Source of the DNA: Streptomyces sp. NBC_01216
GTDB lineage: Bacteria > Actinomycetota > Actinomycetes > Streptomycetales > Streptomycetaceae
Reading direction: 5' to 3'
Length of the DNA: 64,000 nucleotides
Assembly: GCF_035994945.1 (NCBI RefSeq)
Contig: NZ_CP108677.1
Coordinates: forward strand, 2,046,001 to 2,110,000
The first letter of the stretch is position 1. Each line of letters starts with the position of its first letter. The notes under the pieces are model-generated. The model had not been told where the DNA came from. It saw only the letters and a list, made by a program, of their open reading frames with translations, and ran no database searches. Shown here one piece after another: positions 1 to 64,000 of this stretch. The translations under genes and the position numbers were made by a program.

Positions 1-1598
1 ACGACCAGCTGGACGGGCCGCTCGGGGTGGAGCAGCAGCGACCGCAGCCGGTCGGGGTCGCGCAGCATCAGCGTGAGCCGCTTGTACGAGGGGACCCGGC
101 GGGCGAAGCCGATGGTGAGGACGTCCGGGTCGAGCACCGATTCGGTCCAGCCGAGTTCGGCGTCCGCCGCGCCCCGCTGGCGCCACGAGGCCCGGACCCG
201 TTCCCGCACCTCGGTCACCAGCTGCTCGCGCAGGGTGCGGCGCAGCTCCCACAGCTCCCGGTCGTCCGGCTCGCCCGCCTCGGCAGCGGGCCGGTGACGC
301 CCGACTTCGGGAGCGGTCCAGGTGGGGGCGTGGACGCCGTTGGTGATCGAGGTGATCGGCACCTCGTCGGCGTCGAAGCCGGGCCACAGTCCGGCGAACA
401 TCGCCCGGCTGACGGTCCCGTGGAGGGTGGAGACGCCGTTGGCGCGCTGGGCCAGGCGCAGCCCCATGGCGGCCATGTTGAAAAGGCCGGGTTCGCCGCC
501 GAGCGGGGTCTCGTCGCCGAGGGCGAGGACACGGTTCACGTCGACGCCGGGGAGTTCGCCGTCCTCGCCGAGATGGCGGGCGACCTGGGCGCGGTCGAAG
601 CGGTCGATGCCCGCGGGGACGGGGGTGTGGGTGGTGAAGACGGTCCCGGCTCGGACGGTCTCCAGGGCCGCGTCGAAGGCGACGCCCTCGCCGGCGAGTT
701 CGCGGATGCGTTCGAGACCGAGGAAGCCCGCGTGGCCCTCGTTGGTGTGGAAGACCTCGGGGTCCGGTGTGCCGGTGAGCCGGCAGTAGGTGCGGACGGC
801 GCGGACGCCGCCGATGCCGAGGAGCATCTCCTGGAGCAGCCGGTGCTCGCTGCCGCCGCCGTACAGCCGGTCGGTGACCTCGCGTTCGCCGGGCGCGTTC
901 TCCTCCACGTCGGAGTCGAGCATCAGCAGCGGCACCCGGCCGACCTGCGCGGTCCAGACGTGGGCGTGCAGTCTCCGGCCGCCGGGCAGGGCGAGCGTGA
1001 CGCGGGCGGGGGTGCCGTCGGTCTCGCGGAGCAGCTCGACCGGCATCTCTCCGGGGTCGAGGACGGGGTAGTGCTCCTGCTGCCAGCCGTCCCGGGACAG
1101 GGACTGGCGGAAGTAGCCGTGGCGGTAGAGGAGGCCGACGCCGACGAGGGGGACGCCGAGGTCACTGGCGGCCTTGAGGTGGTCTCCGGCGAGGATGCCG
1201 AGGCCGCCGGAGTACTGGGGCAGGGCGGCGGTGACGCCGAACTCGGGCGAGAAGTAGGCGACGGCGGCGGGCAGCTCGCCGTCGTGTTCCGGGTGGAGCT
1301 GGTACCAGCGGGGTGCGTGCAGGTACTGGTGGAGGTCCTCGGCCGCGGCGCGCAGGCGGGCCAGGAAGTCCTGGTCCGCGGCGAGGGCGGCGAGGCGGGT
1401 GGCGGAGACGGCACCGAGCAGCCGGACGGGATCGAGGTCCTCGCCGCGGCGGCCCGGCGGGTTGCCGGGGTCGACGGCGGCGAAGAGTTCCCTGGTGGGC
1501 TCGTGCCAGGACCAGCGCAGGTTGCGCGCCAGATCGCTGAGGGGTCGAAGGGTGTCGGGGAGGACGGGGCGCACGGTGAATCGACGGATTGCCTTCAC
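1..1598 (-). CDS. glgP: Alpha-glucan (glycogen/maltodextrin) phosphorylase, 3' end outside window
   Basis: The first ~530 residues of a GlgP-type phosphorylase, which releases glucose-1-phosphate from alpha-1,4-glucan in the cytoplasm; the gene runs off the left edge, so the PLP-binding catalytic end is not visible. The N-terminus (MKAIRRFTVRP, then LRPLSDLARNLRWSWHEPTRELF) is the DUF3417 domain of actinobacterial glycogen phosphorylases, followed by AYFSPEFGVTAALPQYSGGL and GILAGDHLKAASDLGVPLVG, which are phosphorylase signatures. GTG start chosen because AAGG lies 8 bases upstream; an in-frame GTG at 1609 is less well placed. In S. coelicolor glgP is divergent from and adjacent to glgE; here glgE is 17 kb away. 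Confidence 0.93.
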   Translation of the reverse strand, partial: MKAIRRFTVRPVLPDTLRPLSDLARNLRWSWHEPTRELFAAVDPGNPPGRRGEDLDPVRLLGAVSATRLAALAADQDFLARLRAAAEDLHQYLHAPRWYQLHPEHDGELPAAVAYFSPEFGVTAALPQYSGGLGILAGDHLKAASDLGVPLVGVGLLYRHGYFRQSLSRDGWQQEHYPVLDPGEMPVELLRETDGTPARVTLALPGGRRLHAHVWTAQVGRVPLLMLDSDVEENAPGEREVTDRLYGGGSEHRLLQEMLLGIGGVRAVRTYCRLTGTPDPEVFHTNEGHAGFLGLERIRELAGEGVAFDAALETVRAGTVFTTHTPVPAGIDRFDRAQVARHLGEDGELPGVDVNRVLALGDETPLGGEPGLFNMAAMGLRLAQRANGVSTLHGTVSRAMFAGLWPGFDADEVPITSITNGVHAPTWTAPEVGRHRPAAEAGEPDDRELWELRRTLREQLVTEVRERVRASWRQRGAADAELGWTESVLDPDVLTIGFARRVPSYKRLTLMLRDPDRLRSLLLHPERPVQLV

Positions 1599-1691
1599 GT
1601 GTTCCACCTTCGCGGGAGTACGGAGCGGAGTGGACGCACCACGCTGTGCATCCGGCTGTGCACCCCACCGACGGTAGGTCACGTGCTCCTT

Positions 1692-1728
1692 CCGGACCAC
1701 GGCGCGCGGGGGTCGTGCCGTGGTCCGG
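1692..1728 (-). terminator. Terminator hairpin after the FAD monooxygenase gene
   Basis: Perfect 12-bp stem (CCGGACCACGGC paired with GCCGTGGTCCGG) with a 13-nt loop, beginning 9 bases after the stop of the minus-strand FAD monooxygenase gene. No clear U-run, which is normal for Streptomyces terminators. Confidence 0.6.
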
Positions 1729-1736
1729 AGGGGGCG

Positions 1737-3212
1737 TCAGCGTGGCGCGCCCGCCCGGAGGGCGCCGGTCCGGGTCTCGTAGGGCGATCCCTGGTTGACG
1801 GCGGTGGGGTCGAAGGCGCCGGTGGCGGCGTACCGGGCGGCGATCTCGGCCAGTTCCGGGGCGGGGATCACCTGGTGGATGTCGGTGAAGCCGTGCGGGG
1901 CCCGCTGGTGCGCGAGGTTGATGACGACCTCGGGGCCGAGCTGCCGGTTGGCCCGCTGGAGCGCGGTCATCGCGGGCCGGCGTGTCTCCTCGTAGGCGGC
2001 GAGGCCCTCCGCGGGGTCGCGGTGCAGGGCGAGGGCGTGGGCGAGGGCGCGGGCGTCGACGATGGACTGGGTGGCTCCGTTGGAGCCGATCGGGTACATC
2101 GCGTGGGCGGCGTCGCCGATGAGGGTGGTGCGGCCGTGGCTCCACCGGGCGAGGGGCTCCCGGTCGACCATGGGGTACTCGTGGGCGGAATCGGCGGCGC
2201 GCAGGACGTCGGGGACGCTGACGCCGTCGAACTCCCAGCCGTCGTAGTGGTGCAGGAAGGAGTCCACGGCCACCGGGCGGTTCCAGTCGCCCCGGTAGCG
2301 TTCGTCCGCGCTGTCGGCGGGCCGGGCGAGGGCCCAGTTGACGAGGACCTCCCCGTTCGGGTCTCCGCCGTCGGGGCCGGAGGGGGCGCTCATCGGGTAG
2401 ACGACGGCCTTCTGCCGGTCGTCGCCCGCGATGAACATGAAGGGGGCGACGGCGCGGGCCGGCATCCGGGACACGCCGCGCCAGACCAGCATGCCGTTCC
2501 AGGGCGGGCTGCCCTCGCCGGGGTTGAGGGAGGCCCGGACGGCGGAGCGGATGCCGTCGGCGCCGATCAGCACGTCCGGTTCGAGGGAGGCCCGGCCGCG
2601 GGTGGCGCCGTCGCGGTGCTCCAGCCGGATGCGGGGGCGGCCGTCGGGCAGGGGCTCCACACCGGTGACGCGGACGCCGGTGACCAGGGCGGCCGGGCCG
2701 AGGCGTTCGCGTACGGCCTCGGCGAGGACCCGCTGGAGGTGGGCGCGGTGTACGGAGAGCTGGGGCCAGCGGTATCCGGCGCCGAGTCCGCGCGGCTCGC
2801 GGGAGATGAGGGCGCCGCACCGGTGGTAGTAGCGGAGTTCGCGGGTGCGGAGCGCGCCGGATTCGAGTCGGCTCCGCAGGCCGAGCGCGTCGAGTTCGCG
2901 GACCGCGTTGGGCATGAGGTTGAGTCCGGCGCCGACCGGGAGGCTGGTGCGGACCGATTCGACGACGGTGACCCGGCCGAATCCGGCGGCGTGCAGGGCG
3001 AGCGCGGCGGTGAGGCCCGCGATGCCGCCGCCGGCGACGACGATGTGGAGGTGCCGGGGGCCGGCCAGATCACGCCGGCCGTCCGGCAGGACGTCGGAGA
3101 GGCCGCCGGGGAGGGCGTCGGAGGGGGATTCGGGGAGGGAGTCGGGCAGGGCGTCCGCCGGTCCTTCGGCCGGGAAGGACAGCGGGTGCGGGGAGGGGAC
3201 GCGGGAGATCAT
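1737..3212 (-). CDS. FAD-dependent aromatic-type monooxygenase
   Basis: A 491-residue class A flavoprotein monooxygenase of the salicylate/p-hydroxybenzoate hydroxylase type. Visible motifs: Rossmann FAD site VVAGGGIAGLTAALAL (about residues 57-72), GADGIRSAVRASL (the DG motif, about 220), and TLIGDAAHAMYPIGSNGA (the GD motif, about 345). The first ~55 residues before the FAD site are a low-complexity Pro/Leu/Ser/Asp stretch that family members usually lack. ATG start with GGAG upstream; the start is 10 bases after the stop of the PrnB-like gene, so the two are almost certainly co-transcribed. Substrate unknown; the pairing suggests it acts on the product or precursor of the PrnB-like haem enzyme. 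Confidence 0.85.
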   Translation of the reverse strand: MISRVPSPHPLSFPAEGPADALPDSLPESPSDALPGGLSDVLPDGRRDLAGPRHLHIVVAGGGIAGLTAALALHAAGFGRVTVVESVRTSLPVGAGLNLMPNAVRELDALGLRSRLESGALRTRELRYYHRCGALISREPRGLGAGYRWPQLSVHRAHLQRVLAEAVRERLGPAALVTGVRVTGVEPLPDGRPRIRLEHRDGATRGRASLEPDVLIGADGIRSAVRASLNPGEGSPPWNGMLVWRGVSRMPARAVAPFMFIAGDDRQKAVVYPMSAPSGPDGGDPNGEVLVNWALARPADSADERYRGDWNRPVAVDSFLHHYDGWEFDGVSVPDVLRAADSAHEYPMVDREPLARWSHGRTTLIGDAAHAMYPIGSNGATQSIVDARALAHALALHRDPAEGLAAYEETRRPAMTALQRANRQLGPEVVINLAHQRAPHGFTDIHQVIPAPELAEIAARYAATGAFDPTAVNQGSPYETRTGALRAGAPR

Positions 3213-3222
3213 CGGTTCTCCT

Positions 3223-4380
3223 TCAGGCCGCCGACGAACCGGCGCGGACGGGGGACGCGCCCGTCCGGGGCGCGGGCCGGCCGTTCGTGGCGTGGCGCAC
3301 CAGGGTCTCGTTGTCCCGGGTCAGGTCCAGGATCGAGCGCAGCAGGGCGACCGGAGCGCCGCCGCTGCCTTCCTCGTACAGCCGCAGGTCCTCGCTGTAC
3401 GCCTTGCGGGCGATGCCGATGTGGCGGGCGCGGAAGGTCTTGAGGATCTTCAGGACGCGGCCGAGTGCGCGGGCGGAGGCGGCCAGCCGCGGGGGCAGCC
3501 GCTCCGCGTTCTCCCAGCTGAGGGCCGCGGAGAGCTTGCTGACGGCGGAGACCCCGCCGGCGTACTGGGCGTGGAACTCGCGCCAGGACGGCAGGCTGTA
3601 CGGGAGCGATTCGGCGAGGAAGGCGTCGTAGGCGGCGTCGGAGCGGTCGCACTGCCACAGCGTCAGGTCGACCAGCCAGAGCGGGACCTGGGCGGCCGCG
3701 GGGCCGAGGTAGGAGCGCCCGGCGATGTCGATCTCCTCGAAGTAGGGGCGCAGGGTGAGCGCGAAGTACTCCGGGGAGACGTTGGCGACGGTGAAGTCGA
3801 TGGAGTCGACGATCGACTGCACGTGGTGGGCGGTGCGGTCCAGGGCGGTGGCGAAGCCGGGGTCGTACGGTTCGAGGCAGGCGACCCGGGCGCAGGTGTC
3901 GAGGGCGGCGACCAACCCGGGGAACGCCATCCGGACGGCTTCCTGCAGGTCGGCCTCCATCGGGTGGCCGGTGTACGTTCGGCGGCGCGGGCCGGCCGGG
4001 TTCCACGTGGTGTAGTGGTGCACGGTGTCCCGGGGCACCATGTCACTCCGCCGGCCCAGGAGTTCGAGGACCGGGACGGCCTCGGGGACGGCTTCGGCGG
4101 GCTGGACGCCGTGACGTTTCAGCGAACCGAGCAGGATGCCGAGGTCGCGCATGGCCGCGAGCGCGGCCTCCACGCTCCACTCGGCGGCCCGGTCGAGGTC
4201 GGGCAGCAGGGTGCGCAGGGCCACGACGAGCGCGTCGGTGTCGGCGTCGGCGTTCATCGCGGGCAGCGCGGCCAGCAGGGCGTCGGCGCCGAGCGGGTCG
4301 GCGCCGCGTATGTGGTCGATGCGGTAGCGCGGGTCTCCGTGTTCTTCGAGACCGGGCGCGACGAGGTCGTACAGGGTCAA
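3223..4380 (-). CDS. PrnB-family haem enzyme (monodechloroaminopyrrolnitrin synthase-like, DUF1864)
   Basis: About 385 residues. Long stretches match what I recall of Pseudomonas PrnB (361 residues): AAMRDLGILLGSLKRHG, RDTVHHYTTWNPAG, YTGHPMEADLQEAVRM, VSPEYFALTLRPYFEEI, RSYLGPAAAQVPLW and RVLKILKTFRARH. PrnB is a histidine-ligated haem enzyme of the tryptophan/indoleamine dioxygenase superfamily that rearranges 7-chlorotryptophan to an aminophenylpyrrole in pyrrolnitrin biosynthesis. TTG start at 4380 chosen because GAGGGG lies 7 bases upstream and upstream codons are low-complexity Arg/Pro. No tryptophan halogenase, second halogenase or Rieske oxygenase is nearby, so the product is not pyrrolnitrin; a tryptophan-derived arylpyrrole or other oxidised indole is an inference. 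Confidence 0.86.
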   Translation of the reverse strand: MTLYDLVAPGLEEHGDPRYRIDHIRGADPLGADALLAALPAMNADADTDALVVALRTLLPDLDRAAEWSVEAALAAMRDLGILLGSLKRHGVQPAEAVPEAVPVLELLGRRSDMVPRDTVHHYTTWNPAGPRRRTYTGHPMEADLQEAVRMAFPGLVAALDTCARVACLEPYDPGFATALDRTAHHVQSIVDSIDFTVANVSPEYFALTLRPYFEEIDIAGRSYLGPAAAQVPLWLVDLTLWQCDRSDAAYDAFLAESLPYSLPSWREFHAQYAGGVSAVSKLSAALSWENAERLPPRLAASARALGRVLKILKTFRARHIGIARKAYSEDLRLYEEGSGGAPVALLRSILDLTRDNETLVRHATNGRPAPRTGASPVRAGSSAA

Positions 4381-4518
4381 CGGAATGCCCCTCTGTCTTT
4401 GGTCGGGTGTGGTGCGCCGCCGGGGCGGCGGGCGGATGCGTCGACGGTAGGCCCGTCGACACCCGCGCCCGCGCCCCGGCGGCTCACTCGCCGAGGTCAC
4501 ATGTGGTCACCCACGGGG

Positions 4519-6039
4519 TCACCGCGGGTCGGTCACCCTGTCCCGGGCCGGTGGCGCCGGGGCGGGGACGGGCAGCCGGAGCCGTCCCGAGAGCAGTGCG
4601 GCGGACGCGGCGAAGGCGGCGCCGACGAGCAGGGCGACACGGAAACCGGGGGTCTGGGCCGCGGCTCCGGCTCCTTCGGCGCGGCCGGTGGCGATCGCCA
4701 CCAGGACCGCCAGGCCGAGCACCGAGCCGAACTGCTGGCTGGTGTTGACGAGCCCGGAGGCGAGTCCGGTCTCCTCGGGCGCGGCCTCCGCGGTGGCGGC
4801 CACGTTGGTGGTGACCATGACCAGCGGCAGGGCGACGCCGATGAGGAGGCTCGGTGCGAGGACGGTGCCGGCGAAGGTGCCGTCGGAGTCGAGCGCGAGG
4901 GCCAGCCATGCGGTTCCGGCGCACAGCAGCACGAAGCCGAGCACCATGGTGCGGGTCAGGCCGATCCGGAAGATGAGCCGGCCGGTCAGCGGGGCGACCA
5001 GGACGACGACCACGGACAACGGCAGCAGACCGAGCCCGCCGCCGAGCGGGCCGTAGCCGAGGACGCTCTGCAGATACAGGCTGACCAGGAAGAACATCGG
5101 GAACATCGCCATTTGGCCGAGGGCGCTGAGGGTGTTGGCCAGCCGCAGGGCGGGACGGGCGAGAACCTCCGGCGGGACGAGCGGCACGGCGGTACGGGTC
5201 TCGGTGACGGCGAACACGGCGAGCAGCGCCAGCCCGGCACCGCCCGCCCCGAGGGTCCGTCCGGACAGCCAGCCGGACGTGCCCGCGCCGACGAGCGCGT
5301 ACGCGAGGAGGCCGAGCCCGGCGGTGGCGGTCAGCGCCCCGACGAGGTCGAAACCCCGGCCGGCGGACGCGCCCGGGAGCCGGCCCGCGGCGGCCGGTGC
5401 GCAGGGCGGGCCATCCGGGGCCGGGGTGACGGCGGGCGGGGTGACGGCGGGCGGAACGCGGGGGTCCGGGGTGGCGGCGGGCGGCAGGACACGCGGGGCC
5501 AGGGCGGCGAGGAGGACGGCGGCGAGCACGTTGAGCCAGAAGGTGGAGCGCCAGCCGAGGAGGTCGGTGAGGACCCCGCCGAGGACGGTCCCGAGGACGC
5601 CGCCGAGGCCGCCCATGGCGGCGAAGGCGCCGAGGGCCCGGTGCCGGGCGGGCCCGTCGGGGAAGAGCACGAGCAGCAGAGCGAACGCGGACGCGGCGGC
5701 GAGGGCTGCGCCACAGCCCTGGACGGCGCGTGCGGCGACCAGGGCCTCCGTACGCGGGGCGAGGGCGCCGACGGCGGACGCGGCGGCGAGCAGCCCGAGC
5801 CCGACGAGGTAGAGCCTGCGGTGGCCGAACAGGTCGGCGGCGCGTCCGCCGAGCAGCAGCAGCCCGCCGAAGGTGATCAGGTAGGCGTTGGCCACCCAGG
5901 ACAGTCCGGCCGATCCGGCCCCGAGATCCGCCCCGACGGAGGGCAGCGCCACATTGACGATCGCGGTGTCCAGGATCAGCAGGCACTGCGTGGCGGCGAG
6001 CAGCACCAGCGCGCCTCTCGGAGCGCGGTCGCCGCTCAC
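4519..6039 (-). CDS. MFS drug/metabolite exporter, DHA2 (EmrB/QacA) type
   Basis: 506 residues with about 14 hydrophobic helices. The family signature is clear: LILDTAIVNVALPSVGADL in helix 1, NAYLITFGGLLLLGGRAADL followed by FGHRR (motif A) after helix 2, and SGLVNTSQQFGSVLGLAVLV near the C-terminus. GTG start chosen for GGGAGG six bases upstream. It lies between the HpaB-type and PrnB-like genes on the same strand (112 and 138 bp gaps), so it is probably the exporter or self-protection gene for the cluster product. Substrate is unknown. Confidence 0.9.
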   Translation of the reverse strand: MSGDRAPRGALVLLAATQCLLILDTAIVNVALPSVGADLGAGSAGLSWVANAYLITFGGLLLLGGRAADLFGHRRLYLVGLGLLAAASAVGALAPRTEALVAARAVQGCGAALAAASAFALLLVLFPDGPARHRALGAFAAMGGLGGVLGTVLGGVLTDLLGWRSTFWLNVLAAVLLAALAPRVLPPAATPDPRVPPAVTPPAVTPAPDGPPCAPAAAGRLPGASAGRGFDLVGALTATAGLGLLAYALVGAGTSGWLSGRTLGAGGAGLALLAVFAVTETRTAVPLVPPEVLARPALRLANTLSALGQMAMFPMFFLVSLYLQSVLGYGPLGGGLGLLPLSVVVVLVAPLTGRLIFRIGLTRTMVLGFVLLCAGTAWLALALDSDGTFAGTVLAPSLLIGVALPLVMVTTNVAATAEAAPEETGLASGLVNTSQQFGSVLGLAVLVAIATGRAEGAGAAAQTPGFRVALLVGAAFAASAALLSGRLRLPVPAPAPPARDRVTDPR

Positions 6040-6111
6040 CGCACACCTCCCCGGGTGGGGCGTCGGGCTCCGGTGCCGACGAGGCGGGGCGGGGTCGCGG
6101 CCGGGGCTGCC

Positions 6112-6149
6112 GCCGGGCCGGCGGCGCCCGGCCGCCGACGCGGCCCGGC
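6112..6149 (-). terminator. Hairpin between HpaB-type and MFS genes
   Basis: GCCGGGCCG pairs with CGGCCCGGC around a 20-nt loop, beginning 2 bases after the HpaB-type stop. It could terminate or attenuate transcription into the exporter gene, so the four genes may not form one simple operon. Confidence 0.4.
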
Positions 6150-6151
6150 CG

Positions 6152-7582
6152 TCACCTCGTCGTCCCGAGGTCGTAGCCGTCCAGGCAGCCTTGGGCCAGC
6201 GAGACGCAGTCGTCGGCCCCGCCCGCCCAGGTCTGCATCGTGAGGTAGACGTGCGGGGCGCCCTGGTAGAAGCGCTCGTACTGTTCGTGCCGGCCGGCGA
6301 ACTCCGAACCGAGCGCGTCCCAGGCGAGCTTGAGCAGCTTGACGCGGTCCTCCGCCGGCTGGCCGGGGGCCCGGAAGTACTGCTGGACCAGCGGCCCGAG
6401 TTCGGGGTGGAGGAGGTCACGGCCGGACGCGGGCTGCTGAATGAGCGCCCCGCCCGCCAGCAGTTTGATGTCCTGTACCGCGCGCGGGTACAGCTCGCCG
6501 GCCATGATCCGCTGGGCGAAGGAGATCTCCTGCCCGGGCCGGACGCCGCCGCGTCCCTCGTCGACCGCCTCCCAGGACGCCTCCGCCGCGAGGACGAACG
6601 CCTTGGCCTGCGCGACCATGCCGAGAAGCCGCCCGGTCGCCTGGGTGACGGCCGGCACCTGGTCGGTTCCGTTCGAGCGGGCGATCAGGATCGCCAGTCC
6701 GGTGAGGAACTCCAGCTTGGTCCAGAACCGGGTGGCGGACTGGTGCACGAAGTTCAGGTAGGCCGGGGTCCGCCACCACATCGCGGCGGTCGCGTCGACG
6801 TCCCGGTAGGTCAGGACCCGTTCCCAGGGGACGAACACGTCCTCGCAGACGAGCAGCGCGTCGTTCTCGTCGTACCGCGAGGAGAGCGGGTGGTCGAAGA
6901 CGGAGCGGGCCGCCGCCTCGTAGGAGGTGCGGGAGATCAGCCTGAGGCCGGGGGTGCCGGCGGGAATCGAGAAGCTCACGGCGCGCCCGTTGTCCTCGGG
7001 CGCGAGGGGTTCGATCGTGCCGACGAGGATCTCGTCGGCGAAGACCGCGCCGGTACCGATGGACTTGGCGCCACGCACCACGATGCCGTCGTCGCGTTCC
7101 GCCACCACCCGCACCACCAGGTCGTCCTCGCCGCGCCCCGACGCGGGGTTCGTGATGGTGAAGGCGCAGTACAGGCTGCCCTCGGCGAGCCGCCGGTGGT
7201 AGGCGAGGGCGTTGCCGGCGCCGTCGAAGCCCTCGGTGGTGAAGACCCCGGGCACGGCGGCGAATCCGGCCGCGCCCGAGGCCATGTAGTCGGGGGTGCG
7301 GCCGAGGAAGCCGTAACTGGCCTCCGCCCACACCTTGTACGCCCGCCGGCGCGCCACCAGGTCCTCGTACGAACGCGGCACGGCGTACGCGCGGTGCACG
7401 CCGTCCCGGAGCAGGGCGGAGCTGTGCGGGGAGTCGCGGGCGAGGTCGAACAGCCCGGCGAAGGAGGCCGCGGTGGCCCCGAAGGCGGGGTGCGTGGTGA
7501 CGTCCTTGATCCGCTCCCCGTCGAGCCAGATCTCGCGCCCGTCCCGCAGCGCCTCCAGATACTCCTGCCCGGACCTCGTCAC
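6152..7582 (-). CDS. HpaB-family flavin-dependent phenol hydroxylase (4-hydroxyphenylacetate 3-monooxygenase oxygenase component)
   Basis: 476 residues of the HpaB/HpaH two-component monooxygenase family, which uses externally supplied FADH2 to ortho-hydroxylate phenols. The N-terminus (MTRSGQEYLEALRDGREIWL) and the core motifs IVVRGAKSIGTGAVFADEI, CEDVFVPWERVLTYRDV and AGGALIQQPAS are characteristic. No HpaC-type flavin reductase is encoded nearby, so reduced flavin must come from elsewhere in the genome. GTG start chosen for GGAGAGG nine bases upstream. First gene of the minus-strand cluster; it probably hydroxylates an aromatic intermediate of the PrnB-like pathway, though acting alone on tyrosine or hydroxyphenylacetate is possible. 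Confidence 0.87.
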   Translation of the reverse strand: MTRSGQEYLEALRDGREIWLDGERIKDVTTHPAFGATAASFAGLFDLARDSPHSSALLRDGVHRAYAVPRSYEDLVARRRAYKVWAEASYGFLGRTPDYMASGAAGFAAVPGVFTTEGFDGAGNALAYHRRLAEGSLYCAFTITNPASGRGEDDLVVRVVAERDDGIVVRGAKSIGTGAVFADEILVGTIEPLAPEDNGRAVSFSIPAGTPGLRLISRTSYEAAARSVFDHPLSSRYDENDALLVCEDVFVPWERVLTYRDVDATAAMWWRTPAYLNFVHQSATRFWTKLEFLTGLAILIARSNGTDQVPAVTQATGRLLGMVAQAKAFVLAAEASWEAVDEGRGGVRPGQEISFAQRIMAGELYPRAVQDIKLLAGGALIQQPASGRDLLHPELGPLVQQYFRAPGQPAEDRVKLLKLAWDALGSEFAGRHEQYERFYQGAPHVYLTMQTWAGGADDCVSLAQGCLDGYDLGTTR

Positions 7583-7764
7583 CGCTTATCGCCTCTCCTC
7601 GTATGCCATGGCTGTCGCCGTCCTGAGCCTGTCCGGCCCAGGGCACCCGGGCAATGAACGTCCGTCCAGCGGTCCTTAAGAACCGGCCAGCCGAATGTCA
7701 CGAATAGGCCGATTCGGGGGATTCCCCGAGGCCGAAGGCCGCGAGAGGGGCACGAGCGAGGCGC

Positions 7765-8050
7765 GCCGGAACGGCCAGCATCCGCCGCTCGCTCCAGCGC
7801 ACCCGCACCGGCGGCCTCACCCACCTGCCCACCAAGACCCGGGCGTCCGAGCGACATGTCGCGCTCCCGACCGCATGCCTCCACTCCCTCAAGGAGTACA
7901 CAGGACGGCAGGACAAGGAGCGAGAGACAGCAGGGTCAGCCTGGCAGGACAGCGGGCTCGTCTTCACCACGCCGACGGGCCGGCCTCTCGACCCCGCCAA
8001 CCTCACCCGCCGTTTCCTCGAACGGGCCGGGCTCCGGCGCATCCGCTTGT
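7765..8050 (+). pseudogene. Remnant of a tyrosine-type site-specific integrase
   Basis: One frame reads AGTASIRRSLQRTRTGGLTH, then LPTKTRASERHVALPTACLH, and after ~35 residues SGLVFTTPTGRPLDPANLTR and RFLERAGLRRIR. This is the middle of the catalytic domain of actinomycete integrases, which continues 'F-HDLRH' in intact members. Here similarity stops at ~8050, and the HxLRH box and catalytic tyrosine are absent. There is no start codon and the N-terminal half is gone. It marks the edge of a former integrative element; the IS begins about 100 bp downstream. Confidence 0.7.
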
Positions 8051-8150
8051 TGAGTCGGCCCGGGGCGCGGTGCCGGGATTGCTCCCGGTCCGTTTCCCGG
8101 GACCGCTCGCCGAACCCGCCGTACCGATCTCTCGGTAACGGGCTCTCCAC

Positions 8151-9037
8151 GGAGCGTTTTCCAACCTCACGCTGATGCGTGGTGAAGGACGAGGACGGCC
8201 TTCACCACGTCGGTGATGCGGTTGGTGCTGCAGCGGAGCTTCCGCAGGAGGCGCCAGCCCTTGAGGGTGGCCATGGCCTGCTCGCCGAGGCAGCGGATCT
8301 TGGCATGGGTGGTGTTGTGGCGGCGCTTCCATCGCTTGAGGCGACGGCCGCGAAACGGTACCCGGACGGGTCCGCCGGCGCCTTGATACGCCTTGTCGGC
8401 CCAGCATTCGAGTCCTGCTTCGGTGAGGGCTTCGATGATGCCGTGCTGTCGTGCGGCGGTGAGGTCGTGAGTCGATCCGGGCAGCGCCGGCGAGGCCCAG
8501 AGCAACCGTCCGAACGGGTCGGTGAGGACCTGGACGTTCATGCCACGGCGCTTGTGCTTCCCCGAGTAGTAGGGGGTGTCAGCGGCGATGCGGTCGATCG
8601 GCGGCAGAGTGCCGTCGAGGATGACGAACGCCTTCGTCCGGATCGTCCTCATCGCCTCGGCCAGGGACGGGGCCAGAGCGGCCAGGATGTCGACGGCCTC
8701 GCGTATGTAGCGGAAGGCGGTCGCGATCCCGATGCCGAAACCGGCCGCGAGTTGGGCGTAGGTGTCACCACACCGCAGGTGGGCCAGGGCCAGCAGAGCC
8801 TGTCGCGAGGCGGGAAGCCGCCGCCACCGCGTGCCGATCTCCTGCCGTCTGGCGGTCAGCCGCCCGGCCAGGAACCGCAAGGTGCGGCTGGACAGATCGA
8901 TCGAAGACGGATAGACAAGCGCGCGAAGCTCCTGGCAGACACGGGTGATCTTGGTCGAGAACCCGTCCACCAGGAGCTTCGTCGTCGCGCAGGACTGTCC
9001 ACCTCGCGGTCAACGAAACCAGCTTGGAAAAGGCTCA
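8151..9037 (-). mobile_element. IS5-family insertion sequence
   Basis: A transposase gene flanked by imperfect inverted ends. The left end GGAGCGTTTTCCAACC (8151-8166) resembles the reverse complement of the right end, TGAGCCTTTTCCAAGC (about 9022-9037), with 13 of 16 matching. The exact outer ends and the target duplication could not be fixed by eye, so boundaries are good to tens of bases. The element lies between the integrase remnant and the RHS locus. Confidence 0.55.
8167..8970 (-). CDS. IS5-family DDE transposase (DDE_Tnp_4 type)
   Basis: 267 residues, apparently full length. An N-terminal HTH region (LLALAHLRCGDTYAQLAAGF, then GIGIATAFRYIREAV) precedes a DDE core: LDGTL (Asp119), PGSTHDL (Asp169) and GEQAMATLKGWRLL (Glu230), the last being the IS5 'E..F..LK.WR' box. 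No frameshift or premature stop, so it may still be active. GTG start; an upstream start is possible. Its stop overlaps the left inverted end of the element, as is common in compact ISs. Confidence 0.85.
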   Translation of the reverse strand: MDGFSTKITRVCQELRALVYPSSIDLSSRTLRFLAGRLTARRQEIGTRWRRLPASRQALLALAHLRCGDTYAQLAAGFGIGIATAFRYIREAVDILAALAPSLAEAMRTIRTKAFVILDGTLPPIDRIAADTPYYSGKHKRRGMNVQVLTDPFGRLLWASPALPGSTHDLTAARQHGIIEALTEAGLECWADKAYQGAGGPVRVPFRGRRLKRWKRRHNTTHAKIRCLGEQAMATLKGWRLLRKLRCSTNRITDVVKAVLVLHHASA

Positions 9038-9052
9038 CTGCCGTCAAAGGCA

Positions 9053-9095
9053 GCGGGTCGCCCCACCGAAAGGTTTCGGTGGGGCGACCCGCTGT
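9053..9095 (-). terminator. Strong terminator hairpin downstream of the toxin/immunity genes
   Basis: Perfect 20-bp stem (arms AGCGGGTCGCCCCACCGAAA and its complement) with a 2-nt apex, about 80 bp after the stop of the minus-strand immunity gene and just outside the IS end. Positions may be off by one. Confidence 0.7.
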
Positions 9096-9171
9096 CTATT
9101 TGCGTCCGACTGTTCTCATTTCCGCAAAACTCGGTAGATCCGTGCTGATTCAATTCAGCCAGGCATCGAAA

Positions 9172-9450
9172 TCAATCGACTGATCGCCCCAGGCGTTCCG
9201 CAAGTGAAATCTGACCGGGTGGCCTCAGGATGAATTTGTCTTTCCGCTCGTCAAAGCAGTCCAGATAGCAGCTGACCCGCCCTCCGACCTCATAACGGTC
9301 TCCGTCATCGATATAGAGAGCGTCGATCAGCCCGACCCGAGACAGCCCCAGGTCAACGATGATCCCCCAGCGGAATACCGCCTCGACCTGTCCATCGATC
9401 ATCTCGCCAATGAGACACTGCTCACGTGCACTGAGCTGCTTGTTCATCAT
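9172..9450 (-). CDS. S1-like (OB-fold) small protein, probable immunity protein of the RHS toxin
   Basis: 92 residues. GEMIDGQVEAVFRWGIIVDL continuing GLSRVGLIDALYIDD and YEVGGRVSCYLDCFDE has the spacing of an S1 RNA-binding domain (G.V..V..WG..VDLG....G.I). The ATG overlaps the RHS stop by 4 bp (ATGA), and it is the last gene before a strong terminator: the classic immunity position in polymorphic toxin loci. AT-richer than its surroundings. The immunity role is inferred from position; S1-like domains are not an immunity family I know, so a direct neutraliser or a target-protecting RNA-binding protein are both possible. Confidence 0.7.
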   Translation of the reverse strand: MMNKQLSAREQCLIGEMIDGQVEAVFRWGIIVDLGLSRVGLIDALYIDDGDRYEVGGRVSCYLDCFDERKDKFILRPPGQISLAERLGRSVD

Positions 9451-12400
9451 CCGCCGACCATGCTTCGAGGGTACTGGTTAAGGCGGTCAAACGCCGTATT
9501 CGGGATCGCCACCTCCACGTTGGGCACGCCGTTGTGCGAGCCTACGTACTGACTGAAGTGCTGCTCGAAGTCGGCCTTAGGAATCCTGACCTGCACGACA
9601 CCACCGTCGTAGCCTCCCCGGCTCGCATAGTCAAGCGCAATCGTCTTGCCGTCATCTTCGAGGCCGAAGTACGCGCGTCCATCAGGGTAACCGTTACCGG
9701 ATCCCGGAAAGTCCTTCTCCGTAAATCCGTCCTTGAGCAGTCTGTCCGTCATACCCCTACCCGGCGCCTTGTAAATCGTGATGTCACAGTTGGGTCCACC
9801 ACTGTTATGCACGAGAACCGGCGTGTTGCCCGCCAGCACATAGTACGTGTGCAGGTCACTGACGGTCAGGTTGTGGACGGTGGCGCCCTGGCTGGTCCAG
9901 CGCTGGACCGAGGAGACCCGGACGTAGGTGCCCGTGCTCGTCTGGAGCCACTGGCCCGACTTCAGGTCGGTGGCGTCGATCCACTTGCCGATTTCCGGAA
10001 CCCAGAAGGGGTGGCCGTCGGTCGCGATGACCTGGGCGGTCTTCGTGCCTTTCTTACCGTCGGCGTCTATGGTGATCTTGACGAGGTGCTTGAGGCCCTC
10101 GCCCTTGATCTCGGCGGTGACGGTCTCGATCCGGGTCTCCCCGGTCTTCTCGTCGGTCGCGACGACCTTGTCGCCAGCCTTAACGTTCTCGATCGGCTTG
10201 CTCGTGCCGTCGGCCATCAAAACCTTCGTGCCCGGCACGAAGCTGTTACATGGGCCGCCCTTGCCTCCCTTAAGCGCCCCAGGACCGGTTCCACCTGCAA
10301 GCATGAAGGGGAATGCTGCGGCAACTTCCCGGAGAGCATTGTGAGTGCTTTGCGCGTTCCCGCAATCACTGGGATTTTCAATGCAATATGTCGCGGCGAT
10401 TTTCTTGGCGCCAGAAACGTCGCCGGTTTCACGCAGATATATTGCCGCTTTGTGGCATGCCGTTCGCCCATAACACAGGTACTTTTCGCCGATCTTGGCC
10501 CCGGTCCAGTAGTTGCCCGACTGAGCCATCGCACCGTGAGTCCAGGTGAAGTAGCGCTGCTCGAGAGTTACCAGATCGTCTGGCCCTGCACCGAACGTCT
10601 CTACCCATGCTTCCAGCTCATCGGCCGGTTTAGCATCGTCAGTAGATCCATGCCCACTGTTGTCCCTGGCACCATTGTTCTTGTCCTTACCGGATGCCTG
10701 ATCCGGGGTGCAGTACTTCACGTCCCACGAGCAGGTCCCCGGCGTTGAGCCGATCTCGAGCCCCGTCGGGTCGCTGTAGGTGACGGGATTCCCGTTGGCG
10801 TACGTGTACCCGTTCATCTGGAGCGGGTCAGTGATGTCGATGATCGGGTCGGCGGAGAGGAAGCGGCCGGTGGTGGCGTCGTATTCGCGGGCGCCGATGT
10901 GAGTCAGGCCCGTCGTGGGGTCGTCGACGCCGGTGCCGAGGAAGGTGTGGCGGCCGGGCCAGTCTGTGGGTTCGGTGCCGCGCGGGTTGCCGTACGGGTC
11001 GAAGAACCGGCGGGTGACGGCCTGATTGCCCGACTGGTCGACCGCCATGGTCGAGGTGTTGTGGTGGTCGGAGAGCAGAACCGTCAGCTTGTGTCCGGTC
11101 GCCTTGCCTCCGGTGGAGCGGACCGTGGTCGGAGCACCGGTGTGGCCGTAGTAGCGCTTGGCGTCGAGAGCCTGACCGGCGGTGTTGACGGATATCTCGG
11201 CTTCGCCGAGGTAGAGGGTTCGCTTGGTGCCGTCGTCCTCGATCAGACGGTTACCGGCCGCGTCGTAGAGGTAGGTGACGTTCGCCGCTCCGTCGTTGTC
11301 GGTGTCGGCCGAGGTGAGCTTGTTGCGCCGGTCCCAGGTGAACGTGCTGGTCTCGCCGCCCGCGGTGATGCGCTCGGTGGTGTTGCCCGAGGGGTCGTAG
11401 AGGTAGCTCTGACGCAGGCTGAAGGTCGAACCTCCGATGACCTGCCGGCTCTTGACGTCGGTGAGCGTGTGGGGCTGTGCGGTAGTCGTGGGCTGGCTGC
11501 CGTTGTTCGTGTCCCCACGGCCGTAGCTGTACTCGTACTCGTCCGTGGGTTTGACGCCCGCCGGATCGTGGACCGTCAGCTTGGTCCGGTTGCCGATCGC
11601 GTCGAACTCGTACGACTGCCAGTAGCCGCTGCCGTCGACACCGGTGGAAAGCCCGCCCTCGGCGGGGCCGGCGCCTTGCGCGGAAGTGGCGGTGGGGCAG
11701 GTGTCGCTGCCCGTCCACGCGTGGACCAGACGGCCCATCGGGTCGTAGGCGAAGCACTGCCGGTCGACCTGGTTCGTCGTCTGCGTGCCGGAGGTCTCCG
11801 ACTGGGTGCCGGTGATGGAGGTGACGTTGCCGACGGTGTCGTAGCCGTAGGCCGTCGTCGACTTCCAGACGGGACTCGTGATCTCCCGCTGGGCCACCGT
11901 CTCCTTGAGGCGACCGGTGGCCTCGTCGTACGCGGCGGTGGTCCACAGGCGCTTGGATCCTTCGCCGGAGGTGGTGCGCAGCACCTGGCCGAAGGGGTTG
12001 TAGAGGGTGCCGGAGGTGTACCAGGCCAGGCCGGAGGTGGTGATCGGCGCGCCCTCGCCGTTGTAGCGGGTGATCACCTTTTCCGCGGCGAGACCGCCGG
12101 GGGTGGCCGGGAGGGTCACCGACTGGAGCTTGCCGGTCTCCGTATAGGTGTTGGTGTAGGCGTAGGTGCCGGCGAGGCCGGTCGTGCCCGGCGTCGCGGG
12201 AATGGTGATCTTCGAGCCCGTGGGGCGGTACTCGGTGTCGTAGCCCGTGACCTCGCTGGTGAAGGCCGCGCCGCCGTTGTAGCGCGTGGAGGCGACGGGA
12301 TAGCCCTTGGCCCCGGGCAGGGTGTCGTAGGTCCACTTCGAGACGAGCGGGCCGGTCTCGGAGTCGTCGTGCAGCTCGGTCGGGCGGCCCAGCACGTCGT

Positions 12401-15400
12401 AGAGGGTGTACTGGGCGCGGTCCCGGCCGTCCCTGGACCAGGTCTGCTGGTCCAGGTCGTCGTAGCCGAAGCCGGCCGGGCCCATGTCGGGGTCCGCCGA
12501 TGCCGTCAGCCGGCCGCGGACATCGTAGGTGTAGGTCCAGGTGTTGCCGTCGGCGTCGGTGACCCTCGCGAGCTTGCCCCGCGGGTCGTAGGCGTACCGC
12601 GTGTCGTCGGACGCCGGATCAGGGCCGATCAGGCCGGTGGTGGTGTAGTGCTCGATCTTCGCGGTACGGCCGAGTGCGTCGGTCCAGGTCTTCGCCGCGC
12701 GGCTGCCCTTGAGGGGTGTGGTCCCGTCGGCGGACATGCCGGTGCGGGTCAGCGTCCAGTCTCCCGCGTAGACGGCGGTGCTGGAGTGCTGTGCGTCGCC
12801 GTCGTGCAGCGTGGTCGTGCGGACGGCGCGTCCGAGACCGTCGTAGGCGACCTTCGTCGAGTTCGGGGCCTCGAAGACGGTTTCGGGGACGAAGATCTCG
12901 GGCTTCGGTTCGTCCTTGGTGAAGTAGCTGTTCCTGGTCTCGCCGACCGAGCCGTTGGCGTTGTACAGGGTGTCGCTGACGACGCGACCGCCGCCGAGCG
13001 CCTCCGTCTGGGTCTGGCGCGGACGCAGCAGACCGTCGTAGATGGTGACGGAGTCCGCGTAGGTGCCGTTGTCACGGAGCGCCCGCATGGTGACCGCCGG
13101 GACCTTGTCGGCGTCGATCTGGTAGTCGAAGTGGACCGACGCCTTGTCCGTGGAGGAGTCGCGGGACGGGGTCCACACGTCGGTGACACGGCCGAGGTCG
13201 TCGTAGTGGCTGGTCGTCGTGCGGCCGTTGGGGTCGGTGAGGGACAGGACGGAGCCGCGTCCCGGGTCGACGGTGGAGGTCGCGGTGTGGTTCAGCGCGT
13301 TCGTGGTCGTGGCCTGGAACGGGACACCGGTGGCCGGGCTGAAGGCGTTGGCGGTCGAGGCGCCCTGGGCGTTGACGCTCTTGACGGCCCGGCCGAGCGC
13401 GTCGTACTCGGTGCGGGCCGAGGTGATCCATCCGTCACCGTCGCCGTCGATCGTGTCGACCTGACGGGGAAGTCCCTTGACGGGCGCCGCGCCGAAGGCG
13501 TTCAGCGCGTCGTAGGAGGTGCGCGCGTCGAAGATGACCTGGTCGCCCGTCGCGGAGGCCGCGTCCTGGCAGTCGCCCACCGTCGTGCGGACACGCTGAG
13601 GAAGGCCGATGAGGTGCTTCGTGACGTTGTGGACGTACGAGGTGACGGCGCACGACTCGTCGGCCTTGGTGAGAGCGCCCCCCTCCGTCTCGGTCAGCGT
13701 GTAGCTCTGCGTCTCGAGCGGCAGGTCGTAGGCGTCGCGCCTGAGGGTCTCCGAGCGCGCGGTCCGGCTCTTGCCGCCGCTGATCGACTCCTCGGCGTCG
13801 GTCCGGTCCGTCCCCGTGCTGTACGCCTCCAGGGCGGGAAGGCCGTCGCCCCGTGCCCGGGTCGCGGTCTTCCGCGCGAACGGCCGGCTCGTCTCGCGTG
13901 CGACGAGGCTGCCGCCGTCCTTGGTGGAGGAGATCGTCTCGGCGGTGCGGCCCTGGTAGGCGGGCAGGTCCTCGCCGAGGGTCTCCTCACCGGTCGAGTC
14001 CTTGACGGTGACGACCGCCCGGCCGGCGTCGCGGGACATGCCGCGGAAGTAGCGCGTGACGGTCTGGGACCGCTCCGTGGCGGTGTCCGGGTCCGCGTGG
14101 GACGTGACACCCCGCTTCACGGTGACCTTGTCGTACCCGCGCCACTGGTCGTAGGTCCGCAGCTCGGGTTTGGTGAACTCGTCGGTGTTCTTGGCCCAGG
14201 CCGCGCCCTTGGCGGTGTCGTAGACGTACGTGGTGACGACGTCCGGCTGGCGGGCGACCCGGTCCTTCTCGACGATCCGGTCGACGACGTACTTGTTGAA
14301 CCACTCGAGGGGAGGGTTCTCCAGGTCGGGATCGGGTGACCACTTGCTGGGGAAGCAGCGGCCGGTGTTCGTCTCCGGGGCGGGGTGAGCCGTGCCCTTC
14401 GGGCAGGGGGCGGAGTAGTCGACGTAGACCTCGCCGCCGGTCTCGGTGCGGACGGTCTCGACCCGGAGCCGGTCGAACTCCGGAGTCGGGTCGCTCGCGC
14501 TCTTCGCCACGCGGTTGGGCATGTCGTCGACGTTGGCGATGAAGGAGAGGTCCGGGAGCGTGGTGCTGGTCTGCGCTCCGTTCGCGCCGGGAACGCTGTA
14601 TCCGGTGCGGCGGACCGACTCCAGCCACAGCGGCGGGTGGGTGTCGGTGCGCTGCCTCGGGAACGACTGGTGCAGGTCCCATCGGTCGACGGGTGACAGC
14701 GCGGTCGAACCGGGTGTGCGCTGACCGTAGGTGCTGACCGAGGCGAGCCTGACCCGGGTCCAGAAGGTGGGCGAGGTGATGTAGCAGTTCTCGGCGCCGG
14801 TCTTGCAGTGCAGCGTGGCGGGAGTGTCCCACCAGGGCTGCTTGTCCTCGTAGTCCTTCGACTCGAACTCGGCGACGGAGCAGCTGGTCGCACCCTCGAC
14901 GACGCAGCGCTCCTTGGCGGTGAACACCACCTTGCCCGCGGGGGCGCCGGTCAGGTTGTCGCCGCGCAGACCATAGAGGACCTGCGTGGGATATCCGCCG
15001 CGGACGTAGGAGACGGCCTTCTTGAACTCCCCGTTCCTGGCGTACTCGTTGGTCTCCTGCTTCCAGTCGATGATCATGGCGTTGCCGTGGACGTCCTCGA
15101 CGTGGTCGAGGTTCCAGCGCCACGCCTGGGTGCACGAGGAGCCGGCGTAGGACGTCTGGTGGCAGGGCTCACCGCTGTGGTTGCCGAAGACGGGCACGGT
15201 GAAGGCGGAGTGGGTGACGGGGCGGCTGCCCGCCCCGTCGAGGTCGTTGCGTCCGAAGTGGTAGCGGGTTCCGTCGCGGGTGGTGACGCGCCAGTACTCG
15301 CCGTCGTACGCGCCGGTCTGCTTGGCCTTGGGGTTGCCTGCCTTGTCCAGGTACTCGATCTTGGAGCCGTCGTCGTTGGCGGGAACCCACCTGCCGTCGG

Positions 15401-15665
15401 CGTCGTTGCGGACGAGTTCGGTCGACGATCCGCCGAGGGAGAGGACGAGGTTGTCGCTGGCCCAGCAGAGGTCGGACTTCTTCTTGTCGGTGTCGTTGTC
15501 GTTGTTGGGGCTGTTCTTGCGGTCGTCCGAGCAGGAGCGGTAGCGCCGCTCGACGAAGCCGGGGTGGTAGTCCCAGCCGTCACCGATCCAGGACGCCTGG
15601 CCGTTGGCGACCGAGGTCCTGCCGTCGACGGACTGCGAGGAGTAGTTGAACGCGATCTTCGGGGC
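9447..15665 (-). pseudogene. RHS/YD-repeat polymorphic toxin with Hint domain, N-terminally truncated
   Basis: An open frame of ~2,070 codons. It opens abruptly at APKIAFNYSSQSVDGRTS, the start of the RHS barrel region, with no signal peptide or secretion module. YD repeats (YDDLGRV, YDALGRA, YDVRGRL, YDVLGRP) lead to the RHS core ending REYDATTGRFLSADPI ... YANGNPVTYSDPTGL (~10.75 kb). A variable linker follows, then a PT-Hint domain (CNSFVPGTKVLMADGTSKPI to VLVHNSG, ~10.25-9.81 kb) that should self-cleave, then a ~115-residue tip (ITIYKAPGRGMTDRLLKDGF, GRAYFGLEDDGK, VVQVRIPKADFEQHF). The tip shows a spacing compatible with an ADP-ribosyltransferase fold, but I cannot name its family. Without the N-terminus export is unlikely; internal GTG codons (for example 15197) could still give a product. 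Confidence 0.8.
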
Positions 15666-15676
15666 GGGGCCGGCCG

Positions 15677-15778
15677 GAGGGCTTCTATCGCGGCGGGCGC
15701 ACGTCCCACGAGTCCGCCTACTGGCGCGTCATCCTGCCGGCCGACGGTCTCTGGAGCGACCGGGTCGCCTTCGGGTAG
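15677..15778 (+). pseudogene. C-terminal fragment of an unidentified plus-strand gene
   Basis: The last 33 codons of a frame reading EGFYRGGRTSHESAYWRVIL then PADGLWSDRVAFG and TAG, with normal Streptomyces codon bias and followed 15 bp later by a strong terminator. Its upstream part is replaced by the truncated end of the RHS gene running the other way. I do not recognise the family. Confidence 0.5.
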
Positions 15779-15792
15779 CGCAGCGACGAAAG

Positions 15793-15843
15793 GGGCCCCG
15801 GTGCCCCCGGCCCGGTCTCCGGGGGCCGGGGGCACCGGGGCCC
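15793..15843. terminator. Bidirectional terminator
   Basis: 21-bp perfect stem (GGGCCCCGGTGCCCCCGGCCC and its complement) with a 9-nt loop, lying between the plus-strand gene fragment and the 3' end of the minus-strand araC-type gene. Confidence 0.75.
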
Positions 15844-15875
15844 TCTTGTGCTCCGCCCCGCTCCGCCTCCCCCGG

Positions 15876-16982
15876 TCACGCCGCGTGGTCGTAGCCGGAG
15901 CGGTACTCCCCCGGGGTCATCCCGAACCACTTGCGGAAGGCCAGGTGGAAGCCGACCGCGCTCTGGTAGCCGACCCGGGGCGGGACCGCGGACTGCGGGA
16001 TCGAGGTCTCGGTCAGCAGCCGGGCGGCCTCCTGCATCCGGCGTCCGGTCAGGTGGCGGGCGGGAGCCTCGCCGACGAGTTCCCGGAAGGCGGCGGTGAA
16101 GGCCGAGCGCGACATGCCGACCTCGCGGGCGAGGGACTCGATGGTCCAGGGTTCGGCGTAGCGTGTCGCGATCATCACCATGGCGCGGCTGATGCCGGGG
16201 TGCCGCAGGACCGGCAGCGTCGCCGGGTTGTCGGCGAGTTCGCGCAGCAGCGGGCGCAGCGCGAGAACCAGGGCCATCTCGAAGGCGCGCAGGGTGATGA
16301 GCCGGTCTCCGGGGCCCACCGGTCGGTCGGGCGCGGCGAGCAGCCGCAGGGTGTCGCGCAGCAGTGGTTCGCGGTCGACCTGGGCGCCGTCGAGGACGAG
16401 TGCCCAGGGCAGTGAGGTGTAGAGCCCGGTGGCGGCGCTGGCGTCGTAGTGGAGTCCGGCGCAGAGCATGCGGCTGACGGCTCCGTCTCCGGGGATGACG
16501 ATCTCGCCGGAGGTGCCCGGCTGGCGTTCGGGCAGGACGGCCCTGAGGGGTACGCCCTGCCGGTCGGGGCGGTCGGAGAGGCGGTGGGCGATGCCGGTGG
16601 GGAAGACGATCAGGTCGCCGGCGCGCAGTTCGAGCGGGGCCTGGCCGTCGCCGGTGATCCAGCAGCCTCCTTCGACGATGTAGTGGAGGACGGCGCAGCT
16701 CTGTTCCGCGTCGCCCTCGATGGCCCAGGGGGCACGGACGTGCCAGCGGCTGTCGAAGACCCCGGTGAGGCGGAGTGGCTTCAGCAGTTCGCTCAGCAGG
16801 TCGTCCCGCTCCTCGCAGTCGTCCCCGCGCCGGTCGTCGCACGAGCCCCGAGGGCCGTCCTCTCCCCGCCCGTGGGGCCGGTCCTCGCCCCATTCCTCCG
16901 GCCGGTTCTCGCGCCGGTCTTCGCGCCGGTGCTCACGTCGGTCCTCACGTCGGTCGTCACGGTCGGTTCGCACGTTGTCCAT
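15876..16982 (-). CDS. AraC-family transcriptional regulator with N-terminal cupin
   Basis: 368 residues. A cupin sensor (CAVLHYIVEGGCWITGDG, LELRAGDLIVFPTGIAHRLS) occupies about 85-250, and an AraC double HTH the C-terminus (TIESLAREVGMSRSAFTAAF, SAVGFHLAFRKWFGMTPGEY). The first ~60 residues are an unusual highly charged run (DRDDRREDRREHRREDRREN and similar) encoded by degenerate ~12-bp tandem repeats at 16870-16980; most relatives begin near DDLLSELLKPLRLTGVFDSR. Divergent from the NmrA-family gene across 116 bp, which it probably controls, as is typical for this regulator/oxidoreductase pairing. Confidence 0.88.
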   Translation of the reverse strand: MDNVRTDRDDRREDRREHRREDRRENRPEEWGEDRPHGRGEDGPRGSCDDRRGDDCEERDDLLSELLKPLRLTGVFDSRWHVRAPWAIEGDAEQSCAVLHYIVEGGCWITGDGQAPLELRAGDLIVFPTGIAHRLSDRPDRQGVPLRAVLPERQPGTSGEIVIPGDGAVSRMLCAGLHYDASAATGLYTSLPWALVLDGAQVDREPLLRDTLRLLAAPDRPVGPGDRLITLRAFEMALVLALRPLLRELADNPATLPVLRHPGISRAMVMIATRYAEPWTIESLAREVGMSRSAFTAAFRELVGEAPARHLTGRRMQEAARLLTETSIPQSAVPPRVGYQSAVGFHLAFRKWFGMTPGEYRSGYDHAA

Positions 16983-17098
16983 GGACGATCCTTCAACTTC
17001 CGCCCCGGTTTGTTAATTGAACGGCCGAAGCCGCCGCCGCCAGCCTGAGAGAGCCGTCACGGCAGCCGTCACAGCCTATCGAAGGGCCCTTCACACAC

Positions 17099-18040
17099 AT
17101 GTCCAGTCAGATTCCGATGCGGGTCGCGGTCGTGGGAGCCACCGGTTTCCAGGGCGGCGCGGTGGCACGTCTGCTGACCGAACGGCACCACAAGGTGCGT
17201 ACCCTGACCCGCCGCCCCGCGGGCGACCGTCCGCCGCTGCCCGGTGCCTCCTTCATCGCGGGGGACCTGGCGAGCCTGGCCGACGTGCGCCGGCTCTTCG
17301 ACGGCATGACGCACGCCTCGGTGGTGATGCCGCTGGTGTACGAGGCGGAGCGGGTGCGGCTGTACGCGCGGAACATCGCGCACGCGGCCCGGGAGGCGGG
17401 CATCCTGCGTCTGGTCTACAACGCCAACACGCGGATCCCGCAGGGCCCGACCTCGGTGGCCGCGTTCGAGACCAGGCGGATCGCCGAGGAGGTCCTGCGG
17501 GACAGTGGTGTGCCGCTGGTCGTCGTCCGGCCACCGGTGTACCTGGACAACCTGTTCTCGCCGTGGAACGGCCCCGCGCTGGTCGACGAGGGCGTCCTCG
17601 CCTATCCGCTGCCGGCCTCCACCCCGACGGCCTGGCTCTCGCACCGCGACCTGGCGGAGGCGGTGCTGGCCGCGCTGACCGGGGAGGGGCTGGAGGGCCG
17701 GACCTTCGACATCGGCGGGGCGCAGGCGCTGACCGGTGCGGAGCTGGCCGCCGCGTTCGGCCGGGGGCTGGGCCGTTCGGTGCAGTACCTGCCGCTGCCG
17801 CCGGAGGTCTTCGAGCGGGGGCTCGCGCAGCTGCTGGGCCCGGCCGCGGCGGCCGGGGTCGCGGGGATCTACCACTACATGGCGACGGGCGTCGACCCGC
17901 TGCTGCTCACGGCCGACGACGGGGTGTCGGCGGACGTCCTGGCCGTGCGCCCGACACCGGTGGACGAGTGGGTCATGCGTCAGCCGTGGCAGGTGTGGTC
18001 CGGCAACACCGAGGGGCAGCCTGCCTCGCCTCAGGACTGA
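17099..18040 (+). CDS. NmrA-family NAD(P)-binding protein / atypical short-chain dehydrogenase
   Basis: 313 residues. The Rossmann motif VAVVGATGFQGGAVARLLTE is at the N-terminus, followed by GASFIAGDLASLADVRRLFD; no YxxxK catalytic pair is obvious, as in NmrA/quinone-reductase-like members that sense or reduce. ATG start with GAAGGG 12 bases upstream. Divergent from the AraC-type regulator. A redox-sensing or quinone/aldehyde reductase role is an inference; no substrate can be read from the sequence. Confidence 0.85.
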   Translation: MSSQIPMRVAVVGATGFQGGAVARLLTERHHKVRTLTRRPAGDRPPLPGASFIAGDLASLADVRRLFDGMTHASVVMPLVYEAERVRLYARNIAHAAREAGILRLVYNANTRIPQGPTSVAAFETRRIAEEVLRDSGVPLVVVRPPVYLDNLFSPWNGPALVDEGVLAYPLPASTPTAWLSHRDLAEAVLAALTGEGLEGRTFDIGGAQALTGAELAAAFGRGLGRSVQYLPLPPEVFERGLAQLLGPAAAAGVAGIYHYMATGVDPLLLTADDGVSADVLAVRPTPVDEWVMRQPWQVWSGNTEGQPASPQD

Positions 18041-18054
18041 CGCTCCCTCGGGCA

Positions 18055-18110
18055 GCGGGCGCACCACGACGCGCCGGGGGCACGCCCCCGGCGCGTCGTG
18101 GTGCGCCCGC
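18055..18110 (+). terminator. Very long perfect hairpin terminator
   Basis: 27-bp perfect stem with a 2-nt apex (arms begin GCGGGCGCACCACGACGCGC) 15 bp after the NmrA-family stop. It marks the right edge of the accessory block; the next ~390 bp up to glgE hold no gene I can support, only GC-rich sequence and the candidate glgE promoter. Confidence 0.75.
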
Positions 18111-18377
18111 GCGGAGCCCGAACCGTGATCCCTGACCCACCGTCATACCTGTGTCGGGAGAGGTCCCCGTCGTGCCGGTGCCCGGAGGGGTGCCCGGCGG
18201 CCACATCCCGCCGGTTTTCCGCCGACTTCCCGTCCCGTGTCCCACCCCGCCCCGGGGGCCGCCCGCGCCCCGCGCGCGGCCCCCGGCGCGCGCCGGAGCC
18301 GTGCTCCTGCCCGCGCCGCCGCGACCGCCGGTCTCGTCCGACAAGGACGGGGCCGGTTTCTTGTGGGTGCCGTGTGC

Positions 18378-18406
18378 TTGTCCGGACGACTACGTCCTAG
18401 TAGTTA
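18378..18406 (+). promoter_or_regulatory. Candidate glgE promoter
   Basis: TTGTCC, 17-bp spacer, TAGTTA. It lies ~95 bp before the glgE ATG in a locally AT-richer patch. The spacer carries ACGTCCTAGTA, a string also found in the palindrome at icmA (51952-51975). Confidence 0.4.
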
Positions 18407-18500
18407 ACAAAGCGCCGGATTGCCCGCCCGAATGGAGTGGAAGGCTCCTCCGGTACAGCCCGTAGACCCGCCATCCGAGTGAACGCGGACAGGAGCGGCC

Positions 18501-20588
18501 ATGCCCGCAACCCGCCAGCCGTCGACGGAGCTACAAAGAGCGCACCACCACCCGCACCCCCGTACCCCTTCAGGTGATGCTGTGAATCCGCTCATGGGAC
18601 GTATTCCCGTACTGGACGTCCGCCCCCTGGTCGACTGTGGACGCCGGCCCGCGAAGGCCGTGGCCGGTGAGACCTTCGAGGTGTCGGCCACCGTCTTCCG
18701 CGAGGGCCATGACGCCGTCGCCGCCAACGTCGTGCTGCGTGGCCCCTCGGGCCGCCCCGGCCCCTGGACCCCGATGCGCGAGCTGGCGCCCGGCACCGAC
18801 CGGTGGGGCGCCGAGGTCACGCCGGACGCCGAGGGTCTGTGGACGTACACCGTCGAGGCGTGGAGCGATCCGGTCGCGACCTGGCGCCATCACGCGAGGA
18901 TCAAGATTCCGGCCGGGATCGACTCCGAGCTGGTCCTCGCCGACGGCGCGGCGCTCCACGAGCGCGCGGCGAAGGGCGTGCCCAAGAAAGGCGGTGGCCG
19001 GGAGGCCGTACTCGCGGCGGCCGACGCGCTGCGCGACGAGTCCCGCTCCGCCGCGGCCCGGCTGGCCGCCGCGCTCGCCCCCCGGGTGACCGAGACCCTG
19101 GACCGTCACCCGCTGCGCGAACTCGTGAGCGCCTCGCCCGCGTTGCCGCTCCGGGTGGAGCGCGAGCGGGCGCTGTTCGGCTCCTGGTACGAGTTCTTCC
19201 CCCGTTCCGAGGGGGTGCGGAAGGTCCGCGGTCGGACCGTGCCCGGGACGTTCCGCACCGCCGCCGAGCGGCTGCCGGCGATCGCGGCGATGGGCTTCGA
19301 CGTCGTCTATCTGCCACCCATCCACCCCATCGGCACCACTCATCGCAAGGGTCCCAACAACGCGCTCGCGGCGAGCCCGGAGGACGTCGGCGTGCCGTGG
19401 GCGATCGGTTCACCGGAGGGCGGGCACGATGCCGTCCACCCCGACCTCGGCACGCTCGAGGACTTCGACGCCTTCGTGGCCCGCGCCCGCGAGCTGCGTC
19501 TGGAGATCGCGCTGGACTTCGCCCTCCAGTGCTCCCCGGACCACCCGTGGGTGGAGAAGCACCCGGAGTGGTTCCGTCACCGCGCCGACGGCTCGATCGC
19601 GTACGCCGAGAACCCGCCGAAGAAGTACCAGGACATCTACCCGATCGACTTCGACGGGGCCCCGGGCACGATGGACGCCATCGTCGCCGAGACCGTCCGG
19701 GTGCTGCGGCACTGGATGGACCACGGGGTGCGGATCTTCCGCGTGGACAACCCGCACACCAAGCCGGTGGTGTTCTGGGAGCGGGTGATCGGCGAGATCA
19801 ACCGGGCCGACCCGGACGTGATCTTCCTGGCGGAGGCGTTCACCCGGCCCGCGATGATGCGCACGCTCGGCGCGATCGGATTCCAGCAGTCGTACACGTA
19901 CTTCACCTGGCGCAACACCAGGCAGGAGCTGACCGAGTACCTCACCGAGCTGTCCGGTGACGCGGCGGCCCACATGCGGCCGAACCTCTTCGTGAACACC
20001 CCCGACATCCTGCACGCCTACCTCCAAGGCGGCGGCCGGCCGGCGTTCGAGGTGCGCGCGGTGCTCGCCGCGACCCTCTCGCCGACCTGGGGTGTCTACG
20101 CCGGATACGAACTCTGCGAGAACACCCCCCTGCGGGACGGCAGCGAGGAGTACCTGGACTCAGAGAAGTACCAACTCCGGCCCCGTGACTGGGAGTCGGC
20201 CGAGCGCACCGGGGCCTCGATCGCCCCGCTGATCACCACGCTGAACCGTGTCAGGCGCCGTCATCCGGCGCTGCGCCGGCTGCGCGGGCTGCGCTTCCAC
20301 GCCACCGACAACGACGCGTTGATCGCGTACAGCAAGCGGTCGGGCTCGAACACCGTTCTGGTGGTCGCAAATCTCGACCCTCACCACACCCAGGAGGCCA
20401 CGGTCTCGTTGGACATGCCGGAGCTCGGCCTGGACTGGCACGAGACCGTACCGGTGCGCGACGAGCTCACCGGCGAGACCTATCACTGGGGCAGGGCCAG
20501 CTATGTGCGCCTCGAGCCGGGTGTCACGCCCGCGCACGTCCTCGTCCTGCGACCGTCCCCGCAGACCGGAGGGTCACCCACCACATGA
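18501..20588 (+). CDS. glgE: Alpha-1,4-glucan:maltose-1-phosphate maltosyltransferase
   Basis: 695 residues of GH13_3 GlgE, which transfers maltose from maltose-1-phosphate to the non-reducing end of alpha-1,4-glucan. The sequence follows S. coelicolor GlgE almost throughout: MPAT start, [30 protein letters not shown], and the catalytic segments [11 protein letters not shown] (Asp nucleophile) and [13 protein letters not shown] (Glu acid). ATG start with AGGAG six bases upstream. Its stop overlaps the treS start (ATGA), so they are translationally coupled. In Streptomyces this enzyme works with TreS, Pep2 and GlgB, all downstream here; loss of GlgE causes toxic maltose-1-phosphate build-up. 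Confidence 0.97.
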
Positions 20589-22312
20589 CTGTCAACGAAC
20601 CCGTACCCGACACCTTCGAGGACACCCCCGCCAAAGACCGTGATCCCGACTGGTTCAAGCGGGCGGTGTTCTACGAGGTCCTCGTCCGCTCGTTCCAGGA
20701 CAGCAACGGCGACGGCGTCGGCGATCTCAAGGGCATCACGTCCAAGCTGGACTACCTCCAATGGCTGGGGGTGGACTGCCTCTGGCTGCCGCCGTTCTTC
20801 AAGTCCCCGCTCCGGGACGGCGGCTACGATGTCGCCGACTACACGTCGGTGCTGCCCGAGTTCGGCGATCTCGCCGACTTCGTCGAGTTCGTCGACGCGG
20901 CGCACCAGCGCGGCATCCGCGTCATCATCGACTTCGTCATGAACCACACGAGCGAGCAGCATCCGTGGTTCCAGGAATCCCGTTCCGATCCCGAAGGGCC
21001 CTACGCCGACTACTACATCTGGGCCGACGACGACAAGCAGTACCAGGACGCCCGGATCATCTTCGTCGACACCGAGACGTCCAACTGGACCTTCGACCCG
21101 GTGCGCAAGCAGTACTACTGGCACCGCTTCTTCTCGCACCAGCCGGATCTCAACTACGAGAACCCCGCCGTGCAGGAGGAGATCCTCTCCGCGCTGAAGT
21201 TCTGGCTGGACCTGGGGATCGACGGCTTCCGGCTGGACGCGGTGCCGTACCTGTACCAGGAGGAGGGCACCAACTGCGAGAACCTTCCCGCCACCCACGC
21301 CTTCCTCAAGCGCGTGCGCCGGGAGATCGACGAGCACTATCCCGACACCGTGCTGCTCGCCGAGGCGAACCAGTGGCCGGAGGACGTGGTCGACTACTTC
21401 GGCGACTACTCCACGGGCGGCGACGAGTGTCACATGGCGTTCCACTTCCCCGTGATGCCGCGCATCTTCATGGCCGTGCGGCGGGAGTCCCGCCATCCGG
21501 TCTCGGAGATCCTGGCCAAGACGCCGGCGATCCCGAGCGGCTGCCAGTGGGGCATCTTCCTGCGCAACCACGACGAGCTGACGCTCGAGATGGTCACGGA
21601 CGAAGAACGCGACTACATGTACGCGGAGTACGCCAAGGACCCGAGGATGCGGGCCAACATCGGCATCCGGCGGCGCCTCGCACCGCTGTTGGACAACGAC
21701 CGCAAGCAGATGGAGCTGTTCACCGCCCTGCTGTTCTCGCTGCCCGGCTCGCCGGTGCTGTACTACGGCGACGAGATCGGGATGGGCGACAACATCTGGC
21801 TCGGCGACCGGGACGGGGTACGTACCCCGATGCAGTGGACGCCCGACCGGAACGCGGGATTCTCCTCCTGTGACCCGGGGCGGCTCACCCTGCCGGCCAT
21901 CATGGACCCGGTCCACGGCTACCAGGTCACCAATGTGGAGTCGGGGATGGCCTCGCCGTCCTCCCTGCTGCACTGGACCAAGCGGATGATCGAGATCCGT
22001 AAGCAGAACCGCGCCTTCGGGCTCGGCTCGTACACGGAACTTCCCTCCTCCAACCCGGCCGTGCTCGCCTTCCTGCGGGAGTCCGCTCCCGAGGAGGGCA
22101 TGGACGCCGACCTGGTCCTGTGCGTGAACAACTTCTCGCGGTTCGCGCAGCCGACGGAGCTGGATCTGCGGCAGTTCGAGGGCATGCACCCGGTGGAACT
22201 GATCGGCCAGGTGCGCTTCCCGCCCATCGGCCAGTGGCCCTACCTGCTCACTCTCGCGGGGCACGGCTTCTACTGGTTCCGTCTGAAGAAGAGCCGTCGG
22301 TCCCTCGGCTGA
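20585..22312 (+). CDS. treS: Trehalose synthase (maltose alpha-D-glucosyltransferase)
   Basis: 575 residues, GH13. It interconverts trehalose and maltose, feeding maltose to Pep2. Catalytic triad segments are visible: [16 protein letters not shown] (Asp nucleophile), [20 protein letters not shown] (Glu) and [12 protein letters not shown] (Asp). The N-terminal [20 protein letters not shown] is diagnostic of TreS rather than other amylases. No C-terminal maltokinase fusion; the kinase is the separate next gene. Overlaps glgE by 4 bp. Confidence 0.96.
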
Positions 22313-22537
22313 CCGACCCGGCCAACTGACCGGGGTGGGGCGGGTTTCCCCCGCGCCACCCTGGGCACTGTGTCCCACACACGGTCTATTCAGGTCCATA
22401 CGGGCCTTCTTGTCGGGCCCATACGGATCTTCCCCACCCGACACGTCCCGCACAGCCGGACAGTTCACGCCGCAATCCGGGACACTCTGCGCATTTGAAC
22501 TCCCACGTGCGCCCCCCGGGGGAAAGGACGCGATGCC

Positions 22538-23887
22538 ATGCCGGAGACCGCTTCCCACACCCGGGCCCCGGCCGCCCTCCTTCCGTCACTCGCTCCCCTG
22601 CTCCATGAATGGCTGCCCCGGCAGCGCTGGTTCGCGGGCAAGGGCCGCCGGGTCACCGGATTCAGCTTGGAAGCGGCCACCGAGCTGCTGCCACCGGACG
22701 GCACGGGACCCGGTCTACTGCACCTGCTGGTACGGGTCGAACAGCCGGGTCGCCCGGCCGGGACACCCGCCGACTGCTACCAACTGCTCCTCGGCGTGAG
22801 GACCCAGCTCCCGCCACGCCTCGCCCCCGCCCTGATCGGACGGCTCCGGCAGGGCCCGCTGGCGGGCCGGGCGGTCTACGAGGGGCTGCGCGACCCGCGG
22901 CTCGCGGGGCTGCTCTACGAACGGCTGCGCACCCCGGGCAGTATCGGTCCGCTGCGCTTCCGCGGCACGACCGCCCTGCCCGCCTCGCTCGCACCAAGGG
23001 TGCTGGACGCGGAACAGTCCAACTCCTCACTGGTCTACGGCGACGCGTACATCCTGAAGATCTTCCGTCGGGTCAGCCCCGGAGCCAACCCCGATCTGGA
23101 GCTGCCGCTGGCGCTGGCACGGGCGGGCTGCGAGCGCGTCCCGGAGCCGGTCGCCTGGTTCGAGTCGGGCGCCAGCACGCTCGGTGTGCTCCAGCCGTAC
23201 CTGCGGGACTCGCGGGACGGCTGGCGGCTCGCGCTGGACGCCCTCGCCGAGGAACGCGAGTTCACCGAGGAGGCGCATTCGCTCGGCCGGGCCACGGCCG
23301 AGGTCCATCTCGCCCTGGCGACGGCGCTGCCCACCGAGCGGCTGCGCAGGTCCCAGGCGGAGCAGCTGGCGGAGGCGATGGACCGGCGCCTGCACTCCGC
23401 CGCTCAGGCGGTGCCGGCGCTGCTGCCGTACGTCCCCGGACTGCGGGCGGTCTTCGCGGCGGCCGGCGGCACGGTCGGGGCCGGGCGGCTGCAGCGGGTC
23501 CACGGCGATCTGCACCTGGGGCAGACACTGCGGGCCGCGGACGGCCGCTGGTCGGTCATCGACTTCGAGGGGGAACCCGCGAAGCCCCTCACCGAGCGCT
23601 GCCGCCCGCAGCCCGCGGTCCGCGACGTGGCGGGCATGCTGCGCTCCTTCGACTACGCGGCCCGCACCCACCGCCCGTGGAACGCCGACTGGGCCGCACG
23701 TTGCCGCGCCGCCTACTGCGCGGGCTACGCGAAGGAGTCCGGGACCGACCCCCGCTCGGACCCGGCCCTGCTGCGCGCCTACGAGACGGACAAGGCGGTC
23801 TACGAGGTGCTCTACGAGGCCCGTCACCGGCCCGACTGGCTGCCGGTCCCGATGGCCGCGATCCACCGTCTGGCGGGAGCCGAGTGA
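22538..23887 (+). CDS. pep2: Maltokinase (maltose-1-phosphate forming)
   Basis: 449 residues with an aminoglycoside-phosphotransferase-like fold. The start [20 protein letters not shown] is the maltokinase cap signature; [11 protein letters not shown] is the catalytic loop and [12 protein letters not shown] the DFE metal-binding motif. It phosphorylates maltose from TreS to give the GlgE donor. ATG start with GGAAAGGA just upstream. The 225-bp gap after treS contains two copies of CCATACGG about 25 bp apart, so an internal promoter is possible. Confidence 0.94.
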
Positions 23888-24164
23888 CGACGCACCCGCG
23901 TCGCCGGACGCCCGCGCCGTCCCGCCGCCCGCCGGCACCGCCCCACGGGGCGGCCAGGGCGGGTCCCGGCCCTCGCGGCCCGCACCCCCGAGCACCCCGT
24001 TCGGCGCAAGGGCCGCCCCGCCGCCGGACCCCAGACAGGCCGGTACGGGTCGCGTGGCCCGTTCGGCGGAGTGTCCTGTGCGGCGCGGCCGACGTTGCGG
24101 TTGCGTGGGAACCGCCGCGACTCCCTCGACCCATCCTGACGAATCCGCTGCTGGAGGCATCCCC

Positions 24165-26477
24165 GTGACCGCCCGATCCGCACGCAAGACGGCCCGAACG
24201 ACGACCGACGAGGTGCCACGGCCGAAGAAGGCCGCCCGGACGCCCGCGCCGCGGGCGGAGGCCGAGCCGGAGCGGACGGCCGCGCGGCCGGCGCCGCCGG
24301 TCGACGCGGCCGACCGGGCCCGGCTGCTCGCGGGCGAGCACCACGACCCGCACGCCGTGCTCGGCGCCCACCCCGTGCGCGGCGGTGTCCTGGTCCGGGT
24401 CCTGCGTCCCTTCGCCCGCGAGGTCGCGGTCCTCGCCAAGGGCCGCCGGACCGTCCTGCACGACGACGGCGACGGCTTCTTCTCCGGCATCCTGCCGCTG
24501 CTGCGCAAGGTGCCGTCGTACGAGCTGCGGGTGCGGTACGACGGCGACGAGCTCCCTGTCCAGGACCCGTACCGCTTCCTGCCCTCCCTCGGCGAGCTCG
24601 ACCTGCACCTGATCGGCGAGGGCCGGCACGAGGAGCTGTGGAAGGCGCTCGGCTCCCGGCCGGTCACCCACCAGGGGGTGACCGGCACCCGCTTCACCGT
24701 CTGGGCGCCCAACGCGCGCGGCGTGCGGGTCAGCGGCGACTTCAACCACTGGGACGGCACCGGTCTGCCGATGCGCTCGCTCGGCTCCACCGGTGTGTGG
24801 GAGCTGTTCGTGCCCGGTATCGCCGCGGGCGCGCTCTACAAGTACGACATCACCCGGCCTGACGGTTCCCACACGCTGCGCGCGGACCCGATGGCCCGCC
24901 GCACCGAGTGCCCGCCGAACACCGCGTCGGTCGTCACCGACTCGGACTACACCTGGGGCGACGCGGACTGGATGGCGACCCGCGGCGCCCGGCCCCCTCA
25001 CGAGGCGCCGCTCTCCGTCTACGAGGTGCACCTGGCCTCCTGGCGGCCGGGGCTGACGTACCGGCAGCTGGCCGAGCAGCTCCCGGCCTACGTCCGCGAT
25101 CTCGGCTTCACCCACGTGGAGTTCATGCCGGTCGCCGAGCACCCTTTCGGCGGCTCGTGGGGCTACCAGGTCACCGGCTTCTACGCGCCGACCGCCCGGC
25201 TGGGCACCCCCGACGACTTCCGGTTCCTGGTCGACGCGCTGCACCGGGCCGGGATCGGCGTCCTGATGGACTGGGTCCCCGCGCACTTCCCGCGCGACGA
25301 GTGGGCGCTCGCCGAGTTCGACGGGCGCCCGTTGTACGAACACGAGGACCCGCGCCGGTCCGCGCACCCCGACTGGGGGACGCTGGAGTTCGACTACGGC
25401 CGCAAGGAGGTGCGCAACTTCCTGGTCGCCAACGCGGTGTACTGGTGCGAGGAGTTCCACATCGACGGGCTGCGGGTGGACGCGGTCGCCTCGATGCTCT
25501 ACCTCGACTACTCGCGCGAGCACGGCGAATGGCTGCCCAACGAACACGGCGGCCGGGAGAACCTGGACGCGGTCGCCTTCCTCCAGGAGATGAACGCGAC
25601 GGTGTACCGGCGGTGTCCCGGGATCATCACCTTCGCCGAGGAGTCCACCGCCTGGGACGGCGTGACCCGGGCGACGGACCAGGCCGGCCCCGGTGGCTTC
25701 GGCGGCCTGGGATTCGGCATGAAGTGGAACATGGGCTGGATGCACGACTCGCTCGGCTACGTCTCCAGGGAGCCGGTCCACCGCAGGTACCACCACAACG
25801 AGATGACCTTCTCGATGGTGTACGCGTACAGCGAGAACTACATCCTGCCGATCTCGCACGACGAGGTCGTGCACGGCAAGCGCGCGCTGGTCTCCAAGAT
25901 GCCCGGCGACTGGTGGCAGCAGCGCGCCAACCACCGCGCCTACCTGGGCTTCATGTGGGCCCACCCCGGCAAGCAGCTCCTCTACATGGGCCAGGAGTTC
26001 GCCCAGGGTGCGGAGTGGTCGGTGGACCACGGCCCGGACTGGTGGCTGCTGGACCCCTCGTACGGCGCGGAGGCGGACCACCGGGGTGTGCGGGACCTGG
26101 TCAGGGACCTGAACACGGTGTACGGGAGGACCCCGGCCCTGTGGGAGCGCGACACCGTCCCGGAGGGCTTCTCGTGGGTGGTGGGGGACGCCGCCGAGGA
26201 CAACGTCTTCGCCTTCCTGCGCCACGACGCGCAGGGCGCGCCGCTGCTCGCCGTCTGCAACTTCTCGCCGGTCGTGCGGCACGACTACCGGCTGGGCGTC
26301 CCGGAGTCGGTGGCCGCCTGGGACGAGGCGCTGAACACGGACGACCCGCGCTACGGCGGCGGCGGGGTGGCGAACACCGACCCGGTCAAGACCGAGACGG
26401 TGCCCTCGCACGGCCGTCCGGCGAGCATCCGGATGACGCTGCCACCGCTGGCGACGGTGTGGCTGCGGCCCGCCTGA
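24165..26477 (+). CDS. glgB: 1,4-alpha-glucan branching enzyme
   Basis: 770 residues. A ~50-residue Ala/Pro/Arg-rich extension precedes the double N-terminal beta domains ([38 protein letters not shown]) and the GH13_9 barrel: [19 protein letters not shown] (Asp nucleophile), [14 protein letters not shown] (Glu), [19 protein letters not shown] (Asp). It introduces alpha-1,6 branches in glucan made by GlgE. GTG start chosen for GGAGG seven bases upstream. The 277 bp between pep2 and glgB has no gene I can support. Confidence 0.96.
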
Positions 26478-26510
26478 CCGCCCCGTCGGAGGTCACCCGG
26501 CAGGCTCTGA

Positions 26511-26549
26511 GGCCCCGCCCGGGGGGCAATCCCCCCCGGGGCGGGGCCG
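26511..26549. terminator. Bidirectional terminator between glgB and helR
   Basis: GGCCCCGCCC and a following G-run pair with a C-run and GGGCGGGGCC around a CAAT-type apex. It sits between the convergent glgB and helR genes. Ends may be off by one or two. Confidence 0.7.
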
Positions 26550-26571
26550 GCGGGGCCCTGCGGAACCGTCC

Positions 26572-28818
26572 TCAGGCTCCCGGGGCGGCGCGGCGGATGA
26601 CGCCGAGCCGCTGAGTGGCCCGGGTGAGCGCCACGTAGAGGTCGTTGACGCCGTGCGTGTCGCCGGCCCGGATCGCGTCCGGGTCGACGACCAGGACGGT
26701 GTCGAACTCCAGGCCCTTCGCCTGCCGGGGGTCGAGCAGGACCACCGGCCGCGTCAGGTCCGGCGCCGGTCCGTACGCGGCCTCGGGGAGCGCGGCCGTG
26801 AGGGCGGGGTGCAGCGCGGGCGGGGCGACGACCGCGAGCCGGCCCTCGCCGAGACGTTCGGCCCCCACCGCGTCGGCGGTCTCCCTCACCGGGTCCTGCA
26901 CGGTCCGCTCCCAGGGCTCGACGCCGGTGGAGCGGACCGAGCGCGGCGGCTCGAAAGCCGGGTCGGTCTCACGCCGGACCGCCGTGGCGACGGCCATGAT
27001 CTCGGCGGGGGTGCGGTAGTTGACCCCGAGACGGACGAGTTCCCAGCGGTCCTCGACGTACGGCGCGAGGATCTCCTCCCAGGCGCCGACGCCGGCCGCG
27101 TCCCCGGTCTGGGCCGGGTCGCCGACCAGGGTCATGGAGCGGGTGGGGCTCCGGCGCATCAGCAGACGCCACGCCATGGCGGACAGCTCCTGCGCCTCAT
27201 CGACGATGATGTGGCCGAAGACCCAGGTCCGGTCGGCCGCCGCACGCTCGGCGGCACTGCGGTGGTCGGCCTCCTCATGGCGCTCGGCGAAACGTTCGGC
27301 GTCGATGATGTCGTGCGCGGAGAGGACCTCGGAGGCGTCCTTGTCCTGCTCCTCCTTGTCCTCGAACTCGTAGGTGCGCGAGGCGTAGGAGACGTCGAGG
27401 ACACCTTGTGCGTACCGGATCTGCTTCTGCCGTTCGGCCTCCTCGGCGACGCGCGCGGCGGAGTCGTCCTCGCCGAGGAGTTCGGCGGCCTCGTCGAGCA
27501 GCGGGACGTCGGACGGGGTCCAGGGGCCGGCGGTGCGCCGGACGGCGGCGGCGTCCTCGTCCGTGAGGTGGGTGGGCTCGGCGAGGTAGTCGGCGAGGAA
27601 GCGCTCCGGGGTGAGGGCGGGCCAGAGGGTGTCGACGGCGGCGTGGACTTCCGGGTTGGCGGCGACGCCCTTGGCGAGCAGGGCGATGTCGTCCAGGCCG
27701 AGGAAGTTGGGACCGCCGTAGGGGTCGGCGCCGATGCGGTCGGCGAGCTGTTCGGCGAGCGCGTCGAGGATCCGGAACACGAAGTAGGGCCGCGCGAGGT
27801 TGTGCGGCAGCCGGGTCTCACGGGCCTTGTGGCGGGCTTCGAGCGCCATGTCCCAGGTGATGAGGAGGTCGCCGTCGTCGTGGGGCACGAGCAGGGGTTC
27901 GTCGCGCTCGGGTACCTGCTGGCGGTCCCGTACGGCCTGGGCCAGCGCCTCGGCCATCGTGGCGGCGCCCTTGACCGCGGCGGCGCGGGGGGTGTCGGTA
28001 CCGGTGGCGCGGACACCGGGGTACAGCTCGCCGGGGGTGGCGAGGAGGACACCGGTCTCGCCGAGGGAGGGCAGGACGTTGCCGATGTAGCCGAGGAAGG
28101 CGGGATTGGGTCCGACGATCAGCACGGCACGCTTGGCGAGCTGCTCGCGGTGGGCGTAGAGGAGGTAGGCGGCCCGGTGCAGGGCGACGGCGGTCTTTCC
28201 GGTGCCGGGGCCGCCCTCGACGACCAGGACGCCTCGGTGGGAGGAGCGGATGAGCCGGTCCTGCTCGGCCTGGATGGTCTGCACGATGTCGTGCATCCGC
28301 CCGGTGCGGGCGGCGTCGAGCGCGGCGAGCAGCACCTCGTCGGCGTCGTGGTTCTCGTGGCCGGTACGGGTGCGGTCGGCGAGGTCGAGCACCTCGTCGT
28401 GGAGGGCGGTCACCTCGCGGCCCTGGGTGGTGATGTGGCGGCGGCGGCTGAGTCCCATGGGCTCGTGGCCGGTGGCGAGGTAGAAGGGACGCGCGACCTC
28501 GGCGCGCCAGTCGACGACGAGCGGGGTGCGCTGGGGGTCGTCCTCGCGCAGGCCGATGCGCCCGATGTGGTGGTCGCGTCCGTCCCGGAAGACCAGGCGT
28601 CCGAAGCAGAGGCCGGTCTCCCCCGCGTTGAGGGCGGCGAGCAGCCCGGACTGCTCGGCGACCATGACGTCCCGTTCGAGGCGCGCCTGGGCGCTGCCCT
28701 CGCCGGGGGTGGCCAGGGCGGTGGCGACACCCGCCTCTGCCTGGTCCCTCAGGTCGTCGAGTCGTGCGTAGAGCTCGGTGATGAATTTCTGCTCATTCCG
28801 AAATTCTTCGGTTGACAA
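26572..28818 (-). CDS. helR: HelD/HelR-type RNA polymerase recycling ATPase (UvrD-like superfamily 1)
   Basis: 748 residues. The coiled-coil N-terminus (EEFRNEQKFITELYARLDDL) is the HelD secondary-channel arm; the SF1 motor follows with Walker A VVEGGPGTGKTAVALHRAAY, motif II HIIVDEAQELSAMAW, motif III LVGDPAQTGD, and motif VI LYVALTRATQRLGVI. Actinobacterial HelR removes stalled or rifamycin-bound RNA polymerase from DNA and confers rifamycin tolerance. TTG start because GGGAG lies five bases upstream and coding bias begins there. The leader carries facing promoters and a predicted antisense RNA. Family members are often rifamycin-induced through a cis element; I cannot confirm that element here. 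Confidence 0.88.
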   Translation of the reverse strand: MSTEEFRNEQKFITELYARLDDLRDQAEAGVATALATPGEGSAQARLERDVMVAEQSGLLAALNAGETGLCFGRLVFRDGRDHHIGRIGLREDDPQRTPLVVDWRAEVARPFYLATGHEPMGLSRRRHITTQGREVTALHDEVLDLADRTRTGHENHDADEVLLAALDAARTGRMHDIVQTIQAEQDRLIRSSHRGVLVVEGGPGTGKTAVALHRAAYLLYAHREQLAKRAVLIVGPNPAFLGYIGNVLPSLGETGVLLATPGELYPGVRATGTDTPRAAAVKGAATMAEALAQAVRDRQQVPERDEPLLVPHDDGDLLITWDMALEARHKARETRLPHNLARPYFVFRILDALAEQLADRIGADPYGGPNFLGLDDIALLAKGVAANPEVHAAVDTLWPALTPERFLADYLAEPTHLTDEDAAAVRRTAGPWTPSDVPLLDEAAELLGEDDSAARVAEEAERQKQIRYAQGVLDVSYASRTYEFEDKEEQDKDASEVLSAHDIIDAERFAERHEEADHRSAAERAAADRTWVFGHIIVDEAQELSAMAWRLLMRRSPTRSMTLVGDPAQTGDAAGVGAWEEILAPYVEDRWELVRLGVNYRTPAEIMAVATAVRRETDPAFEPPRSVRSTGVEPWERTVQDPVRETADAVGAERLGEGRLAVVAPPALHPALTAALPEAAYGPAPDLTRPVVLLDPRQAKGLEFDTVLVVDPDAIRAGDTHGVNDLYVALTRATQRLGVIRRAAPGA

Positions 28819-28841
28819 TTCGACTCCCGGCGCGATACAGT
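28812..28841 (+). promoter_or_regulatory. Plus-strand promoter facing the helR leader
   Basis: TTGACA, 18-bp spacer, TACAGT: a near-consensus vegetative promoter. Its -35 overlaps the helR start codon on the opposite strand. No plus-strand protein gene lies downstream, which suggests it makes a non-coding RNA. Confidence 0.55.
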
Positions 28842-28847
28842 GCGTTT

Positions 28848-28945
28848 ATTCGACATCTCCGTGTATTTGCTGCGCATAAACACGGAACCCATGAATATAC
28901 GCGATGCGACGCCCCGACTGTCAATTTACTCGTCGGGGTATTTTT
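28848..28945 (+). ncRNA. Candidate ~100-nt antisense RNA opposite the helR leader
   Basis: Predicted transcript from the TTGACA/TACAGT promoter (start near 28848) to an intrinsic terminator: CCCCGAC (28912-28918) pairs with GTCGGGG (28932-28938), then TATTTTT. An internal near-palindrome (28859-28885, CCGTGT...ACACGG) gives a second hairpin. It is complementary to the whole predicted helR 5' leader and covers the helR promoter. The region is strikingly AT-rich for this chromosome and carries no coding signal. Confidence 0.45.
28894..28924 (-). promoter_or_regulatory. helR promoter
   Basis: On the minus strand TTGACA (28924-28919) and TATATT (28899-28894) with a 19-bp spacer. The -35 lies inside the loop of the inverted repeat CCCCGAC/GTCGGGG, which may double as an operator. 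Predicted start near 28887, giving a ~69-nt leader that begins with a hairpin. Confidence 0.5.
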
Positions 28946-28966
28946 GTGCGTCACGGAGAGGGCCGG

Positions 28967-28980
28967 GCCGGGGCCCCGGC
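28967..28980 (-). terminator. GC hairpin after trxA
   Basis: GCCGGGGCCCCGGC palindrome within a longer G/C-rich inverted run, about 20 bp after the thioredoxin stop on the minus strand. Confidence 0.4.
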
Positions 28981-28998
28981 GGGTGGGCCCGGGTCCGG

Positions 28999-29340
28999 TC
29001 AGGCGGGTTCCAGGACGTCGTCCAGTTCCTCCAGCAGCCGTCGCTTCGGGCGGGCGCCCACCATCGACTTCACCGGCTCGCCCGCCCGGAACACCATCAG
29101 CGTGGGCGTCGCCAGAACGCCGTAGCGCACCGTGACCCCCGGGTTCCGGTCCACGTCCAGCCGGACGATCTCCAGCCGGCCCTCCCGCTCCGCGGCGATC
29201 GCGCCGAGGACCGGCCCCAGCTGGCGGCACGGCCCGCACCAGTCCGCGGTGTACATCACCAGGACCGGGCCGTCCGCGGCCAGGACCCGCGCCTCGAAGT
29301 CCGCCTCCGTCACCTCGGTGACGCCCGTCGTCCGCATCAT
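28999..29340 (-). CDS. Thioredoxin
   Basis: 113 residues, a single thioredoxin fold with the active site YTADWCGPCRQLGPVL and the cis-proline segment VLATPTLMVFRAGE. Reduces cytoplasmic disulfides, with electrons from a thioredoxin reductase elsewhere. ATG start with GGAGG upstream; it begins 4 bp after the stop of the MerR regulator, so it is in the same operon. The regulator-thioredoxin pairing points to induction by thiol or redox stress rather than housekeeping use. Confidence 0.93.
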   Translation of the reverse strand: MMRTTGVTEVTEADFEARVLAADGPVLVMYTADWCGPCRQLGPVLGAIAAEREGRLEIVRLDVDRNPGVTVRYGVLATPTLMVFRAGEPVKSMVGARPKRRLLEELDDVLEPA

Positions 29341-29344
29341 GTCC

Positions 29345-29737
29345 TCATCCTCCGAGTTCGCACGTGGGTTCCGGACCGCCCGGCAGTGCCGCCTCGGCCC
29401 GCAGGAGCTGCGCGGCGACCTGCGCGCGTGCCGCCTGGAGCAGTTCGACGAGCCCGTCGAGCTCGGCCAGCTTCCTGCGGTACACGTCGAGCGACGCCGG
29501 GCAGGCGTCGCCCGCCGGGTGCCCCGCCCGCAGGCAGTCGACGAAGGGCCGCGTCTCCTCCAGTTCGAAGCCGAAATCCTGGAGGGTCCGGATCTGCCGG
29601 ATCAGGCGCAGGTCGTCCTCGTCGTAGGTGCGGTAGCCGTTCTCCGTCCGCCGGGAGGGCAGGAGACCCCGGGACTCGTAGTAACGCAGAGTCCGCGTGG
29701 TGGTTCCCGCCCGCTCGGCAAGCTCGCCGATTCGCAT
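29345..29737 (-). CDS. MerR-family regulator (redox or thiol-reactive sensor candidate)
   Basis: 130 residues. MRIGELAERAGTTTRTLRYY and ESRGLLPSRRTENGYRTYDE form the MerR winged HTH; a long dimerisation helix follows. Two cysteines sit in VDCLRAGHPAGDACPAS (about 80 and 92) and a third near the C-terminus (EPTCELGG), suitable for metal or thiol-electrophile sensing. The ATG at 29737 falls about 7 bases after the -10 box, so the mRNA is probably leaderless; a longer upstream reading lacks coding bias. Likely autoregulates and controls trxA. Confidence 0.88.
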   Translation of the reverse strand: MRIGELAERAGTTTRTLRYYESRGLLPSRRTENGYRTYDEDDLRLIRQIRTLQDFGFELEETRPFVDCLRAGHPAGDACPASLDVYRRKLAELDGLVELLQAARAQVAAQLLRAEAALPGGPEPTCELGG

Positions 29738-29744
29738 GGCCCCG

Positions 29745-29775
29745 AAGGTACGCCTTGACGCCGACGTCAAGGCAA
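29745..29775 (-). promoter_or_regulatory. MerR-type promoter with operator between -35 and -10
   Basis: Minus strand: TTGCCT (-35), a 19-bp spacer and TACCTT (-10). A perfect inverted repeat, GCCTTGACG-N4-CGTCAAGGC (29752-29773), occupies the spacer. The 19-bp spacing and central dyad are the hallmark of promoters that MerR proteins untwist to activate. Confidence 0.65.
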
Positions 29776-29920
29776 GGACGGCACGGGCGCGGTGCCGCGG
29801 GCCGGACGGGACGGCCCGGTCCGATCGGCCGGGCCGTGCGCGACGCCCCCGGGTGCCGGGTGCGGGAGCGCCGGTCACGGTGCGGGCTCCGGGTGCGGAC
29901 AGGTGCGGGATTCGACCCCG

Positions 29921-29984
29921 CGAAGGCCCCGACTCGGCTGCGCCAGGCAGGAGTCGAGCGAACGGGGCCTTCGAGGGTCGAAGG
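29921..29984. other. Nested hairpins in the merR/GH16 intergenic region
   Basis: CGAAGGCCCCG pairs with CGGGGCCTTCG over 53 bp; inside, GACTC pairs with GAGTC and CTGC with GCAG. An overlapping alternative, CCTTCGA-GGG-TCGAAGG (29968-29984), excludes the outer stem. Neither neighbouring gene ends here, so this is not an obvious terminator. Nothing coding is visible in 29738-30113. Confidence 0.4.
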
Positions 29985-29995
29985 CGCCGGACCCA

Positions 29996-30024
29996 TTGAC
30001 GAGTGCGGTGTCTCCAACTACAAA
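29996..30024 (+). promoter_or_regulatory. Promoter of the GH16 beta-glucanase gene
   Basis: TTGACG, 17-bp spacer, TACAAA. Predicted start at about 30031, which coincides with the first base of the operator palindrome. Confidence 0.6.
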
Positions 30025-30030
30025 AGCCTC

Positions 30031-30046
30031 CTGAGAGCGCTCTCAG
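30031..30046 (+). promoter_or_regulatory. LacI-type operator of the GH16 gene
   Basis: Perfect 16-bp palindrome CTGAGAGCGCTCTCAG at the predicted transcription start. It closely resembles the known Streptomyces LacI-family (CebR) operator TGGGAGCGCTCCCA, so repression relieved by a glucan-derived sugar is likely. No LacI regulator is encoded nearby. Confidence 0.65.
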
Positions 30047-30113
30047 CATGTTTCGGCATGCGCACCGCCCGTCCTCCCACCCGCCACGCACCATCCTTCC
30101 GGAGGTGTTCGCC

Positions 30114-31610
30114 TTGAGCCGCTTCAGACGTGTCCGGCCCGTCCGCACCCACCGCGCCCGCGCCCGCCGAACGCCCGTGCTCGCCTCGCTGCTCGCCTCG
30201 GCGCTGGCCGCCGGGGCGCTGCTCGGCCTGGGCGGCGGGGCCGGCAGCGCCAGCGGTGCCGTCCCGCCGGCCCCCGGCTGGTCGCTCCAGTGGAGCGACG
30301 ACTTCGACGGCCCTGACCGCTCCCTGCCGAACACGGCCGACTGGCAGATCGACACCGGTCACGGCTACCCCGGCGGCCCGGGGAACTGGGGCACCGGAGA
30401 GATCCAGGACTACACCGCGAACCCCGACAACCTCCGCCTCGACGGCAACGGCAACCTCCGCATCACCCCGCTCCGGGACGGCGCGGGCAACTGGACCTCG
30501 GCCCGGATCGAGACCAGGCGGGCCGACTTCAAGGCGCCCGCGGGCGGCACGCTGCGCATCGAGGGACGCATCCGGATGCCGGACGTGACCGGCGACGCGG
30601 CGCTCGGCTACTGGCCGGCGTTCTGGGCCCTGGGCGCGCCGTACCGGGGCAACCACTGGAACTGGCCCGCCATCGGCGAGTTCGACATCATGGAAAACGT
30701 CAACGGCCTCGACTCGGTCTGGGGCGTGCTCCACTGCGGCGTGAACCCGGGCGGCCCCTGCGGCGAGACCACGGGCATCGGCGCCTCCCGCGCCTGCCCC
30801 GACAGCACCTGCCAGTCGGCCTTCCACACCTACCGCTTCGAATGGGACCGCTCGGTCTCGCCCAACGCGCTGCGCTGGTACGTGGACGGACGGCTCTTCC
30901 ACAGTGTCGACGAGAACCGGGTGGGCGCCGCGGCCTGGGCCGACATGACCAGCCACGCCGGGTACTTCATCCTGCTCAACGTGGCGATGGGCGGGGCTTT
31001 CCCGGACGCGCTGGCCGGGAGGACGCCGACCGCCGCGACGGTGCCGGGCCGGCCGATGCTCGTGGACTACGTGGCGGTGTGGACACGGGGCGGTTCCACG
31101 ACGACCCCGCCGACGACACCACCCACCACGCCGCCGCCCTCCGGGTCCTCGCGGCTGTACCTCCGGCCGGGCGGCGGGGCCGGAGACGCCACCTCGGCGT
31201 CCACCGTGACGCTGGCCTCGGCGGGGGGCGTCAACCACGACGGGACGCCGACGAACCCGCGGGTCTTCACCTCGGGACCGGTCACCCGCTCGTACAACGG
31301 CGGCTCCACGCAGTTCGACCTGTTCGTGGACGCCGGAACGGTGGTCGCCAACGGGCAGCAGGTCAGGGTGAGTTACGACCGCACGGGCGACGGGACCTGG
31401 GAACGCACCGAGACATACCAGTACTTCGCGACCGATCCCGTGCCGGGATACGAGCACTACACCCAGGCACGCGGACTGAAGTCGTCGACCGGAACGCACG
31501 GGAACCTGGTGAACGGCCGCGTCCGGGTCGAGGTGTGGAACGCGATCGGCCACGGGCCCAGCACGCTCGGCACCGGGGACCGCTCCGTACTGACCATCCC
31601 CTTCTCCTGA
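30114..31610 (+). CDS. Secreted GH16 endo-beta-1,3-glucanase (laminarinase-type) with C-terminal accessory domain
   Basis: 498 residues. An Arg-rich N-terminus and hydrophobic core (VLASLLASALAAGALLGLGG) form a Sec-type signal peptide. The GH16 domain spans about 45-325, with catalytic GEFDIMENVN (ExDxxE) and ALGYWPAFWALG. A Thr/Pro linker (TTTPPTTPPTTPPPSG) leads to a ~145-residue C-terminal beta domain starting SRLYLRPGGGAG, which looks like a glucan-binding module but which I cannot assign. TTG start for GGAGG eight bases upstream. The upstream LacI-type operator fits induction by beta-glucan such as fungal wall or laminarin. Confidence 0.9.
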   Translation: MSRFRRVRPVRTHRARARRTPVLASLLASALAAGALLGLGGGAGSASGAVPPAPGWSLQWSDDFDGPDRSLPNTADWQIDTGHGYPGGPGNWGTGEIQDYTANPDNLRLDGNGNLRITPLRDGAGNWTSARIETRRADFKAPAGGTLRIEGRIRMPDVTGDAALGYWPAFWALGAPYRGNHWNWPAIGEFDIMENVNGLDSVWGVLHCGVNPGGPCGETTGIGASRACPDSTCQSAFHTYRFEWDRSVSPNALRWYVDGRLFHSVDENRVGAAAWADMTSHAGYFILLNVAMGGAFPDALAGRTPTAATVPGRPMLVDYVAVWTRGGSTTTPPTTPPTTPPPSGSSRLYLRPGGGAGDATSASTVTLASAGGVNHDGTPTNPRVFTSGPVTRSYNGGSTQFDLFVDAGTVVANGQQVRVSYDRTGDGTWERTETYQYFATDPVPGYEHYTQARGLKSSTGTHGNLVNGRVRVEVWNAIGHGPSTLGTGDRSVLTIPFS

Positions 31611-31632
31611 CGCGCGCCCTCGGCGTGCGCGA

Positions 31633-31667
31633 GGACGGTCCCGGCAGCAGCTCGGCCGGGACCGTCC
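31633..31667. terminator. Bidirectional terminator between GH16 gene and dctA
   Basis: 13-bp perfect stem GGACGGTCCCGGC / GCCGGGACCGTCC with a 9-nt loop, between convergent genes. Confidence 0.75.
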
Positions 31668-31712
31668 GCCGCGCGGCACGGGAGCCCCGGCCGCGCGGCG
31701 GGACCGTGCCGG

Positions 31713-33065
31713 TCACACGCTCGCCGGTGCCTTCTCCTCGCCTTCCTCGGCCCGCTGGTCCGGCACCTCGGCCGGGCCGTGGTCGTCGACGAGCGTCTTC
31801 TCGTCGAAGGGGACGCGGCCCGCGAGGACCTCGGTCAGGCGCGCCGTGTCGATCTCCTTCGTCCAGGTGCCGACGAGGACCGTCGCGACCGCGTTGCCCG
31901 CGAAGTTGGTCAGGGCACGGGCCTCGCTCATGAAACGGTCGATGCCGACGATCAGGCCGACCCCGTCGACCAGTTCGGGACGGTGCGACTGGAGTCCGCC
32001 GGCGAGGGTGGCCAGACCGGCACCGGTGACGCCGGCCGCGCCCTTCGAGGCGATGACCATGAAGGCCAGGAGGGAGACCTGCTCACCGAGCGAGAGCGGA
32101 TCACCCATCGCCTCGGCGACGAAGAGCGAGGCCATGGTCAGGTAGATCGCGGTGCCGTCCAGGTTGAACGAGTAGCCGGTCGGCACGGTGATGCCGACGA
32201 CGGGCTTGCTGACACCCAGGTGCTCCATCTTCGCGATGAGCCGCGGCAGCGCCGACTCGGACGAGGAGGTCGACAGGATGAGCAGGAACTCGCGCCCCAG
32301 GTACCTCAGCAGCTTCAGGATGCTGACGCCGGCGACCAGCCGCAGCAGTGTGCCGAGCACCACGAAGACGAACAGGGCGCAGGTCAGATAGAAGCCGATC
32401 ATGATGACGGCGAGGGACTTCAGCGCGTCGACACCGGTGGCGCCGACGACCGCCGCGATGGCGCCGAAGGCCCCGACGGGCGCGACCCACATGATCATGC
32501 CGAGGATGCGGAACACCAGGCGCTGGATGTGCCCGATCCCGCGCAGGACCGGCTCCCCGCCCCGCCCCATGGCCTGGAGCGCGAACCCGGCGAGCAGGGC
32601 CACCAGGAGGGTCTGGAGGACCTCCCCCTCGGTGAAGGCCGAGACCAGGGTCTTCGGGATGACACCGAGGAGGAAGTCGGCCGTGGACTCGCTCGCGCCC
32701 TCCGCCTGATGGGACCCCGCCTCGGCGACCTCCTTCGTGAGGTGAAGCCCGGAGCCGGGCTCCAGGAGATTGCCGATGAGCAGGCCGATCGCGAGGGCGA
32801 CGGTGGACATCACGAGGAAGTACCCGAGGGCGAGCCCGCCGACCGCGCCGACCTTCGCCGCCTTCCGGACCGAGCCGACACCGAGCACGATCGTGCAGAA
32901 GATGATGGGCGAGATCATCATCTTGATCAGGTTCACGAAGCCGGTGCCCAGCGGCTTGAGCTCGACGGCGACGCCCGGCGCCAGGAAGCCGACGGCGATG
33001 CCGAGCAGTACGGCGCCGATGACGGCGAGATACAGGTAGTGGGTGCGGTCCCGCTGTGCGGCCAC
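31713..33065 (-). CDS. dctA: C4-dicarboxylate:cation symporter
   Basis: 450 residues of the DctA/GltP family, importing succinate, fumarate and malate with H+ or Na+. Signatures: ISPIIFCTIVLGVGSV, the serine motif STSSSESALPRLIAKMEHLG, GYSFNLDGTAIYLTMASLFV and AGGLQSHRPELVDGVGLIVG-type HP2 region. GTG start chosen for GAGGAGG six bases upstream. Divergent from a CitA/DcuS-type kinase and CitB-type regulator, the usual control of C4-dicarboxylate uptake. An acidic/Gln tail (EEGEEKAPASV) follows the last helix. Confidence 0.95.
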   Translation of the reverse strand: MAAQRDRTHYLYLAVIGAVLLGIAVGFLAPGVAVELKPLGTGFVNLIKMMISPIIFCTIVLGVGSVRKAAKVGAVGGLALGYFLVMSTVALAIGLLIGNLLEPGSGLHLTKEVAEAGSHQAEGASESTADFLLGVIPKTLVSAFTEGEVLQTLLVALLAGFALQAMGRGGEPVLRGIGHIQRLVFRILGMIMWVAPVGAFGAIAAVVGATGVDALKSLAVIMIGFYLTCALFVFVVLGTLLRLVAGVSILKLLRYLGREFLLILSTSSSESALPRLIAKMEHLGVSKPVVGITVPTGYSFNLDGTAIYLTMASLFVAEAMGDPLSLGEQVSLLAFMVIASKGAAGVTGAGLATLAGGLQSHRPELVDGVGLIVGIDRFMSEARALTNFAGNAVATVLVGTWTKEIDTARLTEVLAGRVPFDEKTLVDDHGPAEVPDQRAEEGEEKAPASV

Positions 33066-33129
33066 GGGGGTCCTCCTCGTGCTGGTGGGTGTCCACGTCC
33101 CGGTGGATCCCCGCGACTATCCATCAGCC

Positions 33130-33145
33130 TGTGACCGGGGTCACC
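33130..33145. promoter_or_regulatory. Crp-like site in the dctA/kinase divergent region
   Basis: TGTGACCGGGGTCACC, a TGTGA-N6-TCAC dyad close to the Crp consensus also used by Streptomyces Crp. It lies within the 176-bp divergent region, about 65 bp upstream of dctA. Confidence 0.4.
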
Positions 33146-33241
33146 CTTGCGTGCGTTTCGTTCGCACGCGAGCGGGTCCCGGCGGGCCGGGATGCGGACG
33201 AGCCGGGTCCGCCGCGCATCCGGCCGGGCACACTTACCCGC

Positions 33242-35095
33242 ATGCGCGTACCCCTCCCCCGGCCCCGGAGCCTCGCCGGCCAGCTCTTCGCGATGCAGGT
33301 CGTGCTGGTGGCGGCGGTCGTGGCCGGGTGCGCCGTCTTCGCCTATGTCACCGACCGCGGTCAGGCCGAGGAGCACGCCCGGCGGCAGTCCCGCGCCATC
33401 GCCACGGCGGTGGCGGCGTCCCCCGCGGTGGCCGAGGCGGTCCGCTCGGACCGGCCCACGGCGCTGCTCCAGCCCTACGCGGAGGCGCTGCGGCACCACG
33501 CGGGGGTCACGTTCGTGGTGGTCATGACGCCGGACGGGACCCGCTGGACTCATCCGGAGCCGGGCCAGATCGGACACACCTACATCGGCCACACCGGGCC
33601 GGCCGTGCGGGGGGAGACGTTCTCCGAGACCCACCGCGGCGTGCTCGGGACCTCGGTGCGCACCGTCGCGCCGGTCTTCGACGGCGACCGGGTCATCGCG
33701 CTGGTGAGCGCGGGGATCACGGTCGAGAGGATCAGTGAACAGATGCGGGACCAGGTGGCGGCGCTGCTGGGGATGGCCGGGGCGGCTCTGCTGCTCGGCG
33801 GCATCGGCACGTACGTGATCAACTCCCGCCTGCGGCGCCACACCCACGGCATGAACGCGGCCGAGCTGAGCCGGATGCACGACTACCACGAAGCCGCGCT
33901 GCACGCCGTACGCGAGGGGCTGGTGATGCTGGACGGGCGGCGCCGGATCGCGCTGGTCAACGACGGCGCGCGCGAGTTGCTCGGCCTGGACGCGGACGTG
34001 GTGGGACGGCCGGCGGCGGCGCTGGGATTGCCCGCCTCCCTGACCGGTGCGCTGCTGGCCGCGGAACCGCGGGTCGACGAGCTGCACCTGACCGCCGACC
34101 GGGTGCTGGTGGTCAGCACCGGTCCGGTGGTCGGCGGAGAGCGGCGCGGGACCGTGGTCACCCTGCGCGACCACACCGAGCTCCAGGCGCTTTCGGGCGA
34201 GCTGACCTCCGAGCGGGGCTTCACCCAGGCGCTCCGCTCGCAGGCACACGAGGCGGCGAACCGGCTGCACACCGTGGTCTCGCTGATCGAGCTCGGCCGG
34301 GTGGACGAGGCGGTCGGCTTCGCCACGGCGGAACTGGAGCTGGCCCAGACACTGACCGACCGTGTGGTCGACGCGGTGGGTGAACCGGTGCTCGCGGCCC
34401 TGCTGCTGGGCAAGGCGGCCCAGGCGAACGAGCGGGGCGTGGAGCTGGTCCTGACCGAGGACAGCCGCATCGACGACGGACTGCTCCCCTCGACGGTGCC
34501 GCCGCGCGACCTGGTGACCGTCCTGGGCAACCTGATCGACAACGCGGTCGAGGCGGCGGGCCGGCCCGCGGGCCTCCCGAGCGGGGGCGGCGGGCCGGAT
34601 GTCCCCGGCCACGACGGAGCCGGGCCAGAGGGAGCCGGCCACGACGGAGCGGAGGAGCCCGTGCGCGGGAGGCCGACGGCCCGGGAGGGCTCCGGCGCCC
34701 CCGGGCCACGCGTCACGGTCACCGCTCTGGCCTGCGACGGGGAGCTGCTGATCCGCGTCGCCGACAACGGCCCCGGAGTACCCGAGCACGCCCGGCGCGC
34801 GGTCTTCGAACGGGGCTGGTCCACCCACGGGCGCGGTCGCGGCCTGGGCCTCGCCCTGGTCCGCCAGGCGACGACCCGCGCGGGTGGCTCGGTGAGCCTG
34901 GGCACGGCCCGGGAGGGCGGAGCGGAGTTCACCGTACGACTGCCGCTGCCCCGGGCGCCCCGGCCCACGGCCCTCCCCGTCGCCGGACGGCCCGGCCGCC
35001 CGGTACCCCCGCCCGACACCGCCGGCCGCACCGGCCATCCGCCACCGGCCTCCCGTACCGGGCCGAACACGGCGGCCCCGCTCCCACCGAGGTGA
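33242..35095 (+). CDS. CitA/DcuS-type sensor histidine kinase
   Basis: 617 residues. Membrane helix at ~15-37 (LFAMQVVLVAAVVAGCAVFA), an extracytoplasmic sensor to ~175 (HHAGVTFVVVMTPDGTRWTH, TYIGHTGPAVRGE), helix 2 (LLGMAGAALLLGGIGTYVI), a PAS domain (EGLVMLDGRRRIALVNDGA), the H-box QAHEAANRLHTVVSLIELG, N-box NLIDNAVEAA, G1 VADNGPGVPEHA and G2 GRGLGLALVRQA. A ~50-residue Gly/Pro/Glu insertion splits the ATPase domain after the N-box. Predicted to sense C4-dicarboxylate or citrate and control dctA with the next gene. The Pro-rich tail (~45 residues) is extra. Confidence 0.92.
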   Translation: MRVPLPRPRSLAGQLFAMQVVLVAAVVAGCAVFAYVTDRGQAEEHARRQSRAIATAVAASPAVAEAVRSDRPTALLQPYAEALRHHAGVTFVVVMTPDGTRWTHPEPGQIGHTYIGHTGPAVRGETFSETHRGVLGTSVRTVAPVFDGDRVIALVSAGITVERISEQMRDQVAALLGMAGAALLLGGIGTYVINSRLRRHTHGMNAAELSRMHDYHEAALHAVREGLVMLDGRRRIALVNDGARELLGLDADVVGRPAAALGLPASLTGALLAAEPRVDELHLTADRVLVVSTGPVVGGERRGTVVTLRDHTELQALSGELTSERGFTQALRSQAHEAANRLHTVVSLIELGRVDEAVGFATAELELAQTLTDRVVDAVGEPVLAALLLGKAAQANERGVELVLTEDSRIDDGLLPSTVPPRDLVTVLGNLIDNAVEAAGRPAGLPSGGGGPDVPGHDGAGPEGAGHDGAEEPVRGRPTAREGSGAPGPRVTVTALACDGELLIRVADNGPGVPEHARRAVFERGWSTHGRGRGLGLALVRQATTRAGGSVSLGTAREGGAEFTVRLPLPRAPRPTALPVAGRPGRPVPPPDTAGRTGHPPPASRTGPNTAAPLPPR

Positions 35096-35099
35096 CCGC

Positions 35100-35795
35100 A
35101 TGAGCAGCCCGTCCATCCGTGTCCTCGTCGTCGAGGACGATCCCGTCGCCGCCGACGCGCACGCGCTCTACGCCGGACGGGTGCCCGGCTTCACCGTCAG
35201 CGGGGTCGCGCACTCGCGGACGGCCGCCGCGCGGTTCCTGGAGCGCACACCGGTCGATCTGATCCTGCTCGACCTGTACCTCCCCGACGGTCATGGCCTC
35301 CGGTTGCTCCGCTCACTGCGCGCCGGGGGCCATGGGGCCGACGTCATCGCCGTCACCTCGGCCCGCGATCTCGCGATCGTGCGCGAGGGCGTGTCCCTCG
35401 GCGTCGTCCAGTACGTACTGAAGCCCTTCACCTTCGCGACCCTGCGGGACCGGCTCACCCGCTACGCGGAGTTCCGGGCCACCGCGGGCGAGGCCGCGGG
35501 GCAGGACGAGGTGGACCGGGCCCTGGCCACGCTCCGCACCCCTCATCCCGTGACGCTCCCCAAGGGGCTCAGCGCCCCCACGCTGGGGGCCGTCACCCGC
35601 GCGCTGCGGGACGCGCCGGACGGGCTGACCGCCGCCGAGGCGGGGGCCGCCGTCGGCATCTCACGGATCACCGCCCGCCGCTACCTGGAGCACCTCGTCA
35701 CCGACGGCAGAGCCGCGCGGGCACCGCGGTACGGGCAGATCGGCCGGCCGGAACTCCGGTACCGCTGGACCAGCGCGCCCGGCGCCACCCCCTGA
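35100..35795 (+). CDS. CitB/DcuR-type response regulator
   Basis: 231 residues. Receiver domain with acidic pocket VVEDDPVAADAHA, phospho-acceptor Asp in DLILLDLYLPDGHGL and Lys in VVQYVLKPFTF; C-terminal winged/HTH domain (GLTAAEAGAAVGISRITARR, YLEHLVTDGRAARAPRYG) as in CitB rather than NarL. Begins 4 bp after the kinase stop; partner of that kinase. Likely activates dctA from the divergent region. Confidence 0.93.
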   Translation: MSSPSIRVLVVEDDPVAADAHALYAGRVPGFTVSGVAHSRTAAARFLERTPVDLILLDLYLPDGHGLRLLRSLRAGGHGADVIAVTSARDLAIVREGVSLGVVQYVLKPFTFATLRDRLTRYAEFRATAGEAAGQDEVDRALATLRTPHPVTLPKGLSAPTLGAVTRALRDAPDGLTAAEAGAAVGISRITARRYLEHLVTDGRAARAPRYGQIGRPELRYRWTSAPGATP

Positions 35796-35829
35796 GAGCC
35801 TGTCGTCCGAAGGCCACCCGACGGGCTCT
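35795..35829 (+). terminator. Terminator after the response regulator gene
   Basis: AGAGCC-t-GTCG pairs with CGAC-g-GGCTCT, starting at the stop codon; 15-nt loop. Confidence 0.55.
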
Positions 35830-36023
35830 GAGGCTCTGATACCGCGCGGTGGGCGCCCCGCGCCGTCGCCACCGTCCGCCGACCGTCCGGTGTCTACGCG
35901 CGAAGACCCACCGTGAGTGACCGGGCGCGTTGAGTTACCCGTGGGTTCGCCTCTTCCTACGACATCCGGCCTTGGCTGAACGCACCGTAGCCAACGGTGA
36001 CGTTCCGCACCTACTGTGACGCC

Positions 36024-36707
36024 GTGCACCAACCCCAGTCCCCACCCTCTCCCCCGTTCGACACCGTCGCCGCGCGCCGCCTGCGCGAGGGCCTCGGCAT
36101 GGCCCCGGGTCATGTCGCCTACGGTCTGCGGGCCCAGTACGGGCTCCTCGTCAATCCCGAGACCGTCGTCGCCTGGGAGCGTGGCCGCCTCGCCCCGACC
36201 CCCCAGGAGCTGACCGCGCTCGCGGGGGTCCTGTGGTGCGCGCCCGGCGATCTGCTGGCCGCCGCGACCACCCTGCGCGAGTGCCGGATGGCCCGCTCCC
36301 TCGCACCGGAGGACCTGGCACGCCGGGTCGGGCTGGAGCCGGCCGCCTACCTGCGGATGGAGGAGTCCGGGCGCTGGCGCGGCAACGAGCGCCAGACCGC
36401 GGCGCTCGCCCAGGCGCTCGACCTCGGGCCGCGCGCGCTCCTGACGGCGACCGGCCGGGACGCGGACCTCGCGGGCCTGCTCCGCGACGCGGCGACCACC
36501 CGATGGCAGGCATACGTCCGACCCCTGGTCAAGATGCTGCCGCTGCAGAAACGCGTGCTGGAGACCGCGCTGCAGCGGCTGCACACCGACTACCACGCCC
36601 GGATGGCGGCCACGAGCAGCTGGGGCGCCTCCGGCGACAGCGGCGACTCGGGCCGTGCCTATCTGGACCGGATCGTGGATCACTTCTGGGAGGTGGCCGA
36701 CGCTTAG
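36024..36707 (+). CDS. Helix-turn-helix regulator of unknown target
   Basis: 227 residues. Two XRE-like HTH segments: VAARRLREGLGMAPGHVAYG with LLVNPETVVAWERGRLAPTP, and ARSLAPEDLARRVGLEPAAY with LRMEESGRWRGNERQTAALA. The C-terminal ~70 residues (RWQAYVRPLVKMLPLQKRVL...) are a helical domain I do not recognise. GTG start chosen because TACTGT lies 6 bases upstream as a -10 box, implying a leaderless mRNA; no ribosome site is visible. The stop codon overlaps the left copy of the 30-bp inverted repeat. Confidence 0.75.
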   Translation: MHQPQSPPSPPFDTVAARRLREGLGMAPGHVAYGLRAQYGLLVNPETVVAWERGRLAPTPQELTALAGVLWCAPGDLLAAATTLRECRMARSLAPEDLARRVGLEPAAYLRMEESGRWRGNERQTAALAQALDLGPRALLTATGRDADLAGLLRDAATTRWQAYVRPLVKMLPLQKRVLETALQRLHTDYHARMAATSSWGASGDSGDSGRAYLDRIVDHFWEVADA

Positions 36708-36735
36708 CGGACGACTCCGGAAGTCCTTCGGGGGT
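36706..36735 (+). repeat. Left copy of a 30-bp inverted repeat
   Basis: Starts AGCGGACGACTCCGGAAG and ends TCCTTCGGGGGT. Matches the reverse complement of 37913-37942 at 28 of 30 positions. Its core CCGGAAG-TC-CTTCGGG can itself fold. The 179 bp between it and the cupin gene holds no gene I can support. Confidence 0.7.
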
Positions 36736-36914
36736 CGATCAGGCCGCTGGTGCGACGGAGGGTTCTTCGTGGTGATCGGTGGTGTGCCGATCGAGCCGGG
36801 CCGGCAGTTCGTCCAGGCCGGAGGTGGACCCGGTCCCGGACCCGGGCCAGGGTCGGACGGCAGCGACAGCGGGTGGACGGACGCCTTCTCGTCGCTGGAC
36901 AGGACGTACTCGGC

Positions 36915-37289
36915 CTAGTGAGTCCAGGGCGGCGTGATGGTGCTGCCGTCGGCCAGCTCGGCGCTGAGCCCGACACGTGTAGTGACCCAGATGTGCGCGG
37001 GCTGGTCGGTGGTATTGGCAACCGACAGCTCGGAGCCTGCCGGAGCCACCGCCGCGTCACCGACGCCGAGTTCGGCGCTCTCGGCGCCGATGGCGAGCCG
37101 GAGTCGACCGGACAGAACGTAGAACGTCTCCTCGTGACTGATCATGTGAGCCGGACCCACCGTTCCGGCCGGAATCTCGCCGCGCCAGGAGGCGAGGTCC
37201 CGGCTGCCCGTGCCAGGACGCACGTAGGAAACGAAGCGGGCACCGTGGATCTCATGCACGACGGCTTCGCCACTGCGAATGAAAGGCAT
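36915..37289 (-). CDS. Small cupin-domain protein
   Basis: 124 residues, a single cupin_2 barrel: RGEIPAGTVGPAHMISHEET (motif 1, with metal-ligand His and Glu) and LGVGDAAVAPAGSELSVANT (motif 2). Function not identifiable; relatives are isomerases, dioxygenases or ligand-binding proteins. ATG start with AAGGAG upstream. Divergent from a MarR regulator across 68 bp packed with two operator dyads, so it is the regulator's likely target. Confidence 0.85.
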   Translation of the reverse strand: MPFIRSGEAVVHEIHGARFVSYVRPGTGSRDLASWRGEIPAGTVGPAHMISHEETFYVLSGRLRLAIGAESAELGVGDAAVAPAGSELSVANTTDQPAHIWVTTRVGLSAELADGSTITPPWTH

Positions 37290-37304
37290 ACCAGGCTCCT
37301 TATA

Positions 37305-37340
37305 GACAAGCTACTTGTCCATAAAGACAAGCAGCTTGAC
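37305..37340. promoter_or_regulatory. Twin MarR operators between cupin and marR genes
   Basis: GACAAGCTACTTGTC (37305-37319) and GACAAGCAGCTTGAC (37326-37340): two ACAAG-N3-CTTGT-type dyads with centres 21 bp apart, two helical turns. A -10 box TATAGT (37345-37350) for marR follows, 7 bases before its ATG. Confidence 0.65.
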
Positions 37341-37357
37341 GAGTTATAGTCAAGCCC

Positions 37358-37798
37358 ATGGATGACGCTCTGGCCTTCTCCGCACTCGTGCTGGCACTCT
37401 CCGGACAGTTGGCGCAGGAGATCCACGCTCGCGTGTCCCAGCAGGGATTCGAGGACCTACGGCCTGCACACGGCTTCGCCTTTGCCCGCATCTCCCTGGG
37501 CGACGCCACTACGGCCGACCTGGCCGAGCACCTCGGGGTGACCAAGCAGGCCGCCGCCCAGCTGGTCGAGGAGCTCGTCCGCAAGGGATACGTGGTGCGG
37601 CATCCACACCCCCACGACGCCCGCGCCCGGCTCTTGGGGCTGACCGAGGCCGGCTGGGCAGCCACTCGCGCCGCCGACCAGGCGGCCCGGACTGCCGTCG
37701 CACCATGGCGAGAGTCGCTGGGCGAGGCGCGCTTCAGTGAACTTGTCGCCGACCTGACCCGGCTTACGCCACGGGGGCCGATCCGCCCCGCCTGGTGA
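37358..37798 (+). CDS. MarR-family regulator
   Basis: 146 residues with a MarR winged HTH: ATTADLAEHLGVTKQAAAQL, VEELVRKGYVVRHPHPHDAR and ARLLGLTEAGW (wing and helix). TATAGT lies 7 bases before the ATG and no ribosome site is visible, so the mRNA is probably leaderless. Predicted to repress itself and the divergent cupin gene through the twin operators. The pair is flanked by 30-bp inverted repeats. Confidence 0.9.
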   Translation: MDDALAFSALVLALSGQLAQEIHARVSQQGFEDLRPAHGFAFARISLGDATTADLAEHLGVTKQAAAQLVEELVRKGYVVRHPHPHDARARLLGLTEAGWAATRAADQAARTAVAPWRESLGEARFSELVADLTRLTPRGPIRPAW

Positions 37799-37912
37799 GC
37801 CGGCAAGCCGCCGGCCTGGACTGTCGCAAGTCACCAGGAAGGAGCCAGGACAGACAACGGACTCACGCATCCCGCATCGGGGACGCGCAGCAAGTCGTGG
37901 ACCGCGCAACCA

Positions 37913-37942
37913 ACCCCCGAAGGACTTCCGGAGCCGACCGCT
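37913..37942 (-). repeat. Right copy of the 30-bp inverted repeat
   Basis: Reverse complement of 36706-36735 with two mismatches; the two copies enclose 1,237 bp containing only the cupin and marR genes. Confidence 0.7.
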
Positions 37943-38064
37943 TGGCAGCGGGTCCGTGACACCGGAGCACTCCCGACACCGGGGCACTCCCGCCGGCACA
38001 CCGGCCTCCCGGCCCTCCGCGTCCGTTCCGGAGCGGAGACCGTCCAGGCGGGCCGAGCGTTCCC

Positions 38065-38397
38065 TCAGGCCCCGGCGGCCACGGGTGTCGGCGGGATCGG
38101 CGCCCGCCTTCCCTCCGGCGGGCCGTGGTGGACCAGCGCGACAATGAGGCTGAGCGCCGCGAGGACGAGCCCGGCGACGGCCACGACCGCGACGAGCGCC
38201 CGCCGTATCCGCGGCGCGGGGCTCGGGGGCGCGGGGCCGGGGTCGGGCACGGCGGGCCACCGCCGACCCGCTTCGACATCGACATCGGTGTCGATGTCGA
38301 TGTCGATGTCGATGTCGAAGCGGGCCTCGGCATCGCCGCCCGCTTCCGGAGCCGGGTCCGCTCCGGCGTCCTCCCGGTGGTGGTCCGGCTCGGTCAT
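38065..38397 (-). CDS. Small single-pass membrane protein with Asp-Ile repeat
   Basis: 110 residues: an acidic, Pro/Ala-rich N-terminus containing FDIDIDIDIDTDVDVEAG, a basic RIRRA boundary, then one membrane helix (LVAVVAVAGLVLAALSLIVA) and a short tail. The Asp-Ile run is encoded by a hexanucleotide repeat (GACATC/GATGTC, about 38273-38320) that is nearly palindromic at DNA level. No family recognised. The ATG at 38397 is preceded by purine-rich GGGGAGGGG about 14 bases away, a weak placement. Codon bias supports it as real. Confidence 0.55.
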   Translation of the reverse strand: MTEPDHHREDAGADPAPEAGGDAEARFDIDIDIDIDTDVDVEAGRRWPAVPDPGPAPPSPAPRIRRALVAVVAVAGLVLAALSLIVALVHHGPPEGRRAPIPPTPVAAGA

Positions 38398-38666
38398 GCG
38401 CGTACGCCGCCCCTCCCCTTCCAAGGTCCCCGGACGCCTCCCGGACGGAGCCGGTGGCGTGTCCGGGACGGTCCAAGCCTCGTCGATCGCATCCTCCGGA
38501 TCAAGGGCGGAATCCGGCGACTCCGACCGGGCCCCGCAAGGGCACGGGGACAGCCCGAGCCACGGCGAAGCGGTCCGCGACGGGGCGGCACGGCCTCCGG
38601 CCGGCACACGTCCGAGGGCGGGACCGAGACGCGGCCGAGGGTGCGACCGTCAGGCGGGGCGTCCGG

Positions 38667-39692
38667 TCAGAAGACCGACTCGGCCTCGGACATCCGGTTC
38701 ACCGGGACCGTCTTCAGCTGGGTGACGGCCTCGGCGAGCGGCACCATCACGACGTCCGTGCCGCGCAGCGCCGTCATGCGGCCGAAGTCGCCCCGGTGCG
38801 CCGCCTCCACCGCGTGCCAGCCGAAGCGGGTGGCGAGGACGCGGTCGTAGGCGGTCGGCGTGCCGCCGCGTTGCACGTGGCCGAGGATGACCGGCCGGGC
38901 CTCCTTGCCCAGCCGCCGCTCCAGTTCGACGGCGAGCCGGTTGCCGATGCCCTGGAAACGCTCGTGACCGTACTGGTCGATCTCGCCCTTCTGGTAGTCC
39001 ATGGAGCCCTCCGCCGGGTGCGCGCCCTCGGCGACGCAGACGACCGCGAACTTCTTGCCCCGGGAGAAGCGTTCCTCGACCATCTTCACGAGGTCGTCGA
39101 CCTCGAAGGGGCGTTCGGGAAGGCAGATGCCGTGGGCACCGCCCGCCATGCCGGACTCCAGGGCGATCCAGCCGGCGTGACGGCCCATCACCTCGACGAC
39201 CATCACCCGCTGGTGGGACTCGGCGGTGGTCTTGAGGCGGTCTATGGCCTCGGTCGCGACGCCCACCGCGGTGTCGAAGCCGAAGGTGCGGTCGGTGGCG
39301 GAGATGTCGTTGTCGATGGTCTTCGGGACGCCGACGACGGGCATACCGGCGTCGGACAGCATCCGGGCGGCCGTCAGGGTGCCCTCGCCGCCGATCGGGA
39401 TGAGGACGTCGATGCCGTATTCCCTGGCCAACTCCGGTGCGGAGGCGGCTGCTTCGGCGAGCCGGTTGCGCTCAAGCCGGGCGGAGCCGAGGATCGTGCC
39501 GCCGCGGGCGAGGATGCCGCTGACGGCGTTGAGGTCGAGGGGGCGGACATGCCCGTCCAGGAGGCCCTTGAACCCGTCCTCGAAGCCGATGACTTCGTCT
39601 CCGTGGCCGGTGAGGGCACGGTGCACGACCGACCGGATCACTGCGTTCAGGCCAGGGCAGTCACCGCCTGCGGTGAGAACTCCGATGCGCAT
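38667..39692 (-). CDS. pfkA: 6-phosphofructokinase
   Basis: 341 residues. MRIGVLTAGGDCPGLNAVIR opens the fold; IGGEGT places Gly at position 104, the ATP-type residue (Asp there marks PPi enzymes), while PKTIDND gives Lys124 and catalytic Asp127. This Gly104/Lys124 combination belongs to the actinobacterial group III ATP-dependent enzymes. ATG start with CAGGAG upstream. Divergent from pta. Phosphorylates fructose-6-phosphate in glycolysis. Confidence 0.95.
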   Translation of the reverse strand: MRIGVLTAGGDCPGLNAVIRSVVHRALTGHGDEVIGFEDGFKGLLDGHVRPLDLNAVSGILARGGTILGSARLERNRLAEAAASAPELAREYGIDVLIPIGGEGTLTAARMLSDAGMPVVGVPKTIDNDISATDRTFGFDTAVGVATEAIDRLKTTAESHQRVMVVEVMGRHAGWIALESGMAGGAHGICLPERPFEVDDLVKMVEERFSRGKKFAVVCVAEGAHPAEGSMDYQKGEIDQYGHERFQGIGNRLAVELERRLGKEARPVILGHVQRGGTPTAYDRVLATRFGWHAVEAAHRGDFGRMTALRGTDVVMVPLAEAVTQLKTVPVNRMSEAESVF

Positions 39693-40109
39693 CGTGCTGT
39701 GTCTCCTGCTCGGGTAGCGGAACGAGTGAGCCCTGCCGATTCTCACACGCCCGGAGGGGGGTCCGCGTGCCCGGCGGCCCGGCGCGTCCGGCTCCCGGGC
39801 CGCCGGCGCGGGGCCCGGGAGTGCCGCGCGGGGCACGGGAGGACAGGTCTCCGGGCGGCCCGCGAACGGCTTCCGCGGGCGCTCCGTACCCGGTCCGGAG
39901 GGAGGGCTCCCGCTCGGCGCGGGGGGCTCGCGGGCGGAGCCGGACGGCCTTGTCCCCACCGGGCTCCCGCACGTTCGGGAGCCCTTTCCGGACCCCGCGT
40001 CCGGCGGGCGTCCTATCCAGCCACGGAGGTATTGTCAAGAGGGCATTGCCACTCCATCGAGCTGTCTTGAACGCACTCGGCTGACGGAAACGGGACAGGA
40101 GACCACGGC
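39693..40109. other. pfkA/pta divergent intergenic region
   Basis: 417 bp without a gene I can support. It contains a 12-bp stem CCGGCGGCCCGG/CCGGGCCGCCGG (39771-39806). Promoters for both genes must lie here, but none is clear enough to assign; ATTGTCAAGAGG near 40030 is the AT-richest patch. Confidence 0.5.
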
Positions 40110-42221
40110 GTGACGCGCAGCGTGTACGTGACCGGGATCGACCGCGGGGACGGCCGGCAGGTCGTCGAGCTGGGGGTCATGGAGCTCCTGACCCGCCAGG
40201 TGGACCGGGTGGGGGTGTTCCGGCCGCTGATGCACGACGGCCCCGACCGTCTGTTCGAGTTGCTGCGGGCCCGCTACCGGCTCTCCCAGGACCCGTCGAC
40301 CGTCCTCGGCATGGACTATCTCGAGGCGTCCGCGCTCCAGGCCGAACAGGGTACCGACGAGCTGGTCTCCCGGCTCGTCGACCGCTTCCTCGCGGTGGCA
40401 CGTGACTACGAGGTCGTGCTGGTCCTCGGCACCGACTTCGCCGCCACCCAGCTCCCGGACGAGCTGGCCGTCAACGCCCGGTTGGCCAACGAGTTCGGCG
40501 CCTCCGTCATACCCGTGGTGGGCGGCAAGGGTCAGACCGCCGAGTCCGTACGGGCCGAGACGCGCAACGCCTACCGCGCCTATGACGGACTCGGCTGCGA
40601 CGTGCTCGCCATGATCGTCAACCGGGTGGCCGCCGAGGACCGCGCGACCATCGCCGAACGCCTCGGGAGCCGGCTGCCCGTCCCCTGCTACGTAGTGCCG
40701 GACGAGCCGGCGCTGGCAGCCCCCACCGTCGCCCAGATCAGCCACGCGCTCGGCGCCTCGGTCGTGCTCGGTGACGACGCGGGCATGGCCCGGGACGCCC
40801 TCGACTTCGTCTTCGGCGGCGCGATGCTGCCGAACTTCCTCAGCGCCCTGACCCCCGGCTGTCTCGTCGTCACCCCCGGAGACCGTTCCGACCTGGTCGT
40901 CGGCGCGCTGGCCGCGCACTCGTCCGGTACGCCGCCCATCGCCGGTGTGCTGCTCACCCTGGACGAGCGGCCCAGCGACACGGTGCTGACGCTGGCGGCC
41001 CGGCTCGCACCCGGTACGCCGGTCCTCTCGGTGCCGGGCACCAGTTTCCCCACCGCCACGGAACTCTTCTCCCTCGAAGGCAAGTTGAACGCGGCGACCC
41101 CACGCAAGGCCGAGACCGCGCTCGGCCTGTTCGAACGGCACGTGGACTCCGCGGACCTGCTGAAGCGGATCTCGGTGGCCCGCAGCGGCCGGGTCACCCC
41201 GATGATGTTCGAGCACGCGCTGCTGGAGCGGGCCCGCGCCCACCGGCGGCGGGTGGTGCTGCCCGAGGGCGGCGAGGAGCGGGTGCTGCGGGCGGCCGAC
41301 GTGCTGATGCGGCGCGACGTCTGCGACCTGACCCTGCTGGGTGACGTCGAGGCGATCCGCAAGAAGGCCGCGGACCTGGGCATCGACCTGTCGACGACCC
41401 AGCTGATCGACCCGCAGACCTCCGAACTGCGGGACGCCTTCGCCGACACGTACGCGGCGCTGCGCGCCCACAAGGGCGTCACCGTCGAGCTCGCCTACGA
41501 CATGGTGGCGGACGTGAACTACTTCGGCACGCTGATGGTCGAGGAGGGGCTGGCGGACGGCATGGTCTCCGGCTCGGTGCACTCCACCGCCGCGACGATC
41601 CGCCCGGCCTTCGAGATCATCAAGACCAGGCCCGGCACCCCGCCCCCGGGCACACCCTCCGGGGGCGCGTCGATCGTCTCCTCGGTCTTCTTCATGTGTC
41701 TCGCCGACAGGGTGCTCGTCTACGGTGACTGCGCGGTCAATCCCGACCCGGACGCCGAGCAGCTCGCGGACATCGCGGTGCAGTCGGCGGCGACCGCGGC
41801 CCGCTTCGGCGTCGAGCCGCGGATCGCGATGCTCTCGTACTCCACCGGTACCTCGGGCTCGGGCGCGGACGTGGACAAGGTGCGCGAGGCGACCAAGCTG
41901 GTCCGGGCGTCCCATCCGGAGCTGCGCATCGAGGGGCCGATCCAGTACGACGCGGCCGTCGAGCCCTCCGTCGCCGCCACCAAGCTGCCGGAGTCGGAGG
42001 TGGCCGGGCAGGCGACCGTGCTGATCTTCCCCGACCTCAACACCGGCAACAACACGTACAAGGCCGTGCAGCGCTCGGCCGGCGCCGTGGCGGTGGGACC
42101 GGTGCTCCAGGGCTTGCGCAAGCCGGTCAACGACCTCTCGCGCGGCGCGCTCGTCAGCGACATCGTGAACACGGTCGCCATCACGGTGATCCAGTCCCAG
42201 GGTGAGGAGTTCCCCGCATGA
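40110..42221 (+). CDS. pta: Phosphate acetyltransferase (long, two-domain type)
   Basis: 703 residues, the length of enterobacterial-type Pta. An N-terminal BioD-like/DRTGG regulatory region (VYVTGIDRGDGRQVVELGVM; VIPVVGGKGQTAESV) precedes the catalytic PTA domain from ~365 (RVTPMMFEHALLERARAHRR, VVLPEGGEERVLRAADVLMR, GLADGMVSGSVHSTAATIRP, FPDLNTGNNTYKAVQRSAGA). Interconverts acetyl-CoA and acetyl phosphate. GTG start with AGGAG upstream. Stop overlaps the ackA ATG by 4 bp. Confidence 0.96.
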   Translation: MTRSVYVTGIDRGDGRQVVELGVMELLTRQVDRVGVFRPLMHDGPDRLFELLRARYRLSQDPSTVLGMDYLEASALQAEQGTDELVSRLVDRFLAVARDYEVVLVLGTDFAATQLPDELAVNARLANEFGASVIPVVGGKGQTAESVRAETRNAYRAYDGLGCDVLAMIVNRVAAEDRATIAERLGSRLPVPCYVVPDEPALAAPTVAQISHALGASVVLGDDAGMARDALDFVFGGAMLPNFLSALTPGCLVVTPGDRSDLVVGALAAHSSGTPPIAGVLLTLDERPSDTVLTLAARLAPGTPVLSVPGTSFPTATELFSLEGKLNAATPRKAETALGLFERHVDSADLLKRISVARSGRVTPMMFEHALLERARAHRRRVVLPEGGEERVLRAADVLMRRDVCDLTLLGDVEAIRKKAADLGIDLSTTQLIDPQTSELRDAFADTYAALRAHKGVTVELAYDMVADVNYFGTLMVEEGLADGMVSGSVHSTAATIRPAFEIIKTRPGTPPPGTPSGGASIVSSVFFMCLADRVLVYGDCAVNPDPDAEQLADIAVQSAATAARFGVEPRIAMLSYSTGTSGSGADVDKVREATKLVRASHPELRIEGPIQYDAAVEPSVAATKLPESEVAGQATVLIFPDLNTGNNTYKAVQRSAGAVAVGPVLQGLRKPVNDLSRGALVSDIVNTVAITVIQSQGEEFPA

Positions 42222-43435
42222 CCGCCTCTCGTGTCCTCGTCCTCAACTCCGGCTCGTCGTCGGTGAAGTACCAGCTGCTGGACATGCGCGAGCACACCCG
42301 GCTGGCGGTCGGGCTGGTGGAGCGGATCGGTGAGGAGACCTCGCGGCTGGTGCACACCCCGCTCCAGGGCGGGGGCGGTGCGCGGCGCGAGCGGACGAGC
42401 CCGGTCGCCGACCACGTGGCCGCGCTGAAGGCGGTGGCCGAGGAGCTGGCCGCGGACGGACTCGGACTGGACTCCCCCGAACTGGCCGTGATCGGGCACC
42501 GGGTGGTGCACGGAGGGTCGCGGTTCACCGCGCCGACGGTCGTCGACGAGGAGGTGCTGGCCGAGATCGAGCGGCTGGTGCCGGTCGCCCCGTTGCACAA
42601 CCCGGCGAACCTGACCGGGATCCGTACGGCGAGGTCGCTGCGTCCGGACCTGCCCCAGGTGGCGGTCTTCGACACGGCCTTCCACACGACGATGCCGGAG
42701 CACGCGGCCCGGTACGCGATCGACGTGGAGACCGCCGACGCGCACCGCATCCGGCGCTACGGCTTCCACGGCACCTCGCACGCCTACGTGTCGCGCGAGA
42801 CGGCGCGGCTGCTCGGCCGGGCACCCGAGGAGGTGAACGTGATCGTGCTGCACCTGGGCAACGGCGCCTCCGCCTCGGCCGTCCGGGGCGGGCGGTGCGT
42901 GGACACCTCCATGGGGCTGACGCCGCTGGAGGGTCTGGTCATGGGGACGCGCTCGGGCGACGTGGACCCGGCGGTGACCTTCCACCTGGAGCGGGTCGCC
43001 GGGATGTCGACCGACGAGATCGACGTGCTGCTGAACAAGAAGAGCGGTCTGGTCGGGCTCTGCGGCGACAACGACATGCGGGAGATCCGGCGCCGGATCG
43101 ACGAGGGCGACCAGCGGGCGGCGCTCGCCTTCGACGTCTACATCCACCGCCTGAAGAAGTACATCGGGGCTTACTACGCGATTCTGGGGAAGGTGGACGC
43201 GGTGGTCTTCACCGCGGGCGTCGGGGAGAACGCGGCCCCGGTGCGGGAGGCGGCGATCGCCGGACTCGAGGAGCTCGGCCTCACGGTGGACTCGGGCCTG
43301 AACGCCGTGCGCTCCGACGAGGCGCGGCTGATCTCGCCGAACTACGCCCGCGTGGCGGTCGCCGTGGTCCCGACGGACGAGGAACTGGAGATCGCCCGGC
43401 AGAGCTTCGCCCTGGTGGAGGAAGTGAACGCCTGA
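42218..43435 (+). CDS. ackA: Acetate kinase
   Basis: 405 residues. VLVLNSGSSSVKYQLLDM is the signature at the N-terminus; RRYGFHGTSHAYVSRETARL and VIVLHLGNGASASAVRGGRC are ATP/phosphate motifs, and VFTAGVGENAAPVREA lies near the end. Makes acetate and ATP from acetyl phosphate made by Pta. Translationally coupled to pta. Confidence 0.97.
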   Translation: MTASRVLVLNSGSSSVKYQLLDMREHTRLAVGLVERIGEETSRLVHTPLQGGGGARRERTSPVADHVAALKAVAEELAADGLGLDSPELAVIGHRVVHGGSRFTAPTVVDEEVLAEIERLVPVAPLHNPANLTGIRTARSLRPDLPQVAVFDTAFHTTMPEHAARYAIDVETADAHRIRRYGFHGTSHAYVSRETARLLGRAPEEVNVIVLHLGNGASASAVRGGRCVDTSMGLTPLEGLVMGTRSGDVDPAVTFHLERVAGMSTDEIDVLLNKKSGLVGLCGDNDMREIRRRIDEGDQRAALAFDVYIHRLKKYIGAYYAILGKVDAVVFTAGVGENAAPVREAAIAGLEELGLTVDSGLNAVRSDEARLISPNYARVAVAVVPTDEELEIARQSFALVEEVNA

Positions 43436-43468
43436 GCGGACCACCGCCCATTTGTACATTCCACCAGA

Positions 43469-43502
43469 CGGAATATTCCGGAGTGAAACAAACCGATAGG
43501 AT
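43469..43502 (+). promoter_or_regulatory. pyk upstream palindrome and -10 box
   Basis: CGGAATATTCCG, a perfect 12-bp palindrome (43469-43480), is followed by TAGGAT (43497-43502) seven bases before the pyk ATG. This suggests a separate pyk promoter giving a leaderless mRNA and an operator just upstream. Confidence 0.4.
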
Positions 43503-43509
43503 CCGCCTC

Positions 43510-44940
43510 ATGCGCCGTTCCAAAATCGTCTGCACGCTGGGCCCCGCCGTCGACTCGTATGAGCAGCTGAAGGCTCTCATCGAGGCCGGTATGAACGTGG
43601 CCCGATTCAACATGAGCCACGGAACCCAGGCAGAGCACCAGGAGCGGTACGACCGTCTCCGCAGGGCGGTGGCGGACACCGGCCGCGCCGTGGGCGTGCT
43701 CGCCGACCTCCAGGGCCCCAAGATCCGTCTGGAGACCTTCGCGGAGGGTCCCGTCGAGCTGGTGCGGGGTGACGAGTTCACCATCACCACCGAGGACGTC
43801 CCCGGGGACAAGTCCATCTGCGGCACCACGTACAAGGGCCTGCCCGGCGACGTGTCCCAGGGCGACCAGGTCCTGATCAACGACGGCAACGTCGAACTCC
43901 GGGTCATCGAGATCCAGGGCCCGCGGGTGAAGACGATCGTCGTCGAGGGCGGCGTCATCTCCGATCACAAGGGCATCAACCTGCCCGGCGCGGCGGTGAA
44001 CGTCCCGGCCCTGTCCGAGAAGGACGTCGAGGACCTCCGCTTCGCCCTCCGGATGGGCTGCGACATGGTCGCGCTCTCCTTCGTCCGCGACGCGGACGAC
44101 GTCAACGACGTCCACAAGGTGATGGACGAGGAGGGCCGTCGGGTCCCCGTCATCGCCAAGGTGGAGAAGCCGCAGGCCGTCGAGAACATGGCGGCCGTGG
44201 TCGCCGCCTTCGACGCGGTCATGGTGGCCCGCGGCGACCTCGCGGTGGAGTACCCGCTGGAGAAGGTCCCGATGGTGCAGAAGCGCCTCGTGGAGATGTG
44301 CCGCCGCAACGCCAAGCCGGTCATCGTCGCCACCCAGATGATGGAGTCGATGATCACCAATTCGCGTCCCACGCGCGCCGAGGCATCCGACGTGGCCAAC
44401 GCGATCCTGGACGGCGCGGACGCGGTCATGCTCTCGGCGGAGTCCTCCGTCGGCGCGTACCCGATCGAGACCGTGAAGACGATGTCGAAGATCGTCGTCG
44501 CGGCCGAGGAGGAACTGCTCTCCAAGGGCCTCCAGCCGCTCGTCCCGGGCAAGAAGCCGCGGACGCAGGGCGGCTCGGTGGCCCGTGCCGCCTGTGAGAT
44601 CGCGGACTTCCTGGGCGGCAAGGCGCTGATCGCCTTCACCCAGTCCGGTGACACCGCCCGGCGCCTGTCCCGCTATCGCGCGACCCAGCCGATCCTGGCC
44701 TTCACCACCGAGGAGACGACCCGCAACCAGCTCACCCTGAGCTGGGGCGTGGAGCCCTTCCTGGCGCCGTTCGTGGCGACCACCGACGCCATGGTCGAGT
44801 TGGTCGACGCGGAGCTGCTGAAGCTCCAGCGCTACGGCAAGGGCGACACGATGGTCATCACCGCCGGCTCGCCCCCCGGCGTGCCGGGCAGCACGAACAT
44901 GGTCCGGGTGCACCACCTGGGCGGCGGAGAGCGCGACTGA
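43510..44940 (+). CDS. pyk: Pyruvate kinase
   Basis: 476 residues. MRRSKIVCTLGPAVDSYEQL and MNVARFNMSHG open the barrel; DLQGPKIRLETF, VPVIAKVEKPQAVENM, VMVARGDLAVEYPLEKVPM and ATQMMESMITNSRPTRAEAS are canonical metal, substrate and active-site segments. Final ATP-yielding glycolytic step. Lies 74 bp after ackA; the gap carries its own promoter signals. Located with ackA-pta-pfkA in a compact central-carbon block. Confidence 0.97.
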   Translation: MRRSKIVCTLGPAVDSYEQLKALIEAGMNVARFNMSHGTQAEHQERYDRLRRAVADTGRAVGVLADLQGPKIRLETFAEGPVELVRGDEFTITTEDVPGDKSICGTTYKGLPGDVSQGDQVLINDGNVELRVIEIQGPRVKTIVVEGGVISDHKGINLPGAAVNVPALSEKDVEDLRFALRMGCDMVALSFVRDADDVNDVHKVMDEEGRRVPVIAKVEKPQAVENMAAVVAAFDAVMVARGDLAVEYPLEKVPMVQKRLVEMCRRNAKPVIVATQMMESMITNSRPTRAEASDVANAILDGADAVMLSAESSVGAYPIETVKTMSKIVVAAEEELLSKGLQPLVPGKKPRTQGGSVARAACEIADFLGGKALIAFTQSGDTARRLSRYRATQPILAFTTEETTRNQLTLSWGVEPFLAPFVATTDAMVELVDAELLKLQRYGKGDTMVITAGSPPGVPGSTNMVRVHHLGGGERD

Positions 44941-44948
44941 CGCCCCCC

Positions 44949-45006
44949 AGCCGCACACGACGAGGTCCCCCGTCCGGGCCGGACGGGGGACCTCGTCGTG
45001 TGCGGC
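44949..45006. terminator. Strong bidirectional terminator after pyk
   Basis: About 28 bp of perfect stem beginning AGCCGCACACGACGAGGTCC, with the apex in GTCCGGGCCGGAC, between convergent pyk and the proline-rich protein gene. Confidence 0.85.
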
Positions 45007-45024
45007 TCCCGGAGGCCGGGTCGG

Positions 45025-46302
45025 TCAGTTCGGCTCGACCGTGTTGCGCAGCCCGGGGACCTTGAGGGTGCCGCCGAACTGGCCCGCCTGGATGACCTCG
45101 ACGTTCGTGAAGAAGGCGAACGGGACGTCGAGCGGCGGCGGGGTCTGCGGGTTGAAGGTGATCGGGATCAGGCCGAAGAGATTTCCCTTCAGCTGCTCCG
45201 TGTACATGGTCACCGTGCCGTTGCGGATGGTCGACGTCGAGCCGCGGTTCGAGCGGACGTGACCCGTCCGGCCCTCCGAGTGCACGGTGAGCTGGTGCAG
45301 ATCCTTGATGTCGACCGAGCTCGCGGTGAACTTCAGGACCTTCTTGATCTTGCCGCTGCCCGTCTTGACCTCGACGATGCCGTGGTACTTCAGGCCGCTG
45401 AGCGTGAGCAGTGAGCTCTGGAGCTTCCACGGCTCGTCCGGCAGCAGCGGGATGCCCGGCTCCAGCTCGGCCGCCGCGAGTGCCTCCGGATCGGCCTCGG
45501 GACACGGGAACCGGGGCTTGGCGCCGTCCGGTATGTCCTCGTCCTTCTTGGCGTCGAGCCCCTTGGCGTCCGCCGGGAGCTCCTGGACCTGGGCGCCCGC
45601 CTTGTCGGCGGCGTCCTTGATGGCGTCCTTCGTCCGGTCGACCGGGGCCTTGGGCGCGGTGGGCGCCTCCTCGGTCGTGGGCGCCTCGGTCGCCGGCGTG
45701 GTGGGCGTGGTGGCCGGCGGCGGCGTCGGTGTGGTCGCCGTCGGGGACGGGGTGGCCGTCGGGGTGGCGTCGGGCCCGTCGAAGAGGTCCTTCAGTTTGT
45801 CGCCGATGCCCAGCGGATCGAGCGGGTTCACGCTCTTCGTCGGGGTCGGCTCGGGAGCGGGCGCCTGCTGTACGGCGGGCCGCTGCTCGTCGACCGCCTG
45901 CGCGGTCTCGGCCGCCGAGGGGGTGGCGCCGGGTGTGGGCGTCCCCTTCTCCTCGGTGGCCTCCGGAGCGGGTGCCTCGGTGGCCGACGGGTCGGCGGTC
46001 GGCTCGGGCGTCTCCGCCGGCTTCGTCGTCTCCTCGGCCGTCGGCTCGTCCGAGCGGGTCACGCACGGGCCGGGGGCGAAGGGGATGTCCTTGTCATCGG
46101 CGAGGGCGAGCCGGGGCGTCAGCCCCATGCCGACCAGCACCGCGGTCGGCATGGCCGCCAGGGCCATCGCCTTGCCCGCCGGTCCCTGGATTCTGTTCAG
46201 CAGCGACTTGCGCGGGGCCGCGTGCCGCGGCCCCCTGCCGGTCAGAGTGGCGCTGTCCCCAGTCGTCGCCGACTGCGACGGCTGTGTTTCGTCACCCCGC
46301 AC
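45025..46302 (-). CDS. Secreted or surface proline/threonine-rich protein, third gene of a DUF6230/DUF6114 locus
   Basis: 425 residues. A basic N-terminus and hydrophobic segment (GKAMALAAMPTAVLVGMGL, ending LALADDKDIPFAP) form a signal peptide cleaved near ALA-DD. A ~150-residue Pro/Thr/Glu/Ala spacer follows, then a C-terminal globular domain from ~280 (WKLQSSLLTLSGLKYHGIVE; NLFGLIPITFNPQTPPPLDV) rich in beta strands. GTG start chosen for GGGAGG just upstream and for the 11-bp overlap with the DUF6114 gene; an ATG 15 bases earlier has no ribosome site. Function unknown; conserved next to DUF6230/DUF6114 genes in Streptomyces. Confidence 0.8.
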   Translation of the reverse strand: MRGDETQPSQSATTGDSATLTGRGPRHAAPRKSLLNRIQGPAGKAMALAAMPTAVLVGMGLTPRLALADDKDIPFAPGPCVTRSDEPTAEETTKPAETPEPTADPSATEAPAPEATEEKGTPTPGATPSAAETAQAVDEQRPAVQQAPAPEPTPTKSVNPLDPLGIGDKLKDLFDGPDATPTATPSPTATTPTPPPATTPTTPATEAPTTEEAPTAPKAPVDRTKDAIKDAADKAGAQVQELPADAKGLDAKKDEDIPDGAKPRFPCPEADPEALAAAELEPGIPLLPDEPWKLQSSLLTLSGLKYHGIVEVKTGSGKIKKVLKFTASSVDIKDLHQLTVHSEGRTGHVRSNRGSTSTIRNGTVTMYTEQLKGNLFGLIPITFNPQTPPPLDVPFAFFTNVEVIQAGQFGGTLKVPGLRNTVEPN

Positions 46303-46906
46303 TGTTCCTCCCGCCATTGGCGTCGATCGTGGTTTCGGTCGCCTGCGCACCGGGACCCACCGACAGGTCCGGCTCCTCACCGGCGCGCTGCTCCGGAACC
46401 GGTACGGGTGCGACGGCGTCGAAGCCCTCGTCACCTTCCGGGCCCTGCCGCGGACCGTCGTACTCGTGCGCACCCGGGGCGCCCTCGGCCCGCGCCTCCT
46501 CGGACTCCTCCACCGGGACGCCCGGCGCCCAGGCGACCGAGAGACAGCCGCCGATCATGGAGGACAGGAAGCCGACGAAGATGCCGCCGAAGTTGGACAC
46601 GGGGATGGACACGAGCGCCAGCACGATCGCGGCGACACCCGCGAAGACCCGGACGATCGGCTGGAACCACATCGTCAGGCCGAGCGTCACCAGGAGCACA
46701 CCGATGATCAGCGCGCCGGCGCCGGCCGTGGTGGCCATGGCGATCGTCATGTTGCCGAGCCGCATGTCGGCGTAGGGGAGATACGCGATCGGCACGCCGC
46801 CGAACATGGTGAACAGACCGGCCCAGAACGGCCGGGTGCCCCGCCAGGTGCGGAACCGGTTGTCGTTCTTCGGGACTCCGCGGGAAGCAGTGGACTCGGC
46901 GCTCAT
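46292..46906 (-). CDS. DUF6114-type membrane protein
   Basis: 204 residues. Four hydrophobic helices: PFWAGLFTMFGGVPIAYLPY, IAMATTAGAGALIIGVLLVT, MWFQPIVRVFAGVAAIVLAL and GGIFVGFLSSMIGGCLSVAW, then an acidic Pro/Glu-rich cytoplasmic or external tail of ~70 residues. Matches my recollection of the DUF6114 family, which has no known function. Middle gene of a three-gene minus-strand unit, translationally coupled to the next gene. Confidence 0.8.
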   Translation of the reverse strand: MSAESTASRGVPKNDNRFRTWRGTRPFWAGLFTMFGGVPIAYLPYADMRLGNMTIAMATTAGAGALIIGVLLVTLGLTMWFQPIVRVFAGVAAIVLALVSIPVSNFGGIFVGFLSSMIGGCLSVAWAPGVPVEESEEARAEGAPGAHEYDGPRQGPEGDEGFDAVAPVPVPEQRAGEEPDLSVGPGAQATETTIDANGGRNSAG

Positions 46907-47028
46907 GGAAAACAGCTCCCTGGAAGCGGTATTGCTGAGAGAAGTGGAGAACACGGCGCGATGGCCGGGAACGGGCGGGGCCGTACGGACGACGGCCCAC
47001 GCCCGCCGAGCGGGTGCTCGCCGAGTGC

Positions 47029-47679
47029 TTACTCGGAGAAGCACTCCTTGGTGCCCTTGTGCAGCGACAGCTTCAGGTCGGGGAGACGGAAGGTGCCGGC
47101 GGTGGTCGCCCAGGCCTTCTGCTCCACGTTGTTCAGCGTCGCCGTCTCGGCGCGCTGCGAGAAGCCGTACAGGTTGGCCTGGGTGCCCGGCTGGATGCCC
47201 GGCTTGCCCTCCGACTTGGGCAGTGCGCCCGCCGCCACGCCGATGTCGATGTTGCCGAACTCGGCGTCCGCCTTCAGCGAGGAGACATCGAGGTAGATGT
47301 CCTTCGCGTAGACCGGCTCGCCGTTGTCCGTGCCGGCACGGAGCTCCAGCGAGACGGTGCCGAGGATCGGGACCTTCGGCGTCACGACGGACTGGCACAT
47401 GTTGGTGATCCACGCCTCGGAGAAGCCCGAGACGCCGACGGGCTCCGCGAACGGCTTGCCCTCGAGGTCCTTGCCGGACACGAGGTTGCCGTACTGCACG
47501 AAGTCCTTGCCGACAAGACTGTCGGCCTTAACCTTGAACTCCTGGCCGGAGATGCTGAAGGACGCGGCCAGCGCGCCCTGAGCCAGGCCGACACCGATCG
47601 CGGCCGTCGCGGCCACACTCGGCACCATGACGACGGCGAACCGCTTCCATCTGGTCCCGCCACGAACCTGGGACTTCAT
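47029..47679 (-). CDS. DUF6230-type exported protein (often annotated cholesterol esterase)
   Basis: 216 residues: KRFAVVMVPSVAATAAIGVG then LAQGALAASFSISG is a signal peptide. The mature part (QEFKVKADSLVGKDFVQYGN, NMCQSVVTPKVPILGTVSLE, SSLKADAEFGNIDIGVAAGA) is beta-rich with two cysteines, and ends KECFSE. No catalytic triad is visible, so the esterase label seen on relatives is unsupported. ATG start with AAGGAGGAATTCTC upstream. First gene of the DUF6230-DUF6114-proline-rich unit; preceded by a long non-coding leader. Confidence 0.82.
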   Translation of the reverse strand: MKSQVRGGTRWKRFAVVMVPSVAATAAIGVGLAQGALAASFSISGQEFKVKADSLVGKDFVQYGNLVSGKDLEGKPFAEPVGVSGFSEAWITNMCQSVVTPKVPILGTVSLELRAGTDNGEPVYAKDIYLDVSSLKADAEFGNIDIGVAAGALPKSEGKPGIQPGTQANLYGFSQRAETATLNNVEQKAWATTAGTFRLPDLKLSLHKGTKECFSE

Positions 47680-48172
47680 GAGAATTCCTCCTTCTCGGAC
47701 GTACATCTCCGGATGGGCCCAGGGGCCCGTCCTGGGATGGGAGAAGCGCTACGTCCTCGGGAAGAAGCACCGGACACCGGGCGCTGCGCGTCCGAGTCAC
47801 CGGCGATCACCCCCGAGCGACAACCACTGGCCGCGCCTTGCGCGCAACCTGCTTGGACAGGCCCTGTCGCGGTGAGCGCAGGAACCCCCCTGTCCACGGC
47901 CGGCGCCACTGCCGCCGGCCCACTCGGTGGGGACCCTCGCCGCGAGCCCGGTTGGTTGCCGGGTGGGTGCGGTGGAGGACCGAGCGTGGCCGATCGTGGT
48001 CCATTCCGGGCCGGGGCACAAGGGGGTTCGTTACTCGCTAGTAACGGCTGGATAACCTCGCCACGACGTGGCGATGTCAAGCGGCCACACAGGGTGGAGT
48101 CATGGCCCACGCCATAGTCGGAGAATGCCGGTGAAATCCGGACAGAAATTCGGGTTCGATTTACTGCAAGTA
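47680..48172 (-). promoter_or_regulatory. Long upstream region of the DUF6230 operon with repeated TTACT...AGTAA dyads
   Basis: No gene I can support in ~490 bp. Minus-strand promoter TTGACA (48080-48075) with GTTATC/TTATCC 18-19 bp on; the spacer holds the dyad CGCCAC-GAC-GTGGCG (48059-48073). GTTACT-CGCT-AGTAAC (48030-48045) sits just after the predicted start, and TTACT-GCA-AGTAA (48161-48173) is 130 bp upstream. The TTACT/AGTAA arms suggest one TetR-like repressor binding both. The predicted leader is ~370 nt. Confidence 0.5.
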
Positions 48173-48216
48173 ACAGCGGCCGCGATTACCAAGTTTTGGT
48201 AAAGCGCGGCCGCTGT
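48173..48216 (-). terminator. Terminator after the thioredoxin/TPR gene
   Basis: 12-bp stem ACAGCGGCCGCG/CGCGGCCGCTGT enclosing a second inner stem TTACCAA/TTGGTAA; 50 bp after the stop. Confidence 0.7.
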
Positions 48217-48265
48217 GTGTCATCTTCCCGCCGGATCGACGCCGCCCGGGGAGGGCGGGGCGGGG

Positions 48266-49234
48266 TCAGAAGAGCACGCGGGCGAGAGCCTGACGCGCCG
48301 TCACGACGCGGGGGTCGTCCGGACCGATGACCTCGAACAGCTCCAGGAGGCGCAGGCGCGCCGCGTCCCGGTCCGCGCCCGCCGTGCGGCGCACGGCGTC
48401 CACCAGGCGGCCGAAGGCGTCCTCGACATGGCCGCCCACCAGATCGAGATCGGCGGCGGCGATCTGCGCGGTGACGTCGGCGGGGTCGTCCGCGGCCTGC
48501 CTGCGCACCTGCTGCGGGTCCATGTCCTGTACCCGGGCGAGCAGCTCGGCCTGGGCCAGGCCCAGCTTCGCCTCGGGGTGGGCGGGATCGTCGGTGAGCA
48601 CGTTCCGGTACGCCTGGACGGCACCGGCCAGGTCGCCCGCGTCGAGGGCGGACATGGCCGCCTCCAGCAAGGCGTCGTACGGGCCGACCGGTGCGGGGGC
48701 CTCCTCCGCGGCGCCCTCGGCGGAGGGCTCCACGGCGATGCCCGTCAGGCCGAAGCGCTCCTCGCCCACCTGGATCAGCTGGTCGAGGGTCTGCCGGATC
48801 TGGGCCTCGGGCGCCGCGCCCTGGAAGAGCGGCAGGGCCTGGCCGGCCACCACCGCGAAAACGGCCGGAATCCCCTGGATGCCGAACTGCTGCATCAGCA
48901 TCTGATTGGCGTCGACGTCGACCTTGGCGAGCAGAAAGCGGCCGTTGTACTCGACCGCGAGACGCTCCAGGAGGGGGCCGAGCTGCTTGCACGGTTCACA
49001 CCACTCGGCCCAGAAGTCGATGACGACCGGGACCTCGGCGGAGCGCTCGAGGACATCGCGCTCGAAGCCTGCCTCATCGACATCGATCACCAGGGCAGAA
49101 GGGGCGACGGCCGGCGTGCCCCCGTGGCGGGCGGCTTCGGCACGCGCCTGCTCCGCCTTGACCTTGGCCTCTCCGGCCGCCTTCACCGCGGCGAGGTCGA
49201 CGACGCCGCTCATGGACATGTTTCTGGGCTGCAT
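48266..49234 (-). CDS. Thioredoxin-fold co-chaperone with TPR tail (CnoX/YbbN-like)
   Basis: 322 residues. A thioredoxin domain at ~55-165 with a full redox site DFWAEWCEPCKQLGPLLERL and cis-Pro IQGIPAVFAV; then TPR-like helices (LEAAMSALDAGDLAGAVQAY, RNVLTDDPAHPEAKLGLAQA, GGHVEDAFGRLVDAVRRTAG). E. coli YbbN/CnoX has the same architecture but lacks one active-site cysteine; here CxxC is intact, so oxidoreductase activity is likely. ATG start for GGAGG nine bases upstream. Single-gene unit with its own terminator. Confidence 0.9.
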   Translation of the reverse strand: MQPRNMSMSGVVDLAAVKAAGEAKVKAEQARAEAARHGGTPAVAPSALVIDVDEAGFERDVLERSAEVPVVIDFWAEWCEPCKQLGPLLERLAVEYNGRFLLAKVDVDANQMLMQQFGIQGIPAVFAVVAGQALPLFQGAAPEAQIRQTLDQLIQVGEERFGLTGIAVEPSAEGAAEEAPAPVGPYDALLEAAMSALDAGDLAGAVQAYRNVLTDDPAHPEAKLGLAQAELLARVQDMDPQQVRRQAADDPADVTAQIAAADLDLVGGHVEDAFGRLVDAVRRTAGADRDAARLRLLELFEVIGPDDPRVVTARQALARVLF

Positions 49235-49319
49235 GGGTACATCCTCCCCCCTCCGCGCGCGTGACCGGTAAGCCATGGCTGAACCGTGCCGCCCGCGGAG
49301 CTCCCGCCGGTGCGCGAGA

Positions 49320-49333
49320 TGTACGGACGTACA
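49320..49333. promoter_or_regulatory. Dyad upstream of the CnoX-like gene
   Basis: TGTACG-GA-CGTACA, perfect 6-bp arms, 86 bp before the minus-strand start. Possible operator; no partner regulator can be named. Confidence 0.35.
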
Positions 49334-49503
49334 CGGTCCTCGTTCGGTTGCGCCGGGTCCCCACCCGGCGCGTGTGGTTGTCGCTGGGGCCGCTCAACAG
49401 CCTTTCGCTACGGGTCGTAGCGTATCTGCGGGAGCGTGCGCGGCGCGAGGGCGCGGGGACGATGCCCACGGTGAACTGCCTCACATCACAGCCCTCTGGC
49501 GCA

Positions 49504-49521
49504 ATACCTACTGACGGGTAT
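49504..49521 (+). promoter_or_regulatory. Operator overlapping the tetR start
   Basis: ATACC-N8-GGTAT dyad enclosing a -10-like TACTGA that ends 5 bases before the ATG at 49520. Consistent with a leaderless, self-repressed tetR gene. Confidence 0.4.
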
Positions 49522-50167
49522 GGTCGCCTCCATGTGCAGCCGTACCCGCTCCCGAAGCACCGGACGCCCCGGCCGCCCCCGGTCGACCCAGGCGGACGCG
49601 GCGATCCTGGAGGCGACCCGTGCGGCCCTGGTCGACCTCGGCTGGTCCAAGCTCACGATGGGCGACGTCGCGACCCGGGCGGGGGTCGCCAAGACCACGC
49701 TGTACCGGCGCTGGGGCAACAAGAACGAGCTCGTGGTGGACGCCGTGGCCGTCCTCTTCGACCAGCTCGACCTGCCCGACCTCGGCAGCCTCCAGGCCGA
49801 CATCGAGAACGTCGTACTCCAGTTCGCCGAGCTGCTCCAGCGCCCGGAGACCAAGACCGCGCTCATGGCGGTGGTCGCCGAGTCCACCCGGGACGAACCG
49901 CTGCGCGAGCGCATCCGCACCTCGATCGTGGACCGTCAGAAGCGGCTGGTCCTGGAGGGGCGCCGGCGTGCCCAGGAGCGGGGTGAACTGCCCACCGACC
50001 GGGACCCCGCGGCGATCGACGCCACCGACGACCTGATCTTCGACGTGATCGCGGGCGCGGTGGTGCACCGGGCGCTGGTCAGCGCCGAGCCGGTGGACCA
50101 GGAGTGGGTCCAGCGGCTGTGCGCCCTGCTCCTGGGCGGCCTCGGCGCGGCGGCCTCCCAAGGCTGA
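49520..50167 (+). CDS. TetR-family regulator
   Basis: 215 residues. HTH: RPRSTQADAAILEATRAALV, LTMGDVATRAGVAKTTLYRR, WGNKNELVVDAVA. The C-terminal ligand domain is of the TetR_C_16/11 type by feel only. ATG 49520 chosen because a -10-like box ends 5 bases before it; ATG 49532 is an alternative. Convergent with icmA, so a role in branched acyl-CoA metabolism is possible but unproven. Confidence 0.88.
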   Translation: MVASMCSRTRSRSTGRPGRPRSTQADAAILEATRAALVDLGWSKLTMGDVATRAGVAKTTLYRRWGNKNELVVDAVAVLFDQLDLPDLGSLQADIENVVLQFAELLQRPETKTALMAVVAESTRDEPLRERIRTSIVDRQKRLVLEGRRRAQERGELPTDRDPAAIDATDDLIFDVIAGAVVHRALVSAEPVDQEWVQRLCALLLGGLGAAASQG

Positions 50168-50204
50168 GAGCCTGCCGGGTGGCCTTCGCCCGCCCGGGGG
50201 GCTC
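50168..50204. terminator. Terminator between convergent tetR and icmA
   Basis: GAGCC/GGCTC outer pairs and CCGGG/CCCGG inner pairs around CTTCG; starts at the tetR stop. Confidence 0.5.
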
Positions 50205-50242
50205 CGTGAAGGGGGATGGCGACCGCCACCCCCCAACACGCC

Positions 50243-51943
50243 CTAGAAACCCGGGGGCTCGGTGTAGACGCCCCACTCCTCACGGAGCACGTCGCAGATC
50301 TCGCCGAGCGTGGCTTCCGCGCGCACCGCGTCGAGCATCGGGCCGATCATGTTCGAGCCGTCCCGGGCCGCCGCCAGCATCGCGTCCAGCGAGGCGCGGA
50401 CCCGGGCGTCGTCGCGGCGGCCCTTGCGCTCGCCGAGCACCCGGACCTGCTCCCACTCGACCTCATGGCTGACCCGCAGGATCTCCAGGTCGCCGGTGAC
50501 CGAGCCGTGGTGCACGTTGACGCCGACGACCCGCTTGTCACCCTTCTCCAGGGACTGCTGGTACTGGAAGGCCGACTCGGCGATCTCGCCGGTGAACCAG
50601 CCGTCCTCGATGCCACGCAGGATGCCGGAGGTGATCGGACCGATCGGGTGGCGGCCCTCCGGGTGGGCGCGCCGGCCGCGCTCCTTGATCTGGTCGAAGA
50701 TCTTCTCGGCGTCGGCCTCGATGCGGTCGGTGAGCTGCTCGACGTACCAGGAGCCGCCCAGCGGGTCGGCCACGTTGGCCACGCCCGTCTCCTCCATCAG
50801 CACCTGCTGCGTGCGCAGCGCGATCTCGGCGGCCTGCTCGCTGGGGAGGGCGAGGGTCTCGTCGAGGGCGTTGGTGTGCAGCGAGTTGGTGCCGCCGAGG
50901 ACCGCGGAGAGGGCTTCCACGGCCGTGCGCACGACGTTGTTGTACGGCTGCTGGGCGGTGAGCGAGACGCCGGCGGTCTGGGTGTGGAAGCGGAGCCACT
51001 GGGCCTTGTCGGTCTTGGCTCCGTAGACCTCCTTCATCCAGCGCGCCCAGATCCGGCGGGCGGCGCGGAACTTGGCGATCTCCTCGAAGAAGTCGAGGTG
51101 CGCGTCGAAGAAGAAGGACAGACCCGGCGCGAAGACGTCGACGTCCAGGCCGCGCGAGAGGCCCAGTTCGACGTAGCCGAAGCCGTCGGCGAGGGTGTAG
51201 GCGAGTTCCTGCGCGGCCGTCGCCCCGGCCTCGCGGATGTGGTAGCCGGAGACGGAGAGCGGCTTGTACGCGGGGATGCCCCGCGCACAGTGCTCCATGA
51301 GGTCGCCGATCAGGCGCAGGTGCGGCTCCGGCTGGAAGAGCCACTCCTTCTGCGCGATGTACTCCTTGAAGATATCGGTCTGGAGCGTGCCGTTGAGCAC
51401 GGCCGGATCGACGCCCTGGCGCTCCGCGGCGACCAGGTACATGCAGAACACGGGCACGGCCGGGCCCGAGATCGTCATGGAGGTGGTGACGTCGCCGAGG
51501 GGGATGTCCTTGAAGAGGACCTCCATGTCGGCGGCGGAGTCGATGGCGACACCACAGTGGCCGACCTCGCCGAGCGAGCGCGGGTCGTCGGAGTCGCGGC
51601 CCATCAGGGTCGGCATGTCGAAGGCGACCGACAGTCCGCCGCCGCCGGCGGCCAGGATCATCTTGTAGCGCTCGTTGGTCTGTTCGGCGTTGCCGAAGCC
51701 GGCGAACTGGCGGATGGTCCAGGTCCGGCCCCGGTAGCCGGTCGGGTGCAGGCCCCGGGTGAAGGGGTACTCGCCCGGCCAGCCGATGCGCTCGAACCCT
51801 TCGTAGGCGTCCCCGGGGCGGGGCCCGTAGACGGGCTCGACCGGGTCACCGGAGAGCGTGGTGAAGTCGGCGTCGCGCTTGCGGGCCTTGTCGTAGCGGG
51901 CCTGCCAGCGTCGGCGGCCTTCCTCGATCGCGTCAGCGTCCAT
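50243..51943 (-). CDS. icmA: Isobutyryl-CoA mutase large (catalytic) subunit
   Basis: 566 residues, the size of IcmA. The methylmalonyl-CoA mutase-like barrel is evident ([60 protein letters not shown]). Two substrate-specificity residues settle the identity: Phe80 (RQFAGF) and Gln198 (EYIAQKE), where methylmalonyl-CoA mutases have Tyr and Arg. It interconverts isobutyryl-CoA and n-butyryl-CoA with adenosylcobalamin; the B12-binding small subunit IcmB is not in this window. ATG start 9 bases after a 24-bp palindrome, so the mRNA is probably leaderless or nearly so. Confidence 0.95.
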
Positions 51944-51951
51944 GCCATCGA

Positions 51952-51975
51952 ATTTACTAGGACGTCCTAGTAAAT
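51952..51975. promoter_or_regulatory. 24-bp perfect palindrome at the icmA start
   Basis: Each arm reads ATTTACTAGGAC; the two arms abut at the centre. It ends 9 bases before the icmA ATG and must overlap its promoter, so it is a strong operator candidate. The core CTAGGACGTCCTAG shares ACGTCCTAGTA with the glgE promoter region. The 40 bp beyond it separates icmA from the DUF3817 gene. Confidence 0.7.
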
Positions 51976-52015
51976 GTCGATGGCAAACCTCCGCACATAT
52001 GCGCGGAGGCGGGGT

Positions 52016-52348
52016 TCAGGCCTTGACCGGCTCCGGCCGCGCGCCACTGACCAGCGGAAGCGTGTCCCGGACGACCTTGCGCTCGACGAAGAAGGCCGCG
52101 AAGGGAATCGTGCCGGACAGCAGGACCCAGAGGAGCCGGCCGAACGGCCACTTGGCCTTGGAGCCCAGATCGAAGGCGAAGATCAGGTAGATGATGTAGA
52201 GGACACCGTGGGCCTGGGAGACGGCGAAGGTCACGTCCTCGCCCCGGTCGAACCCGTACTTGAAGACCATGCAGGTGCACAGCACGAGCAGCATGACGGC
52301 GGTCACGTACGCCATGACGCGGTAGCGGGTCAGCACGCTGGATTTCAT
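52016..52348 (-). CDS. DUF3817 integral membrane protein
   Basis: 110 residues with three hydrophobic helices: YVTAVMLLVLCTCMVFKYGF, VLYIIYLIFAFDLGSK and LLWVLLSGTIPFAAFFVERK. The H-G-hh-Y-hhYhhhaFD pattern (AVSQAHGVLYIIYLIFAFDL) is the DUF3817 hallmark. Function unknown. A paralogue lies at 60721-61065. It starts 43 bp after the MarR gene stop on the same strand. Confidence 0.88.
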   Translation of the reverse strand: MKSSVLTRYRVMAYVTAVMLLVLCTCMVFKYGFDRGEDVTFAVSQAHGVLYIIYLIFAFDLGSKAKWPFGRLLWVLLSGTIPFAAFFVERKVVRDTLPLVSGARPEPVKA

Positions 52349-52391
52349 GCCGTCGAGCGTAACGGCACGTTCCGGGCGATCTTCGCGCGGG

Positions 52392-52901
52392 TCAGCTCTC
52401 GTCGAAGTCGTGGGCGTCGACCCGCAGCGGACGGAGCATCGCGAAGATCTCGGCGCACTCCTCGGCGTCGTAGGCCCCGAGGCCGAAGTCCATCTCCATC
52501 AGGTCACGGGTGGCGGCCTCGACGACCTCACGGCCCTTGTCGGTGATGGAGGCGAGGGTGCCGCGGCCGTCGTTGGGGTTCGGCCGCTTGTCGACGAGAC
52601 CGGAGCGCACCAGACGGTCGACCGTGTTCGTGACGGAGGTGGGGTGCACCATGAGTCGCTCGCCGATCTTGGACATCGGCAGTTCGCCCGCCTTGGAGAA
52701 GGTGAGCAGCACCAGCGCCTCGTACCGCGCGAACGTCAGTCCGTACGGCTTGACGGCGGCGTCGACCTCCGCGAGGAGGATCTGGTGGGCCCGCATGATC
52801 GAGGTGATCGCGGCCATCGAGGGGACCGGCCCCCAGCGCTTCTGCCAGAGTTCGTCGGCGCGGGCGATGGGGTCGAACGGGAGACTGAGCGGCTTCGGCA
52901 C
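52392..52901 (-). CDS. MarR-family regulator
   Basis: 169 residues: helix 1 DPIARADELWQKRWGPVPSM, HTH LPMSKIGERLMVHPTSVTNT and VDRLVRSGLVDKRPNPNDGR (recognition helix and wing). Upstream of the DUF3817 gene and icmA on the same strand, so it may control them; the icmA palindrome is a plausible site. Starts close to the MFS gene stop (9-bp gap), so it could also be read through from the MFS gene. Confidence 0.9.
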   Translation of the reverse strand: MPKPLSLPFDPIARADELWQKRWGPVPSMAAITSIMRAHQILLAEVDAAVKPYGLTFARYEALVLLTFSKAGELPMSKIGERLMVHPTSVTNTVDRLVRSGLVDKRPNPNDGRGTLASITDKGREVVEAATRDLMEMDFGLGAYDAEECAEIFAMLRPLRVDAHDFDES

Positions 52902-52910
52902 GCGTCGACC

Positions 52911-54266
52911 TTACCCAGTGGTCACATGCCGGTCAGCCCCGTCTCGCGCTTCGGTCGCCCCGGACGCCCGCCCCGCCCGGTCGGCCGCCCGTACCTCGGC
53001 CACCGCCGCGAGCACCCCGAGCGTGCCGAGCACACCGGCACCCGCGACCACGAGAGGGACGGGGGCGAACTCGGCGGCCAGTCCGGCGGAGGCCATCCCG
53101 AGACCCTGGACCGTCATCATTCCGGCCGTCATCAGCGTCATGGCCCGCCCGCGCAGTTCCCCGGGAACGGCGGCGACGAACCCTGCGTCGAGACCCAGGG
53201 TGTACGCCCCGGTGGCGCCCGCCAGCAGCAGGGCGACGGACGCGAGGACGACGCCCGGCTCGGCGAGGTAGACGAGGAAGGGCAGCGCCCCGACCGCGGC
53301 GAGCGGGACGACGATGCGCGAGCGGGCCGCGGGCGTCAGGACGGAGCCGGCGAGCAGTTCGCCCGCGATGGTGCCGACGGGCAGGGCGCACATCAGCAGG
53401 CCGAGCGCGGCGGTGGAGGCGCCGATCCCGTCGGCGTAGGGCGCGGCGAGCGCCTCGGGCGCCACCGCGAAGAACGGCGGGACCCAGAACATCAGCATCA
53501 GGGCGCGCACCCTGCGGTCGCGCAGCACCGCGAACGTGCCGCCGCCCCCTCGGCGCGCTCCGGCCGCGCGGGCGGGACGCGCGCGCGTCCCGAGGCGGAG
53601 CAGCAGCGCGGAGGCGAGGAAGGTCCCGGCGGTGATCGCTATGGCGCCGCGCGGCGGCACCACGGTGAGGAGCAGGCCGCCGGCGCCGAAGCCGGCGAGC
53701 AGCGCGCTCTGGGAGGCGATCCGCAGCACGGACCGGCCCAGGACGAAGAGCTCGCCCTCGCCGAGGATGTCGGTGAGGGTCGCCATGCGGGTGCCGCCGA
53801 AGACGGGCGCGACGGCGGCGACCACGCACCGCAGCAGCAGGAGCGCGGCGACGGGGGTCGTGGGAGCGGCCATGAGCGCCACGCAGCCGGCGCACACGAG
53901 GTCGCAGAAGACGAGCACCCGGCGGGGCGGGTGACGGTCGGCGACGCCGGCGAGGAGGGTGCCGCCGAGGAGGTACGGCAGGAAGCCGAGGGCGAAGGTG
54001 AGGGAGGACAGCAGCGGGGAACGGGTGAGGTCGTAGACGAGGACGGTGAGCGCGATCTCGCTGATGACGACGCCGAGCAGGGAGAGCAGGTGGGCGGCGA
54101 AGACGGTCCTGAACTCCCGCACGGCGAACACGGCCCGGTAGCCACGTCCGCCGTCCCGCCCGGCGGGGGCCTCCGGCGGGGCTCCGGACTCCGCGGCGGG
54201 AGCGTCCGGGGGCACGGCCGCGGGGGGCGGGGTGCGGCTGTCGGGCACGGGCACGGGCATGGACAT
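52911..54266 (-). CDS. MFS transporter, enterobactin-exporter (MFS_3) type
   Basis: 451 residues with about 12 helices. FRTVFAAHLLSLLGVVISEI, LLGGTLLAGVADRHPPRRVL (motif A variant) and the terminal RGRAMTLMTAGMMTVQGLGM are typical of the MFS_3 branch. A Pro/Ala-rich N-terminus of ~45 residues precedes helix 1. Divergent from a DUF5937/ArsR regulator, its likely repressor; the pairing suggests efflux. Substrate unknown. Confidence 0.9.
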   Translation of the reverse strand: MSMPVPVPDSRTPPPAAVPPDAPAAESGAPPEAPAGRDGGRGYRAVFAVREFRTVFAAHLLSLLGVVISEIALTVLVYDLTRSPLLSSLTFALGFLPYLLGGTLLAGVADRHPPRRVLVFCDLVCAGCVALMAAPTTPVAALLLLRCVVAAVAPVFGGTRMATLTDILGEGELFVLGRSVLRIASQSALLAGFGAGGLLLTVVPPRGAIAITAGTFLASALLLRLGTRARPARAAGARRGGGGTFAVLRDRRVRALMLMFWVPPFFAVAPEALAAPYADGIGASTAALGLLMCALPVGTIAGELLAGSVLTPAARSRIVVPLAAVGALPFLVYLAEPGVVLASVALLLAGATGAYTLGLDAGFVAAVPGELRGRAMTLMTAGMMTVQGLGMASAGLAAEFAPVPLVVAGAGVLGTLGVLAAVAEVRAADRAGRASGATEARDGADRHVTTG

Positions 54267-54343
54267 GGGCCGCAGACTGCCGGTCCCGGTGCCGGCGGCC
54301 TAGACTTTCGGCTCCAGACGAATCTTCCGGTCCCGGAGTGCCG

Positions 54344-55405
54344 ATGCCCTACCACCTCCGCTTCGGCGAGGCCGACCCGCTGCGGATCCGGTTCGCGATC
54401 TCGCCGCTCTGGGAGACGCACTCCGCCGTGCGCGTGCTGGCCCACCCCCGGCACCAGGGCTACCACCTGCCCTGGCTGCGGCGGATCCGCGGCGCGGCCG
54501 AGGGTCTCGATCTCCGTCCGCTGCACCTGCTGATGCCGCGGCGCGGGCACAGTCCCGACTTCCTCTACCCGCCCCCGCTGGGACCGGCCGTCTCCTTCGA
54601 GGAGGAGCTCGCGGCGGTGCGCCGCACCGGTCCCGCGCAGGCGCTGGCCGACTTCGAGCGGTCGCTCGCCGACACCCCGGGGGCGGCGGAGAGCCCCGAG
54701 GGGCGGCGCGTGCTCGCCGACCCCACCGACGCCGTCCGGCGCCTCGCCGATCTGCTCCGCATCGCCTGGGAGACGCTGGTCGCGCCCGACTGGCCCCGCC
54801 TGCGCGCGCTGCTGGAGGCGGACGTGGCCTACCACTCGCGCAGGCTGGCCGAAGGCGGGCTGGAACGGCTCCTCGGCGAGCTGCACCCCGGCTTCGACTG
54901 GGCCGCCGACCGCGCCACCCTCACCGTCGGTTACCGGGGCGAGCACGTCCGCGCCCTGGACGGCCAGGGCCTGGTGCTGCTGCCGTCGGTCTTCATCTGG
55001 CCCGATGTGGTGAGCGGCTTCGACCCGCCCTGGCAGCCGACCGTCGCCTACCCGGCCCGCGGCATCGGCGGGCTGTGGACCGAGGCCCGCGAGCGGACGC
55101 CGCGGACCCTGGCACGGCTGCTCGGCGCGGCCCGTGCCGAGGTGCTGTGCGCCCTCGACGAACCGGCCGGCACGACAGCGCTCGCGCACCGCCTGGGCCT
55201 CGCCCCGTCCTCCGTGTCGGCGCATCTGACCGTGCTGCGTGAGGCCGGACTGCTCACGTCGCGGCGGTACGGGCACCAGGTGCTGTACGAGCGGACGCCG
55301 CTGGGGATCTCCCTCGCGGTACAGACGTCCCCGCCCGGTGCGGACCGTCCTCGCGAGGACGCCCGGTCCGGTGCGCCGGCGCCGGAAGGTGCCGGCCCGG
55401 GGTGA
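54344..55405 (+). CDS. DUF5937-ArsR transcriptional regulator
   Basis: 353 residues. The N-terminal DUF5937-type domain (MPYHLRFGEADPLRIRFAIS, PLWETHSAVRVLAHPRHQGY) is followed at ~265-325 by an ArsR winged HTH (EVLCALDEPAGTTALAHRLG, LAPSSVSAHLTVLREAGLLT, SRRYGHQVLYERTPLG). ATG 54344 chosen for GGAG five bases upstream; a GTG two codons earlier overlaps that site. Divergent from the MFS gene across 77 bp; a -10-like TAGACT is at ~54301. Confidence 0.88.
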   Translation: MPYHLRFGEADPLRIRFAISPLWETHSAVRVLAHPRHQGYHLPWLRRIRGAAEGLDLRPLHLLMPRRGHSPDFLYPPPLGPAVSFEEELAAVRRTGPAQALADFERSLADTPGAAESPEGRRVLADPTDAVRRLADLLRIAWETLVAPDWPRLRALLEADVAYHSRRLAEGGLERLLGELHPGFDWAADRATLTVGYRGEHVRALDGQGLVLLPSVFIWPDVVSGFDPPWQPTVAYPARGIGGLWTEARERTPRTLARLLGAARAEVLCALDEPAGTTALAHRLGLAPSSVSAHLTVLREAGLLTSRRYGHQVLYERTPLGISLAVQTSPPGADRPREDARSGAPAPEGAGPG

Positions 55406-55430
55406 GCGCCGGCCCGGGGCCGGCGCTCAC
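55402..55430. terminator. Bidirectional terminator between arsR-type gene and glxA
   Basis: 13-bp perfect stem GTGAGCGCCGGCC/GGCCGGCGCTCAC with a 3-nt loop, between convergent genes. Confidence 0.75.
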
Positions 55431-55434
55431 GTGC

Positions 55435-57384
55435 TCAGGGCACCCGCACCCACGTCGCCTCGGACGGCGCGCCGTCCCGGTCGGTCACGAAGAGCATGTA
55501 CCAGCCGGGCGGAACCAGCGTCCGGTCCCCCGGCACGTCCACCGTCACCGAGTCCGGCCCCTTCGTCAGGCCGAGCGCGACGGAGCGCTGCTCGACGTCC
55601 GTGGTGTGGGTGACGGCGCTCGGCCGCATCAGCCGGGCCGTGGTGATCCGGGCCGCGTCCGCCGTCCGGAAGGTGGCACGGGCGCCGGCGTCGACGGTGC
55701 GCGGACCCTCCCCCAGCACGGGCCGATCCGCACCGGCGCGGTGCAGGGCGGGCGGGGTGTAGACCTCGATCCGCTGCTCGAAGGTGCCGAGTCGGGTGTT
55801 GGCCTCGTCGTCGAAGAGCGGGTCGGAACCGAAGGTGGCGACCCGGCCGTCGGGCAGCAGCAGCGCCTCGGAGTGGTAGTTGCGGCCGACGGCCGGCTCG
55901 GCCGCCGCGGTGAAGGTGTCGGTCTTCGGGTCGTAGAACTGTGCCTTGAGCACGTCGCTGCGGCTGCGGCCCCGGTACCCGCGCGAGCCGCCGCTGGTGA
56001 AGACGGTGTCGTCGGGCATGAGCACGCTGCTGAGGTAGCGGGTGCCCTGCGGCAGCGCCGGTCCGTCACGGAAGGACGGGTCGGGGCGGGAGAGGTCGAT
56101 GATCGAGGTGCGGGCGGTGGACTTCGGGGACTCCCCGACCCCTCCGCCGCCGAAGACCATGAGCTTCTGATCCTGGGCCGGCGGCAGCAGCACGGAGGCC
56201 GAGGTCTCCAGCTGGTCGGGGTCGCTGAGGCCGCCCAGCGGGGTGAAGGTGTTCTTCTCCAGGTCCCACAGGCCCGGCGTACGACCCCGGTCCTCCGCGC
56301 CGTAACCGGCGTTGGAGCCGGTGTAGAGGAGCCGGCCGCCCTGGGTGAGGAAGAGGGAGGGGTAGGTGGGGAAGTAGCGGAAGGGCCCCGGGGACCAGGT
56401 CCTGGTGGCCGGGTCGTACATCTCGTTGTCGCCGGGCACGACGTCTCCGACCTCGTTGAGGCCGGAGACGGCGAGCACCCTGCCGTCTTCGAGGGTCACC
56501 AACGTGGGGTACCAGCGGGCGTCCTCCATCGGGGCGACCGGGACGTACCGCTCGGCCCGTGGGTCGAACTCGTAGGCCGCCTTGATGCCCTGGAACTCCT
56601 GCTTGGCGGTGGTGAGCCGCTGCGCGACCCCGTAGACCTCGCCGGCTCCCTCACGGCCGAGGATCTCGTAGCGCGCGGCCTGGGTCGTGAGGCCCCGCGG
56701 CCCCTCCTCCCGGGCCTCGACGAAGACATCGGCCTCGGCCGCGGTGACCTTGCTCTGCCACGGGTTCATCCGGCCGCTCCCGACGTACGAGCCCTGGAAC
56801 TCACGGGTGGCCCTGGGGACCGTGACGTCGGCCGCGCTGACGTACTCGACGCCCGAGGGCGAGCGGAAGACGGTGCCCTTCGCGAGGGTGACGGCCTTGT
56901 CCGTGTTCTCGTTCCTGACCCGCATCGTGCCGCCGGCCTTCTTGACCTCGCCGTCGAGGACCTCGTAGCGGGCGGTGCCGCCGGCGACCAGCAGCCGACC
57001 GTCGGGGAGCTGGGCGTGGCCGGAGCAGAAGAAGTCCTCGGGCGTGGGGATCTTCTTGAAGGTGTCGTTTCCCGGGTCCCACAGGATGGTGTCGAAGGTG
57101 CCGGAGTCGAACTTCTCCTGGTCGTTGCCGGAGCCGGCGATGAGCAGCACCTTGCCGGTGTGCAGCAGGGCCGCGTGGATGGCGTTGACGCGGTACTCGG
57201 CGGGCACGTCGACGATCCGCCAGGAGCCGTACGTCCGCTGGTACCCGGGACGCGCGATCTTGTAGGCGTGGTACTCGGCCTCGGCGAAGGAGACCACGGC
57301 GGGGGCGTTGAGTGCGGCGAGGAGCACGACGGCGCCGCCGCCGAACAGGTTCTTCCTGAGGCGTCCCGACGGCAGTCGGACCAT
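55435..57384 (-). CDS. glxA: Copper-radical oxidase (galactose/glyoxal oxidase family), GlxA-type
   Basis: 649 residues. A short basic start and membrane anchor or signal (GGGAVVLLAALNAPAVVSFA) precede a Kelch beta-propeller and a C-terminal Ig-like DUF1929 domain. Expected copper and cofactor residues are in place: Cys120 (EDFFCSGHAQLPDG) for the Cys-Tyr radical cofactor, Trp-Tyr in DARWYPTLVTLEDG, Tyr and His in GRNYHSEALLLPDG, and His in SAVTHTTDVEQR. In S. lividans GlxA with CslA builds a hyphal-tip glycan needed for development. ATG start 3 bp after the cslA stop, so coupled. Confidence 0.93.
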   Translation of the reverse strand: MVRLPSGRLRKNLFGGGAVVLLAALNAPAVVSFAEAEYHAYKIARPGYQRTYGSWRIVDVPAEYRVNAIHAALLHTGKVLLIAGSGNDQEKFDSGTFDTILWDPGNDTFKKIPTPEDFFCSGHAQLPDGRLLVAGGTARYEVLDGEVKKAGGTMRVRNENTDKAVTLAKGTVFRSPSGVEYVSAADVTVPRATREFQGSYVGSGRMNPWQSKVTAAEADVFVEAREEGPRGLTTQAARYEILGREGAGEVYGVAQRLTTAKQEFQGIKAAYEFDPRAERYVPVAPMEDARWYPTLVTLEDGRVLAVSGLNEVGDVVPGDNEMYDPATRTWSPGPFRYFPTYPSLFLTQGGRLLYTGSNAGYGAEDRGRTPGLWDLEKNTFTPLGGLSDPDQLETSASVLLPPAQDQKLMVFGGGGVGESPKSTARTSIIDLSRPDPSFRDGPALPQGTRYLSSVLMPDDTVFTSGGSRGYRGRSRSDVLKAQFYDPKTDTFTAAAEPAVGRNYHSEALLLPDGRVATFGSDPLFDDEANTRLGTFEQRIEVYTPPALHRAGADRPVLGEGPRTVDAGARATFRTADAARITTARLMRPSAVTHTTDVEQRSVALGLTKGPDSVTVDVPGDRTLVPPGWYMLFVTDRDGAPSEATWVRVP

Positions 57385-57387
57385 GGG

Positions 57388-59232
57388 TCAGTTCCCTCCT
57401 GTCGTGGTGGGCGCCGCCGCGACGGGCCCGGCGGGGGCCGGGGCAAGGGCGGGCGGCGGCGTGGCCGGGGCGGCGGGGGCGGGCGCCGCCGATCCGACGG
57501 CGGGGCGGGTGCCCGGCACGCTCTCCCCGGCACACGGGCCGGTCCGCCCGGCGCGCAGGGCGGTCCAGGTCCAGACGGCGAGCGGTCCGAGCGCGAGGGC
57601 CAGGGCGAGGACGGACCAGGTGCGCATGGCCACGTGAGTGTGCTGGAAGCGGACGGAGGCGGCCAGCGAGACGACCAGCACGGTCGCCCACCCGAGGTGG
57701 ATCCGGAAGGTGCGGAGCCGGTCGGGGCTGCCCCCGCCTCCCTTGGGGGTGACGACGAAACAGCCCCGGGTGCGCAGCACCGCGGAGCCGAGCGACCTCA
57801 GGTAGACCGGGGCGCACAGTGCCGACATCGCCATCCCGGCCAGGCCGCCCGAGCCTTCGGGTTCGTGGGGTGAGACGTTGTGCCGCCGGTTCCACAGGTA
57901 CAGCGCGATCTGGAGGGCCGCCGCATCGCTGTGGATCATCAGCCAGACCGAGGAGGAGACCTGGGTGCCGGATGCCCCGAACCAGAGGAAGAGCACGCAG
58001 CTGAGGACGCCGAGGAGCCAGTTCACGGCGGTCATCGGGTAGTAGACGAGCATCAGGGTGTAGTGGAGGAGGCGACCGGGCGGGATCCTGAAGAGCGCCT
58101 TCCGGTACTGCCTGATCAGGGTCTCGTAGGTGCCCCGGGACCAGCGCAGCTGCTGGGTGAAGAAGTCGGTCCAGGAGGCCGGGCCCTCACCCACGGCGAG
58201 GACGTCGGGGGTGTAGACGGACCGCCAGAAACGGCCGGTGCCGGGGTTCCGGTGGCGGTGCAGTTCGAAGCCGGTCGCCATGTCCTCGGTGACCGAGTCG
58301 TACAGTCCGCCCACCTGGCGGAGGGCCGAGACGCGGACGATGTTGTTGGTGCCGACGAACATGGGGGCGTGGTAGCGGTTCCCGGCCCGCTGGATGAGGG
58401 CGTGGAAGAGGAACTGCTGGGATTCGGCGCCTTTGGTGACGGCCGAGGTGTAGTTGCCGTAGACCTGCGGCCCGACCACGAACGCGACGTCCGGGTCGCG
58501 GAAGTAGCCGAGCATCCGTTCCAGGAATTCGGGCAGGGGGACGTGGTCGGTGTCGACGGAGGCGAGGAAGGCGTAGGCGTCGCCGTGTGCGGCCAGCCAG
58601 GCGTTGTAGTTGCCGTGCTTGGTGCGGGCCTTGTGGGGTCCCTTGTCGCGGTTCCACTCGGGGACGCCGTGGCGGGTGAAGTGCCGGACGCCCAGCTCAC
58701 CGCAGAGCGCCCTGGCCCGCGGGTCGTCGCCCTCGTCGAGCAGCCACACGTCGAGCGGTCCGTCGTGCCGCAGCAGCACCGCCGCCTCGAGTGTGGCGCG
58801 GACCGTCGAGAGCGGCTCCTTCGCCGGGACGTAGGTGGTGAGGAAGGCCACGCGGGTGCCCGGCTCGGCGCGCACGGGTACCGGGTCACGGGCGACGAGG
58901 GCGGCGTGGGCGACCGACGCGACGTTCACCAGCATGAAGAAGCAGACGAGGCCGATCGACACGAGCATCACGGTGTCGAGGTGGACCAGCCAGGCGGCTC
59001 CGCCGGGACGGACGGTCCGGTGACTGGGCCAGACGAGGTAGACCAGGAGCACCGCCGAGAGCAGGGGAGCCAGGCACAGGAGGAGGACGGCCCGTATTCG
59101 GTGCGGTTCCTTCGCGAGCAGGCTGCGGTACCGCACCCGGTAGGCCGCCGCGGGCTCCGTCAGGGGACCGGCGATCCGGCTGTAGGTCTCGTAGTCGTAG
59201 CCTTCCGGCCGCACGGTGCCTCCAGCTGTCAT
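57388..59232 (-). CDS. cslA: Cellulose synthase-like GT2 glycosyltransferase
   Basis: 614 residues. Two N-terminal helices, then a GT2 domain: FLTTYVPAKEPLSTVRATLE, DVWLLDEGDDPRAR (UDP-sugar Asp), ASVDTDHVPLPEFLER (DxD), YDSVTEDMATGFELHRHRNP (TED catalytic base) and FFTQQLRWSRGTYETL (QxxRW); five or so C-terminal helices and a Pro/Ala tail. No PilZ domain is obvious. Makes a beta-glucan at hyphal tips with GlxA. ATG 59232 chosen; a GTG 24 bases downstream has GGAGG close by and is an alternative. In S. coelicolor cslA-glxA lie at SCO2836-2837, far from icmA. Confidence 0.93.
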   Translation of the reverse strand: MTAGGTVRPEGYDYETYSRIAGPLTEPAAAYRVRYRSLLAKEPHRIRAVLLLCLAPLLSAVLLVYLVWPSHRTVRPGGAAWLVHLDTVMLVSIGLVCFFMLVNVASVAHAALVARDPVPVRAEPGTRVAFLTTYVPAKEPLSTVRATLEAAVLLRHDGPLDVWLLDEGDDPRARALCGELGVRHFTRHGVPEWNRDKGPHKARTKHGNYNAWLAAHGDAYAFLASVDTDHVPLPEFLERMLGYFRDPDVAFVVGPQVYGNYTSAVTKGAESQQFLFHALIQRAGNRYHAPMFVGTNNIVRVSALRQVGGLYDSVTEDMATGFELHRHRNPGTGRFWRSVYTPDVLAVGEGPASWTDFFTQQLRWSRGTYETLIRQYRKALFRIPPGRLLHYTLMLVYYPMTAVNWLLGVLSCVLFLWFGASGTQVSSSVWLMIHSDAAALQIALYLWNRRHNVSPHEPEGSGGLAGMAMSALCAPVYLRSLGSAVLRTRGCFVVTPKGGGGSPDRLRTFRIHLGWATVLVVSLAASVRFQHTHVAMRTWSVLALALALGPLAVWTWTALRAGRTGPCAGESVPGTRPAVGSAAPAPAAPATPPPALAPAPAGPVAAAPTTTGGN

Positions 59233-59239
59233 CGGACAG

Positions 59240-59273
59240 GTCGATACCCTCACCAAAGGTGACTCGTATCGAC
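59240..59273 (-). promoter_or_regulatory. Dyad between tetR and cslA
   Basis: GTCGATAC/GTATCGAC arms enclosing TCACC-AAA-GGTGA. It lies 8 bp before the cslA ATG and 50 bp after the tetR stop; it could be a terminator, a cslA operator or a leader hairpin. Confidence 0.45.
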
Positions 59274-59323
59274 ATGTCGACCGGAGTCGTCCGAGCGAGG
59301 GACTTACCGGCCCCGACAGGCTC

Positions 59324-60028
59324 TCAGTGGCGACCGTCGCGCCGCAGCCTCTGCCTGACGGCCCGTTGGGCGAGCGGCCCGAGGTCCTCCAGCGCGGCGG
59401 CGAGCCCCGCCAGCCGCTCCAGTGAGACGAGCACCTGCTCGGCGCCCGCGGGGTCCACGCCCTCGTACAGTTCGAGCCCCACGAAGGCCGCGGCGCAGGT
59501 GCGGGCCAGTCCGGCGGGGTCGACGAACTCGGCGAGCGGGTTTCCGGCCAGGACTCGGGTGAGGACGCCTTCCAGTTCCTCGATCCAGAGGTCGAGTCCG
59601 GACGCGGTGGCGGGGGCCAGACCCGGCCGGCTCTGAGCTCCCGCCAACAGCTGTGCGAGTACCGCGACATGGCCGGCGCCCCGCTCCTCGGCGTGCATCT
59701 CGCGGCCGAACCGGAGGAGCTCGGCGAAGGTGGTGACGGCGGCCAGCCGTTCGCGGTAGCGCGCCACACGCCGCTCGGCACCGTGGCGGCAGGCGGCGGC
59801 GAGGAGTTCGTCCACGGAGCCGAAATGGTAGAAGACCAGGGCCTGGTTGACGCCCGCCGCGGCGGCGACGGAACGGGCGGAGGTCCGGGCGATGCCCTGC
59901 TCGGTCAGGGCGCGCAGGGCGCCTTCGAGGAGTTTTTCACGGGTTCCGCGACTGCGCCCGTCCTTGGCTCCGGAGCCCGGGGAGGCGTCTCGGCCTTCTC
60001 CGGCCGGCCCTTCGGCGTCCTTGGCCAT
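59324..60028 (-). CDS. TetR-family regulator upstream of cslA-glxA
   Basis: 234 residues: a ~30-residue acidic/Gly start, then HTH GTREKLLEGALRALTEQGIA, RTSARSVAAAAGVNQALVFY, HFGSVDELLAAACRHGAE. ATG chosen for GGAGGAGG seven bases upstream. Same strand as cslA and glxA. Two TetR-type dyads lie 210-260 bp upstream around a strong promoter, implying autoregulation with a long leader. Confidence 0.88.
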   Translation of the reverse strand: MAKDAEGPAGEGRDASPGSGAKDGRSRGTREKLLEGALRALTEQGIARTSARSVAAAAGVNQALVFYHFGSVDELLAAACRHGAERRVARYRERLAAVTTFAELLRFGREMHAEERGAGHVAVLAQLLAGAQSRPGLAPATASGLDLWIEELEGVLTRVLAGNPLAEFVDPAGLARTCAAAFVGLELYEGVDPAGAEQVLVSLERLAGLAAALEDLGPLAQRAVRQRLRRDGRH

Positions 60029-60238
60029 GCGGGTTCCTCCTCCGTCCGGAGCCCGGCTCACCGGGCCCTGCAGCGTCGCCCCGGCGGGCGCGGCCGACGA
60101 GGCGGCGCGGCGTGCCGTACCCGCGCGCCGGGCGGCCGGAGCCGCCGGAGGAAGGGCCGGGCGAGCGAACGCCGGCCGGCGTCGGCCCCGGTGGCGCTCC
60201 CCCGCGGAGACACCGGCGCCGACGACGGCCGAAACTCG

Positions 60239-60287
60239 TTGAGCGACCGCTCAAAATGACCGTAACCCATGGTGAGCGGTCGTTCAA
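60239..60287 (-). promoter_or_regulatory. Autoregulatory promoter of the cslA-linked tetR
   Basis: TTGAGCG-AC-CGCTCAA (60239-60254) and a second copy GTGAGCG-GT-CGTTCAA (60272-60287), centres 33 bp apart, bracket a minus-strand promoter TTGAAC (60287-60282), 17 bp, TACGGT (60264-60259). The predicted leader to the ATG is ~220 nt. The rest of 60029-60430 shows no supportable gene. Confidence 0.65.
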
Positions 60288-60430
60288 TCAGCGCCCGTGC
60301 GCGCCCCGAAGGGCTGGGGGCTTCCCGCGGCCGCCCGGGGCGAGGCCACGGGCGGGCGACGCGGCGTGCGCGGGGAGGGCCGACCGGGATACGGCGGCGG
60401 GCCGGGACCGGTCACCGCGGGCCCGGGGCG

Positions 60431-60724
60431 TCAGGCTCCGAGGTGCCGCTCGACCGTGGCGACCTTCGCGTCCAGCGCGTCGGTGACGCCCGGCCGGATG
60501 TCGGCCTTGAGGACCAGGGAGACCCGTGGGGCACGCGCCTCGACGGCGGCGACGGCACGCCTGACGACGTCCATGACCTCGCCCCACTCCCCCTCCACGG
60601 AGGTGAACATGGCGTCGGTCCGGTTCGGCAGGCCCGACTCGCGGACGACCCGGACCGCGTCGGCGACGTACTCGCCGACCTCTTCCCCGACACCCAGTGG
60701 CGTGACCGAGAACGCGACGATCAC
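60431..60724 (-). CDS. MTH1187/YkoF-type thiamine-binding protein
   Basis: 97 residues: [20 protein letters not shown] opens the fold, with [20 protein letters not shown] and [20 protein letters not shown] further on, matching the small ferredoxin-like thiamine-binding family (formerly DUF77). GTG start inside a GTGA overlap with the DUF3817 stop, so translationally coupled. Probably a cytoplasmic thiamine carrier or sensor; no transport genes adjoin it. Confidence 0.85.
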
Positions 60725-61065
60725 GCGTTCACCGTGCCCTCGTGGCGGGCGCGGGAGGCGATGACGGCATCCTCGGCCGCGCTCTTCAGCCGGCGCTCGG
60801 CGAAGAAGCCGCCGAACGGCAGCACGGAGAGCACGAAGTAGAGCGCCGCCGTCTTGAGGTCCCACTTGGTGCGGTTCCAGGCGTCCAGCCAGAAGAGCAC
60901 GTAGAGGACGAAGAGGATGCCGTGGATCGCACCCATCACCGGGACCGCGTTGAAGTCCGTGGTGCGCTTGAGCACCGAGCAGACCAGCAGCAGGAGGAAG
61001 GAGACGGCCTCCGGCGCGGAGACCAGCCGGAGGCGATGCAGGGACGAAGCGGTCTTGATGTCCAC
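60721..61065 (-). CDS. DUF3817 integral membrane protein (second copy)
   Basis: 114 residues, paralogue of 52016-52348: [40 protein letters not shown] (DUF3817 motif) and [20 protein letters not shown]. Three membrane helices. GTG start (VDIKTASS) with AAGG eight bases upstream; longer readings lack coding bias. Coupled to the thiamine-binding gene downstream. Confidence 0.86.
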
Positions 61066-61217
61066 GAAGGTCACCTTTTGATCGGGGTCGACGATCTTGT
61101 GAAGGGATGCACAAGCGCCCGTCCATTGTGGCAGCCGGCTTTGCCTGCCCTTTATCAGGGTCGGCATCCTCCGCAGGTCCCTGTTCGCGGCCGCGCCGCG
61201 CCCCGTAACCTCCCTCC

Positions 61218-61856
61218 GTGGCTACGTTCCGACTCCAAGGCAGCAAAGTGCTCGCCGTCGACATGACCGGCGACGCCGTGAAGGCGAAGAACGGCTCGAT
61301 GGTCGCCTACGACGGCCAGATGGCGTTCAAGAAGATGTCCGGCGGCGGCGAGGGCCTGCGCGGGATGGTCACCCGCCGCCTCACCGGCGAACAGATGGAG
61401 GTGATGGAGGTGAAGGGCCAGGGGACCTGCTGGTTCGCCGACCGCGCCTCCGAGATCAACCTCGTGTCCCTGCACGGCGACAAGCTATTCGTCGAGGCGA
61501 GCAACCTGCTCTGCACCGACGCGGGCCTGCGCACCGGGACCACCTTCACCGGCCTGCGCGGCGGTGCGACCGGCAACGGGCTCTTCACGACGACCGTCGA
61601 GGGCACCGGCCAGGCCGCCATCATGTCCGACGGCCCGGCGGTGGTGCTGCGCGTCTCCCCGCAGTACCCGCTCTCCGTCGACCCCGGCGCCTACATCGCG
61701 CACCAGGGCAACGTCCAGCAGCACTTCCAGTCCGGTGTGACCTTCCGCACCTTCCTCGGCGAGGGCGGCGGCGAGGCGTTCCAGATCCGCTTCGAGGGCG
61801 ACGGTCTCGTCTACGTGCAGCCGAGCGAGCGGAACACGATCGGGGGTGACGTCTGA
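61218..61856 (+). CDS. AIM24-family protein, first of three
   Basis: 212 residues, an AIM24 beta-prism: [83 protein letters not shown] start with TAACCT six bases upstream and no ribosome site, so probably leaderless. Its stop overlaps the next start by one base. Bacterial members have no settled function; the fold resembles tryptophan RNA-binding attenuation protein. Confidence 0.9.
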
Positions 61857-62506
61857 TGCCGTTCCGCGAGGTCAACTCGAAGATGGTCGAGGCGACGGTG
61901 GTGCCGGGCCGGCACATGTTCAGCCAGCGCGGCGCGATGCTCGCCTACCGCGGCGAGGTCTCCTTCACCCCGAACCTCACCGGCGGCCAGGGCGGCGTGA
62001 TGTCGATGATCGGCCGCCGGGTGGCGGGCGAGGCGACGCCGCTGATGACGGTCGAGGGCGACGGCACGGTGATGTTCGGCCACGGCGGCCACCACATCCA
62101 GGTGATCCAGCTGTCCGGCGACACCCTCTACGTCGAGGCCGACCGGCTGCTGGCCTTCGACGGCACCCTGGAGCAGGGCACCATGTTCATGGGCTCCCAG
62201 GGGGGCGTCATGGGCATGGTGCGCGGACAGGTGACGGGCCAGGGGCTCTTCACCACCACGCTCCGCGGCCACGGCGCGGTCGCCGTCATGGCCCACGGCG
62301 GGGTGATCGAGCTGCCGATCACGCCCGGCCGTCCGGTCCACGTGGACCCGCAGGCGTACGTCGCCCACCACGGCGACGTACGCAACAAGCTCTCCACCGC
62401 GCTCGGCTGGCGCGACATGGTGGGGCGCGGCTCCGGTGAGGCGTTCCAGCTGGAACTCAGTGGCAGCGGCGCCGTGTACGTACAGGCCTCGGAGGAGAAG
62501 CTGTGA
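61856..62506 (+). CDS. AIM24-family protein, second of three
   Basis: 216 residues: PFREVNSKMVEATVVPGRHM, GGQGGVMSMIGRRVAGEATP, GSQGGVMGMVRGQVTGQGLF, GEAFQLELSGSGAVYVQASE. Glycine-rich loops contain repeated GGVM/G(M). Overlaps both neighbours (TGATG at the start, GTGA at the end), so the three proteins are made in fixed proportion and may form a hetero-oligomer. Confidence 0.9.
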   Translation: MPFREVNSKMVEATVVPGRHMFSQRGAMLAYRGEVSFTPNLTGGQGGVMSMIGRRVAGEATPLMTVEGDGTVMFGHGGHHIQVIQLSGDTLYVEADRLLAFDGTLEQGTMFMGSQGGVMGMVRGQVTGQGLFTTTLRGHGAVAVMAHGGVIELPITPGRPVHVDPQAYVAHHGDVRNKLSTALGWRDMVGRGSGEAFQLELSGSGAVYVQASEEKL

Positions 62507-63285
62507 GCGCCCCGGTGATCCACGACCCGATGACCCTGCCGTCGGACGACAACGTGAACGCGTACACCTTCTGCGTGGAACTCAAGGGCTCCCCCTGGTT
62601 CCTGCAGAAGGGGAAGATGATCGCCTACTACGGGCGGATCGAGTTCAACGGCATCGGCCACGGTCGGCTGGACCGTCTGGTGCGGACCTCCTTCCACTCG
62701 CCGCTGCACGCGAGCGACTGGGTGGTGGCCGAGGGGAGCGGCAAGATGCTGCTCGCCGACCGGGCCTTCGACGTCAACTCGTACGACCTCGACGAGGGCA
62801 ACCTGACGATCCGTTCGGGCAACCTCCTCGCGTACCAGCCGACGCTGGCCCTGAAGCAGTCGATCGTCCCGGGCTTCGTGACGCTGATCGGCACGGGTAA
62901 GTTCGTGGCCGCGTCCAACGGTCCGGTGGTCTTCATGGAGCCGCCGATGCGTGTGGACCCGCAGGCGCTGGTGGGCTGGGCGGACTGCCCCTCCCCCTGC
63001 CATCACTACGACCACGGCTATCTGACCGGGGTGATGGGCGGCGTGCGGGCGCTGACGGGCCTCGGTGGCAGTTCCGGCGAGGAGCACCAGTTCGAGTTCG
63101 TCGGTGCGGGTACGGTCCTGCTCCAGTCCACCGAGCTACTGATGGCGGAGCGCGCGATCGGCGAGCCACCGGCCCAGGCGGGCGTCCCGGGCCACACCCC
63201 GCATGGTTCCGGCCACGGACCGCAGGGCTCCGTACCGCGCCTGCCCGGGCAACTGGGCGATCTCCAGCGTCGCTTCGGCCTCTGA
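62503..63285 (+). CDS. AIM24-family protein, third of three
   Basis: 260 residues: VNAYTFCVELKGSPWFLQKG, KMIAYYGRIEFNGIGHGRLD, FVTLIGTGKFVAASNGPVVF, EEHQFEFVGAGTVLLQSTEL. It differs from its siblings by a C-terminal His/Gly/Pro-rich tail (~50 residues, GHTPHGSGHGPQGSVPRLPG) that could bind metal or stay disordered. GTG start in the GTGA overlap. Confidence 0.9.
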   Translation: MSAPVIHDPMTLPSDDNVNAYTFCVELKGSPWFLQKGKMIAYYGRIEFNGIGHGRLDRLVRTSFHSPLHASDWVVAEGSGKMLLADRAFDVNSYDLDEGNLTIRSGNLLAYQPTLALKQSIVPGFVTLIGTGKFVAASNGPVVFMEPPMRVDPQALVGWADCPSPCHHYDHGYLTGVMGGVRALTGLGGSSGEEHQFEFVGAGTVLLQSTELLMAERAIGEPPAQAGVPGHTPHGSGHGPQGSVPRLPGQLGDLQRRFGL

Positions 63286-63290
63286 CCGTC

Positions 63291-63312
63291 CCCTCCGCCA
63301 CGGGGCGGAGGG
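63291..63312 (+). terminator. Terminator after the AIM24 genes
   Basis: CCCTCCGCC pairs with GGCGGAGGG around ACGG, 6 bp after the stop. The following ~270 bp holds no supportable gene. Confidence 0.6.
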
Positions 63313-63581
63313 CGCCCGCTCGCGCGGCCCCGCGCCTCCGGAGGCGTACTGGGGCCGCCGGGCCGGCGCCGTGGACGAAGGCGCCCCGGGCTCGCGCGGA
63401 GTGGCTCCGGGGTCGGATTCCGGCCCAGCCCCGGCGGGCCGCTCCGGGTCCGTCGCGTGAGCGGTAGTCTGCGGAGTGTGACGTCATCGAACGTCTGCAC
63501 CCGTTCGCCGGGGGCTCCGGGTGCCCCGCGTCACACACCTCAATTTCGTCCAGCATTCAACTTCTTAGGTAGAATCCATAC

Positions 63582-64000
63582 ATGGAGACCGAGACGGCCA
63601 CCCCCTGGCTCAGCGACGCCGAGCAGTGCGCCTGGCGCACCTACCTGGACGTCAACAGAATGCTGACGTACCAGCTGGAGAAGGACCTCCAGCCCTTCGG
63701 CCTGACCAACAACGACTACGAGATCCTGGTGAACCTCTCGGAGTCGGCTGAACGCCGTCTGCGCATGAGCGATCTGGCCACCGCGACCCTGCAGTCCAAG
63801 AGCCGGCTCTCGCACCAGATCACCCGCATGGAGAACGCCGGACTGGTCCGGCGGGAGAACTGCGAGTCAGACCGGCGTGGCCTGTACGCCGTCCTGACGG
63901 ACCAGGGCATGGAGACCATGCGCAAGGTGGCCCCGCACCACGTCGAGTCGGTGCGCCAGCACTTCATCGACCAGCTCTCCCCGGAGGCCCTGGGCGACCT
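63582..64000 (+). CDS. MarR-family regulator, cut by the window end
   Basis: 139 codons seen. ETATPWLSDAEQCAWRTYLD, HTH RRLRMSDLATATLQSKSRLS and HQITRMENAGLVRRENCESD (recognition helix; wing begins DRRG). TAGAAT lies six bases before the ATG and no ribosome site is visible, so the mRNA is probably leaderless. ATTC...GAAT arms (63554-63575) around the -10 may form its operator. Confidence 0.9.
   Translation, partial: METETATPWLSDAEQCAWRTYLDVNRMLTYQLEKDLQPFGLTNNDYEILVNLSESAERRLRMSDLATATLQSKSRLSHQITRMENAGLVRRENCESDRRGLYAVLTDQGMETMRKVAPHHVESVRQHFIDQLSPEALGD

Follow-up and report, generated by a model that had tools for sequence, protein, structure and literature searches.

What does a PrnB-type haem enzyme do in a Streptomyces genome when no halogenase is encoded beside it? 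We asked this of a window, by which we mean the whole stretch of 64,000 nucleotides that was analyzed (G000:C1:2046001-2110000 of a 7.7-Mb genome). It holds the genome's single PrnB-like gene (E ≤ 0.001), which is part of a six-gene unit, with regulator, HpaB, MFS, PrnB, PhzS, and NmrA genes, set between glgP and glgE-treS (named by family resemblance). This unit is real and conserved, and it is probably biosynthetic. Its features are listed below, where minimal stretches are the 31 stretches from other genomes that carry the same type of cluster.

1-1574 (runs off the window), minus strand: flanking glgP, left border of the island; more than 80% of its length in 30 of 31 minimal stretches
1737-3212, minus strand: PhzS-type FAD monooxygenase (group A); complete open frame; FAD_binding_3, 87.6 bits
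3223-4380, minus strand: PrnB-type haem enzyme; complete open frame; PF08933, 133.8 bits (cut-off 27)
4519-6039, minus strand: predicted MFS exporter, drug-efflux type; complete open frame; MFS_1, 147.1 bits
6152-7582, minus strand: HpaB-type phenol hydroxylase; complete open frame; HpaB_N, 262.6 bits, and HpaB, 178.5 bits
7652-7690, minus strand: 39-bp element, candidate operator; two direct repeats, conserved
about 7706-15874, no strand: insertion with IS5-type transposase and Rhs gene; outside the pathway
15876-16982, minus strand: AraC-type regulator with Cupin_6 domain; Cupin_6, 125.6 bits, and HTH_18, 73.1 bits
17117-18040, plus strand: NmrA-type reductase that binds NAD(P), transcribed away from the regulator gene; NmrA, 97.8 bits
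18660-20588, plus strand: flanking glgE, right border of the island; present in 28 of 31 minimal stretches
from 20585: treS, after glgE; named by family resemblance

An earlier note on this DNA had proposed a cluster of four genes on one strand, with 10 bp between the PrnB-like and monooxygenase genes. Strand and spacing hold exactly, as all four are complete minus-strand frames and the gap runs from 3213 to 3222. The cluster itself is larger than proposed, since the AraC-type regulator and the NmrA-type reductase had been missed.

The haem enzyme belongs to the PrnB family by sequence over most of its length, by its PrnB fold, and by its haem ligand. In a PDB sequence search, PrnB was matched at an E value of 3e-63 over query residues 25 to 365, and identity to PfPrnB is 37% over 339 residues. 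The axial haem histidine (Pf 313 position) and the serine of the carboxylate-binding loop (Pf 332 position) are both present in the window protein; it was on a missing haem histidine that the earlier note would have given up its reading. Of 34 aligned rows, 33 have the histidine, L034 being the exception, and 32 have the loop serine, which is replaced in L034 and L151. The counterpart of this serine in FbPrnB, a crystallized PrnB homologue from Flavobacteriales, is Ser319 (PMC11791213, available text).

The claim that PrnB is known only from the pyrrolnitrin pathway does not survive comparison with other systems. FbPrnB (PDB 9dfg; 33% identity to the window enzyme) is reported outside pyrrolnitrin in the accessible part of PMC11791213, and the homologue PdnC, like the window enzyme, lies in a non-pyrrolnitrin cluster, that of paenidepsin, where it adjoins an NRPS in Paenibacillus; PdnC is likened to the window enzyme by its description only (PMC13036774, accessible part). 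With PrnB of the pyrrolnitrin cluster prnABCD, the window enzyme shares family, fold, haem histidine, and loop serine, and it differs in having tyrosine where PfPrnB has Val117. FbPrnB also has tyrosine there; it sits on a separate long branch and has leucine where both the window enzyme and PfPrnB have tyrosine (Pf 321). Tyrosine at the Val117 position is found in 32 of the 34 aligned rows, the exceptions being PfPrnB (Val) and L034 (Gln). Because this tyrosine narrows the pocket of FbPrnB, according to the available text of PMC11791213, valine at 117 may be a special feature of the chlorotryptophan enzyme.

L034, the top PF08933 scorer in the genus (319 bits), was rejected as the marker of a prn cluster: its protein is 20% identical to the window protein. 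The gene (L034:9367-10671) encodes arginine at the aligned haem-histidine column, where the alignment may be off at ∼20% identity, and no prn gene was recognized among its neighbours as judged by eye. The PF08933 family name may mislead for L034-like proteins. The gene family is already known by name, and among the best 120 of 381 homologues considered (8000 candidates scored), many bear the NCBI label “monodechloroaminopyrrolnitrin synthase PrnB family.” In open-licence literature, searched by title and the start of the abstract, we found no description of this Streptomyces cluster.

The term FAD monooxygenase, used in the earlier note for the partner of the haem enzyme, was right as to the flavin monooxygenase and incomplete, as the protein is more precisely PhzS-type, matching PhzS in sequence, fold, and flavin motifs. 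It probably hydroxylates the PrnB product. PhzS performs a decarboxylative hydroxylation (PMC4044012 and PMC6692525, in the portions available). PhzS and Mpz9 are phenazine-tailoring enzymes; no phenazine core gene is found among the conserved neighbours of the window unit, and the substrate of the window monooxygenase must differ from theirs.

Could the monooxygenase itself be a halogenase? It passes the Pfam Trp_halogenase cut-off (22.8 versus 21 bits), with a match confined to residues 57 to 113, the start of the FAD-binding region, and the same model also gives matches in five of the 14 control genomes, one of them E. coli. The halogenase motif WxWxIP occurs in none of the 21 homologues examined. 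A halogenase identity was rejected on the limited extent of the match and the missing motif. The pyrrolnitrin cluster prnABCD has the halogenases PrnA and PrnC and the Rieske N-oxygenase PrnD, whereas a Pfam scan of the window unit found neither flavin halogenase nor PrnD, with other assignments for all six genes and a PhzS-type monooxygenase as the partner of PrnB. Linked halogenase and Rieske genes are thus lacking, as had been said from the first reading, and the cluster is not a pyrrolnitrin cluster. Stronger Trp_halogenase matches lie elsewhere in the genome, one N-terminal (25.2 bits, ∼0.91 Mb away) and one of 89.7 bits about 1.0 Mb from the window (G000:C1:1053461-1054540; L138, L139), the latter possibly a tryptophan-halogenase-type flavoprotein.

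The HpaB-type protein matches 4-hydroxyphenylacetate 3-monooxygenase in the PDB (E value, 1.3e-75), and no reductase partner for it is found among the conserved neighbours. The best NCBIfam model for the MFS protein is TIGR00711 (EmrB-like), at 189 bits, below the model cut-off of 230.2; the MFS_1 match agrees with the exporter proposed earlier, of a drug-efflux type.

We propose that the six genes lead from tryptophan to an exported small molecule rich in oxygen, an explanation that, taken whole, we hold with slightly better than even confidence. The AraC-type regulator would bind the direct-repeat element and turn on hpaB-mfs-prnB-phzS. L-tryptophan, free and without chlorine, would bind at the haem of the PrnB-type enzyme and be rearranged to a 3-(2-aminophenyl)pyrrole-type product, with the carboxyl kept or lost, which the PhzS-type enzyme, encoded directly downstream, would hydroxylate, possibly replacing carboxyl by hydroxyl. 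HpaB would add another hydroxyl, in ortho position, drawing on a flavin reductase encoded outside the cluster. A quinone or imine form would be handled by the NmrA-type reductase, and export of the product would fall to the MFS protein. We infer tryptophan as the substrate of the PrnB-type enzyme fairly strongly and offer the nature and order of the steps tentatively. A compound of the expected kind comes from Rapidithrix thailandica, a member of another phylum than Streptomyces. This organism makes marinoquinoline A and 3-(2'-aminophenyl)pyrrole, the latter natural, non-halogenated, and of the kind that PrnB chemistry should give from tryptophan (PMC2630848, available text).

The window enzyme might instead perform another reaction of the haem-dependent aromatic oxygenase (HDAO) superfamily, for instance the ring hydroxylation of tryptophan reported for Luz15 and BifE, haem tryptophan hydroxylases of a TDO-type subfamily, after which the flavin enzymes would give a polyhydroxylated indole or indolequinone, a combination that we regard as rather unlikely. 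HDAO members of related fold catalyze several reactions (PMC11791213), and hydroxylation of Trp residues has been predicted for PdnC (PMC13036774), in the parts of these papers that were available. In the tree, both PrnB crystal sequences are reached over long branches of 1.8 and 2.3 changes per column, flagged as unsure, so that a different reaction is possible. PDB sequence and fold matches favour PrnB; TyrH, SfmD, and TDO chains appear neither at E ≤ 10 in the sequence search nor among the fold matches listed (at most 50), which excludes nothing.

The best evidence for tryptophan as the start of the pathway, and in support of the substrate suggested earlier, is the extra Trp genes of an extended type of cluster. 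We found this type in six genomes (S. parvulus, Streptomyces sp. WAC 04229, Streptomyces sp. SA15, S. harbinensis, Kitasatospora aureofaciens, and G097), where homologues of the six genes are accompanied by a second PhzS-type enzyme, a stand-alone ketosynthase, a DsbA-type protein, TrpC, TrpD, and a MocR-type regulator. Five of the six also carry a BBE-type oxidase, five have TrpG and TrpE, and three have a DAHP synthase, the sequence stopping before that point in the genomes that lack TrpG/TrpE or DAHP synthase. Gene names rest on Pfam for ten L046 genes and on homology otherwise, with TrpG and DAHP synthase assigned by eye. Four extended genomes have 2, 2, 2, and 3 TrpC-type genes compared to 1 and 1 in two minimal genomes, and 3, 3, 3, and 4 TrpD-type N-domains compared to 2 and 2, a domain that also occurs in other enzymes. 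The minimal cluster carries no tryptophan-supply gene, and the link is drawn from relatives with a PrnB about 53% identical to that of the window.

A core of ketosynthase, PrnB, monooxygenase, and DsbA recurs in four further relatives (S. griseocarneus, UNOC14_S4, Virgisporangium, and Kitasatospora MAP5-34). TrpC and TrpD homologues are found in 6 of these 10 ketosynthase-bearing relatives; three (L088, L089, and L109) have no trp gene in the stretch covered, and the contig of the fourth ends. In an eleventh, L152, the sequence stops inside PrnB. The ketosynthase has glutamine for the catalytic cysteine and keeps two histidine motifs in all 11 genomes, and no AT or ACP gene was recognized beside it; ketosynthase domains with this exchange decarboxylate in loading modules. 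It lies directly upstream of PrnB in L040, L046, L038, L053, L084, L085, L087, L088, L089, L109, and L152. The pair of PrnB and monooxygenase also occurs in a gammaproteobacterial MAG, together with a DsbA-like gene in divergent orientation.

The same genes bear on a catabolic or detoxifying role, in which an aromatic or tryptophan-derived compound would be degraded and the MFS protein would carry it across the membrane. HpaB- and salicylate-hydroxylase-like proteins serve degradation too, and AraC-type regulators often respond to an inducer. However, no ring-cleavage enzyme is found among the six conserved genes, the additional Trp genes of the extended relatives are biosynthetic, and the transporter is most like drug-export types, all of which makes this role improbable.

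How widely is the gene set kept? PF08933 is present in 48 of 392 genus genomes, and we took 48 stretches of 12.8 to 20 kb around PF08933 matches from 47 genomes, the window's own left out. These comprise 31 minimal stretches, 4 extended ones, 3 in which PrnB and monooxygenase are joined by an LCM-family methyltransferase, 8 of a distant 30% type, 1 SO4414-like, and 1 with a PrnB-like fragment by an aminotransferase (the methyltransferase and aminotransferase assignments were scanned in one stretch each). The minimal cluster is found in 32 of the 392 genomes, own included (∼8%, or about 1 in 12). Among the minimal stretches, all four genes of the earlier note exceed 80% of their length in 27, bearing out its expectation that they travel together, and all six do so in 22 (monooxygenase, 30; PrnB, 30; MFS, 29; HpaB, 30; AraC, 27; NmrA, 29). 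Divergences of glgP, monooxygenase, PrnB, MFS, HpaB, and NmrA correlate pairwise across 24 genomes, window excluded (rho, 0.66 to 0.85 in 15 pairs, a level that none of 500 permutations reached for any pair), and dN/dS is 0.10 to 0.47 in 17 comparisons of the window with three relatives. The monooxygenase lies directly downstream of PrnB in 36 of the 38 window-type genes measured, with gaps of −7 to 105 bp and 10 cases of 4-bp overlap; the exceptions are L036, with a truncated monooxygenase, and the fragment in L051. In a 39th stretch, from Streptomyces sp. Root1304, PrnB-type and PhzS-type sequences form one 856-aa open frame (L054:9393-11963; L131:9956-12526, same contig), which is either a natural fusion or the result of a lost stop. 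A class-wide sample gave matches in 9 of 394 genomes and 3 of 137 genera, two of the nine being partial.

The third type (L059:7433-10655, L073, and L075) has PrnB, a PhzS-type monooxygenase, and the LCM-family methyltransferase without HpaB or MFS. The distant type, of about 30% identity (L067, L074, and L076 to L081), was left out of the window-type counts; it has neighbour families of its own common to all eight stretches, including a GHMP kinase and a PLP decarboxylase (by Pfam, in L076 only) and a methyltransferase (by eye), and has arginine for a conserved tryptophan in six of the eight (the six aligned).

Parts of the cluster are lost in places: the monooxygenase is truncated in L036, L063 is without MFS and most of HpaB, and L064 is without MFS. 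Loss of the cluster does occur, since remnants of it persist between glgP and glgE in G217 and G754. Among 30 glgE stretches, the NmrA gene is upstream in 7 (own included) and glgP is divergent within 1.5 kb in 9, a partial empty-site comparison in that 14 of the 30 show neither within the DNA covered.

Upstream of hpaB lies a 39-bp element, CTGGMCGGTTCTTAAGGACCNCTGGACGGNCGTTCATTG. It contains two direct repeats at a distance of 21 bp, a spacing that resembles the araI half-sites and suits an AraC-type regulator. The element occurs in all 31 minimal stretches, from which the pattern was drawn, and in 25 of 29 further minimal stretches (two of the four misses are without that DNA), compared to none of 13 extended stretches from 10 genomes, none of 16 others, and none of 50 versions of the window shuffled base by base. 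With up to 3 mismatches allowed, the genome has no copy other than that at 7652-7690. With moderate confidence, we regard the element as a candidate operator bound by the AraC-type regulator. Sequence shared with L036 ends at 7705 and restarts at 15875, delimiting an insertion of about 8.2 kb between regulator and HpaB that carries an IS5-type transposase (8167-8970) and a 1916-aa Rhs/pretoxin-HINT gene (9447-15197); it begins 15 bp past the 39-bp element, which is left intact. Because L044, L099, and L106 also carry extra called genes between regulator and HpaB, this spot may attract insertions.

That the four genes are adjacent by chance, without joint function, is effectively ruled out and keeps only a negligible probability: the cluster is missing from most genus genomes sampled and partly decayed in several, yet 27 of 31 stretches have all four genes at almost their whole length, and the genes show correlated divergence, have dN/dS below 0.5, share a conserved upstream element, and in one case join PrnB and monooxygenase in a single frame.

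A wider conjecture, which as a whole we consider possible but doubtful, is that PrnB chemistry is mainly non-halogen. The widespread Streptomyces form would make hydroxylated, non-halogenated (2-aminophenyl)pyrroles by the PrnB-PhzS pair, and the extended type (Kitasatospora, S. parvulus, Virgisporangium, and others) would build a larger alkaloid using the stand-alone Cys-to-Gln ketosynthase and the DsbA-type protein, in many cases joined by an oxidase of the berberine-bridge type and a dedicated supply of tryptophan. Chlorinating pyrrolnitrin biosynthesis would then be a specialized offshoot, marked by Val117. If the six-gene pathway that we propose is right, about 8% of the sampled genomes of the genus (32 of 392) hold an overlooked tryptophan-oxidizing pathway, open to genetic work through its single regulator and its candidate operator. 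Such a pathway would also reveal the purpose of PrnB chemistry without chlorine and supply new homologues for the question of the PrnB mechanism. Phenylpyrroles have already yielded an antifungal drug and crop fungicides, and the pathway would give access to new molecules of this type.

What the first reader, a model, noticed from the sequence alone, without database searches (positions are those of the whole stretch)
1737..7582. Halogenase-free PrnB-type cluster: PrnB-like haem enzyme, two flavin monooxygenases and an exporter
The PrnB-like gene is followed 10 bp later by an FAD monooxygenase and preceded by an MFS exporter and an HpaB-type hydroxylase, all on one strand. PrnB is known only from the pyrrolnitrin pathway, where it acts on chlorotryptophan; no halogenase or Rieske oxygenase is here. 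The inferred pathway is oxidative rearrangement of tryptophan or another amino acid, with aromatic hydroxylation and export, giving a non-halogenated product I cannot match to a known compound.
Basis: partly seen in the sequence, partly recalled or inferred. Interest (0 to 1): 0.82.

Follow-up and report, generated by a model that had tools for sequence, protein, structure and literature searches.

The report
Halogen-free PrnB gene cassette in Streptomyces
A small, unstudied set of genes, carried by a minority of Streptomyces bacteria, pairs a haem enzyme that probably rearranges tryptophan with two oxygen-adding enzymes and an exporter, and probably makes an unknown tryptophan-derived compound.

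Summary
The four genes are real, open and on one strand. The PrnB-like protein is a PrnB-family haem enzyme (best solved match PrnB; PrnB fold; haem His in 47 of 47 aligned rows) but lies outside the pyrrolnitrin clade. Relatives carry the six-gene cassette between glgE and glgP (36 of 46 loci); four cluster-less Streptomyces lack its genes there. PrnB plus the PhzS-like monooxygenase is the near-constant core (54 of 55 loci). A larger version adds a KSQ-like ketosynthase, a DsbA-like protein and often a BBE oxidase. The 'HpaB' lacks the phenol-deprotonating His (Phe in 42 of 42 scorable glgE/glgP-type copies; 12 of 13 other HpaBs keep His), so catechol formation is unlikely. Inferred pathway: rearrangement of unhalogenated tryptophan, two flavin-dependent oxygenations, export. 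Product unknown. The claim that PrnB is known only from pyrrolnitrin is wrong.

The parts
1737..3212 (-). PhzS-like FAD monooxygenase (FMO), 491 aa
   Evidence: FAD_binding_3 and PRK07538; best solved matches 2rgj/3c96, 277 bits (that these are PhzS is recalled); next to PrnB in 54 of 55 loci
3223..4380 (-). PrnB-like haem enzyme, 385 aa from TTG (longest ORF 3223-4500)
   Evidence: PF08933; PDB PrnB E 3.3e-63; fold; haem His320
4519..6039 (-). MFS exporter (EmrB/DHA2-like), 506 aa from GTG
   Evidence: MFS_1 150.1 bits; TIGR00711 190.2 bits, under its cut-off of 230.2
6152..7582 (-). HpaB-like flavin oxygenase without the catalytic His (Phe141)
   Evidence: HpaB_N/HpaB; residue test
7671..7684 (-). 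Conserved GGTTCTTAAGGACC element about 90 bp upstream of hpaB, likely operator/promoter
   Evidence: Within one mismatch in 39 of 46 glgE/glgP-type loci, 0 of 9 others; one copy in the genome
7706..15874 (.). Insertion of about 8.2 kb that splits the cassette (borders approximate)
   Evidence: blastn to four relatives, where the flanking stretches lie 26-46 bp apart
15876..16982 (-). AraC/cupin-type regulator of the cassette
   Evidence: Cupin_6, HTH_18; 98% identical to the L015 copy, which is next to hpaB
17099..18040 (+). NmrA-like NAD(P)-binding protein, divergent from AraC
   Evidence: NmrA E 1.1e-27; 91% identical to the L015 copy
3..1700 (-). glgP-type phosphorylase (runs off the window), flank of the cassette
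   Evidence: DUF3417 and Phosphorylase; flank in relatives
18501..20588 (+). glgE, the other flank of the cassette
   Evidence: GlgE_dom_N_S E 3.8e-64; 95% to L015

Best explanation
This is an AraC-regulated specialised-metabolite cassette (NmrA divergent from AraC, HpaB-like, MFS, PrnB-like, PhzS-like FMO) that a minority of Streptomyces carry between glgE and glgP. The PrnB-like haem enzyme most likely binds L-tryptophan or a simple unhalogenated derivative and rearranges it to a 3-(2-aminophenyl)pyrrole-type product. The PhzS-like monooxygenase, its near-constant partner, hydroxylates that product. The HpaB-like flavin oxygenase, which lacks the phenol-deprotonating His, adds oxygen at a non-phenolic position. 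The MFS protein exports the product. Shown: gene content, conservation, fold, active-site residues, no Rieske and no true halogenase in the window. Inferred: substrate, each reaction, order of steps, export, and AraC binding to the GGTTCTTAAGGACC element.
For: PrnB is the best solved match by sequence and the top 12 by fold. Haem His, Tyr328 and GSGG are kept in 47 of 47 glgE/glgP-type rows, 8 of 8 expanded-type rows and L066; the Ser of that loop aligns with FbPrnB Ser319, which binds the Trp carboxylate (PMC11791213 section 7). PrnB accepts Trp (PMC11791213) and can turn it into aminophenylpyrrole (PMC11434214 passage). All six genes in 36 of 46 loci, PrnB with FMO in 54 of 55; dN/dS 0.10-0.42. 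Gained or lost as a unit: glgE and glgP are neighbours without cluster genes in 4 of 4 cluster-less genomes fetched. His to Phe in HpaB is a mark of the cluster.
Against: No product, substrate or activity is known; PrnB itself is inactive when purified (PMC11791213). Pocket positions differ from pyrrolnitrin PrnB (Tyr123, Ala228, Ala230) and the lineage is a separate clade, so the reaction may differ. The cassette decays in some genomes: only PrnB is left in L081, and stops lie inside the PrnB match of G301, G698 and G371. In this genome the insertion parts AraC from the operon.
Confidence: 0.5

Rival explanations
1. The PrnB-like enzyme is a haem-dependent tryptophan (or other indole) hydroxylase rather than a ring-rearranging enzyme, and the cassette makes a multiply hydroxylated indole product.
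For: Other haem-dependent aromatic oxygenases hydroxylate Trp or Tyr: Luz15 and, by prediction, PdnC (PMC13036774 passage). The lineage is separate from pyrrolnitrin PrnB and its pocket is altered.
Against: The window lineage keeps Tyr328 and the GSGG loop of PrnB, which the KynA-like clade lacks; best sequence and fold matches are PrnB. The HpaB-like enzyme has lost the residue for handling a phenol such as 5-hydroxytryptophan.
Confidence: 0.25
2. The cassette degrades or detoxifies an aromatic or indole compound and exports it, rather than making a specialised metabolite.
For: Two flavin monooxygenases, an efflux-type MFS and an AraC/cupin regulator would fit; the bare PrnB-FMO pair stands without the rest in L121-L123.
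Against: The conserved neighbour families seen are the cassette and glg-locus genes, and the expanded version carries a KSQ-like ketosynthase and often a BBE oxidase, which is biosynthetic in character.
Confidence: 0.12
3. In this strain the cassette is a decaying remnant without function, cut by the insertion.
For: Erosion in relatives (L081; L020, L026, L029, L034, L037, L038, L043; stops); AraC is parted from the operon here.
Against: All six genes are open in the window, dN/dS is well under 1, and the conserved element before hpaB is kept without a mismatch.
Confidence: 0.08

Closest known systems
Pyrrolnitrin pathway prnABCD (PrnB)
   Same: PrnB-family haem enzyme with the haem His, Tyr and GSGG loop and the PrnB fold
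   Different: No PrnA/PrnC halogenase or PrnD Rieske enzyme in the window; separate clade; Tyr instead of Val117, Ala228 and Ala230; PhzS-like FMO, HpaB-like enzyme, AraC and NmrA instead
Aminophenylpyrrole-derived alkaloids (marinoquinolines)
   Same: A halogen-free phenylpyrrole route; 3-(2'-aminophenyl)-pyrrole and marinoquinoline A come from Rapidithrix thailandica (PMC2630848, passages)
   Different: Their gene cluster was not seen here (the 2019 paper is known to me only as a reference in PMC11434214), so gene content could not be compared
PdnC of the paenidepsin cluster
   Same: PrnB homologue outside pyrrolnitrin, in a cluster with an AraC-type regulator (PMC13036774, passage)
   Different: Belongs to an NRPS lipopeptide cluster; predicted there to hydroxylate Trp residues; sequence not compared
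FAD-dependent HpaB (4-hydroxyphenylacetate 3-hydroxylase) and 4oo2 (SgcC, name recalled)
   Same: Same two domains and 256-258 bits to solved HpaBs
   Different: Catalytic His142 is Phe; under both NCBIfam HpaB cut-offs
PhzS of pyocyanin biosynthesis (identity of 2rgj/3c96 recalled)
   Same: Nearest solved relative of the FMO by far, 277 against 98 bits
   Different: Partnered with PrnB here; phenazine genes were not searched for

Membership tests
PrnB family (PF08933) | Score over Pfam cut-off | tested here: met
   133.6 bits, cut-off 27
PrnB family (PF08933) | Haem-ligand His and substrate-carboxylate Ser | tested here: met
   His320 and Ser339 in 47 of 47 glgE/glgP-type rows
PrnB family (PF08933) | PrnB fold | tested here: met
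   pLDDT 89.6; 12 best Foldseek hits are PrnB
PrnB family (PF08933) | Rearranges Trp or 7-Cl-Trp to a phenylpyrrole | not testable with these tools
   Needs expression and assay
Pyrrolnitrin PrnB / prn cluster | Groups with named pyrrolnitrin PrnBs | tested here: not met
   Six PrnB rows form one set (100/99), window lineage another (95/87)
Pyrrolnitrin PrnB / prn cluster | Halogenases and Rieske oxygenase in the cluster | tested here: not met
HpaB, FAD-dependent 4HPA 3-hydroxylase | HpaB_N and HpaB domains | tested here: met
HpaB, FAD-dependent 4HPA 3-hydroxylase | Arg100-Tyr104-His142 catalytic triad | tested here: not met
   Arg and Tyr present, His is Phe141; role of His142 from PMC10537072 passages
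HpaB, FAD-dependent 4HPA 3-hydroxylase | NCBIfam equivalog cut-offs | tested here: not met
   277.9 against 885.2 and 268.5 against 480.2 bits
PhzS | Nearest solved relative and NCBIfam subfamily PRK07538 | tested here: met
   PRK07538 is a broad subfamily named 'hypothetical protein'
PhzS | Phenazine genes alongside | not tested
   No search made
Flavin-dependent tryptophan halogenase | WxWxIP motif (recalled) and full-length match | tested here: not met
   Absent from the window FMO and found in 0 of 53 orthologues; Pfam hit covers residues 57-113 only
Haem-dependent Trp hydroxylase (Luz15 type) | Groups with Luz15 | not tested

The most novel reading that the evidence does not exclude
A second, halogen-free PrnB lineage has its own pathway: a two-gene core (PrnB plus PhzS-like monooxygenase) that recurs alone, in a six-gene glgE/glgP cassette and in a ten-gene version with a KSQ-like ketosynthase. 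It makes a new family of oxygenated aminophenylpyrrole-type (or otherwise rearranged tryptophan) alkaloids and uses an HpaB-like oxygenase that has given up phenol activation and attacks a new kind of substrate.
Probability: 0.4. Interest if true: 0.72.

Novelty: new variant of a known kind. Interest (0 to 1): 0.55.

Why it matters
PrnB is among the least understood haem enzymes: purified PrnB is inactive and its mechanism is open (PMC11791213). A separate PrnB lineage that almost always comes with one particular flavin enzyme is a new system in which reaction, partner and product can be tested in easily grown Streptomyces. It points to an undescribed tryptophan-derived metabolite in about 8% of sampled Streptomyces genomes (32 of 392 with a PrnB match of 68% identity or more, my count) and to an HpaB-like enzyme with a changed catalytic core.

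Tried and rejected
Halogenase reading of the FAD monooxygenase: a weak Trp_halogenase Pfam hit (22.8 bits, cut-off 21) covers only residues 57-113, and WxWxIP (motif recalled) occurs in 0 of 53 orthologues and not in the window copy. Rejected.

KSQ and BBE of the expanded version supplied from elsewhere in this genome: the four best KS matches are 42-44% identical, in open frames of 822-2430 aa; the best BBE match is 48% on contig C4. No orthologue was found. DsbA was not searched for.

Wider regulon: the 14-mer has a single copy in the genome, and the reversed-pattern control also gave one hit. The single copy is weak evidence; the case rests on the conserved position.

Members outside Streptomyces: a draw of 396 actinobacterial genomes with the expanded-type PrnB matched only the window's own genome, so this lineage is rare elsewhere, or missed, since four candidates per genome were scored. 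A family search of 394 genomes of the class matched 9, six of them Streptomyces.

L080 (44% identical PrnB relative in another actinomycete) has no GSGG at the aligned place and no FMO match in the fetched stretch. L124 has PrnB without FMO and L125/L126 are 30-34% relatives without any other cassette gene; they do not fit the two-gene core.

Literature: searches listed no paper which, by title and abstract start, treats such a cluster in Streptomyces or a PrnB-PhzS pair. The library holds open-access papers only, so this does not show that it is unpublished. Two searches on the ketosynthase led nowhere.
Full report
OBSERVATION. The starts of PrnB (TTG) and MFS (GTG) were set from relatives and, for PrnB, a ribosome-binding site. 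The 10 bp gap is right. Whole-genome searches put no Rieske domain in the window and no Trp_halogenase hit there other than a weak one to the FAD fold of the monooxygenase.

THE CLUSTER IS LARGER AND SPLIT BY AN INSERTION. A scan of species-representative genomes gave 55 loci with a relative of the PrnB-like protein. In most of them an AraC regulator and a divergent NmrA-like gene sit before hpaB. In the window these lie at 15876-16982 (-) and 17099-18040 (+), followed by glgE at 18501-20588. Against four relatives homology stops at 15872-15875 and resumes at 7690-7705; in the relatives these points are 26-46 bp apart. The inserted 8.2 kb holds a DDE transposase (8167-8970) and an RHS protein with a pretoxin HINT domain (9447-15197), and its G+C content is lower than its surroundings in part. 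The conserved element before hpaB lies on the hpaB side of the insertion, so it is kept.

CONSERVATION. I assigned 46 of the 55 loci to the glgE/glgP type (L046, a 3.4 kb contig, by identity only). All six genes are found in 36 of 46. The ten misses are L026, L029, L037 and L043 (no MFS), L020 (no MFS, HpaB truncated), L034 (no FMO), L038 (no HpaB or MFS), and L044, L046 and L056 (contig ends). PrnB and FMO occur together in 45 of 46 and in 9 of 9 other loci. dN/dS from the window to seven relatives is 0.22-0.42 for PrnB, 0.26-0.34 FMO, 0.14-0.31 HpaB, 0.30-0.36 MFS, 0.19-0.35 NmrA and 0.10-0.27 AraC, with glgE (0.09-0.17) and glgP (0.18-0.39) as yardsticks. In the closest relative, L015, the FMO match is split between two frames. 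One genome keeps PrnB alone between glgP and glgE, with a short NmrA remnant (L081). In one search, 51 of 392 Streptomyces genomes matched the window PrnB; by my count from its list 32 at 68% identity or more, 4 at 53-54%, 4 at 44-46% and 11 more weakly or in fragments. Among the 32, stop codons lie inside the match of G301, G698 and G371, and that of G015 is in two pieces.

SITE. Four Streptomyces genomes without a PrnB match were fetched, of the eight in which glgE was sought. In all four glgE and glgP are divergent neighbours, about 0.3, 0.5, 1.7 and 1.7 kb apart, with no match to a cluster gene between them; one weak MFS-like match (35%) lies outside the gap in L132. What fills the two longer gaps was not examined. 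The cassette thus looks gained or lost as a unit at this place.

OTHER VERSIONS. Seven of the 55 loci (L060-L065, L068: Streptomyces, Kitasatospora aureofaciens, Virgisporangium) carry an expanded cluster: AraC, a second FMO, HpaB, MFS, NmrA, a ketosynthase-like protein, PrnB, FMO, DsbA-like and, in five of the seven at the threshold used, a BBE oxidase. L128 has the same set without a BBE match, L082 a partial copy. L127 has all of it but its contig has the same length as that of L065, so it is probably the same genome. In three ketosynthase-like proteins printed, the active Cys is Gln (DTAQASS, DCAQASS, DGAQASS), as in KSQ decarboxylases (recalled); the L060 copy matches 7zma best (520 bits, next 365). 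Kitasatospora L059 has AraC, NmrA, KSQ, PrnB, FMO, DsbA and BBE but no HpaB or MFS match. L121-L123 have only the PrnB-FMO pair among the genes tested; L124 has PrnB alone. A gammaproteobacterial MAG (L066) has the pair with a divergent DsbA-like gene (25% identity, E 7e-10). PrnB with FMO is the common denominator.

THE PRNB-LIKE ENZYME. Best solved relatives are P. fluorescens PrnB (2v7i, E 3.3e-63) and the Flavobacteriales PrnB (9dfg, E 3.1e-51). The AlphaFold2 model (pLDDT 89.6, pTM 0.86) has PrnB chains as its 12 best matches, TM 0.80-0.94, ahead of SO4414 and IDO. The haem His, Tyr328 and the GSGG loop are kept in 47 of 47 glgE/glgP-type rows (window included), 8 of 8 expanded-type rows and L066, and in L121-L123, L127 and L128, but not in full in L080. 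The Ser of the loop aligns with FbPrnB Ser319, which binds the Trp carboxylate (PMC11791213, section 7). Position 123 is Tyr, as Tyr104 of FbPrnB, where six of six pyrrolnitrin-type rows have Val; that paper says the Tyr narrows the pocket. Ala228, Ala230 and Trp235 are further marks of the lineage. In a 44-row tree six rows that include named PrnBs form one set (100/99) and the window lineage another of 19 rows (95/87); many forks are open and FbPrnB is a long branch. Another, larger part of the same Pfam family is partly named KynA by its sources. So it is a PrnB-family member, but not an orthologue of pyrrolnitrin PrnB.

THE FLAVIN ENZYMES. The FMO's nearest solved relatives are 2rgj/3c96 (277 bits; next 98), PhzS by recall, and it passes PRK07538. 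The HpaB-like protein aligns with FAD-type HpaBs but lacks His142 of the Arg100-Tyr104-His142 triad, which deprotonates the phenol (PMC10537072, passages). Phe stands there in 42 of 43 glgE/glgP-type copies (the other a gap), 7 of 7 expanded copies and in L082, L127 and L128. Tyr104 is Cys in 11 of the 43. Control: of 17 HpaB_N matches over the cut-off in 31 genomes, the 4 cluster members have Phe (they overlap with the set), and of the 13 others 12 have His and 1 Val. Catechol formation by this enzyme is therefore unlikely; what it does instead is open.

REGULATION. Before hpaB a block with the core GGTTCTTAAGGACC is kept within one mismatch in 39 of 46 glgE/glgP-type loci and in none of the 9 others: 33 at 94-106 bp before the start, 5 at 142-229 bp, and one (L038) before prnB after loss of hpaB and MFS. 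It is missing from L039, L042, L044, L045, L046, L049 and L056, of which L044 and L046 are cut by contig ends. It occurs once in the window's genome; a reversed-pattern control also gave one hit. I take it as the operator or promoter, perhaps bound by the AraC protein; binding is inferred.

MECHANISM AND LIMITS. Best reading: unhalogenated Trp is rearranged by the PrnB-like enzyme to an aminophenylpyrrole-type product, which the FMO hydroxylates and the HpaB-like enzyme oxygenates before export. PrnB accepts Trp (PMC11791213; PMC11434214) and 3-(2'-aminophenyl)-pyrrole is a natural product of a gliding bacterium (PMC2630848). PrnB is inactive in vitro and may need a partner; that the FMO is this partner is possible but not favoured, since prnA-prnD alone suffice in E. 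coli. A hydroxylase role cannot be excluded (PMC13036774). Papers seen: PMC11791213 (abstract, parts 1 and 2, section 7, discussion, passages); PMC10537072, PMC13036774, PMC11434214, PMC12921851 and PMC2630848 (passages only).

Noticed in passing
window 7706-15874: Insertion of about 8.2 kb with a DDE transposase (8167-8970) and a 1916-aa RHS protein with a pretoxin HINT domain (9447-15197), between the AraC gene and hpaB.
   Followed up: partly
L060-L065, L068, L128: Expanded ten-gene version with a KSQ-like stand-alone ketosynthase but no acyltransferase or carrier protein among the ten proteins scanned in L060.
   Followed up: partly
L066:8900-12401: Gammaproteobacterial MAG with a DsbA-like gene, PrnB and FMO side by side, at 49-50% identity for PrnB.
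   Followed up: partly
L070 / L079 (G513) and hits: A separate, large part of PF08933 (3100 hits), some named KynA tryptophan dioxygenase, with Leu and Ala where PrnB has Tyr328 and Ser339 in six rows.
   Followed up: partly
L125, L126 (G023, G526): Streptomyces PrnB relatives of 30-34% identity with Met in place of Tyr328 and no other cassette gene nearby: a further subfamily.
   Followed up: no
window 15793-15843: Perfect 21-bp inverted repeat just after the AraC gene, possibly its terminator.
   Followed up: no
window 18501-23887: glgE, an alpha-amylase-family gene (trehalose-synthase-like) and a maltokinase-cap gene form the GlgE-pathway locus that borders the cassette.
   Followed up: no
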